From assembly GCA_947177735.1 (NCBI GenBank), contig CAMWVP010000017.1:1-32540 (forward strand): 32,540 bases of DNA. Reading direction: 5' to 3'. The DNA is from an uncultured Clostridia bacterium. Lineage in GTDB: Bacteria; Bacillota; Clostridia; Oscillospirales; Ruminococcaceae. Below, piece by piece: positions 1 to 32,540 of the stretch. Made by a program: the position numbers and the translations under genes. The notes beneath the pieces were generated by a model. It was not told the origin of the DNA, searched no databases, and was given only the letters and a program-made list of their open reading frames with translations. Each line of letters opens with the position of its first letter. The first letter of the stretch is position 1.

Positions 1-53
1 GTCGCCTATCGAATTTTTCAAAAAGTTTGTCCAATATCATTGACAAACTTACA
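1..53 (+). mobile_element. Terminal fragment of an IS481-like insertion sequence (left copy)
   Basis: Only the last 53 bases of the element are present, cut by the window edge. The plus strand reads the final 13 codons of a DDE transposase (ending FFKKFVQYH, stop TGA at 41-43) and then the terminal bases CAAACTTACA. The same end occurs inverted at 32283-32540, where more of the transposase is visible. The terminal TGT...ACA signature fits IS481/IS3-type elements. The exact outer boundary (53 or 54) is inferred from where the two copies diverge and from that signature. Confidence 0.8.
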
Positions 54-54
54 T
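1..54. repeat. 54-base inverted repeat shared with 32282-32335
   Basis: Bases 1-54 are the exact reverse complement of 32282-32335. Past base 54 the two sequences diverge completely, which marks the end of the shared insertion sequence. Transposase 3' ends point inward from both sides of the window. The repeat reaches base 1, so the true shared length is longer than can be seen here. Confidence 0.95.
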
Positions 55-118
55 AATTTACGCGCCGATGACAAATTTGTCGGGGATAAAGCCGGCGGCG
101 AGAAACCGCACAAACATG

Positions 119-147
119 AAAGAGGCAAGCCGTAAGCCTGCCTCTTT
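119..147 (-). terminator. Hairpin, probable terminator of the minus-strand operon
   Basis: AAAGAGGCAaGC and GCctGCCTCTTT form a 12-base arm hairpin with a 5-base loop and one imperfect position. It begins 5 bases beyond the stop of the substrate-binding lipoprotein. The run of T is poor on the minus strand (CTTTCATGTTT) and better on the plus strand (TTTGTTGTTATT), so it may work in both directions or shield against transcription from the flanking IS. Confidence 0.55.
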
Positions 148-151
148 GTTG

Positions 152-1156
152 TTATTCAACGTAACCGTGGGCTTCCTCGGTGGTACCCCAATAACCGCCC
201 TCTTCGGTAGTCTCCTCGGTGGTCTCGGGAGCCTGCACGGGCTCCGCGCCACTCAGCACCGCGAACACCTCGGCAGTCCGCGCGGTCGGTCTCTCAAAGC
301 AGCGCGGGTCGACAAAGACAAGCTCCGCGCCGTTGTCGAGGAAGTACTCCAAGAACTCATCGTCGTGTATCTCGTCCTCGGAGAGCGTCATGTCGGCTAT
401 GAGAAACGTCGGTATCTCGGAGAACTGCTGATTGGTCTCTATGTAGCCGCTGCCAGATACGCGGTTCTCCCCCGCGAGCGACAGCACCGCGCTCTCGAAT
501 GTATCAACGCCCGCGATTTTGCCCTTGCCCGTGACGTATACGAACGTGTAAGGCTCGACTGCCTGCGCCGCCCTTTCGAGCGCCGCGCGCGCTTCCTTGC
601 TTATACGGAGCGCCTTGGATTCATCTTTTTGGCTGTCCGTCAGCTCCTTGCCGTAGAACGCCGAGGCTATCTCCTTGTACAGCGAGGAGTACTGCTCGAT
701 GTTTACGGGCGCGGGCGCGGTGAGTACTGCTATGCCCGCCTGCTCGAGAGCGTATGCCTCGCGCTCCGAGAGCGGCGTAAGCGTGAACACCGCGTCGGGA
801 GCAAGCTCGATTATCCCGTCGACGTCGGGGTTCTCGGTGCTGCCCACTCTGACCGCCGACAGCCCCTTGGGGTAATCGCAGTACTTGCTCACTCCGACAA
901 GCGAGTTGCCGAAGCCGAGCTCGCAGATTATCTCCGTCGCCGCGGGAGACAGGCTGACCGCCCTCTCGACCGCCTTTCCGACGCGCACTCCGCAGACCGT
1001 CACGGGGAACGGCAGTTTTTCGGGCTCGGAGATATCGTCGCCGCCCGAAACGACTATCTCGGACGGCTCGGAGCTCTCGGGCTCTTCCTTGTCGCACGCC
1101 GTCAGCAAAAGTGTGCATGTTACGCATATTGTAAATATTTTGAGAAATTTGTTCAT
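152..1156 (-). CDS. ABC transporter substrate-binding lipoprotein, BtuF/FecB-like
   Basis: Predicted membrane-anchored binding protein of 334 residues for a metal chelate, possibly an iron siderophore, haem or cobalamin. The start at 1156 (ATG) has GGAG 8 bases upstream. It is followed by a lysine, a hydrophobic stretch and the lipobox LLTAC (Cys21), then a Ser/Glu-rich linker. The mature part has the family pattern: a VSLSPAATEII segment near residue 65, a GVSKYCDYP turn, and NPDVDGIIELAPDAVF. The C-terminal tail (about 20 residues) is rich in Thr and Glu. It is the last gene of the NUDIX-dusB-DUF815 operon. No permease or ATPase gene of an ABC transporter lies nearby, so its partners must be encoded elsewhere. 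Ligand unknown; family assignment fairly sure. Confidence 0.8.
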   Translation of the reverse strand: MNKFLKIFTICVTCTLLLTACDKEEPESSEPSEIVVSGGDDISEPEKLPFPVTVCGVRVGKAVERAVSLSPAATEIICELGFGNSLVGVSKYCDYPKGLSAVRVGSTENPDVDGIIELAPDAVFTLTPLSEREAYALEQAGIAVLTAPAPVNIEQYSSLYKEIASAFYGKELTDSQKDESKALRISKEARAALERAAQAVEPYTFVYVTGKGKIAGVDTFESAVLSLAGENRVSGSGYIETNQQFSEIPTFLIADMTLSEDEIHDDEFLEYFLDNGAELVFVDPRCFERPTARTAEVFAVLSGAEPVQAPETTEETTEEGGYWGTTEEAHGYVE

Positions 1157-1158
1157 AA

Positions 1159-2331
1159 TCAATACTCCAGATCAAGTGAAATTCTTCCGTCAAGCCAGTC
1201 CACAAACTGTCGTGCCGTTCTCGGTGAACGTCCTCCGTGCCGAAGCGCGAAACGCTCCGCAGCGACGGTCAGCCTGTCCTCGGGAACGGTCAGCCCCTTA
1301 TCCGCAGCGAGCTTTCCGACGATATCCATAAACATCTGCTTATCGGGTCTCATAAATGTGATAAACAAGCCGAATCTGTCCGCGAGCGACATGCTCTCGT
1401 CTATAGCGTCCGCTCCGGATATCTCGCGGTCGGCAGCCGTCTCGCGTATCAGCTTGCGACGGTTGGTGGTCGCGTAAATGAGAATGTTATCGGGCTTCGC
1501 CGACAACGAGCCCTCCAGCGCGGCTTTCAGTATGCCGAAGCGATCGTCATTCTCATTGAACACAAGGTCGTCGATAGTGATGATAAATTTCAACGGGATA
1601 TCGCGCAGCCTGCGGAAAAGCACGGGCAGCACCGCAACGTCGCTCTTCGACACCTCGACCATGCGCAGCTCGTCAAACTCGTTGAGCACCGCCTTGACCG
1701 TGCTGGACTTTCCCGTGCCCCTGTCGCCGTAAAGGAGCACGTTCTGAGCGGGCTTTCCGCGCAAGAAGCACAGTGTGTTGTCCACGACCTGCCGCCGCTG
1801 CTCCTCGTAGTTCTTGAGGTCGGTCAGGCGTATCGGGTCGGTGCTCTCGACGGGAAGCAGCTCCCCATCGAACGTGAACGCCCTGTATTTCGCGAAAATG
1901 CCGCTGCCGTGCACTTTAACATAGTGAATAAAGTACTCGGCGGTGTAATTGAAGCCGCCCGTATCAAAGTACGGCAGACTCATAAAGTCAAAGTCCGGAT
2001 ATTTTGCGGAAAGCTTGGACCTAAGCTCGCGCGAGACCGTTTCCGCTATTTCGGCTATTACCACAACATCGCGCTCAACAGCATCGCGGCGCGGTTCCGT
2101 GAGGTTCTTCGCGCACTCGGCGAGTATCGGCGAGTCCGAGAACACCAGCATATCGTGAAGATAATCGCCCAGCGGCTGCCCCTTGAGAGCGAGCGCTCCC
2201 GCAATCTCCGAGTATCCCTCCACGCTCTCTAGCACCGACTCTCCGAACAGCTTTCCAAAGCCCCTTAACAGCGGGTCATTTTTGACATTAAAGCAGCAGA
2301 TGCCCGCTATCTTCTTTTTGTAGTCCTCCAT
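1159..2331 (-). CDS. DUF815 family AAA-type ATP-binding protein
   Basis: A 390-residue P-loop ATPase of the DUF815 family; the cellular role of the family is not established. An N-terminal region of about 190 residues precedes the ATPase core: Walker A GDRGTGKS at residues 202-209, Walker B FIITIDDL at about 249-256, and a sensor-like IYATTNRR further on. The C-terminal lid carries the RSPRTARQFVDWL segment typical of this family. The start was placed at 2331 because GGGGGAT precedes it; a longer frame reaches upstream but overlaps dusB and has no family-like sequence there. It starts 2 bases after the dusB stop, and its own stop lies 2 bases before the lipoprotein start, which implies translational coupling. 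Confidence 0.85.
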   Translation of the reverse strand: MEDYKKKIAGICCFNVKNDPLLRGFGKLFGESVLESVEGYSEIAGALALKGQPLGDYLHDMLVFSDSPILAECAKNLTEPRRDAVERDVVVIAEIAETVSRELRSKLSAKYPDFDFMSLPYFDTGGFNYTAEYFIHYVKVHGSGIFAKYRAFTFDGELLPVESTDPIRLTDLKNYEEQRRQVVDNTLCFLRGKPAQNVLLYGDRGTGKSSTVKAVLNEFDELRMVEVSKSDVAVLPVLFRRLRDIPLKFIITIDDLVFNENDDRFGILKAALEGSLSAKPDNILIYATTNRRKLIRETAADREISGADAIDESMSLADRFGLFITFMRPDKQMFMDIVGKLAADKGLTVPEDRLTVAAERFALRHGGRSPRTARQFVDWLDGRISLDLEY

Positions 2332-2333
2332 CT

Positions 2334-3302
2334 TTATCCCCCTTTTATCTGTCCTATAAGCTCGTCTAAGTCGGCGAGGGTGTTCATGCTCCCGAAAAGG
2401 TTTCTGAACCTCGCCGCGCCGCTTATCCCCTTGATGTACCATGCCGCCTGTCTGCGCGCCTCTTTCATTCCCGTGCGCTCGCCCTTGTCGGCGACTAAAA
2501 GCTCGATATGACGGCGCATTATCGACAGCCTTTCGTCGAGCTCGGGTTCGGGGCGGACGGTTTTACCCGCAAAGTAATCGCGTATCTGCCCGAACAGCCA
2601 CGGTCTGCCGTAGCTGCCGCGCCCTATCATCACTAGATCGCAGCCCGTGTACTCGTACATACGCTCGCAGTCCTCGGGGCTCGCGGCGTCGCCGTTCCCG
2701 ATAACGGGTATCGAGACCGCGCTCTTGACCGCCTTGATGATATCCCAATCCGCTTTTCCAGAGTAAAGCTGCTCCTTGGTGCGCCCGTGGACGGCGACAG
2801 CCGCCGCGCCGCTCCGTTCTGCGATCCGGGCGAGCTCCACGGCGTTGACGTGATCGTTATCCCAGCCCTTGCGTATCTTCACGGTGACGGGGATATCGGT
2901 CGCCGAGACCGCCGCCTTTATCAGCTCACCGAACAGCTCGGGAGTTTTCATCAGCGCGCTCCCCGCACCGCCCGTGACTATCTTCGGCATCGGACAGCCA
3001 GCGTTGATGTCGATTATGTCGGGCTTGTACCGCTCGGCTATCTTGACCGCTTTGTACATAAACTCGGGCTCGGCGCCGAAAAGCTGCACCGCCATGGGGC
3101 GCTCTGTATCCGTGACCGTAAGCAGCGCGGCTGTTTTCTTGTCCGAATAGCACAAACCCTTGCAGCTCGCCATTTCGCCGACGCAGTATGCCGCGCCGAA
3201 CTCCTTTGCAATCGTGCGGTATGCCTTGTCCGCGACGCTCGCCATTGGAGCGAGCGCGGCGGTTTTCTCTATCTTAACTTGTCCGATATGTATATATTCC
3301 AA
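2334..3302 (-). CDS. dusB: tRNA-dihydrouridine synthase, DusB type
   Basis: FMN-dependent enzyme (322 residues) that reduces uridines in the D-loop of tRNA. A TIM barrel is indicated by LAPMASV at residues 17-23, the catalytic cysteine loop NAGCPMPK (Cys103), the FMN or substrate contact VKIRKGW, AVHGRTKEQLYSG, VIGNGD and MIGRGSYGRPW. Length is normal for the family. The only sensible start is TTG at 3302, with AAGGAATG about ten bases upstream; no in-frame ATG precedes the conserved LAPM segment. It is the second gene of the minus-strand operon, 18 bases after the NUDIX gene. Confidence 0.92.
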   Translation of the reverse strand: MEYIHIGQVKIEKTAALAPMASVADKAYRTIAKEFGAAYCVGEMASCKGLCYSDKKTAALLTVTDTERPMAVQLFGAEPEFMYKAVKIAERYKPDIIDINAGCPMPKIVTGGAGSALMKTPELFGELIKAAVSATDIPVTVKIRKGWDNDHVNAVELARIAERSGAAAVAVHGRTKEQLYSGKADWDIIKAVKSAVSIPVIGNGDAASPEDCERMYEYTGCDLVMIGRGSYGRPWLFGQIRDYFAGKTVRPEPELDERLSIMRRHIELLVADKGERTGMKEARRQAAWYIKGISGAARFRNLFGSMNTLADLDELIGQIKGG

Positions 3303-3320
3303 AATTTTACATTCCTTGTA

Positions 3321-3860
3321 TCACTTGTTCTCACTGTGCCGGTTGTCGAAAGTACCTATCTGACCCGAATACAGAAAAAACAGGTCAATAAGCGATTTAT
3401 GATACGGTATAAACTCGCCGCTGTCTATCATCGCGAGTATCTCCTCTTTTGTCGCCCATTTGACGGCTTGGACTTCCTCGTATTGCAGCTTCAGCGCGGA
3501 AATGTCAACGTCGCGGTTTATGCACCAGATGTCGTCAAAGCCGACGTCAAAATTTATCGTAAATCGCGGTCTTTCGCCGTCAAGCGATAACGGCAGACCT
3601 ATCTCCTCCATGACCTCACGCTCGGCGGCGGTTTGGCTGGTATCACCCGAAACCGCGGATCCGCCGACGGTCACGTCCCACATATTGCTCCAGCCCTCCT
3701 TGAACGGCTGGCGCTGCTGTATCAGCATTCTTCCGTCGCTGCCGAATATGCAAACGTGTACAACGAGATGATAACGATCGGGCGGTATAGTTCCTCCGCG
3801 CTCTGTTGTCTCTCCGGTTTTTAAGCGGTTAATATCGTAAAGATCCCATTTTTCAGCCAT
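3321..3860 (-). CDS. NUDIX hydrolase, isopentenyl-diphosphate-isomerase-like branch
   Basis: A 179-residue NUDIX protein, predicted to hydrolyse or rearrange a nucleoside or isoprenoid diphosphate. The NUDIX box spans residues 67-88 (GSAVSGD...REVMEEIG). The usual first Glu is Asp73, a conservative change; the metal-binding REVMEE core is intact. The N-terminal W-D-[LV]-Y-D pattern and the QQRQPFKEGWSNMWD segment resemble the YfcD/Idi-like subgroup, where substrates are often unknown. It is the first gene of the operon, with a consensus promoter at 3905-3933 and AAGGGGG upstream of the ATG. Confidence 0.85.
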   Translation of the reverse strand: MAEKWDLYDINRLKTGETTERGGTIPPDRYHLVVHVCIFGSDGRMLIQQRQPFKEGWSNMWDVTVGGSAVSGDTSQTAAEREVMEEIGLPLSLDGERPRFTINFDVGFDDIWCINRDVDISALKLQYEEVQAVKWATKEEILAMIDSGEFIPYHKSLIDLFFLYSGQIGTFDNRHSENK

Positions 3861-3904
3861 TACGAGATACCCCCTTGTCGATTTTCACAAAACATTCATC
3901 TGTT

Positions 3905-3933
3905 ATTATAACACATTTCGCAAAAGTTTTCAA
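3905..3933 (-). promoter_or_regulatory. Sigma-A type promoter for the NUDIX-dusB-DUF815-lipoprotein operon
   Basis: On the minus strand TTGAAA (3928-3933) and TATAAT (3905-3910) are separated by 17 bases. The NUDIX start lies about 45 bases downstream of the -10 box. It is back to back with the plus-strand promoter at 3942-3970; the two -35 boxes are 8 bases apart. Confidence 0.85.
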
Positions 3934-3941
3934 GTGCCCTA

Positions 3942-3970
3942 TTGTATTTTTCGGAAAAATGTGCTACAAT
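3942..3970 (+). promoter_or_regulatory. Promoter of the DUF1624 membrane protein gene
   Basis: TTGTAT (3942-3947), a 17-base spacer, and TACAAT (3965-3970) preceded by TGC, which makes an extended -10. The coding start is about 60 bases downstream. Confidence 0.75.
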
Positions 3971-4030
3971 ATATCGGTAGGGTCGTGGATCATACGAAAA
4001 CGCAGGAAATATTTTACATTGGGAGTTAAG

Positions 4031-4813
4031 ATGGCAAACGTTAAGACAACAGGAAAAAGGGTCTATCTGCTGGACGAGATCAGAGGACTGGCGATAATCT
4101 GTATGGTGGTCTACCATACGATGTACGACCTGAAATACATCTTCGGCGTGGACGTGCCGATATTCTTCGAGGACTGGTTCGACATTATCCGCGACGTGTT
4201 CGCGGGGATGTTCATATTCATATCGGGCGCGGTATGCCGCTTTTCGCGAAACAACATGAAGCGTGGAATCCAATGCTTCTTTCTCGGTATGATAATCACG
4301 TTTGTGACCCCGTTCTTCTCTGAGGGGTTCGTGTGGTTTGGGATTTTACATTTTCTGGGAATTTCAATGATGCTGTTCGGGCTCGGCGAGAAGCTGTTCG
4401 ATATGCTCCCCGCGCTCGCGGGAGTGCTGATCTTCGGAGCGCTGTTTGTGCTGACATGGAACATTCCCCGTCTGACCGCCGATCAATACGGAAACATTAT
4501 CGCATACGGCACTTTTGGTATAAAGGGTCTTTTCGAGTGGGAGCTGCCCGCGGCGGCTTACAATGCGGCGCTGTTTCCGTTGGGGCTTCATTCGCCCGGC
4601 TTCGGCTCGTCCGACTATTTTCCGCTTATGCCGTGGTTCTTCCTGTTCGCGGCGGGGAGCTGCTTCGGTATCTGGGCAAAGGACGGCGCGCTGCCAAAGT
4701 TCTTCTACGACAAGCATATCGGCTGGCTGTGCGCCGTCGGGCAGCACACCATCTGGATATATATGCTCCATCAGCCCGTGGTATTCGGGATATGCACGCT
4801 GATTTTCCGTTAA
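4031..4813 (+). CDS. DUF1624 (heparan-alpha-glucosaminide N-acetyltransferase-like) membrane protein
   Basis: Integral membrane protein of 260 residues with about seven hydrophobic segments. The N-terminus holds the hallmark LLDEIRGLAIICMVVYHTMYDL-type segment (Asp-x-x-Arg-Gly and a membrane His), which places it with the DUF1624/acyltransferase-3-like transmembrane acetyltransferases that move acetyl groups across the membrane to sugars. The substrate is unknown. The start ATG at 4031 is chosen because GGGAG lies just upstream and the family homology begins here; an open frame extends to 3875 but crosses the promoter. The end of the protein (IYMLHQPVVF) is also family-like. It is monocistronic in appearance. 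Confidence 0.8.
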   Translation: MANVKTTGKRVYLLDEIRGLAIICMVVYHTMYDLKYIFGVDVPIFFEDWFDIIRDVFAGMFIFISGAVCRFSRNNMKRGIQCFFLGMIITFVTPFFSEGFVWFGILHFLGISMMLFGLGEKLFDMLPALAGVLIFGALFVLTWNIPRLTADQYGNIIAYGTFGIKGLFEWELPAAAYNAALFPLGLHSPGFGSSDYFPLMPWFFLFAAGSCFGIWAKDGALPKFFYDKHIGWLCAVGQHTIWIYMLHQPVVFGICTLIFR

Positions 4814-4838
4814 TTTCATAAAAAAACGGAATTCTTTT
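4805..4838 (+). terminator. Possible weak terminator after the DUF1624 gene
   Basis: TTCCGTT (4805-4811) and AACGGAA (4825-4831) can pair across a 13-base loop, followed by TTCTTTT. The left arm overlaps the last codons of the gene. The stem is AT-rich and short, so the call is tentative. Confidence 0.35.
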
Positions 4839-4842
4839 GGAC

Positions 4843-4871
4843 TTGAAATTTCAGCGGAAATACTGTATAAT
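4843..4871 (+). promoter_or_regulatory. Promoter of the lon operon
   Basis: TTGAAA (4843-4848), 17 bases, TATAAT (4866-4871). No CIRCE-type or other recognisable heat-shock operator was seen between it and the lon start, about 65 bases downstream. Confidence 0.85.
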
Positions 4872-4935
4872 GGTTATCGTGATAAGTAACAGACATAAAA
4901 CATTGAACATATATGAAAGGTAGGAATTACGACAT

Positions 4936-7344
4936 ATGGCTAACAATAATATTATAATACCCGCCATCTCGCTGCGCGGATTGGTGGTTTTCCCGTCAAT
5001 GGTGCTCCACTTCGACGTGGGCAGAGAGCGCTCCGTAAACGCGCTCAAGGCTGCCGCGGGCAAGGACGGCTTAGTGTTTCTCGTGGCGCAGAAGGATGCG
5101 TCAGAGACCGACCCTGTTCCCGATGATATCTACGAGATCGGCGTTGTCGGGCAGATAAAGCAGCTGCTCACAACGCCCGACGGCTCCACGCGCGTGCTCG
5201 TCGAGGGGCTTTACCGCGCGAAAACGGTGAAGTACATACCCGACAAGAATTACCTCAAGTTTGAGGTCAAGCCGTACCCTCCCCGCGGCGCGGCAATGTC
5301 CGATTCCACTCAGACAGCGGTCAAGCGCGCGCTCAAGGAGGCGTTCGACAACTACGCCCAGATATCCCCGAAAATGCCGAAAGACCTCTACGAGAGCATA
5401 ATCTCGGAGGAGGACTGCGCACGGCTGTTCGACAAGGTCGTTTTCAACGTCGTGCTCAAGCTCGAAAACAAGCAGGAGCTGCTCGAAACAAACGGCACTC
5501 TCAAACGGATAAAGTCGCTCATCTCCATGCTCGAGAGCGAGGTCGAGATCATGCTGACCGAGATCGAGATTCAAGAGCAGGTGCACGAGCAGATAGACAA
5601 AAACCAGCGCGAATACTACCTCCGCGAGCAGCTGAAAGCCATCTCGCGTCAGCTCGGCGACGGCGACAGCCCGATGGAGGAATGCGACGAGTACATAGAG
5701 AAAATATGCCGTCTCGGTCTCGCGGAGGAGCACGAAGAAAAACTCATCAAGGAAGCCGAAAAGCTTCCGCGTATGTCGGGCTCCTCGCAGGAGGCTGCCG
5801 TGCTGCGCAACTATCTCGACACCGTGCTCTCGGTGCCGTTCAACAAACGCACCAAAGATAAGCTCAATATTGCCGCCGCCGCAAAGCAGCTCGACCGCGA
5901 TCACTACGGACTCGAAAAGGTAAAGGAGCGTATTCTCGAAACGCTGTCGGTAAGGGCGCTCGCGCCCGACGTCAAGGGGCAGATAATCTGCCTGTACGGT
6001 CCTCCCGGAGTGGGCAAGACCTCGATAGGACGCTCCATCGCGGAAGCGCTCGGGCGCAAGTACGCGCGCATATCGCTCGGCGGCGTGCATGACGAGGCTG
6101 AGATACGCGGTCACAGAAAGACCTATGTCGGAGCTATGCCGGGGCGTATTATCAATGCGCTGAAACAAGCTAAAACGATAAATCCCGTTATACTGCTTGA
6201 CGAGATCGACAAGATGGGCAGCGACTACAAGGGCGACCCGTCCTCGGCTATGCTGGAGGTGCTCGACGCGGAGCAGAACAACGCGTTCGTCGACCATTAT
6301 ATAGAGGTTCCCGTGGATCTCAGCGAGGTGCTGTTCATCACCACAGCCAACAGCCTCGATACTATCCCCGCGCCGCTCCTTGACCGTATGGAGGTCATCG
6401 AGCTGTCGAGCTACACGCGCGAGGAGAAGTTCAACATCGCGAAGAAGCACCTTGTTCCCAAGCAGCTCAAAAAGCACGGAGAAAGCTCCAAAACGCTGAA
6501 AATAAACGATAAGGCTCTGTACTCCATGATCGACTTCTACACCCGCGAGGCGGGCGTGCGCAAGCTCGAACGCAAGATCGGCGAGGTATGCCGAAAGACG
6601 GCGAAAATGCTCGTTTCGGGCGAGACCGCCGTTAAGGTCACCGAGAGCAATCTCACGGACTTCCTCGGCACGCGAAAATACCGCCCCGAGGTTCTTGCAG
6701 CGCACGACGAGGTGGGCTTGGTGAACGGACTGGCGTGGACGTCCGTCGGCGGCACTATGCTGCCGCTGGAGGTGCTGGTGCTCGAGGGCACGGGCAAGAC
6801 CGAGTTCACGGGCTCGCTCGGCGACGTGATGAAGGAATCCGCGAAGATAGCGGTCTCGCTGGCGCGGTCGCTCGCCGAAAAGTACGGAATCGATCCGTCG
6901 TTCTACAAGGACAAGGATATCCACGTCCACGCTCCCGAGGGCGCTGTTCCCAAGGACGGACCGTCCGCGGGCGTGACGCTCACGACGGCGCTTATCTCCG
7001 CGCTTTCGGGCACTCCCGTGCGCCGCGACGTGGCAATGACGGGCGAGATAACCCTGCGCGGAAAGGTGCTCCCGATAGGCGGGCTCAAGGAAAAGACGAT
7101 GGCGGCATACCGCGCGGGCATCAAAACGGTCTGCATTCCCAAGGATAACGAACCCGATCTTGACGAGATCGACAAAAAAGTGCGCGAAAATATCAGGTTC
7201 GTTATCGCCGAGGATATTTCCACGGTGCTTGAAACTGCGCTTGTACTGCCGAATTGCAGTCCCGTAAAGACTGTCGGCGATAAGCCCAAGAAAAAGGTGA
7301 TATCCGAGAAAACGGAGCTCAAGAAGCCCGTGCTCAACGCATGA
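4936..7344 (+). CDS. lon: ATP-dependent Lon protease
   Basis: Cytoplasmic hexameric AAA+ serine protease (802 residues) that degrades misfolded and selected regulatory proteins. The N-terminal LON domain covers about residues 5-200 (IPAISLRGLVVFP). A coiled linker carries the usual REYYLREQLKAI segment. The AAA+ core has Walker A GPPGVGKT (355-362) and Walker B VILLDEID (418-425). The C-terminal protease domain has the catalytic dyad Ser677 (KDGPSAG) and Lys720 (GGLKEK), spaced by 43 residues as in E. coli Lon. It has full length and no sign of damage. GGTAGGAATT precedes the ATG. Its stop overlaps the start of the ADP-ribosylglycohydrolase gene (ATGA), so the two are probably translationally coupled. 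Confidence 0.97.
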   Translation: MANNNIIIPAISLRGLVVFPSMVLHFDVGRERSVNALKAAAGKDGLVFLVAQKDASETDPVPDDIYEIGVVGQIKQLLTTPDGSTRVLVEGLYRAKTVKYIPDKNYLKFEVKPYPPRGAAMSDSTQTAVKRALKEAFDNYAQISPKMPKDLYESIISEEDCARLFDKVVFNVVLKLENKQELLETNGTLKRIKSLISMLESEVEIMLTEIEIQEQVHEQIDKNQREYYLREQLKAISRQLGDGDSPMEECDEYIEKICRLGLAEEHEEKLIKEAEKLPRMSGSSQEAAVLRNYLDTVLSVPFNKRTKDKLNIAAAAKQLDRDHYGLEKVKERILETLSVRALAPDVKGQIICLYGPPGVGKTSIGRSIAEALGRKYARISLGGVHDEAEIRGHRKTYVGAMPGRIINALKQAKTINPVILLDEIDKMGSDYKGDPSSAMLEVLDAEQNNAFVDHYIEVPVDLSEVLFITTANSLDTIPAPLLDRMEVIELSSYTREEKFNIAKKHLVPKQLKKHGESSKTLKINDKALYSMIDFYTREAGVRKLERKIGEVCRKTAKMLVSGETAVKVTESNLTDFLGTRKYRPEVLAAHDEVGLVNGLAWTSVGGTMLPLEVLVLEGTGKTEFTGSLGDVMKESAKIAVSLARSLAEKYGIDPSFYKDKDIHVHAPEGAVPKDGPSAGVTLTTALISALSGTPVRRDVAMTGEITLRGKVLPIGGLKEKTMAAYRAGIKTVCIPKDNEPDLDEIDKKVRENIRFVIAEDISTVLETALVLPNCSPVKTVGDKPKKKVISEKTELKKPVLNA

Positions 7345-8147
7345 TTTGGGGCGCTGTTTTCGGGGATATTATCGGCTCATATTATGAAGTCCACTGCACG
7401 AAAGATTACGATTTTGAACTTCACAGGGAGTCGACATTCACGGACGATACGGTTATGACGGCGGCGGTTTGTAAAGCGATCACGCTTGACAGCCGCCCCG
7501 TTTCGCTGTTTAATCTCAACGCGCGTGCGCTTGAATATGCTGCGCAGTACAAGCAATTTTACTCGCATTATCCGAACGCCGGCTACGGTCAGATGTTCTC
7601 CGATTGGGCGAGCGAGCGCGGCTTTTCAAGGCGGCGAAGTTATGGGAACGGTGCCGCAATGCGAATTGTGCCGATAGGGTTCGCGTATGATACGCTTGAG
7701 CAGACGCTTTTACAGGCGAAAGCAAGCTGTCTGTACACTCACAACTCACGCGAGGCGATAACGGGCGCAAAGGCTGTCGCGGCGGCGATATGGCTTGCGC
7801 GTCACGGGAAGTCCAAGGACGAAATAAAGGAATATATCGAGCGGACTTTTCGCTATGATCTGTCCGCACCGCTATCGGAGATACGCAAAGGGTTTGTGTT
7901 TGACAGCCGCACGCGGTACTCCGTTCCCCCATCGATCATGGCGTTTTTGCAATCCGAGGACTACGAGAGCGCGGTGCGGAACGCCGTTTCTCTCGGCGGA
8001 GACGCCGACACTATGGCTTGTATCGCGGGCGGTATCGCAGAGGCGTTTTACGGTGAGATACCGCGAAGCATACGGGATTTCTGCGGTTTAAGGCTTGACG
8101 GAGCTATCAAGAGGATCATCAATGAGTTTAACGAAATGTTTAAATGA
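7341..8147 (+). CDS. ADP-ribosylglycohydrolase (ARH/DraG) family protein
   Basis: A 268-residue member of the family that removes ADP-ribose from proteins or small molecules using two metal ions. The N-terminal WGAVFGDIIGS and FTDDTVMT (Asp35-Asp36) supply one set of metal ligands. The C-terminal SLGGDADTMACIAGGIAEA supplies the second. It starts inside the lon stop (ATGA overlap) and is followed after 19 bases by engB, so it sits between two genes that are neighbours in Bacillus. No ADP-ribosyltransferase is visible in the window. The target could be ADP-ribosylated protein, nucleic acid or a metabolite such as ADP-ribose derivatives; the sequence does not say. Confidence 0.88.
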   Translation: MIWGAVFGDIIGSYYEVHCTKDYDFELHRESTFTDDTVMTAAVCKAITLDSRPVSLFNLNARALEYAAQYKQFYSHYPNAGYGQMFSDWASERGFSRRRSYGNGAAMRIVPIGFAYDTLEQTLLQAKASCLYTHNSREAITGAKAVAAAIWLARHGKSKDEIKEYIERTFRYDLSAPLSEIRKGFVFDSRTRYSVPPSIMAFLQSEDYESAVRNAVSLGGDADTMACIAGGIAEAFYGEIPRSIRDFCGLRLDGAIKRIINEFNEMFK

Positions 8148-8166
8148 AACAGAGGTGACAACAAAG

Positions 8167-8751
8167 ATGAACTACAACAACGCGAAATTTTTCACTTCCT
8201 ACGGGAAATTTGAGCAGATACCGCCCTCGGAGCGCACAGAGATCGCGTTTTCCGGGAGATCAAACGTCGGGAAGTCCTCGCTGATAAACAAGATATTCAA
8301 CAGGAAAGCCTTAGCGAGAGTTTCCGCCGTGCCCGGAAAGACGGCGACAATCAACTTTTATGAGCTGGAAAATATTTACTGTGTTGACCTGCCCGGCTAT
8401 GGATATGCCAAAGTCTCCAAATCCGAGAAGCAGAGCTGGAATCGGCTTATCGGCGGGTATCTCTCGGCTGACCGCGAGCTGGCACTGGTGTTTCAGCTCA
8501 TCGACTTCCGCCACTCCCCTACCGCGGACGATCTGTCTATGGTCAACTATCTGATAGACGGGGAGTTCCCGTTCGTTATAGTGCTGACCAAGGCGGACAA
8601 GCTCTCGAAAAATCAGCGCGCCGAGCGGCGCAGGGCACTGCTTACCGAGCTCCCGTGCGCGGAGGACTTAACGATCATTGAGTTTTCGGCGGAGACGGGC
8701 GAGGGCGCGGAAGAGATTCGCGCGATTATTGAGGAGATCGCCGAGGAATAA
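8167..8751 (+). CDS. engB: Ribosome biogenesis GTPase EngB (YsxC/YihA)
   Basis: Essential small GTPase (194 residues) that helps mature the large ribosomal subunit. G1 is GRSNVGKSS at residues 30-38, G3 is DLPGYG, G4 is TKADK and G5 is SAETG, all in order. The start at 8167 is supported by AGAGGTGA 7 bases upstream and by the family's N-terminal NAKFFTS segment; an upstream in-frame ATG at 8122 would overlap the preceding gene. It is the third gene of the lon transcript. The lon-engB neighbourhood is familiar from Bacillus subtilis, except for the intervening hydrolase. Confidence 0.95.
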   Translation: MNYNNAKFFTSYGKFEQIPPSERTEIAFSGRSNVGKSSLINKIFNRKALARVSAVPGKTATINFYELENIYCVDLPGYGYAKVSKSEKQSWNRLIGGYLSADRELALVFQLIDFRHSPTADDLSMVNYLIDGEFPFVIVLTKADKLSKNQRAERRRALLTELPCAEDLTIIEFSAETGEGAEEIRAIIEEIAEE

Positions 8752-8774
8752 TTGAAAATTTTTTCAAAAAGTAC

Positions 8775-8803
8775 TTGACAAGTGCTTTTTTACATGGTAT
8801 AAT
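8775..8803 (+). promoter_or_regulatory. Consensus promoter of rplJ-rplL
   Basis: TTGACA (8775-8780), 17 bases, TATAAT (8798-8803): a perfect sigma-A consensus, as expected for a highly expressed ribosomal protein operon. It lies directly after engB, so rplJL is transcribed independently. Confidence 0.92.
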
Positions 8804-8811
8804 AATTATGC

Positions 8812-8890
8812 TGTTCTAAAGACAGCAGGTTGCCGTTTGGCTATAATGCGCGTTTACGCCGCCTGCCGAGGAATGGATAGATATGAATTC
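8812..8890 (+). ncRNA. Ribosomal protein L10 leader (autoregulatory mRNA element)
   Basis: The sequence AAAGACAGCAGG (from 8818) and its distal partner CCTGCCGAGG (8862-8871) form the core stem and the kinked internal-loop motif of the L10 leader family. A second hairpin lies between them (GCG...CGC around 8848-8859). In Firmicutes this leader binds the L10(L12)4 complex, so that surplus L10 represses its own operon. It sits between the promoter at 8775 and rplJ, exactly where the element is normally found. Outer limits are approximate. Confidence 0.85.
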
Positions 8891-8895
8891 TATCT

Positions 8896-8929
8896 CCCTT
8901 TCTGTTTTTGGCGGAAAGGGTTTTGTTTT
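8896..8929 (+). terminator. Attenuator hairpin in the rplJ leader
   Basis: CCCTTTC (8896-8902) and GAAAGGG (8914-8920) form a perfect 7-base stem, followed by TTTTGTTTT. It lies between the L10 leader and the rplJ ribosome binding site. This fits a transcription attenuation step controlled by L10 binding, although control at translation is also possible. Confidence 0.7.
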
Positions 8930-8960
8930 GGACAGCAAATTCTATAAGGAGGATTTGAAT

Positions 8961-9470
8961 ATGCCCAGTGAGTCTGTACTTGCCCAAAAGCAGCAATACG
9001 TTGCGGATCTCGCCGAGAAGCTCAAGAACGCGGCAGGCGGCGTTCTCGTAGACTACAAGGGTATCTCCGTCGAGGACGACACCAAGCTCAGAAAAGAGCT
9101 GCGTGAAGCCGGCGTTGATTACTTTGTTGTCAAGAACACCCTGCTCAAGCGCGCTTGCGATATCGCGGGTCTCGAGGGTCTGGACGACGTTCTCAGCGGA
9201 ACTACCGCTGTCGCGCTGTCCGCGGAGGATATCATCGTTGCACCCAAGATCCTGAACAAAAAGGCAGAGGGTTCCAACGGTACTTTCAGCATCAAGAAAG
9301 GCTTCGTTGACGGTCAGGTCATCACCAAGGAAGAGGTCGAGGCTTACGCCAAGCTCCCGTCCAAGGAGACCCTGCTCTCTCAGCTCGTATTTATGCTGCA
9401 GAGCCCCATTCAGCGTTTCGCTATCGCGATCAACGAGATCGCAAAGAAGAACGACGAAGCGTCCGCATAA
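8961..9470 (+). CDS. rplJ: 50S ribosomal protein L10
   Basis: Component of the ribosomal stalk base (169 residues) that binds 23S rRNA and carries L7/L12 dimers. The N-terminal PSESVLAQKQQYVADLAEKLKNA and the VDYKGISVEDDTKLRKELREAGVDYFVVKNTLLKRA stretch are typical of L10, as is the C-terminal LLSQLVF...PIQRFAIAINEIA helix that binds L12. The start at 8961 follows TAAGGAGG; an open frame extends upstream to 8883 through the attenuator and is not coding. It is followed by rplL after 67 bases. Confidence 0.97.
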   Translation: MPSESVLAQKQQYVADLAEKLKNAAGGVLVDYKGISVEDDTKLRKELREAGVDYFVVKNTLLKRACDIAGLEGLDDVLSGTTAVALSAEDIIVAPKILNKKAEGSNGTFSIKKGFVDGQVITKEEVEAYAKLPSKETLLSQLVFMLQSPIQRFAIAINEIAKKNDEASA

Positions 9471-9537
9471 CAGCGCGTTTCGGTGCGGCTCAGCCGCGTA
9501 ACAACAACTACAAAACATATTTATGGAGGTAAATAAA

Positions 9538-9918
9538 ATGGCTTCTGAGAAGATCACTAAAATTATTGACGAAGTTAAGGAACTGTCCGTTATCGAGCTG
9601 AACGAGCTCGTAAAGGCACTTGAGGAAGAGTTCGGCGTATCTGCCGCAGCTGTTGCTGCTGCTCCCGCTGCAGGCGGTGCCGCAGGCGGCGCTGCTGCTG
9701 AGGAGAAGACCGAGTTTGACGTTATCCTCGCATCCTTCGGTGACGCTAAGATGGCTGTCATCAAGGCTGTTAAGGACGTATGCGGTCTCGGTCTGAAGGA
9801 GGCTAAGGAGATCGTTGAGGCTGCTCCTAAGGCTATCAAGGAGGGCGTTGCCAAGGCTGAGGCTGAAGAGCTCAAGGCTAAGCTAGAAGAGGCAGGCGCT
9901 AAGATCGAACTCAAGTAA
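9538..9918 (+). CDS. rplL: 50S ribosomal protein L7/L12
   Basis: Acidic stalk protein (126 residues) that recruits translation factors. The N-terminal dimerisation part ([30 protein letters not shown]) is followed by an Ala/Gly-rich hinge and the globular C-terminal domain (FDVIL...[21 protein letters not shown]...). The start at ATG 9538 has GGAGG upstream; a frame from 9523 would place the Shine-Dalgarno inside the gene. Codon use is strongly biased (many GCT and AAG codons), unlike the neighbours, as expected for high expression. It is followed by a strong terminator and not by rpoB. Confidence 0.97.
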
Positions 9919-9938
9919 GTTCGCTATATAGCTTCTAA

Positions 9939-9970
9939 CCGTCCTTAACTTTACGTTAAGGGCGGTTTTT
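9939..9970 (+). terminator. Rho-independent terminator after rplL
   Basis: CCGTCCTTAAC (9939-9949) pairs with GTTAAGGGCGG (9955-9965), with one T-G wobble and a loop of TTTAC, followed by TTTTTGTTTT. It sits 20 bases after the rplL stop and separates the ribosomal operon from the acetyltransferase cluster. Confidence 0.92.
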
Positions 9971-9991
9971 GTTTTATTAGGAGGATAATAA

Positions 9992-10585
9992 ATGACCGAA
10001 AAGGAAAAAATGCTGCGCGGGAAACCGTACAATCCCGCGGACAAGGAGCTTGCCGAATTGAGAACGTTGGCGCATAAGCTCTCGCAGGACTACAACGCGA
10101 CCTACGACACCGAATTGGAAAAGCGTACCGAAATACTCGACAAGCTGCTTCCGAACCGAGGAAAAGGCACTTTTCTGCAAGGACCGATACAGCTTGACTA
10201 CGGTGTGTTCATAACCGTAGGAGAAAACTTCTATGCCAACTTCAACTTTGTTGTTCTGGACACCTGCCCTGTCGTTATCGGCGACAATGTTTTCTGCGGA
10301 CCGAATGTTACGTTCGCAACGGCTCTTCATTTCTTTGATCCCGTTGAACGCCGTATGCGGACTGCCGAAGACGGCTCGCCGTATGATATCGAGTTTGGCA
10401 AGCCCATAACCATCGGGAACGACTGCTGGATAGCAAGCAACGTTACCGTCTGCGGCGGCGTTACTATCGGCGACAACTGCGTTATCGGCGCGGGGAGCGT
10501 GGTAACGCGAGATATTCCCTCAAACAGCCTTGCCGCGGGTAATCCCTGCCGCGTTATCAGAAAGCTTGACGTAAAAGAGAACTGA
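9992..10585 (+). CDS. Sugar O-acetyltransferase, maltose/galactoside acetyltransferase type
   Basis: Left-handed beta-helix enzyme of 197 residues that acetylates a sugar hydroxyl from acetyl-CoA. The N-terminal mac domain (EKEKMLRGKPYNPADKEL) is followed by hexapeptide repeats (VVIGDNVFCGPNV, ITIGNDCWIASNVTVCGGVTIGDNCVIGAGSVVTRDIP). The catalytic His113 lies in ATALHFFDPVER, and the C-terminus has the usual NSLAAGNPCRVIRKL. The start is preceded by TAGGAGG. It is the first gene of a run of eleven small genes reaching 15792, and the next starts 1 base after its stop. The acceptor sugar cannot be read from the sequence. Confidence 0.92.
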   Translation: MTEKEKMLRGKPYNPADKELAELRTLAHKLSQDYNATYDTELEKRTEILDKLLPNRGKGTFLQGPIQLDYGVFITVGENFYANFNFVVLDTCPVVIGDNVFCGPNVTFATALHFFDPVERRMRTAEDGSPYDIEFGKPITIGNDCWIASNVTVCGGVTIGDNCVIGAGSVVTRDIPSNSLAAGNPCRVIRKLDVKEN

Positions 10586-10586
10586 C

Positions 10587-11261
10587 ATGAATGACTATAA
10601 CAGAATAGAAGCGTATATGCTGGAATGTATGCGCGATTCGGCGCATGACCGTGAGCATATCTACCGCGTTTTGTATACGGCGCTTGATATTGCCGAAAGC
10701 GAGCCGACCGCCGATCTTGAGATGTTGGCGGCGGCTTGTCTGCTGCATGATATTGGCAGACCCGAACAGTTCGCGAACCCGAAGCTATGTCACGCGGATG
10801 TTGGCAGCGTAAAGGCTTATGAATTTCTTATCGGCATAGGTTGGACGGAGGAGCGCGCCGCACACATCCGCGACTGCGTGTATACTCACCGTTTCAGAAG
10901 CGGAAATCCGCCGCAGAGCATTGAGGCGAAGATTTTGTTTGACGCGGACAAGATTGACGTTTCGGGCGCTATGGGAATGGCAAGGTCGCTGATGTACAAG
11001 GGAACGGTCGGTGAGCCGCTGTATACATTGAACGCGGACGGCACGGTCAACGACGGCAGCGATACCGATGAGCTGTCGTTTTTCAGAGAATACCACTTCA
11101 AGCTGAAAAACGTTTACGGGAAATTCTTTACCGAACGCGGCAGGGAGATCGCGCTCAGCAGACAAAAGGCCGCCGAGGATTTTTACAATGCGCTGCTGTC
11201 GGAGGTCAAGAGCTCGGAGGAGCGCGGGAGAGAGCTTCTGCGCCGCATAAGTGGGAGGTAG
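10587..11261 (+). CDS. HD-domain phosphohydrolase
   Basis: A 224-residue HD superfamily protein, predicted to be a metal-dependent phosphohydrolase acting on a nucleotide or other phosphate ester. The metal ligands expected are His24 (DREHIYRV), His54-Asp55 (LLHDIGRPEQ) and a C-terminal Asp in ILFDADKIDVSG; THR after the YTH motif is also typical of the YedJ/YpgQ-like subgroup. It starts 1 base after the acetyltransferase stop and ends 2 bases before the CAT-like gene, so it is translated from the same message. Substrate not known. Confidence 0.85.
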   Translation: MNDYNRIEAYMLECMRDSAHDREHIYRVLYTALDIAESEPTADLEMLAAACLLHDIGRPEQFANPKLCHADVGSVKAYEFLIGIGWTEERAAHIRDCVYTHRFRSGNPPQSIEAKILFDADKIDVSGAMGMARSLMYKGTVGEPLYTLNADGTVNDGSDTDELSFFREYHFKLKNVYGKFFTERGREIALSRQKAAEDFYNALLSEVKSSEERGRELLRRISGR

Positions 11262-11263
11262 TT

Positions 11264-11881
11264 ATGTACACGATGATCAACGAAAGCAAATGGGAACGCG
11301 CTATGCACTGTATGATCTTCAGAAACTGCGCCGAGCCTATGTTCTGTGTGACGTTTGAGGTAGACGTTACGCGTTTTCTGGAGAAGATCAGAGAGAAGGG
11401 GCTGTCGTTTACGCTTGCTATGGTGTATGCGGTCTGCAAGTGCGGCAACGAAATCGAGAATTTCCGATACCGCTTTCTGGACGGAAAGGTGGTTTTGTAT
11501 GACAGGATCGACACCTCGTTTACTTATCTGAACAAGGAGACCGAGCTCTTTAAAGTGGTTGCGGTACCCATGACAGACAGTCTGGAAGAATATGTCAAAC
11601 TTGCAGAAAAGACCGCCCGCGAGCAGCGCGAATACTTCACCGCGCCGCCCGCCAATAACATCTTCCAATGCTCGGCGATACCGTGGGTGACGTACACACA
11701 TATATCCCACACTATCTCGGGCAATAAAGAAAACGCCTCTCCCCTGTTTGATTGGGGAAAGTATTACGAAAAGGACGGGCGTTATTTAATGCCGCTGTCG
11801 GTTCAGGCACATCACTCGTTTGTCGACGGACTGCATATCGGGAAGTTTGCGGAAAGGCTACAGCGTTTTTTGGACGATTGA
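11264..11881 (+). CDS. Chloramphenicol acetyltransferase (CAT) family protein
   Basis: A 205-residue protein of the trimeric CatA-like acetyltransferase fold. The catalytic motif HHSFVDG lies at residues 183-189 near the C-terminus, as in CATs (HHxxxDG). SAIPWVTYTHISH matches the family's SxxPWxxFT region. It is slightly shorter than classical CATs. Many CatA-like proteins in Clostridia are not resistance enzymes, so chloramphenicol should not be assumed as the substrate. GGGAGG precedes the ATG. It lies among other acetyltransferases in the same operon. Confidence 0.85.
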   Translation: MYTMINESKWERAMHCMIFRNCAEPMFCVTFEVDVTRFLEKIREKGLSFTLAMVYAVCKCGNEIENFRYRFLDGKVVLYDRIDTSFTYLNKETELFKVVAVPMTDSLEEYVKLAEKTAREQREYFTAPPANNIFQCSAIPWVTYTHISHTISGNKENASPLFDWGKYYEKDGRYLMPLSVQAHHSFVDGLHIGKFAERLQRFLDD

Positions 11882-11911
11882 CAATTTCGGTATAGAATTG
11901 CAGGTGATAAA

Positions 11912-12328
11912 ATGATACGGTTTGCATCAACAGAGGACTTGAATATGCTCTCGGAGCTTGACAAGCATATCTCCGAAACGGAGCTTTTGAACGTTATAGA
12001 GCGGCGGCGCGTTATCGTCGCTGCGGAGGGCGGACGGCTTGTCGGGTGGCTGCGTTATGGGCTGTTCTGGGATAATCTGCCGTTTATGAATATGCTGTAT
12101 ATTATCGATGGTGAACGCGGAAATGGTCTCGGCACGGCGCTTTGCGGCTTCTGGGAGAACGAGATGAAAGAACTCGGATATCCGCTGGCGCTTACCTCTA
12201 CTCAATCGGACGAGCGCGGACAGTTCTTCTTCCGAAAACGCGGCTATATGGACTGCGGCTCGCTGATACTGCCAAACGAAGTCACGGAAATAATTATGTA
12301 TAAGAGATTGGAGAACAACAATGGATAA
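11912..12328 (+). CDS. GNAT family N-acetyltransferase (first of four)
   Basis: Short GNAT protein (138 residues), predicted to transfer acetyl from acetyl-CoA to an amine. The acetyl-CoA loop is RGNGLGTAL at about residues 69-77, preceded by the beta strand NMLYIIDGE, and QFFFRKRGYMDCGSL is the usual beta-bulge segment. The overall pattern resembles small stand-alone GNATs of gut Clostridia. GCAGGTGATAAA precedes the ATG. Its end overlaps the deaminase gene by 8 bases. Substrate unknown. Confidence 0.82.
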   Translation: MIRFASTEDLNMLSELDKHISETELLNVIERRRVIVAAEGGRLVGWLRYGLFWDNLPFMNMLYIIDGERGNGLGTALCGFWENEMKELGYPLALTSTQSDERGQFFFRKRGYMDCGSLILPNEVTEIIMYKRLENNNG

Positions 12329-12713
12329 GATATGGAATGAAATGTATAACGCTGCAAAGGCGGTACAGAACGAGCGAAAGATATCCGAGTATGTTGATGC
12401 CGGAGGGGTCTCGGCGGCTGTGTTGTCAAAGTCCGGAAAGATATACACGGGCGTGTGTATCGACACCTGCTCAACTCTCGGTATCTGCGCCGAACGCAAC
12501 GCGATATTCAATATGATCACCAACGGCGAGATTGAGATCAAACGGGTGCTCGCAATAATGCCCGACGGCAAAAACGGCGCGCCCTGCGGTGCCTGTCGGG
12601 AGCTTATGGTTCAGCTAATGCCCGATAATTACAAGGATATCGAGATATTGCTCGACTACGAAAACGAACGGACGATCACGCTCGGAGAGATAACTCCCGA
12701 TTGGTGGATATGA
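12321..12713 (+). CDS. Cytidine deaminase-like zinc enzyme
   Basis: A 130-residue protein of the cytidine deaminase/blasticidin-S deaminase superfamily. The zinc and catalytic motifs are present: CAERNAIF (Cys and the proton-shuttle Glu) and PCGACRELM (two zinc Cys). The predicted reaction is hydrolytic deamination of a cytosine nucleoside or analogue. The CREL ending of the second motif occurs in blasticidin-S deaminases, whereas many cytidine deaminases have CRQ, so substrate is open. It overlaps the GNAT gene by 8 bases and ends 11 bases before the next GNAT start. Its place beside a nucleoside phosphorylase supports a nucleoside-related role. Confidence 0.85.
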   Translation: MDKIWNEMYNAAKAVQNERKISEYVDAGGVSAAVLSKSGKIYTGVCIDTCSTLGICAERNAIFNMITNGEIEIKRVLAIMPDGKNGAPCGACRELMVQLMPDNYKDIEILLDYENERTITLGEITPDWWI

Positions 12714-12724
12714 CGGAGGTTGAG

Positions 12725-13249
12725 ATGATTTATTATAATGACGGCGAAGTCCTTATCCGCGATCTGGAACGCGGCGACGTTGATATATTTGTCGACGGCG
12801 AGAACGCTCAGGGCTGGGACAGCACTCCCGAAAAGCTGCTCACGCGGCTAAAGGACGTTGAGGAGGGGCGCGCGATAGCCATTGCCGCCGAATTCAACGG
12901 GCAGCTTGCGGGTTACGTGAGCGTTTACCCCAATAATACATGGGGCGCTTTCGGCGGTATGGGATACCCGGAGATCGTGGATTTCAATGTGCTGGAGAAG
13001 TTCAGGCGGCACGGCGTCGGCTCGCGGCTTATGGACGCGGCGGAAACTATCGCGGGGAGCTATTCCGATATCGTGTATCTCGGAGTGGGTCTGCACAGCG
13101 GCTACGGCGCGGCTCAGCGAATGTATATAAAGCGCGGATATATTCCCGACGGGTCTGGGGTCTGGTACAAGGAGCGCGTCTGCGAGCCGTATGCCGAATG
13201 TGTAAACGACGACGATCTGGTGCTGTACTTATCCAAAAGGCTGCGGTGA
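12725..13249 (+). CDS. GNAT family N-acetyltransferase (second of four)
   Basis: GNAT protein of 174 residues. The acetyl-CoA loop is RRHGVGSRLMD, following the strand PEIVDFNVLEKF, and the C-terminal part reads AQRMYIKRGYIPDGSG. The start at 12725 is chosen because GGAGG lies 5 bases upstream; frames from TTG 12701 and ATG 12710 are open but would overlap the deaminase gene. Substrate unknown. The related GNATs around it are not close copies of each other, so they are not recent tandem duplications. Confidence 0.82.
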   Translation: MIYYNDGEVLIRDLERGDVDIFVDGENAQGWDSTPEKLLTRLKDVEEGRAIAIAAEFNGQLAGYVSVYPNNTWGAFGGMGYPEIVDFNVLEKFRRHGVGSRLMDAAETIAGSYSDIVYLGVGLHSGYGAAQRMYIKRGYIPDGSGVWYKERVCEPYAECVNDDDLVLYLSKRLR

Positions 13250-13255
13250 AAGGGA

Positions 13256-13717
13256 ATGAACAATGAAATTACACAGGCGAAAAGAGAGGACTTGCGCGAT
13301 ATTCTCGAACTGCAATATCTTGCCTATCAAAGCGAAGCCGAGATATACAACGATCACAATATACCTCCACTGAAGCAAACCTTGGAGGAGGTCGAAAGCG
13401 AATTTGACAAGGGCGTCATACTGAAAGCAACGGACGAAAACGGGAATATCATCGGCTCGGTAAGGGCATTTTGCGAAAACGGCAGCGTTTATATAGGCAA
13501 GCTGATCGTTCACCCGAAGCGGCAGCGGCAAGGTATTGGAACCGCGCTGCTTTCAGCGGTCGAAGCGCATTTTCCAGATCAAAGATACGAGCTGTTTACG
13601 GGGAGCAAGAGCGTGAGGAACATAGCGCTGTATGAGCGGTTAGGCTACAGAATATATACGGTAAAGAGGATCGACGACTTGGAGTTTGTTTATCTGGAGA
13701 AACGGAGTATTTTATGA
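13256..13717 (+). CDS. GNAT family N-acetyltransferase (third of four)
   Basis: GNAT protein of 153 residues with a clear core: strand VYIGKLIVHPKRQRQ, acetyl-CoA loop QRQGIGTALL, and the NIALYERLGYRIY segment near the C-terminus. The start is ATG 13256, seven bases after the previous stop, with a poor Shine-Dalgarno (AAGGGA directly before the ATG); ATG at 13265 is not in frame. Its stop overlaps the next gene (ATGA), so the pair is probably coupled. Confidence 0.85.
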   Translation: MNNEITQAKREDLRDILELQYLAYQSEAEIYNDHNIPPLKQTLEEVESEFDKGVILKATDENGNIIGSVRAFCENGSVYIGKLIVHPKRQRQGIGTALLSAVEAHFPDQRYELFTGSKSVRNIALYERLGYRIYTVKRIDDLEFVYLEKRSIL

Positions 13718-14217
13718 TGAGATTAAGACCATACAAGCCTTGCGACGCGGAATATATCGTAAAGTGGTGCGGGAACGAATACGCGTTCAGGCAATGGAGC
13801 GCCGACCGCTACCCGAAATTCCCGATAACCGCCGATAATATGAACATGTATTACGGTAACAACAAGGAAAACGGCGGTTTGTGGGCGCTGACGGCTTTTG
13901 ACGAAACGGGAGTTGTTGGACATCTGACAATGCGCTTCCCCAAAGGAAATTTTGACGAGGTGCGTTTCGGGTTCGTTATTGTTGACAGCGAAAAGCGCGG
14001 CAGAGGTTACGGAAAGGAAATGCTTTCTCTTGCGGTAAAGAACGCGTTTGAGTTCGTTAAGGTGAAGAAAATATCGCTGGGCGTTTTTGAGAACAATACT
14101 GCCGCGCTTCAATGCTATAAGGCGGTCGGATTTAATGTCGTTGAAACTGATAAAACCGAGAGCTATAACTGTCTTGGCGAAACGTGGAAATGCATTGAAA
14201 TGGAGATTCTCAAATGA
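13714..14217 (+). CDS. GNAT family N-acetyltransferase, RimJ/RimL-like (fourth of four)
   Basis: A 167-residue GNAT of the RimJ/RimL-like branch, whose members acetylate protein N-termini or small amines. It opens with MRLRPYKPCDAEYIVKW, has the acetyl-CoA loop KRGRGYGKEML after the strand VRFGFVIVDSE, and ends with the typical NTAALQCYKAVGFNVVE. Both ends overlap neighbours by 4 bases (ATGA junctions). No residue shows which substrate it uses. Confidence 0.85.
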   Translation: MMRLRPYKPCDAEYIVKWCGNEYAFRQWSADRYPKFPITADNMNMYYGNNKENGGLWALTAFDETGVVGHLTMRFPKGNFDEVRFGFVIVDSEKRGRGYGKEMLSLAVKNAFEFVKVKKISLGVFENNTAALQCYKAVGFNVVETDKTESYNCLGETWKCIEMEILK

Positions 14218-14498
14218 AAACGATATATCTTGCAACGCTGCCGAATCACGAAGCGTACAACTATGAATTCACCTGTCCGCGCTGTAATGCGGAGATTTTG
14301 CTCGCGACAGGTGTCGGAAGATACGGAAATCTAGGAGATTTCGACTGCCCCAACTGCGGCGCGGAATACTACGCGACTATCGACGACCACGCGCGCCCCA
14401 AGCTTTATGTCAACCCTAACGGACAACAACCCGCAAGTTATCTTGATGGGAACACTCACCCGATGATAACGCTTGACGAGCGCGACGGAAAGGAGTGA
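14214..14498 (+). CDS. Small zinc-ribbon protein
   Basis: A 94-residue protein not recognised as a named family. Two CxxC pairs, CPRC (21-24) and CPNC (45-48), could bind one zinc ion as a ribbon. The segment between them is Gly-rich, and the C-terminal half is hydrophilic with several Asn and Pro. It begins inside the stop of the GNAT gene (ATGA) and ends just before the P-loop kinase. It may act as a nucleic-acid or protein adaptor, but nothing in the sequence decides this. Confidence 0.75.
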   Translation: MKTIYLATLPNHEAYNYEFTCPRCNAEILLATGVGRYGNLGDFDCPNCGAEYYATIDDHARPKLYVNPNGQQPASYLDGNTHPMITLDERDGKE

Positions 14499-14500
14499 CA

Positions 14501-15034
14501 ATGAAAATAGCTATTTTAGGCTACTCGGGTTCGGGCAAGTCGACGCTTGCGAAACGGCTCGGAGAACTGTACGGCATACCCGTGCTGCATCTGGACAGCG
14601 TGGAGTTCCTGCCGAATTGGGAAAAGCGAGAACTTTCCGAAAAACAGAGGATAGTCGCGGATTTTATGCGCGATAGCGACAGCTGGGTCATTGACGGGAA
14701 CTACTCGAAGCTGTTCCGCGAGGAGCGTCTGGAGCAAGCGGATATGATCGTTATGCTGCTGTTTAACCGTTTTAACTGCCTATATCGTGTGGTAAAGCGT
14801 TACCGCACCTTCAAAGGCAGAACGCGCCCCGATATCGGCGACGGGTGCGCCGAAAAGCTGGACGCGGAATTTATTTGGTGGGTGCTGCACGAGGGGCGAA
14901 CTAAGTCCAAAAAGGCGGGTTACAAAGCCATTTGCGAAAAGTATCCCGATAAGGTAACGGTGCTGAAAAAACAGCGGCAGCTCGACAAGTTTCTTGAACA
15001 CCAAAATCAATCACGAAAGGAGAACCGAATATGA
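14501..15034 (+). CDS. P-loop NTPase, adenylate kinase/topology-modulation (FlaR-like) family
   Basis: A 177-residue nucleotide-binding protein with Walker A GYSGSGKS at residues 7-14 directly after the first strand. HLDSVEFLPNW and WVIDGNYSK are the hallmarks of the small kinase-like proteins annotated as DNA topology modulation protein or adenylate kinase-like. It may phosphorylate a nucleoside or small metabolite; the substrate is unknown. ATG 14501 was chosen over the in-frame GTG at 14495 because AAAGGAG sits at the better distance. Its stop overlaps the phosphorylase start (ATGA). Confidence 0.8.
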   Translation: MKIAILGYSGSGKSTLAKRLGELYGIPVLHLDSVEFLPNWEKRELSEKQRIVADFMRDSDSWVIDGNYSKLFREERLEQADMIVMLLFNRFNCLYRVVKRYRTFKGRTRPDIGDGCAEKLDAEFIWWVLHEGRTKSKKAGYKAICEKYPDKVTVLKKQRQLDKFLEHQNQSRKENRI

Positions 15035-15792
15035 TAACAGAGAGCTTTGACAACAAATCCAAAGCGATAATCAATCCATATGTAAACGAAAACGCGCCGT
15101 CGGTCGACGCGTGTATATTGACATTCTCGGATAAGATAGAGCGCGCCGTACTGCGAAATTACGAGTGTAAAGAGGTAGGGCGATTCAACTGCGCAACACA
15201 TGAAACTCCCGTTTATCTGATCGAACATAACGGCGGGAAATTCGCTTTTTACAAGACGATGATCGGCGCACCCGCCTGCGTGGGAACGATTGAGGACTCG
15301 TTTGCCGTGATAAAAACGAAAAGGTACGTTGTGTTCGGCGGCGCAGGCTGTCTGGATAAGGAGATAGCTCACGGAAAGGTAATGATACCGACAGAGGCAT
15401 ACCGCGACGAGGGCACCTCCTATCACTACACCCCTCCGTCGGACTATATCGAGGTAAAAAACTCCGCGGTGGTCGCGCGGTTTATGGAGGAGAACCGTAT
15501 ACCGTTCATCATGGGCAAGACGTGGACTACCGACGCTTTTTACAGAGAGACCGAGAACAATTTCCGCAAACGAAAGGCGGACGGTTGTATTTCCGTGGAA
15601 ATGGAGTGCGCGGCGCTTCAGGCTATGTGCGATCTCCGCGGTCTGGAATTTTACACGTTCTTTACGAGCGGAGACCTGCTTGACGCTCCCGAATGGGATC
15701 CGCGGCACGAAAAGGGCGAGATCAAGGACACTCAGCACGATTCGGGGCATTTTGATATCGCATTGGCGCTGGCGAAGTATATCAGCGCGTGA
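15031..15792 (+). CDS. Nucleoside phosphorylase (PNP/UDP family 1)
   Basis: A 253-residue enzyme predicted to split a nucleoside with phosphate into base and ribose-1-phosphate. FGGAGCLDKEIAHG is the phosphate and ribose region, TWTTDAFYRET is the substrate loop, and SVEMECAALQAM holds the conserved Met-Glu of the sugar site. This matches the purine or uridine phosphorylase fold of the hexameric type. Purine versus pyrimidine specificity cannot be fixed by eye. It is the last gene of the eleven-gene run and overlaps the converging TauE-like gene by 11 bases, with no terminator between. Confidence 0.85.
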   Translation: MITESFDNKSKAIINPYVNENAPSVDACILTFSDKIERAVLRNYECKEVGRFNCATHETPVYLIEHNGGKFAFYKTMIGAPACVGTIEDSFAVIKTKRYVVFGGAGCLDKEIAHGKVMIPTEAYRDEGTSYHYTPPSDYIEVKNSAVVARFMEENRIPFIMGKTWTTDAFYRETENNFRKRKADGCISVEMECAALQAMCDLRGLEFYTFFTSGDLLDAPEWDPRHEKGEIKDTQHDSGHFDIALALAKYISA

Positions 15793-16159
15793 GCGGCTGC
15801 TCCTCCGCGCCCGTTTTTTTCGCGAACAGCTCCCGTAATCCGAACGCCAGCAGAAACAGTGCGAACAGCTTACGGAGCAGATCGTTGGCGATGATCTGTG
15901 AAATGAGTGTTCCGGCTGCCGCGCCAAACACTCCCCATACCGCGAGCAGCTTGACGACGCGCTTGTTCACTAAGCCGTTTTTCAGGTGCATTATCAGCGA
16001 AACGAACGCGATGGGGAGAAAGAACAGGACGTTTATCCCCTGCGCGGTACGCTGCTCTACGTCCGCGAACAGGGTCAGCCACACCACCAGAACAAATCCG
16101 CCTCCCAAGCCCATTGATGCGAGAACGCCCGTCAGGAATCCGATTACCGCTTCCATCAT
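15782..16159 (-). CDS. TauE/SafE family permease, half-length (downstream half-gene)
   Basis: A 125-residue membrane protein with four hydrophobic segments. It contains one copy of the TauE/SafE signature: the N-terminal GFLTGVLASMGLGGGFVLV and NVLFFLPIAFVSL. Full-length members (about 250 residues) contain two such halves and export sulfite or organosulfonates. Here the other half is the gene immediately upstream, whose stop overlaps this start (ATGA at 16156-16159). A frame opening at 16219 is rejected because it lies inside the first gene. The two polypeptides probably form a heterodimer equivalent to one full transporter. Confidence 0.8.
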   Translation of the reverse strand: MMEAVIGFLTGVLASMGLGGGFVLVVWLTLFADVEQRTAQGINVLFFLPIAFVSLIMHLKNGLVNKRVVKLLAVWGVFGAAAGTLISQIIANDLLRKLFALFLLAFGLRELFAKKTGAEEQPLTR

Positions 16160-16497
16160 GAGAACAACATCCTCACCGCCGCAGCTGTGACCACTCCGCC
16201 GAAAAGCCGTTTCAGCCACTGCGCCTTTATCTTCTTAAGGAATATCGAGCCCGTCACCGCGCCGATAACTCCCCACGGGACATACCTCCACGCGCCCGCA
16301 AAGTCAAGTCCTCCCGTCAGCCCGTAGGACAGTACCGTGACGAGGCTCAGCAGAAATATCAGCGCGACCGAGCTCGCGTGCGCCACGTTGGGCGGGCAGC
16401 CCTCCTTTTCGAGTATCGGCACGGCGACCACTCCCCCGCCCGAACCGAAAAAGCCGTTAAGAAAACCGCAGAGCGTTCCTTTAAAAAATTTGTCCAT
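16156..16497 (-). CDS. TauE/SafE family permease, half-length (upstream half-gene)
   Basis: A 113-residue membrane protein with the first-half TauE/SafE pattern: GTLCGFLNGFFGSGGGVVAVPIL at the start, then HASSVALIFLLSLVTVLSYGL and WGVIGAVTGSIFLKKI. GGGGTG lies upstream of the ATG. It is coupled to the second half-gene through an ATGA overlap. Both halves look intact and both have good starts, so this is a stable two-gene arrangement and not a fresh frameshift. The transported anion is unknown. Confidence 0.8.
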   Translation of the reverse strand: MDKFFKGTLCGFLNGFFGSGGGVVAVPILEKEGCPPNVAHASSVALIFLLSLVTVLSYGLTGGLDFAGAWRYVPWGVIGAVTGSIFLKKIKAQWLKRLFGGVVTAAAVRMLFS

Positions 16498-16648
16498 AAT
16501 TTCACCCCGAAAGTATTTTGCGCTTTTAGGGTTTTTTTATTGCCTGCTTTAATCGGTAAAATGCACAAAAACTTTTGACATATTATGCCAAAACGCCGAA
16601 AAAGAGTTTTTTATACACTTTTCGGTCAAAAATTATCGTGTTATATCG

Positions 16649-16677
16649 TTGACAACATAGCCGTTATGTGGTACAAT
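16649..16677 (+). promoter_or_regulatory. Promoter of ilvB-ilvN
   Basis: TTGACA (16649-16654), 17 bases, TACAAT (16672-16677). The transcript leader is only about 45 bases, too short for a T-box or leader-peptide attenuator. The rest of the 232-base gap (16498-16648) is AT-rich and holds a dyad CCGAAAA (16596-16602) / TTTTCGG (16619-16625) of unknown role. Confidence 0.85.
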
Positions 16678-16729
16678 ATAAAGAGGTATTGAGAAAAATA
16701 AAATACAATACAAAGGAAAGGGATATAAA

Positions 16730-18415
16730 ATGATATTATCAGGTTCTGACATAATCGTCGAGTGTCTGCTGGAGCAGGGCGCGGATACCGTATTCGGGTA
16801 TCCGGGCGGCGCTGTTCTGAATATTTACGACAGCCTGTACAAGCACAGCGACAAAATTCGTCACATCATAACCTCCCACGAGCAGGGCGCGTGCCATGCC
16901 GCGGACGGTTTTTCACGCGCAACGGGCAAAACGGGCGTCGTCATCGCGACCTCGGGTCCGGGCGCTACCAATCTCACGACGGGCTTGGCTACGGCGTATA
17001 TGGACTCCGTTCCGCTCGTGGCGATAACGGGTAACGTCTCCTGTGCCCTCCTCGGGCTTGACAGTTTCCAGGAGGTCGACATCACGGGCGTCACCATTCC
17101 CATCACAAAGCACAACTTTATAGTTAAGGATATCGCCGACCTCGCCGATACCCTCCGCCTGGCGTTCACAATAGCAGGCAGCGGACGCAAGGGCCCCGTG
17201 CTCGTCGATATCCCAAAGGACATCACCGCGGCAAAGTGCGAATACGAGCGCAAGGCTCCCGCGACTCCCGAGATAAGGAACCGCTTTACTGCGGAACAGC
17301 TCGACAAAGCAGCCGAGCTTATCGCGCAGAGCGAAAAGCCGTATATCTACGCAGGCGGCGGCGTTATCTCCTCCAACGCGGAGGACGAACTTAAAATGTT
17401 CGCCGAGCTGTGCGACGCTCCCGTGTCCTGCTCGCTGATGGGTCAGGGCGCTTACGACCAGACCGACCGCCGCTACATCGGTATGCTCGGTATGCACGGC
17501 ACGGTAAAAGCTGCCGCGGCGCTTAATGACTGCGATCTGTTCATCGGTATCGGAACGCGGTTCTCGGATCGCGTTATCGGCGACCCGACAGTATTCGGAA
17601 AAAATGCCAAAATAATCCATATCGACATCGACCCCGCAGAGTTTAACAAGAACGTCGAGGTATACACTACCCTGCAGGGCGACGTCAAGACTGTGCTCGG
17701 TGAGCTTTGCAAGCGCGTTGCGAAAAAGCAGAACGTCTGGACGGATAAGATGATACTTATGGACTTCGGCGAGCCCGTTCAGCAAGGCACGGAGGAGTTC
17801 CCCGTAACGCCCGAGGCGGTCATCGAAAAACTCGACGAGCTGACCGGAGGACAAGCGGTGGTATGCACCGAGGTCGGACAGAACCAGATGTGGGCGGCGC
17901 AGTACTACAAGTACCGCGAGCCGCGCTCGTTCGTGTCGTCGGGCGGCTTGGGAACTATGGGCTTCGGACTGGGCGCGTCTATCGGCGCAAAGGTCGGCTG
18001 CCCCGACAAGACCGTTGTCAACATCGCGGGCGACGGCAGCTTCGCTATGAACCTCAACGAGCTCATCACCGCCTCGGCGCATAATATCCCCATCATCGAA
18101 ATAGTTATTAACAACAACGTTCTCGGTATGGTGCGCCAGTGGCAGCGCCTGTTCTACGAGAAGCACTTCTCGCAGACCACGCTTGACAACCGACATATCG
18201 ACTATGTGAAGCTCGGCGAGAGCTTCGGTATACAGACGTTCGTTATCGCAAAAACGGAGGACATCGAGCCCGTGCTGAAAAAGGCCCTCGAAATATCCAA
18301 GACCGCTCCCTGTATGATCGAGATCAGAATAGACCGCGACATAAACGTTCTTCCGATGATCCCCGCGGGCAAGCCCGTTGTGGATCCGATAACCGAGATA
18401 GATTTGGAGGCGTGA
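16730..18415 (+). CDS. ilvB: Acetolactate synthase, large catalytic subunit
   Basis: ThDP-dependent enzyme (561 residues) that makes acetolactate or acetohydroxybutyrate, the first common step of branched-chain amino acid synthesis. The N-terminal ThDP glutamate is Glu51 in SHEQGACHAADGFSRATG. The central FAD-binding domain follows, and the C-terminal ThDP/Mg motif runs from GDGS (434-437) to VINNN. GMVRQWQ and the C-terminal region are typical of anabolic AHAS and not of catabolic AlsS. The start follows AAAGGAAAGGG. It is coupled to ilvN, whose ATG lies 2 bases after the ilvB stop. Confidence 0.96.
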   Translation: MILSGSDIIVECLLEQGADTVFGYPGGAVLNIYDSLYKHSDKIRHIITSHEQGACHAADGFSRATGKTGVVIATSGPGATNLTTGLATAYMDSVPLVAITGNVSCALLGLDSFQEVDITGVTIPITKHNFIVKDIADLADTLRLAFTIAGSGRKGPVLVDIPKDITAAKCEYERKAPATPEIRNRFTAEQLDKAAELIAQSEKPYIYAGGGVISSNAEDELKMFAELCDAPVSCSLMGQGAYDQTDRRYIGMLGMHGTVKAAAALNDCDLFIGIGTRFSDRVIGDPTVFGKNAKIIHIDIDPAEFNKNVEVYTTLQGDVKTVLGELCKRVAKKQNVWTDKMILMDFGEPVQQGTEEFPVTPEAVIEKLDELTGGQAVVCTEVGQNQMWAAQYYKYREPRSFVSSGGLGTMGFGLGASIGAKVGCPDKTVVNIAGDGSFAMNLNELITASAHNIPIIEIVINNNVLGMVRQWQRLFYEKHFSQTTLDNRHIDYVKLGESFGIQTFVIAKTEDIEPVLKKALEISKTAPCMIEIRIDRDINVLPMIPAGKPVVDPITEIDLEA

Positions 18416-18417
18416 TC

Positions 18418-18888
18418 ATGAGGGAATATGTACTTTCCGTTAAGGTAAACAACAATATCGGCGTTCTCGCGCGTATCGGCGGACTTTTCAGCCGCCGCTG
18501 CTTCAGCATAAAGAGCCTTAACTCCGCGGAGACCGAGGAGGAAAACACCTCACGGCTGACTATCGTCGTCGCGGCGGATATCAGAAGTCTCGAGCAGATA
18601 AAAAATCAGCTGATGAAGCTCTATGACGTTCACGAGGTAAGGATTCTCGACGACGCCGTAACGCGCGAGCATATCCTTATCCGCGCAGGCAAGACCTCCG
18701 AGGATCGCCACAAGATCATCGAGATCGCGAACCTTTACCGCGCAAAGCCCGTTGACGTGGGCGCGGACTCGATAATGCTCGAGCTCACGGGCGAGCCCGT
18801 GAAGATCGACAGCTTTATTGACCTTTTGAAGCCGTTTGGCATTATCAAAATGGTGCGCTCGGGCATCACCGCTCTGGAGCGCGACTGA
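18418..18888 (+). CDS. ilvN: Acetolactate synthase, small regulatory subunit
   Basis: Regulatory subunit (156 residues) that gives IlvB full activity and valine feedback control. The N-terminal ACT domain begins REYVLSVKVNNNIGVLARIGGLFSRRCFSIKSL, with the conserved Asn/Gly valine-site residues. The C-terminal AHAS_reg domain contains RAKPVDVGADSIMLELTG and ends with GIIKMVRSGITALERD. ATG 18418 is preferred to the GTG at 18412 because GGAGG has ideal spacing. No ilvC or other ilv gene follows. The next gene starts 81 bases on and is unrelated. Confidence 0.95.
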   Translation: MREYVLSVKVNNNIGVLARIGGLFSRRCFSIKSLNSAETEEENTSRLTIVVAADIRSLEQIKNQLMKLYDVHEVRILDDAVTREHILIRAGKTSEDRHKIIEIANLYRAKPVDVGADSIMLELTGEPVKIDSFIDLLKPFGIIKMVRSGITALERD

Positions 18889-18969
18889 GGACAGCAGCGC
18901 ATTTTATTCACGGTAGTTGTTTTCACAATTTTACACTCAACTTTTTCCAAAACGAAAGAAGGAAATCAA

Positions 18970-21066
18970 ATGAACAAGAAGAAAATTATAGCAATGCTGA
19001 CGGCAATGGTCATACTTTCCGGCTGCTCCACCAACGACGGTCCGATCGTTACGGACAGCTCCGAGAACGGGAGCATTCTCGAGAACTCCGAGAACACCGA
19101 AGTCTCAACTCCCGAGAGCACTCTGCCCGGGATCCCGACCGAAAAATCAGGTATGCCCGAGGAAATATCGGACTACATAAAGTCGCTTGACAACGGCGAT
19201 TTTGTTTTCGTGGATTACGCGTTTTATGAGAAACTCGTCGTTATCACCGGCGCTTCCCAGCTCGGCGACGCTTATGATAAGGCGCTGGCGGCTTTAAAGG
19301 AGACCGACGACTACAAGAGCTTTTCCGAGGGTTACGCAAGCGCGGAGCTTTTCGGACGGTTTATCGAAAACGCCGAGGATTTCCTCGATGAAAACGGCGA
19401 ACCCGTGCCGATCTTTAAAAGAGCGATCACAGGCGACTTTGACGGAGACGGCGTTGAGGAAAGCTTTGCGATGATAGCTATCGCCACGAAACGTGATGAC
19501 GACGAGCTTTGGCAGGAGCGCGAATATCTTTTCTTCGTGAATGAAAGCGGCGCGGAGCTGCTTGACGACTACTACAATGCCGATATTCAAGCGGTTTTGG
19601 ATTACGGCTCCTGCAAACAGTTGATCGTCTCCTCCGAGGGTTGGTCGGGTACGGATAGCAAGTCAAACATATGGGGAGTTCAAAACGGGAATGCCGTTAA
19701 ACTGTACGGCGGACGGCTCAACTTCTCGAAAACGGATTGTTTTCTGTATTCCACGGGTCAGCAGCTTATCGGCGACTTTGCGGTTTTCGACATAAACAAG
19801 GGCGAGTATCTGGCGATACAGGGCAAGGAGCTTACAGCCGAGGATATCCGCGCTATGGATACCGATAATATTATCGGCGGCGAATATGACAGCATTGCAG
19901 ACGCCGTACTGATTGGCGGTAAGTATTTTGTTATCAACAAAAACGGCGTATATACTTACGAAAACGGCAAATTTAAGCGCTCCGACAAAAAGGTTCGGGG
20001 TTCAGATACGCCCGGAATTACGGGCGACGCGCTGAATACGCTTGCCGACGTTGATTATGACGCGGCGGTAGCTTCAATGATAGCGCCCGAGGAAAACACA
20101 AGCGACCCGGTCGTTAACAATTGGAAACAAATTGTGTTGGTCGATTACACCCTTGAGAAAGACCCCAAAAGCGCCGACGCCGAAGATGCCGCGGAATATA
20201 TCTCAAAGGCAGAGGAAGAATTACTGAAATCGGATACGTACAAGCAAAGTGCGGAGCATTTCACTCTTGATGTCCTGTCGTCCGAAAAACCGCTTATTGA
20301 AAATCCCGAAAAATTTTTCGGTGAGGACGGAAAGCTCAGACCGATATTCAAATGCGCTTTCGTTGATGATTATGACAACGACGGTACCGAGGAAGCGTTT
20401 GTGGCGCTCGGTATTCCCACACTCGAATTCACGGGAGAAAGAATGTTCTTGTTTTTAGCGAATGCGGACGGCGCAAAGCCTGTCCCTAATGAGCTCATAC
20501 ACTTCCACGGCGATAATACGTTCTACCTGCTTGATTACGGTTGCTGCAAGCAGCTGGCTATATCTACGAACGGAGACTTAGGTGTTGATTTAAGATCGAT
20601 GATCATAGGTGTTTCCGGCGGCAAAGCAGAATTGCATTTCGCGCAAAGAAGTTGCGTTCTAAGAAAATACGGTCCGTTTCTGGCGACAGACGACGCGCAG
20701 TTTGATTCGTATTACGGGTTCTTCGACGCAAAGACCCGAAAATATTATTCGACATTCGGAAAAAAGCTTGGCCCCGATGAAATAAAAGCTATGGATACTT
20801 CCGGCAGCATAGCGGCGAGCGGCGAAACATTGGAAAATTTCGTATATTATGTTATCGGCGGAAAGTATTATTACTTTAAGGGTATGCTGGGACATGACGC
20901 TTTGTTCACCTATGAGGACGGGACGTTTACAAAACTCGACAGCAATGAATACGCGTTCCGACCCAGCATCTGTATATTTGATATGTTTTCCGAAATACCC
21001 GATATAGATTACGACGCGGCGCTGACTTCGATGATCACTCCCGAAGAAGCAAGGCAATTAACTTAA
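18970..21066 (+). CDS. Secreted lipoprotein with two tandem repeats and Asp-rich calcium-type loops
   Basis: A 698-residue protein not recognised as a named family. It has a lipoprotein signal (lipobox LSGC, Cys19) and a Ser/Thr/Glu-rich linker to about residue 70. Two homologous halves follow, offset by about 310 residues. Matching landmarks are DFDGDGVEESF (156-166) and DYDNDGTEEAF (467-477), LDYGSCKQL and LDYGCCKQL, IRAMDT and IKAMDT, and VDYDAAVASMI (361-371) and IDYDAALTSMI (679-689). The D-x-D-x-D-G loops resemble EF-hand or FG-GAP calcium sites. AGAAGGAAA precedes the ATG. It lies alone between ilvN and lysR. It may be a surface binding protein; the function is unknown. Confidence 0.8.
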   Translation: MNKKKIIAMLTAMVILSGCSTNDGPIVTDSSENGSILENSENTEVSTPESTLPGIPTEKSGMPEEISDYIKSLDNGDFVFVDYAFYEKLVVITGASQLGDAYDKALAALKETDDYKSFSEGYASAELFGRFIENAEDFLDENGEPVPIFKRAITGDFDGDGVEESFAMIAIATKRDDDELWQEREYLFFVNESGAELLDDYYNADIQAVLDYGSCKQLIVSSEGWSGTDSKSNIWGVQNGNAVKLYGGRLNFSKTDCFLYSTGQQLIGDFAVFDINKGEYLAIQGKELTAEDIRAMDTDNIIGGEYDSIADAVLIGGKYFVINKNGVYTYENGKFKRSDKKVRGSDTPGITGDALNTLADVDYDAAVASMIAPEENTSDPVVNNWKQIVLVDYTLEKDPKSADAEDAAEYISKAEEELLKSDTYKQSAEHFTLDVLSSEKPLIENPEKFFGEDGKLRPIFKCAFVDDYDNDGTEEAFVALGIPTLEFTGERMFLFLANADGAKPVPNELIHFHGDNTFYLLDYGCCKQLAISTNGDLGVDLRSMIIGVSGGKAELHFAQRSCVLRKYGPFLATDDAQFDSYYGFFDAKTRKYYSTFGKKLGPDEIKAMDTSGSIAASGETLENFVYYVIGGKYYYFKGMLGHDALFTYEDGTFTKLDSNEYAFRPSICIFDMFSEIPDIDYDAALTSMITPEEARQLT

Positions 21067-21089
21067 AAACTAACGAAAGGACGGTTGAT

Positions 21090-22016
21090 ATGAACATTCT
21101 GCACCTTAAATACGCGGTCGAGGTCGCTAAGACACAATCGATCAGCAAAGCGGCGGAGAATTTGTACATGGGTCAGCCGAACCTTTCGCGCGCGATAAAG
21201 GAGCTCGAAGAATCGCTTGGGATAACCATTTTTAAGCGTACCTCAAAAGGCATCACCACTACTCCCGACGGCGACGAGTTTCTCCGCAGAGCGCGGCGCA
21301 TCGTCGCGCAGGTAGACGAGGTGGAGGAAATATACCGCAATGGGAAAACTCATAAGCAGACGTTTTCGGTATGCGTGCCGAGAGCCAGCTACTTCTCGGT
21401 GGCTATGGCGGAGTTCTCCAAGCACATCTCGCTCGGCGAGCCCGCGGAGATATTCTACAAGGAGACCAACTCCATGCGGACGATAACAAATGTCACGCGC
21501 GGGGATTTTAACCTCGGCATCGTCCGATATCAGGCGGCGTTCGAGAAGTACTTCGTCGAGATGTTCGCGGAGAAAAAGCTCGAATACGATACCGTCGCCG
21601 AGTTCACCTATCAGATGGCGGTCAAGAGCGACAGTCCGCTCGCGAAAAAGGAAAATATTTCCATCGAGGAGCTGAAGGACTACATCGAGATCACCCACGG
21701 CGATCCGTACGTCCCTTCCCTGCCGCTTATCGACGTGAAAAAGGCCGAGCTCTCGGAGCACGTAGACAAACGCATATACGTGTTCGAGCGCGCAACGCAG
21801 TTTATGCTTCTCGGCAACGTTCCGAATACCTTTATGTGGATGTCGCCCGTGCCTCAGTGTCTGCTCGACAGCTACGGGCTCGTTCTCCGCAAGGTCTCCG
21901 AGCACGCAAAGCCCTATAAGGACGTGCTCATATACCGCAAGGACTACAAGCTCTCGGCGCTCGATAAGCAGTTTATCACCGATGTTTGCGACGCCAAGCA
22001 CCAATGTTTTCCTTAA
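21090..22016 (+). CDS. LysR family transcriptional regulator
   Basis: A 308-residue regulator. The N-terminal winged helix-turn-helix covers about residues 1-60 (LKYAVEVAKTQSISKAAENLYMGQPNLSRAIKELEESLGITIFKRTSKG...TPDGDEFL). A substrate-binding-like effector domain follows. Several gut Clostridia carry a LysR gene close to alcohol or hydrogenase genes, but the effector is unknown. It reads in the same direction as adhE, unlike the usual divergent LysR layout. Dyads at 22040-22056 and 22070-22086, just past its stop, could be its binding sites, which would make adhE its target. AAAGGA precedes the ATG. Confidence 0.9.
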   Translation: MNILHLKYAVEVAKTQSISKAAENLYMGQPNLSRAIKELEESLGITIFKRTSKGITTTPDGDEFLRRARRIVAQVDEVEEIYRNGKTHKQTFSVCVPRASYFSVAMAEFSKHISLGEPAEIFYKETNSMRTITNVTRGDFNLGIVRYQAAFEKYFVEMFAEKKLEYDTVAEFTYQMAVKSDSPLAKKENISIEELKDYIEITHGDPYVPSLPLIDVKKAELSEHVDKRIYVFERATQFMLLGNVPNTFMWMSPVPQCLLDSYGLVLRKVSEHAKPYKDVLIYRKDYKLSALDKQFITDVCDAKHQCFP

Positions 22017-22039
22017 ACGGAAAAAATTACCGATTTCAA

Positions 22040-22086
22040 CACATTATCCCTATGTGATGGGCTGATAACGTATATGTCAAATATAC
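22040..22086. promoter_or_regulatory. Two dyads upstream of the adhE promoter, candidate LysR sites
   Basis: CACAT-N7-ATGTG (22040-22056) and GTATAT-N5-ATATAC (22070-22086) are both perfect 17-base dyads; the first also fits the T-N11-A rule of LysR boxes. They lie just upstream of the -35 box at 22089. A further CACAT...ATGTG pair (22091-22095 and 22106-22110) overlaps the core promoter. Assignment to LysR is inference from position and form. Confidence 0.4.
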
Positions 22087-22088
22087 AT

Positions 22089-22117
22089 TTCACATATCGC
22101 AAGGAATGTGTTAAAAT
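22089..22117 (+). promoter_or_regulatory. Promoter of the adhE-hydrogenase operon
   Basis: TTCACA (22089-22094), 17 bases, TAAAAT (22112-22117). The -10 lies inside the Rex-type operator, so a bound repressor would block RNA polymerase directly. Confidence 0.65.
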
Positions 22118-22124
22118 ATTAACA
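22109..22124. promoter_or_regulatory. Rex operator (redox-sensing repressor binding site)
   Basis: TGTTAA-AATA-TTAACA is a perfect dyad. It matches the core of the Gram-positive Rex consensus TTGTTAA-N4-TTAACAA, with the next base on the right also matching. Rex leaves DNA when NADH is high, and adhE and hydrogenase genes are classic Rex targets in Clostridia. The rex gene itself is not in this window. Confidence 0.82.
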
Positions 22125-22125
22125 A

Positions 22126-22300
22126 GGAGGGAAATACTGTATCCCAAAAGTAAAAACGGCGTTTCCCGAATGTAAAAGGCAAACCGCACAGTATGCGCTC
22201 AAGGCTACGCTTGGCATATCAGAGAGCGTCGGCACTTAGCCGTAACGAGCTCTATTTCAGAGCCGCGCCGAACGCGGAAATGCGGAAAAAATAACTATGC
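22126..22300 (+). other. Long dyad-rich 5' leader of adhE, candidate structured RNA
   Basis: This accounts for the 301 bases between lysR and adhE that are not promoter. Several pairings can be drawn: GGGAAA (22129-22134) with TTTCCC (22162-22167), competing with ATACTGT (22134-22140) and ACAGTAT (22188-22194). CGCTC (22196-22200) pairs with GAGCG (22224-22228), or ACGCT (22207-22211) with AGCGT (22225-22229) inside GGCTA/TAGCC. GCTCT (22249-22253) pairs with AGAGC (22259-22263), and CCGCG (22263-22267) with CGCGG (22273-22277). No T-run follows, so any control would be on translation or stability. I do not recognise a known riboswitch class. Confidence 0.45.
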
Positions 22301-22317
22301 ATAAGGAGAAGATGACT

Positions 22318-24951
22318 ATGAATTACGAGATCGTTGACAGCGCAAAGTCCTTTGACGCTGCGCTCGAGAGAGTAAGAGCGGCACAGGCGAAGTTCGCCGA
22401 GTTCACTCAGGAGCAGGTCGACAAGATATTCCTGGCTGCCGCTTCCGCTGCCAATAAGCAGAGGGTACCGCTCGCTAAAATGGCTGTCGAGGAGACGGGA
22501 ATGGGTATCGTGGAGGATAAGGTTATCAAGAACAACTACGCCTCCGAGCATATCTACAACGCCTATAAGGACGTGAAGACCTGCGGCGTTATCGAGGAGG
22601 ATCCGGCTTACGGCATCACCAAGATCGCGGAGCCTATCGGCGTTATCGGCGCGGTTATCCCGACCACCAACCCCACCTCTACTTCTATCTTCAAGTGCCT
22701 TGTCTGCCTTAAGACAAGAAACGGTATCATCATCAGCCCCCATCCCCGTGCAAAGAACTGCACTATCGAGGCTGCCAAGATCGTTTATGAGGCTGCCGTT
22801 AAGGCGGGAGCTCCCGAGGGCATTATCGCATGGATAGACGTTCCCTCGCTCGACCTCACGAACCAGCTCATGAAAGAGGTAGACCTTATCCTTGCAACGG
22901 GCGGTCCCGGCATGGTCAAGTCCGCATATTCTTCGGGCACACCGGCTCTCGGTGTCGGCGCGGGCAACGCTTCCGCGATCATCGACCAGTCTGCCGATAT
23001 CGTATGTGCGGTCAACTCGATAATTCACTCCAAGACCTTCGATAACGGTATGATCTGCGCGACCGAGCAGACCGTTATTGCCGACAAGAAGATATACAAC
23101 GAGGTAAAGAAAGAATTCACCAAGAGAGGCTGCTACTTCCTGAAAGCCGACGAGGCTCAGAAGATACGCAAGACGCTGCTTATCAACGGCGCTCTGAACG
23201 CTAAGGTAGTCGGTCAGCGCCCCGTTACCATCGCGAAGATGGCGGGCTTTGAGGTTCCCGAGGAGACAAAGGTGCTCATTGGCGAGGCTACCTCCACCGA
23301 CCGCGAGGAGGCTTTCGGTCACGAAAAGCTCACAACTATCCTCGGTATGTACAAGTCGGAGAATTTCGACAACGCGCTCGATATCGCCGATACCCTGCTG
23401 CACAACAACGGCGGTCTCGGTCATACCTCCGTACTGTGGATCAATCCCGCGGAGAGAGAAAAGCTGCTCAAGTTCTCGCACAGAATGAAGACCTGCCGTC
23501 TTATCATCAACACTCCGTCGTCTCTGGGCGGCATCGGCGATCTGTACAACTTCAAGTTCGCTCCCTCGCTCACGCTGGGCTGCGGCTCGTGGGGCGGCAA
23601 CTCCGTTTCCGAAAACGTTGGAGTTAAACATCTGCTGAATATCAAGACCGTAGCCGAGAGGAGAGAGAATATGCTGTGGTTTCGCGCGCCCGAAAAGGTT
23701 TACATCAAGAAGGGCTGTCTGCCCGTTGCTCTTAAGGAGCTCAAGGACGTTCTGGGCAAGAAGAGAGCGTTCGTCGTTACCGACTCGTTTATGTTCAAGA
23801 GCGGCTTCACGAAGCACATCACCGACAGACTGGAGGAGATGGGCATTACTTACACCGTATTCTCCGACGTTGAGCCCGATCCCTCCCTCAAATCCGCTCA
23901 GATGGGCGCAGAGGCTATGCGCAAGTTTGAGCCCGACTGCATTATCGCAATGGGCGGCGGCTCCGCTATGGACGCGGGCAAGATCATGTGGGTTCTGTAC
24001 GAGCACCCCGACGCTGACTTCCAGGATATGGCAATGCGCTTTATCGATATCCGCAAGAGAGTTTACACGTTCCCGAAGATGGGCGAAAAGGCTTACTTTA
24101 TCGCTGTTCCGACCTCCGCGGGTACAGGCTCCGAGGTTACTCCGTTCGCGGTAATCACCGATCAGGATACCGGCGTTAAGTATCCTCTTGCCGACTACGA
24201 GCTCATGCCGAATATGGCTATCGTTGATCCCGACCTTATGGAAACGGGTCCCAAGGGTCTGACCTCCGCTTCCGGTATCGACGCCGTTACTCACGCTATG
24301 GAGGCTATCGCTTCCGTTATGGCTACCGACTATACCGACGGTCTTGCTAAGCAGGCGCTCAAGGTCATCTTCGATTATCTGCCGAGAGCATACGATTCCG
24401 CTCCCTCGAGAGACGACGCGGGCAAGCCCGATCCCGTTGCTCGCGAGAAGATGGCAAACGCGGCTACTATGGCGGGTATGGCGTTCGCGAACGCGTTCCT
24501 CGGCGTATGCCACTCCATGGCGCATAAGCTCGGCGCGTTCCACCACATTCCTCACGGCGTTGCAAACGCGCTGCTGATCGACGAGGTCATCCGCTTCAAC
24601 TCCTCCGAGAAGCCCACAAAGATGGGTACGTTCTCGCAGTACGACCACCCGCACACCCTCGAACGCTACGCCGAGGTAGCGGAATACCTCGGCTGCAAGG
24701 GCAAGTCCGATGAGGAAAAGGTTGAGGCTCTCATCACCAAGATCGACGAGCTCAAGGACTACATCGGCATCAAGAAGACTATCAAGGATTATGCTCCCGA
24801 CGAGAAGGACTTCCTCGACAGACTTGACGAGATGGTCGAGCAGGCGTTCGACGATCAGTGCACGGGCGCTAACCCGCGCTACCCGCTTATGTCCGAGATC
24901 AAGCAGATGTACCTCAACGCTTACTACGGCAAGACAACAAAGCTGGTTTAA
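22318..24951 (+). CDS. adhE: Bifunctional acetaldehyde/alcohol dehydrogenase AdhE
   Basis: Two-domain enzyme of 877 residues that reduces acetyl-CoA to acetaldehyde and then ethanol with NADH, regenerating NAD during fermentation. The N-terminal CoA-dependent aldehyde dehydrogenase domain (to about residue 440) has the catalytic Cys247 in NGMICATEQ. The C-terminal iron-dependent alcohol dehydrogenase domain has GGGSAMDAGK (546-555) and the metal-binding region HSMAHKLGAFHHIPHG (His732 onward). AdhE normally assembles into spirosomes. Start 22318 is chosen because AAGGAG lies 9 bases upstream; in-frame ATGs at 22297 and 22312 are too early or too close. First gene of the hydrogenase operon. 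Confidence 0.97.
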   Translation: MNYEIVDSAKSFDAALERVRAAQAKFAEFTQEQVDKIFLAAASAANKQRVPLAKMAVEETGMGIVEDKVIKNNYASEHIYNAYKDVKTCGVIEEDPAYGITKIAEPIGVIGAVIPTTNPTSTSIFKCLVCLKTRNGIIISPHPRAKNCTIEAAKIVYEAAVKAGAPEGIIAWIDVPSLDLTNQLMKEVDLILATGGPGMVKSAYSSGTPALGVGAGNASAIIDQSADIVCAVNSIIHSKTFDNGMICATEQTVIADKKIYNEVKKEFTKRGCYFLKADEAQKIRKTLLINGALNAKVVGQRPVTIAKMAGFEVPEETKVLIGEATSTDREEAFGHEKLTTILGMYKSENFDNALDIADTLLHNNGGLGHTSVLWINPAEREKLLKFSHRMKTCRLIINTPSSLGGIGDLYNFKFAPSLTLGCGSWGGNSVSENVGVKHLLNIKTVAERRENMLWFRAPEKVYIKKGCLPVALKELKDVLGKKRAFVVTDSFMFKSGFTKHITDRLEEMGITYTVFSDVEPDPSLKSAQMGAEAMRKFEPDCIIAMGGGSAMDAGKIMWVLYEHPDADFQDMAMRFIDIRKRVYTFPKMGEKAYFIAVPTSAGTGSEVTPFAVITDQDTGVKYPLADYELMPNMAIVDPDLMETGPKGLTSASGIDAVTHAMEAIASVMATDYTDGLAKQALKVIFDYLPRAYDSAPSRDDAGKPDPVAREKMANAATMAGMAFANAFLGVCHSMAHKLGAFHHIPHGVANALLIDEVIRFNSSEKPTKMGTFSQYDHPHTLERYAEVAEYLGCKGKSDEEKVEALITKIDELKDYIGIKKTIKDYAPDEKDFLDRLDEMVEQAFDDQCTGANPRYPLMSEIKQMYLNAYYGKTTKLV

Positions 24952-24962
24952 TCAGGATTGAC

Positions 24963-24994
24963 GCGCTTCGGGAGGTTTCCTCTCCCGCAGGCGC
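24963..24994 (+). other. Intercistronic hairpin between adhE and the kinase gene
   Basis: CGGGAG (24969-24974) pairs with CTCCCG (24982-24987), extended across a small internal loop by GCGC/GCGC (24963-24966 and 24991-24994). There is no T-run, so it is unlikely to terminate. It may stabilise the adhE message or set the ratio of adhE to the downstream genes. Confidence 0.6.
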
Positions 24995-25028
24995 ATACGA
25001 TAATAAATTACTTTAGGAGGAAAAGGCT

Positions 25029-25778
25029 ATGTCCGATAGAATTATTGCCGTTCGTACAGGCAAGACGGTTTACCGCGAGGGTGAGACCGCCGTCAAGGTT
25101 TTTGACAAGGATTACGCGAAATACGACGTTCTCAGCGAGGCGCTCAATCAGGCGCGCGTGGAGGACATCGGCATTAACGTGCCCAAGATCATAGAAGTAA
25201 AGACCGTCGAGGACGGAAAGTGGGCGATCGTTTCCGAGTTCGTTCAGGGAAAGACCCTCGCACAGCTTATGAAAGAGAACCCCTCAAAGAAGGACGAGTA
25301 TCTGGAGATGTTCGTCGACCTGCAGATGAAGATGCACTCGACCGTCTGCCCCGGGCTTACGAAGCTCAAGGATAAGATGAACCGCAAGATAAGCGAGGCG
25401 GATCTTGACGCTACTACCCGCTACGAGCTGCACACAAGACTTGAGAGTATGCCCAAGCACAACAAGGTTTGCCACGGCGATTTCAACCCCGATAATATCA
25501 TTGTCAAGGATGACGGTACACCGTATATCCTTGACTGGAGCCACGCTACACAGGGCAACGCTTCCGCGGACGTTGCGAGAACATACCTGCTGTTCTGGCT
25601 CTCCGGCGATATCGATCTCGCCGAGAAGTATCTCGATATGTTCTGCCGCAAGAGCGACACCGCAAAGCAGTACATTCAGAAGTGGCTGCCCATCGTCGCT
25701 GCTTCGCAGTCCGTAAAGGGCAAGCAGGAGGAACGCGAGTTCCTGCTCGGCTGGGTAAACGTAGTTGAATATGATTGA
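25029..25778 (+). CDS. Aminoglycoside-phosphotransferase-fold kinase
   Basis: A 249-residue small-molecule or protein kinase of the APH/choline kinase fold. The catalytic loop is HGDFNPDN (149-156; Asp151 and Asn156) and the metal aspartate is Asp169 in ILDWSHA. The N-terminal lobe is short, with EGETAVKVF supplying a likely ATP-binding Lys. It starts after TTTAGGAGG and lies between adhE and the [2Fe-2S] gene. In Ruminococcus albus 7 the comparable transcription unit was reported to include a serine/threonine protein kinase. A role opposite the SpoIIE phosphatase at 27830 is an inference. Antibiotic resistance is not implied. Confidence 0.82.
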   Translation: MSDRIIAVRTGKTVYREGETAVKVFDKDYAKYDVLSEALNQARVEDIGINVPKIIEVKTVEDGKWAIVSEFVQGKTLAQLMKENPSKKDEYLEMFVDLQMKMHSTVCPGLTKLKDKMNRKISEADLDATTRYELHTRLESMPKHNKVCHGDFNPDNIIVKDDGTPYILDWSHATQGNASADVARTYLLFWLSGDIDLAEKYLDMFCRKSDTAKQYIQKWLPIVAASQSVKGKQEEREFLLGWVNVVEYD

Positions 25779-25796
25779 TATTTTGGGAGGTTTATT

Positions 25797-26036
25797 ATGA
25801 AAGTAACCGTATGTATCGGAAGCTCCTGCCACCTCAAGGGCTCGCGTCGCGTTGTTGAGGGCTTGCAGTACCTTATCGCCGAGAACAACCTTAAAGAAAA
25901 GGTGGAGCTGGGCGGAACGTTTTGCATGAACAACTGTCAGAACGGCGTCTGCGTAAACGTTGACGACAAGACGTTCTCTGTGTCTCCCGACACCGTTGAC
26001 GACTTTTTCAAGACGGAAATTCTCGCAAAGGTTTGA
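25797..26036 (+). CDS. Thioredoxin-like [2Fe-2S] ferredoxin (NuoE C-terminal type)
   Basis: A 79-residue redox protein with the thioredoxin-like [2Fe-2S] fold. The four cluster ligands are visible as C-x4-C (CIGSSC, Cys6 and Cys11) and C-x3-C (CMNNC). Such stand-alone domains accompany [FeFe]-hydrogenases and carry electrons or sense redox state. It has a strong Shine-Dalgarno (GGGAGG), lies 18 bases after the kinase stop, and is 124 bases upstream of hydS. Length is typical of the single domain. It could pass electrons between HydS and an unknown partner. Confidence 0.88.
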   Translation: MKVTVCIGSSCHLKGSRRVVEGLQYLIAENNLKEKVELGGTFCMNNCQNGVCVNVDDKTFSVSPDTVDDFFKTEILAKV

Positions 26037-26059
26037 TCGTGTAATATCTTGACCGTTTT

Positions 26060-26084
26060 CCCGCTGCATAACTTATGCGGCGGG
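26060..26084 (+). other. Strong intercistronic hairpin upstream of hydS
   Basis: CCCGCTGCATAA (26060-26071) faces TTATGCGGCGGG (26073-26084); every position pairs if T-G wobble is allowed. ATTTGCGGATATTTTT follows. It sits in the 124-base gap between the [2Fe-2S] gene and hydS and could be a partial terminator or RNA processing site that lowers expression of the sensor. Confidence 0.65.
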
Positions 26085-26160
26085 ATTTGCGGATATTTTT
26101 CCGTTTCTGGAACCCGGTGCAGTCTATGAGCTGCAAAAAACTGTAATAAGGAGTTTTACC

Positions 26161-27837
26161 ATGGCAGAATTTTTGAAGCTGAAAAAGTCCAATTGCAAAA
26201 ACTGCTACAAATGTATCAGGCACTGCCCCGTAAAATCTATCAGATTTTCGGGAAATCAGGCGAATATTGTCGGCGACGAATGTATCCTCTGCGGGCAATG
26301 CTTTGTTGTATGTCCGCAAAACGCCAAGGAAATAGCCGACAGCACCGAGCGTGTGAAGTTCTTTATCAGCTCGGGAGAAAAGGTGTACGCGTCAATTGCT
26401 CCCTCGTTTGTGGCGAACTATGACGGCGCGGGCATTGAGGCGCTGACCAAGGCGCTCAAGGAGCTCGGATTCGCGGGCGCGGAGGAGACCGCTGTCGGCG
26501 CGACTATCGTCAAGACCGAGTACGAGCGCCTTATCCGCGAGGACAAGCGCGATGTTCTCATTTCCTCGTGCTGCAACTCGATAAACCTGCTCATTCAGAA
26601 GTACTACCCCGAGGCGCTGGAATATCTGGCAGACGTGCTCTCCCCTATGCAGGCGCACTGTCAGGATCTGAAAAAGCGCTATCCCGGCTGCAAGACGGTA
26701 TTTATCGGTCCGTGCGTTTCCAAGAAAGAAGAGGCTGCACGCTATGCCGACTACACCGACGACGTGCTTACATTCGAGGAGCTCACAAACTGGCTCAACG
26801 AGGCGGGCGTTAAAATCGACAAGAGCATGGATTCCAACAATCAGAGCCGCGCAAGACTTTTCCCGACATCGGGAGGAGTTCTCCGCACGATGGCGGAGCG
26901 CGACCCCAACTATACATACCTCGTGTTCGACGGCATGGACAACGCTAAGGAAGCCCTCGAGGAGGTTATCGAGGGCAAGCTGCACAACTGCTTTATCGAA
27001 ATGTCGGCGTGTGCGGGAAGCTGCGCGAACGGCCCCGTTATGGAGAAGTATAAAAAGTCCCCCGTCGCGTCCGCGATGTCTATCAACAAGTACGCGGGCA
27101 AGGAGGATTTCGTTGTCAGCCAGCCCGACAAGGCGGAGCTCCACAAGAAGATGACGATGCTCGACACCAAGGCGGCTGTGCCTACCGAAAGCGAGATCGC
27201 GGCTATCCTCCGCAGAATGGGCAAGGTTCGCCCCGAGCAGGAGCTCAACTGCGGCTCGTGCGGCTACAACACATGCCGCGAAAAGGCTATCGCGATATAC
27301 CGCGGAAAGGCGGATATCTCGATGTGTCTGCCGTTCCTCAAGGATAAGGCGGAGAGCTTCTCCGACAATATCATCTCGAACACTCCGAACGCCATCATCG
27401 CGCTCAACGAGAACCTCGAGATACAGCAGATAAACAAGGCCGCGCTGAAGCTTATGAACATCGGTCACGCGCAGGACGTTATGGGCGAACAGGTTATACG
27501 CATACTCGACCCGGGCGTGTTTATGGACGTTATGGAGACCAACAGACCCGTCCGTGACGAGCGCAAGTACCTTACCGAGTACGACAAGTATGTCGAACAG
27601 ACGGTGATCTACGATTCGGAATACCGCATCATAATCTGCCTTATGCGCGACGTTACCGATGAGGAAAAGGAAAAGGTTCGCAAGGAGAATGTCGGCAGAA
27701 AGACCGCCGATATTGCCGACAAGGTTGTTGAGAACCAGATGAGGATAGTACAGGAGATCGCTTCGCTTCTCGGCGAGACCGCCGCGGAAACGAAGGTGGC
27801 GCTGATGAAACTGAAGGAGTCGATCGCCGATGAATAA
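26161..27837 (+). CDS. hydS: Sensory [FeFe]-hydrogenase with PAS domain (HydS-type, group C)
   Basis: Predicted H2 or redox sensor of 558 residues. Two [4Fe-4S] ferredoxin motifs lie at Cys12/15/18/22 and Cys41/44/47/51. The H-cluster domain follows with divergent signatures: L1 SSCCNS (Cys137, Cys138), L2 IGPCVSKKE (Cys185) and L3 EMSACAGSC (Cys284, Cys288). An extra [4Fe-4S] domain comes next (Cys364/367/372/389), then a PAS domain (about 405-510, TPNAIIALNENLEIQQINKAA) and a C-terminal helix. This order is that of group C sensory hydrogenases. L1 lacks the Pro-x-Trp of catalytic enzymes. It overlaps the phosphatase gene by 8 bases, so sensor and phosphatase are probably coupled. Confidence 0.9.
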   Translation: MAEFLKLKKSNCKNCYKCIRHCPVKSIRFSGNQANIVGDECILCGQCFVVCPQNAKEIADSTERVKFFISSGEKVYASIAPSFVANYDGAGIEALTKALKELGFAGAEETAVGATIVKTEYERLIREDKRDVLISSCCNSINLLIQKYYPEALEYLADVLSPMQAHCQDLKKRYPGCKTVFIGPCVSKKEEAARYADYTDDVLTFEELTNWLNEAGVKIDKSMDSNNQSRARLFPTSGGVLRTMAERDPNYTYLVFDGMDNAKEALEEVIEGKLHNCFIEMSACAGSCANGPVMEKYKKSPVASAMSINKYAGKEDFVVSQPDKAELHKKMTMLDTKAAVPTESEIAAILRRMGKVRPEQELNCGSCGYNTCREKAIAIYRGKADISMCLPFLKDKAESFSDNIISNTPNAIIALNENLEIQQINKAALKLMNIGHAQDVMGEQVIRILDPGVFMDVMETNRPVRDERKYLTEYDKYVEQTVIYDSEYRIIICLMRDVTDEEKEKVRKENVGRKTADIADKVVENQMRIVQEIASLLGETAAETKVALMKLKESIADE

Positions 27838-29002
27838 TCTATGTGCCGATATTGGCTGGAAAAGCCTTAACCACGTTGGAGAACAGCTCTGCGGCGACCA
27901 TATCGAGATAATCGAGATGGACGATGATTCGATGGTGCTCGTGCTCGCGGACGGTCTGGGGAGCGGCGTTAAAGCGTCGATACTTTCCACACTCACCTCG
28001 AAGATCATCGCGACAATGACCTCGCAGGGCATTTCTCTGGAGGAGTGCGTAAAGACGATCGCCGCTACCTTGCCTATCTGCAAGGAGCGCGAGGTCGCGT
28101 ATTCCACGTTCACCATTATCCGTCTTATCAAAAACGAGGAGGCGGAGATAATCTGCTACGACAACCCGGACGTGATAATGTTCCGCGACGGGAAGATATA
28201 CGATTATCCGCTCAAGGAGCTGGATATCGAGGGCAAGACTATCCATAAAGCGCGCGTGAAGCTGCGGGAAAACGACACGTTCATCGCGATGAGCGACGGC
28301 TGTATTCACGCGGGCGTTGGAATGTCGCTGAATTTCGGCTGGGAGCGCAAGGATATCGCCGAGTTTATGGAATCGCTTACCGACGTCGGCTTCACCGCGA
28401 AAACGCTTTCGACAGTGCTTACCGACGAATGTCTTAAGCTCTACGGCGGCAATCCCGGTGACGATACTACGGCTATGACCGTACGTATCCGCGCAAGGCA
28501 GCAGATGAATCTGATGATAGGTCCCCCCTCCGACAGAAACGACTGCGACAAAATGGTATCGCTGTTCCTCTCAAAGGGCGGCAAGCGCATAGTATGCGGA
28601 GGTACGACCTCTACTATCGTGTCGCAGCACCTTAAAAAGCCGATAATCCCGAATATCAACTACTTCGACCCCGAGATACCGCCGACCGCGACTATTGAGG
28701 GCATTGACCTCGTGACCGAGGGCGTTATCACGATAAACCGCGTGAACGAATACGCCAAGGATTACCTCACGAATAACGAGAGCTACAAGCAGTGGAACTA
28801 CAAGCAAGACGGCGCGGCAATGATATCGCGTATGCTGTTTGAGGAAGCCACCGACATCAACTTCTATGTAGGCAGAGCGGTCAACCCCGCGCATCAGAAC
28901 CCCAATCTGCCGATCAACTTCAACATTAAAATGCAGCTCGTCAACGAATTGTCCGAAAGCCTTAAGAAGATGGGCAAGAAGATAAAGGTCAACTATTTCT
29001 AA
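27830..29002 (+). CDS. SpoIIE/PP2C-type serine phosphatase with an extra C-terminal domain
   Basis: A 390-residue protein. Residues 1 to about 220 form a PP2C-like SpoIIE phosphatase domain, with metal aspartates in VLADGLGSG (Asp41), AMSDGC (Asp156) and GDDTTAM (about 211-212). Residues about 225-390 form a second domain that I do not recognise; it begins IGPPSDRNDCDKMVSLFLSKGGKRIVCGGTTS and contains IIPNINYFDPEIPPTATIEGIDLVTEGV. It overlaps hydS by 8 bases, and hydA begins 12 bases after its stop. It probably passes on the HydS signal by removing phosphate from a Ser/Thr of an unknown protein. Confidence 0.88.
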   Translation: MNNLCADIGWKSLNHVGEQLCGDHIEIIEMDDDSMVLVLADGLGSGVKASILSTLTSKIIATMTSQGISLEECVKTIAATLPICKEREVAYSTFTIIRLIKNEEAEIICYDNPDVIMFRDGKIYDYPLKELDIEGKTIHKARVKLRENDTFIAMSDGCIHAGVGMSLNFGWERKDIAEFMESLTDVGFTAKTLSTVLTDECLKLYGGNPGDDTTAMTVRIRARQQMNLMIGPPSDRNDCDKMVSLFLSKGGKRIVCGGTTSTIVSQHLKKPIIPNINYFDPEIPPTATIEGIDLVTEGVITINRVNEYAKDYLTNNESYKQWNYKQDGAAMISRMLFEEATDINFYVGRAVNPAHQNPNLPINFNIKMQLVNELSESLKKMGKKIKVNYF

Positions 29003-29014
29003 GGAGAAAACGAT

Positions 29015-30508
29015 ATGGATCACAAAACCGATTATATATATGACAGTACCGGAAAGCTCATATATAAATTCGACACCAAGGTGCAGTACCTCAAATACAA
29101 GGTGCTGCGCGAGGTGGCGCGCCAAGCATGGGCGGGAACGCTTTTCGAGAATGTTTTCGATATTCCGAAGATGATCGTTCCCGGCAAAGAGCCGACAATG
29201 CGCTGCTGCGTCTACAAGGAGCGCGCGATACTCGGCGAGCGCGTTAAGATCGCGATGGGCGGCGACAAGAACAACCCCAACGTTATCGAGGTCATAGAGA
29301 CCGCCTGCGACGAATGTCCGATGGGCGGCTATGAGGTAACGAACGCCTGCCGCGGCTGTCTCGCGCACCGCTGTATGGACGCGTGCCGCAAGGGCGCTAT
29401 CTCGTTCGACCATAATCAAAAGGCGCACATCGACAAGTCCAAGTGCGTTGAGTGCGGATTGTGCGCTAAGAGCTGCCCCTACACCGCGATAATGAACTTC
29501 AAGCGCCCGTGCGTAAGCGCGTGCAAGGTAAACGCTATCTCGATGAACGAGGACAAGGCGGCGAAGATCGACAACGACAAGTGCATTTCCTGCGGCGCGT
29601 GCGTTTATCAGTGTCCGTTCGGAGCTATCACCGATAAGTCGTTCATCATCAATGTTATCGATATGATCCAGAAGAGCGAAAAGCATAAGAAATACAAGGT
29701 GTACGCGCTCGTAGCGCCCGCTATCGGCTCGCAGTTCGCATACGCGAAGCTCGGACAGGTCGTCAAGGGCATCAAGGAGCTCGGATTCTACACCGTCATC
29801 GAAGCGGCGCTTGGCGCGGATATGGTTGCGTACCTGGAGAGCAAGGAGCTCGCAGAAAGCGGCGACTACCTTACCTCGAGCTGCTGCCCAGCGTTTGTGG
29901 ACTACATTCACAAGAGCTTCCCGAATATGGCGGATCACATCTCGCACAACCTCTCCCCTATGGCGACGATAGCGCGGTACATAAAATCCACCGATCCGAC
30001 CGCGAAGATCGTGTTCATCGGTCCGTGCACTGCCAAGAAGATGGAATTCCAGAAGGAGACCGTACGCCCGTACATCGACAGCGTTATCACGTTTGAGGAG
30101 CTTCAGGCGCTGTTCGACAGCAAGGACATCGACATTCGCGACCTCGACGAGGACATTCTCGACAACGCTTCCTACTACGGACGTATCTTCGCGCGCAGCG
30201 GCGGTCTGGCTGACGCGGTTCAGCAGGCGCTCAAGGAGCAGAATCTCGGCGACTTCGAGCTCAAGGCGGTTTCCTGCGACGGTATAGAGGCGTGCAAGAT
30301 GGCGCTGCTCAAGAAGAGCAAGGGCGCACTCGACGCGAACTTTATCGAGGGTATGGCGTGCGTCGGCGGCTGTATAGGCGGCGCGGGCTGTCTGACCCAC
30401 GGCGAGAAAAACAAGGCGGAGGTCGACAAATACGGCAAAGAGGCAATGGAGAAAACCATTTCCGAGGCAATCAGCCTTGTCAAGATGCCGGAGGAGCAGC
30501 ATTCCTAA
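29015..30508 (+). CDS. hydA: Monomeric ferredoxin-dependent [FeFe]-hydrogenase, group B (HydA2-like)
   Basis: Catalytic hydrogenase of 497 residues that makes H2 from reduced ferredoxin in the cytoplasm. The N-terminal part carries a Cys-rich stretch (CDECPMGG, CRGCLAHRCMDACRKGA) and ferredoxin-like [4Fe-4S] motifs (CVECGLCAKSCP, CISCGACVYQCP). The H-cluster domain has L1 TSSCCPAF (Cys290, Cys291), L2 IGPCTAKK (Cys338) and L3 EGMACVGGCIGG (Cys449, Cys453), the group B pattern. No NADH-binding subunits are present, so it is not the bifurcating HydABC enzyme. AAGGAGA precedes the ATG. It is the last gene of the operon, followed by a strong terminator. Confidence 0.92.
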   Translation: MDHKTDYIYDSTGKLIYKFDTKVQYLKYKVLREVARQAWAGTLFENVFDIPKMIVPGKEPTMRCCVYKERAILGERVKIAMGGDKNNPNVIEVIETACDECPMGGYEVTNACRGCLAHRCMDACRKGAISFDHNQKAHIDKSKCVECGLCAKSCPYTAIMNFKRPCVSACKVNAISMNEDKAAKIDNDKCISCGACVYQCPFGAITDKSFIINVIDMIQKSEKHKKYKVYALVAPAIGSQFAYAKLGQVVKGIKELGFYTVIEAALGADMVAYLESKELAESGDYLTSSCCPAFVDYIHKSFPNMADHISHNLSPMATIARYIKSTDPTAKIVFIGPCTAKKMEFQKETVRPYIDSVITFEELQALFDSKDIDIRDLDEDILDNASYYGRIFARSGGLADAVQQALKEQNLGDFELKAVSCDGIEACKMALLKKSKGALDANFIEGMACVGGCIGGAGCLTHGEKNKAEVDKYGKEAMEKTISEAISLVKMPEEQHS

Positions 30509-30523
30509 AGAAAGCGAAATATT

Positions 30524-30552
30524 ATCGGGGATAGCGATATCCCCGATTTTTT
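30524..30552 (+). terminator. Rho-independent terminator of the adhE-hydrogenase operon
   Basis: ATCGGGGAT (30524-30532) and ATCCCCGAT (30539-30547) form a perfect 9-base stem with a 6-base loop, followed by TTTTTT. Confidence 0.93.
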
Positions 30553-30580
30553 ATATTGTTCGGTAACCCCAAGCCAAAAG

Positions 30581-31006
30581 TTACTGATCCTCTTTTTTTC
30601 TGTTTGGTTTTCTTTTGAGACTCAATAATCTGATAAAATCATCAAACATAGAGGTGTCATTTGGCTCAAACATTATCCATTTCCCATCATGATAAGTTTG
30701 AGTTTCATCATAGATTCTTTGAACTTCCTTTGAGTAATTATCTCTTTCTTTTTCAAATTTTAAGCGTTCATTTTTTCCTAAGATAACCAAAAATCCTACA
30801 CAGTTTTCCCTTGCATATAACGCACAAAGAGTTTTACCGCCTCGACGGTATTTATACTCATATGTCCATGCTCTGCCACCTTTAGCCCACAAACGATCCA
30901 TATCATATTTTTCATCAATTAAAGCGCATAACTTATTCCATATCTCATATAAAGATTTTCCGACCAAAGCTGTCATTCGTTCTGTGTCAGGTATTATATC
31001 AAGCAT
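30581..31006 (-). CDS. DUF3788 family protein
   Basis: A 141-residue protein of the DUF3788 type, role unknown. The sequence has WAKGGRAWTYEYKYRRGGKTLCALYARENCVGFLVILGK, the usual Trp-Thr-Tyr and Lys-rich core of this family, which may bind a small ligand. The start at 31006 is chosen because GAGGAGG lies 5 bases upstream; the frame opening at 31030 would overlap the nitroreductase stop. The gene is visibly more AT-rich than its neighbours and uses many A/T third positions, a hint of recent acquisition. It is the last gene of the DUF308-nitroreductase operon. Confidence 0.75.
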   Translation of the reverse strand: MLDIIPDTERMTALVGKSLYEIWNKLCALIDEKYDMDRLWAKGGRAWTYEYKYRRGGKTLCALYARENCVGFLVILGKNERLKFEKERDNYSKEVQRIYDETQTYHDGKWIMFEPNDTSMFDDFIRLLSLKRKPNRKKEDQ

Positions 31007-31017
31007 GATAGCCTCCT

Positions 31018-31608
31018 CTATAACTTCCATTCAACCGTTTCGCCTATTGGCTTCCTTGGTCTCGGCGAGGGCGATTCGGCGGCATAGCCGACCGCCAGCG
31101 CTGCGAAAAGCTCTCCGTCCGTATTCAACCATTCGTTAAGCTCGCGCTGCGCGAAGAACGTATTGCACACCCACAGGCTGCCGAGCCCAAGTTCCACAGC
31201 CGTGAGCGACATATTCTGCACTGCCGCGCCTATCGACTGCGCGTTGCATATCTCGAAAACGCGCTCGTCGACCGTTAATGTCCGCGAAAGCTCCGCTCCG
31301 AGTGTGTTCACGACAAATATCACCGCCGAAGCCTGCCGCATTACCTTTAAGGAATGCTCCGCGTCCGCGAGACCTCCCGCGCTCATCGGGAGGAACGGCT
31401 CGCGCTTTTCACGTTCGAGACCGCGCTCCATTGCCGAGAGCGCGTCTTGCTTTGCGCTATCGGACACGATAACGAATTTCCACGGCTGACGGTTCTTCGC
31501 GGAGGGTGCGCATAAGCCTGCCGCTGCTATCCGCTCCAAAAGCTCACGCGGCACTTCCCTGCCCTCAAATTTGCGGATACTGCGGCGCTTTTCGATCTCC
31601 GCTATCAC
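31018..31608 (-). CDS. Nitroreductase family flavoprotein
   Basis: FMN-dependent NAD(P)H oxidoreductase of 196 residues. The N-terminal RRSIRKFEGREVPRELLERIAAAGLCAPSAKNRQPWKFV is the FMN-phosphate region of the family (Arg8-Ser-Ile-Arg), and IGAAVQNMSLTAVELGLGSLWVCN and LAVGYAAESPSPRPRKP are the other conserved stretches. It starts with GTG at 31608, overlapping the DUF308 stop (GTGA), with GGAGG about ten bases upstream. The physiological substrate is unknown; family members reduce nitroaromatics, quinones or flavins. Confidence 0.92.
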   Translation of the reverse strand: MIAEIEKRRSIRKFEGREVPRELLERIAAAGLCAPSAKNRQPWKFVIVSDSAKQDALSAMERGLEREKREPFLPMSAGGLADAEHSLKVMRQASAVIFVVNTLGAELSRTLTVDERVFEICNAQSIGAAVQNMSLTAVELGLGSLWVCNTFFAQRELNEWLNTDGELFAALAVGYAAESPSPRPRKPIGETVEWKL

Positions 31609-32192
31609 TTCAGTTCGTCCTCCGGCATATCTACCTCTTTCGCGACAAGAAGATCCTTTTCAACGCTCCCCGCGCCCGCCATCGCGATGATGTCAAACGC
31701 GCAGCCGATAATAAGCGCTACGCCGAGCAGTATAGACGTGAGCTTGTCATTCAGCCCGTAGTTTATGCCGACAAATATCCCGATCCCGACTATTGCCGCC
31801 ATTGGTATGAGCATAATATACCACTTCTTAAAGCCCGCTTTCTTTACCGCGAACATACTCGGTATCTTGACAACGCCGAATATCCCCGCGAAGATACCCG
31901 CAATGAGCGTAAAAAACAGTTTGATATGCTCGGTCAGAAATATCAGCAGTCCGCCAGCCACAACGCCCAACACCGACGTGATAATGACCGCCGCACCGCC
32001 GCTTTTGTCGCGCTTTATCGCCCATACGAGGAATGTTATCACCCCGTATGCCGCCGCGATAATCCCGAGTATCTTTATCAGCATCACGACAAGGTTAGAG
32101 CTGAAAATTATCATAAACAATCCGCCCGCAAGCTCCAGCATAGCCAGCAAAACAAGGTTTCGCCGAATTCCCTTCAATACGTCAAGATCCAT
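31605..32192 (-). CDS. DUF308 (HdeD-like) membrane protein
   Basis: Membrane protein of 195 residues with about six hydrophobic segments in pairs (LVLLAMLELAGGLFMIIF, LGIIAAAYGVITFLVWA, and so on), as in the HdeD/DUF308 family, which is linked to acid or envelope stress in enterobacteria but uncharacterised in Clostridia. The C-terminal 20 residues are acidic and cytoplasmic in appearance. AAGGAGGTAG precedes the ATG at 32192. It is the first gene of a three-gene operon with the nitroreductase and DUF3788 genes. Confidence 0.75.
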   Translation of the reverse strand: MDLDVLKGIRRNLVLLAMLELAGGLFMIIFSSNLVVMLIKILGIIAAAYGVITFLVWAIKRDKSGGAAVIITSVLGVVAGGLLIFLTEHIKLFFTLIAGIFAGIFGVVKIPSMFAVKKAGFKKWYIMLIPMAAIVGIGIFVGINYGLNDKLTSILLGVALIIGCAFDIIAMAGAGSVEKDLLVAKEVDMPEDELK

Positions 32193-32219
32193 ATTTCTAC
32201 CTCCTTAGTTACTATTCTA

Positions 32220-32248
32220 ATTATAATCCATTTCGCTGTCATTGTCAA
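32220..32248 (-). promoter_or_regulatory. Consensus promoter of the DUF308-nitroreductase operon
   Basis: On the minus strand TTGACA (32243-32248), 17 bases, TATAAT (32220-32225): a perfect sigma-A consensus. It lies 35 bases inside the insertion sequence boundary, so it belongs to the chromosome and not to the IS. Confidence 0.92.
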
Positions 32249-32292
32249 GCGTTAGGAAGATTTTTAAGAAAATTTTGCCAGATGTAAGTTTG

Positions 32293-32540
32293 TCAATGAT
32301 ATTGGACAAACTTTTTGAAAAATTCGATAGGCGACAACCAACCGAGCGGGCGCATGGGAAGGTTGTTAGTCTGACCTAAACGCGCAGCTAGCTGCGCGTT
32401 TAGGTCAGCGCAGGAGTAGAAGCTGTGGCAAGAGTAAAATTTGTTGTGATCCTCGCGGTGTGAGCGCTCTACTTTTCCATTGTGACGAGGGGTATAAGGA
32501 CGAATAAGCTTGTGCTTAACACCAAGGCGTTCAAGAGTCG
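32293..32540 (-). CDS. DDE transposase, C-terminal part (IS481-like), truncated by the window edge
   Basis: The last 81 residues of an integrase-core (rve) transposase. The segment RPYTPRHNGKVERSHRED contains the catalytic Glu of the DDE triad, and NNLPMRPLGW is the usual C-terminal signature. It ends FFKKFVQYH with TGA at 32293-32295, so the stop lies about ten bases inside the IS end. The 5' part is missing, so neither the full length nor whether the element is active can be judged. A 38-base perfect palindrome lies inside the coding sequence (32371-32408). Confidence 0.88.
   Translation of the reverse strand, partial: TLERLGVKHKLIRPYTPRHNGKVERSHREDHNKFYSCHSFYSCADLNAQLAARLGQTNNLPMRPLGWLSPIEFFKKFVQYH
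32371..32408. repeat. Perfect 38-base palindrome inside the transposase gene
   Basis: Each 19-base arm (CTGACCTAAACGCGCAGCT and its complement) is exact, with no spacer. It keeps the reading frame open and encodes a family-like stretch (DLNAQLAARLGQ), so it does not look like a simple assembly fold-back. It could form a cruciform or a very strong mRNA hairpin. Confidence 0.95.

Follow-up and report, generated by a model that had tools for sequence, protein, structure and literature searches.

A clostridial fermentation operon in which an adhE-kinase module and a hydrogen-sensing module may share one NADH-gated promoter

We propose that six genes on the forward strand of the window (the whole stretch of 32,540 nucleotides analysed) form a composite fermentation operon, in which two separable modules would lie behind one NADH-gated promoter. 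The operon appears to split into an ethanol module, consisting of adhE and an APH-fold kinase behind a Rex-type operator, and an H2 module, consisting of the sensory hydrogenase HydS and a SpoIIE-type phosphatase (PPM). The comparison of loci suggests that the kinase belongs with adhE and the phosphatase with the H2 sensor, and that the two enzymes probably do not work as a matched on/off pair. We give the explanation as a whole a probability of roughly 0.48.

The genes lie in the order adhE, kinase, [2Fe-2S] protein, hydS, PPM and hydA, the last encoding a group B [FeFe]-hydrogenase (Table 1), and their spacing suggests a single transcript. The reading frames of hydS and PPM overlap by 8 nt. 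The ORF list starts adhE at 22297, while aligned relatives favour the ATG at 22318, behind an AAGGAG at 22303-22308. Neighborhoods were compared among the best 80 of 576 named relatives, a set that may not include records very close to the window's genome. There, PPM follows in 73 of the 74 loci whose sequence extends 1.3 kb or more beyond hydS, the 8-nt overlap is retained in 72 of 73, and hydA is also present in 59 of the 64 loci that extend 3.5 kb or more. Because PPM and hydA recur after hydS in this way, the gene layout is not due to chance. A HydS search of viral contigs gave no match. The cluster type is already known in outline from the Ruminococcus albus 7 cluster and from hfsABCD. 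Much of the initial annotation held up: coordinates, family scores and the terminal hairpin agree with its six genes on one strand, its hydS/PPM overlap, its terminator, its group B hydrogenase and its PAS-containing HydS, and the recurrence of PPM after hydS and the presence of adhE in the operon agree with its coupling of phosphatase to hydS and of the cluster to ethanol genes. The kinship that it drew to R. albus 7 was also supported, as the same functions are assigned to one putative operon there according to the available part of the source (PMC6776011).

Table 1. Features of the operon and its upstream region (positions in the window)
Feature	Position	Strand	Basis
LysR-family regulator	21090..22016	+	HTH_1 66.7 bits
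Conserved block TATG...TGATA...TATG just 5' of the -35 box	22036..22090	+	Footprint, 11 aligned upstream regions including the window
Sigma-70-like promoter TTCACA-17-TAAAAT, TG before -10	22089..22117	+	10/12 match
Rex-type operator GTGTTAAAATATTAACAA (predicted) over -10 box	22108..22125	+	1 mismatch to TTGTTAANNNNTTAACAA
adhE, bifunctional acetaldehyde/alcohol dehydrogenase	22318..24951	+	PRK13805 equivalog 1356.7 bits (cut-off 951)
APH-fold kinase	25029..25778	+	APH PF01636 64.3 bits (cut-off 23.2)
Thioredoxin-like [2Fe-2S] protein	25797..26036	+	2Fe-2S_thioredx PF01257 27.2 bits (cut-off 24.8)
Strong hairpin in the gap from the [2Fe-2S] gene to hydS, no U tract	26060..26084	+	Folding of gap
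hydS, sensory [FeFe]-hydrogenase of group C type with PAS domain	26161..27837	+	Fer4, Fe_hyd_lg_C, FeS PF04060, PAS
HydS C-terminal tail, residues 521-554, about 34 residues, predicted amphipathic helix	27721..27822	+	Conservation, hydrophobic moment
PPM, SpoIIE-type Ser/Thr phosphatase	27830..29002	+	SpoIIE PF07228 56.7 bits (cut-off 25)
PPM C-terminal domain, about 166 aa	28502..28999	+	No Pfam family
hydA, monomeric group B [FeFe]-hydrogenase	29015..30508	+	TIGR04105 (FeFe_hydrog_B1) 582 bits (cut-off 450)
Intrinsic terminator-like hairpin	30524..30547	+	10-bp stem, then TTTTT

In all eight loci compared, those of the window and 7 close relatives, the gap before hydS folds into a hairpin whose stem sequence differs between loci. 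Two [2Fe-2S] matches precede hydS in 54 of 72 relatives (best 80 of 576), and the hairpin occupies the place of the second [2Fe-2S] gene of most relatives.

The kinase of the ethanol module scores best against APH (residues 16-206) and falls under the Pkinase cut-off (24.1 against 31.7), while RIO1, an atypical protein-kinase family, passes its own cut-off (39.9 against 22 bits) over residues 128-175 only, which leaves the earlier label of Ser/Thr protein kinase unsettled. The catalytic residues K23, H149, D151, N156 and D169 are intact. The enzyme may belong to the APH/choline-kinase type, phosphorylating a small metabolite without any part in signalling, a possible reading that we nonetheless doubt. 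The family ranking favors it, as do NCBIfam matches that include TIGR02172 and thiamine kinase, all under cut-off, and PDB matches to choline and hygromycin kinases, whereas the RIO1 score, weak matches to Bud32 and a MAP-kinase-kinase-like chain, and the linkage of the kinase, among the genes looked for, only to adhE or hydA argue against it.

Ahead of adhE, the predicted Rex-type operator covers the -10 box of a sigma-70-like promoter. Sites of the latter kind number 14 against 10.4 in shuffles, so the match alone is weak; across 11 aligned upstream regions the -10 is invariant and the -35 variable. The operator has a single mismatch to TTGTTAANNNNTTAACAA, which we take to be the Rex operator consensus, and its core, TGTTAAAATATTAACA, is invariant in all 11 regions; at up to two mismatches, 0.03 Rex-like matches would be expected in the window. 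At this threshold, a Rex-like site lies at 22 of 56 operon starts, the window's among them, against 0.75 expected, comprising 14 of 16 adhE-led starts, 7 of 19 rex-led starts and 1 of 21 led by the kinase, [2Fe-2S] or hydS gene. In line with our explanation, rex is also the most frequent additional neighbor among the best 80 of 576 relatives (22 of 80 loci by clustering, 23 by direct search). The window carries the operator without rex, and the one rex match in its genome lies elsewhere (G000:C14:24222). With rex encoded in the genome and a predicted operator at its promoter, the operon is a putative member of a Rex regulon, and we infer that Rex may bind at this site. Counting against our reading, a scan of the window's own genome at up to two mismatches showed no excess of Rex-like sites (22 versus 27 for a control pattern), so no regulon could be listed. 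A same-strand LysR gene also precedes the operon in 23 of the 35 relatives (best 80 of 576) whose upstream sequence spans 8 kb or more. The window's LysR gene is probably transcribed separately from the operon, and its product is a candidate regulator whose site might be the conserved block beside the -35 box.

Rex might then control the operon by itself through NADH/NAD+, with HydS and PPM only tuning the hydrogenase or serving otherwise and H2 acting indirectly through NADH. In favor of this are the operator over the -10 box and the Rex-like sites of adhE-kinase pairs that have no HydS next to them, at 8 of 12 loci tested against 0.13 expected, a result that fits our ethanol module as well. 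Moreover, rex lies near 21 of 40 phylum-wide HydS-PPM loci chosen for comparison, mostly without adhE; Rex is thus not exclusive to the ethanol module, which also weighs against our own explanation. Hydrogen cycling has been offered to explain the ethanol yield of Thermoanaerobacterium, in the available part of the source (PMC11837493). Against this, HydS adjoins PPM in 40 of those 40 loci, and we consider control by Rex alone unlikely.

In the H2 module, HydS has invariant H-cluster cysteines (C138, C185, C284 and C288, in 14 sequences), a C-terminal FeS domain (PF04060) and a PAS domain (PF00989), as in group C enzymes, and is predicted to bind H2. At what are presumably the CpI M353 and M497 positions, placed by motif, it has Gly and Ser, and the equivalent of C299 is still Cys (C137). 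The best conserved segment of HydS is its C-terminal tail, with a mean top-residue fraction of 0.80 in 40 phylum-wide proteins, where the H-domain reaches 0.52 and PAS 0.48, and its hydrophobic moment peaks at 100 degrees. Compared by eye, the 39 tail matches in 119 genomes all lie beside a PPM; at least one genome (G065) has a PPM without a tail match, a point against our explanation.

The metal-binding aspartates of PPM (D23, D41, D156, D211 and D212) are invariant in 46 sequences. Its residues 18-221 align with 20-220 of the 242-residue SpoIIE chain 3t91, so PPM starts at the phosphatase core with no room for an N-terminal linker, and by this alignment a regulatory linker in cis of the RsbU/RsbP type is absent. 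Coiled-coil linkers switch PPM phosphatases, according to the available part of the source (PMC12143880). Because PPM is a bare core in this respect, we propose that the HydS tail is a transmitter to PPM, probably supplying the missing linker in trans. The C-terminal domain of PPM has the signatures GPP, CGGT, DLxTEG and NxAHQ in 35 aligned sequences, and the window's copy matched 0 Pfam families. A DeoR-like (ISOCOT) fold, suspected from the CGGTT motif, was rejected as unproven: comparing its profile to those of six DeoR domains yielded a probability of 0.3%, Pfam offered nothing consistent, and a PDB profile search returned only phosphoheptose isomerase (E = 0.2).

The boundary between the modules emerges from comparison with other loci. 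Among 20 kinase loci selected for comparison, 16 have the kinase directly after adhE with no intact HydS or PPM seen; 14 of these have at least 3.2 kb downstream, and the contigs of the other two end 394 and 146 nt past the kinase. Of the 40 HydS-PPM loci, one has the kinase, and one genome carries HydS-PPM (L164) and adhE-kinase (L248) on separate contigs. One search, with any match at 1e-15 in 17 of 299 genomes, suggests that phylum genomes with the H2 module do not carry the kinase elsewhere. Among the best 80 of 576 relatives, the kinase was found in 42 of the 47 with 4.2 kb upstream, and none of 32 adhE-bearing loci lacked it. Counted against our explanation are the kinase without adhE in 10 of those 47 loci, and two phylum loci with adhE and no kinase (L162 and L198), one of which reads rex-adhE-hydS-PPM.

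Kinase scores are lower where adhE is absent (median 362 versus 420 bits, n = 10 and 32, p = 3e-5), with no such drop for HydS (p = 0.92) or PPM (p = 0.52), in a test on related sequences scored against the window's own adhE-linked copy. The kinase tree was built by a quick method and has several long branches, so only its context labels were used, together with the score test; one label is in error, as L248 was scored as lacking neighbors through the overlap of its reading frame with adhE, which in fact lies next to it. In 19 kinases with HydS and without adhE, H149 is kept in 18 and D151, N156 and D169 in all 19, which counts against our explanation. So does the mirror-tree comparison, which did not separate the models: kinase distances track PPM best, with a slight lead over adhE (r = 0.838 versus 0.775; partial 0.56 versus 0.37). 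That the kinase and PPM write and erase one phosphoprotein, both under HydS, in the H2-dependent switch put forward by the initial annotation, accords with their shared operon, the frequency of the kinase among relatives, this correlation and a proposal by Zheng et al. of signalling to the adjacent Ser/Thr kinase (cited in PMC5707799, in its available part), yet we hold it the least probable alternative, as the kinase is missing beside PPM-HydS in 39 of 40 phylum loci, in 16 of the 20 kinase loci adhE-kinase stands with no intact HydS or PPM seen (2 of the 16 at contig ends), and kinase conservation is lost with adhE and not with HydS.

Under the two-module explanation, a high NADH/NAD+ ratio would lift Rex from the adhE-kinase module and permit ethanol formation. 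In the second module, made up of the [2Fe-2S] protein, HydS and PPM and followed here by the ferredoxin-dependent group B hydrogenase, H2 bound at the H-cluster would signal through the C-terminal [4Fe-4S] cluster and PAS to the helical tail, which would set the activity of PPM; PPM would then dephosphorylate a target, raising operon expression or AdhE activity. The kinase, tied to adhE and not to H2 sensing, would most likely modify either AdhE or some small molecule in the ethanol branch. Gene content, the Rex site, module boundaries, catalytic residues and tail conservation are read from the sequence; from there we infer the tail-PPM contact, the sign of control and the substrates of both enzymes. 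At high H2/NADH, ethanol would be made and ferredoxin electrons vented as H2, and at low H2, acetate would be made and a confurcating hydrogenase used. The choice would thus lie between ethanol with ferredoxin-dependent H2 and acetate with confurcating H2, in place of the previously suggested choice between ethanol and H2, which does not fit because adhE and a ferredoxin hydrogenase share the operon and because co-culture with an H2 consumer lowers expression of the R. albus cluster 111-fold, according to the available part of the source (PMC6776011).

A fuller version would have HydS carry the activating helix of PPM on a separate polypeptide, at a ratio fixed by the 8-nt overlap, with the PPM C-terminal domain reading a second signal; this split PAS-linker-PPM switch would be fused behind a Rex-controlled adhE-kinase unit whose kinase sets AdhE activity, bringing H2, NADH and AdhE modification together in one operon. 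In all its parts together, this is improbable. Any route from H2 sensing by [FeFe]-hydrogenases to gene expression bears on whether gut and rumen fermenters form acetate and H2 or ethanol, and a general kinase/phosphatase idea here gives way to more specific ones: a HydS tail of 34 residues is predicted to bind PPM and switch it, a Rex site is predicted at the promoter, and the target of the kinase likely lies on the AdhE side.

Zheng et al. (2014) reportedly described an eight-gene cluster in R. albus 7 with adhE, kinase, phosphatase, hydS, hydA2 and a redox repressor. The window has the same set of functions on one strand, and differs in having an operator only, without the rex gene, where the R. 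albus cluster contains its repressor gene. In its available part, one source (PMC6776011) places a bifunctional alcohol/aldehyde dehydrogenase, a PAS-type HydS, a Ser/Thr phosphatase and a ferredoxin hydrogenase of R. albus 7 in one putative operon and labels that hydrogenase group A1, whereas the window's enzyme matches the B1 model.

The hfsABCD operon of Thermoanaerobacterium and Clostridium thermocellum likewise encodes, in the same order, a HydS-like HfsB with PAS, a serine-phosphatase-like HfsC and a ferredoxin hydrogenase, HfsD, after an HfsA described as aligning poorly with known proteins (PMC11837493, available part); it differs in having four genes, without adhE or kinase. According to the available part of another source (PMC5707799), deletion of hfsA or hfsB raises ethanol, the adhE transcript (2-3 fold) and NADH-ADH activity, not NADH-ALDH activity, whereas deletion of hfsC or hfsD raises neither ethanol nor the adhE transcript. 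Two observations from the available parts of these sources count against our explanation: a T. thermosaccharolyticum strain lacking hfsABCD regains high ethanol from hfsD alone, making PPM dispensable in that organism (PMC11837493), and in T. saccharolyticum rex expression rose together with ethanol, contrary to what simple repression by Rex would give (PMC5707799).

Among the openly accessible literature matches listed, none describes the HydS tail, the PPM C-terminal domain or the adhE-kinase pair. The group C enzyme of Thermotoga maritima, TmHydS, shares with the window's HydS the H-cluster, C-terminal FeS and PAS, and Gly and Ser at the CpI M353 and M497 positions; the TmHydS paper has C299 altered in sensory enzymes, whereas the window's HydS keeps Cys there. 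RsbP, RsbU and SpoIIE phosphatases share the PPM core and, in the available part of the source (PMC12143880), the arrangement of a PAS sensor and then a helix ahead of the phosphatase. Here, by contrast, the sensor with its helix and the phosphatase are two proteins, and PPM has no N-terminal linker and carries an extra C-terminal domain outside Pfam.

The initial annotation had placed six genes on one strand and assigned the last of them to the group B hydrogenases. Gene calling and profile searches confirmed the layout, with adhE, an APH-fold kinase gene, a 2Fe-2S protein gene, hydS, a SpoIIE-type phosphatase gene (PPM) and hydA in that order on the forward strand, and the hydrogenase assignment was borne out by a score of 582 bits against the group B1 model (cut-off 450). 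Intergenic distances are 77 nt (adhE-kinase), 18 nt (kinase-2Fe-2S) and 124 nt (2Fe-2S-hydS); hydS and PPM overlap by 8 nt, and 12 nt separate PPM from hydA. ATG 22318 is a more likely adhE start than 22297, since the ribosome-binding AAGGAG falls between the two and relatives align at 22318. In the family ranking of the kinase, APH came first, with Pkinase under and RIO1 over its cut-off.

The H2-dependent switch proposed for this unit is supported in part: the coupling of a phosphatase to an H2 sensor stands. HydS is immediately upstream of PPM in all 40 PPM loci sampled across the phylum, and a 2Fe-2S match is present in 38 of these. Nearer to the window, a scan across named genomes gave the best 80 of 576 relatives (HydS identity 62-81%), which by title are mostly gut or rumen Clostridia MAGs and include one Ruminococcus bromii. 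Counting loci with enough flanking DNA among these 80, PPM follows hydS in 73/74, the 8-nt overlap is present in 72/73, hydA lies downstream in 59/64, and a pair of 2Fe-2S matches precedes hydS in 54/72, the second occupying the position of the window's 2Fe-2S/hydS gap. The window HydS keeps its H-cluster cysteines. Three positions are altered in TmHydS; the window protein has Gly and Ser at two of them and keeps Cys at the third. The 81 class-level HydS proteins likewise retain this Cys, which is given as altered in the TmHydS paper.

The other parts of the proposal, that kinase and phosphatase form a matched switch and that the unit chooses between ethanol and H2, are not supported by the evidence here. 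The kinase occurs in one of the 40 phylum-wide HydS-PPM loci, and among 61 near relatives, copies close to the window's are found even where a genome has no intact HydS match. Among 20 kinase places fetched from such genomes, 16 were directly after adhE and four before a group B hydrogenase. One of the 16 (L227) retains the 2Fe-2S gene and a PPM fragment; in two others (L218 and L228) the contigs end 394 and 146 nt past the kinase, so that the locus itself cannot exclude HydS, and a full HydS was not found in their genomes (completeness 85 and 89%). A distant kinase paralogue had neither adhE nor a group B hydrogenase beside it at its seven places. In one genome the HydS-PPM locus (L164) and the adhE-kinase locus (L248) are on separate contigs. 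Across the phylum, any kinase match at 1e-15 was found in 17/299 genomes and PPM in 92/299.

In the set of the best 80 of 576 relatives, 47 loci extend 4.2 kb upstream; 32 of them have adhE and the kinase, 10 the kinase alone and five neither, and adhE without the kinase was not seen. Beside HydS, the median kinase score is 362 bits without adhE (n=10) vs 420 with it (n=32; p = 3e-5), while no such difference was seen for HydS (p = 0.92) or PPM (p = 0.52); these p-values are rough because the sequences are related and scores were taken against the window's own copy. Catalytic residues are still present in kinases with HydS but without adhE. Two results run counter to a kinase tied to adhE: its pairwise distances correlate more strongly with those of PPM (0.838) than of adhE (0.775), and adhE lacks the kinase at two phylum loci, L198 and L162, the latter ordered rex-adhE-hydS-PPM.

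The window has one Rex-type site, over the -10 box, with one mismatch (0.03 expected), and its core does not vary across an alignment of 11 upstream regions, the window's included; three of these are from adhE-kinase loci with no HydS seen alongside (in L218 the contig ends soon past the kinase). At up to two mismatches, 22/56 operon 5' ends among relatives, the window included, carry a site, against 0.75 in shuffled DNA. By first gene, sites occur at 14/16 ends led by adhE (a tally taking in L056, L069 and L070, where a separate Fe-ADH-like gene comes first), 7/19 led by rex and 1/21 led by the kinase, 2Fe-2S gene or hydS. The commonest extra neighbour is rex itself (22/80 loci, best 80 of 576 relatives). 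Rex-like sites in near relatives therefore accompany adhE or rex. However, rex is also near 21/40 phylum-wide HydS-PPM loci, mostly without adhE, which cautions against over-reading a Rex-adhE link, and genome-wide the count of Rex-like sites at two mismatches was not above control.

How HydS may act on PPM is suggested by the ends of both proteins. The last 34 residues of HydS are its best conserved segment phylum-wide (mean top-residue fraction 0.80; the C-terminal FeS domain reaches 0.74, the N-terminal clusters 0.60, the H-domain 0.52 and PAS 0.48); this tail is proline-free, with a helical hydrophobic moment. In 119 genomes it matched 39 times, each match adjoining a PPM (compared by eye), and the tail went unmatched in at least one genome that does carry PPM (G065). 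PPM starts at the phosphatase core, its residue 18 aligning with residue 20 in a SpoIIE chain of 242 residues that we take to be the isolated phosphatase domain; an RsbU/RsbP-type linker is therefore absent in cis. It is through this linker that RsbU- and RsbP-type phosphatases dimerise and become active (PMC12143880). The simplest reading of these sequences is that HydS would supply the absent linker in trans. The PPM C-terminal domain, of ~166 residues, is conserved across the phylum and matches no Pfam model.

Fe_hyd_lg_C occurs at five places in the genome that the window comes from (3.36 Mb, 247 contigs): the HydS/HydA pair, a HydA on contig C47 adjoined by two HydB/HydC-sized genes matching a 2Fe-2S profile, and two H-cluster chemotaxis fusions, which bring the putative H2 sensors to three.

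Coordinates of features in the window and, where marked, in other contigs of its genome
Feature	Position	Observation
Ribosomal protein L10 leader RNA	8798-8935	59.7 bits
Acetolactate synthase, large and small subunits	16730-18888	Upstream of lipoprotein-like ORF and LysR gene
Lipoprotein-like ORF	18970-21063	698 aa; two halves seemingly similar (by eye); no Pfam family
2Fe-2S/hydS gap	26037-26160	Strong hairpin, no U tract; also in 7/7 close relatives, stem sequences differing
HydS C137-C138	26569-26574	CCH or CCN in 81 class-level HydS vs CCP in many phylum relatives
PPM C-terminal domain	28502-28999	GPP, GGT, TEG invariant; NxAHQ near-invariant
Terminator	30524-30547	10-bp stem, T-tailed
Chemotaxis fusion, C15	L251:3443-5392	H-cluster and FeS domain fused to methyl-accepting chemotaxis signalling domain; looks soluble
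Chemotaxis fusion, C54	L252:2989-4950	As for C15

The window unit is a further case of the known R. albus/hfs kind. In R. albus 7, PMC6776011 reports, the corresponding eight-gene cluster was 111-fold lower when an H2 consumer was grown alongside in co-culture. For Thermoanaerobacterium saccharolyticum, PMC5707799 describes hfsA or hfsB deletions that raise ethanol, adhE transcript and NADH-ADH activity, though not NADH-ALDH, whereas hfsC or hfsD deletion leaves ethanol at the wild-type level; its authors suspect that AdhE is controlled after transcription too. These data fit both an H2-free HydS that restrains PPM and a modifiable AdhE, although this reading is partly contradicted by a strain made later, for which hfsD is enough by itself (PMC11837493).
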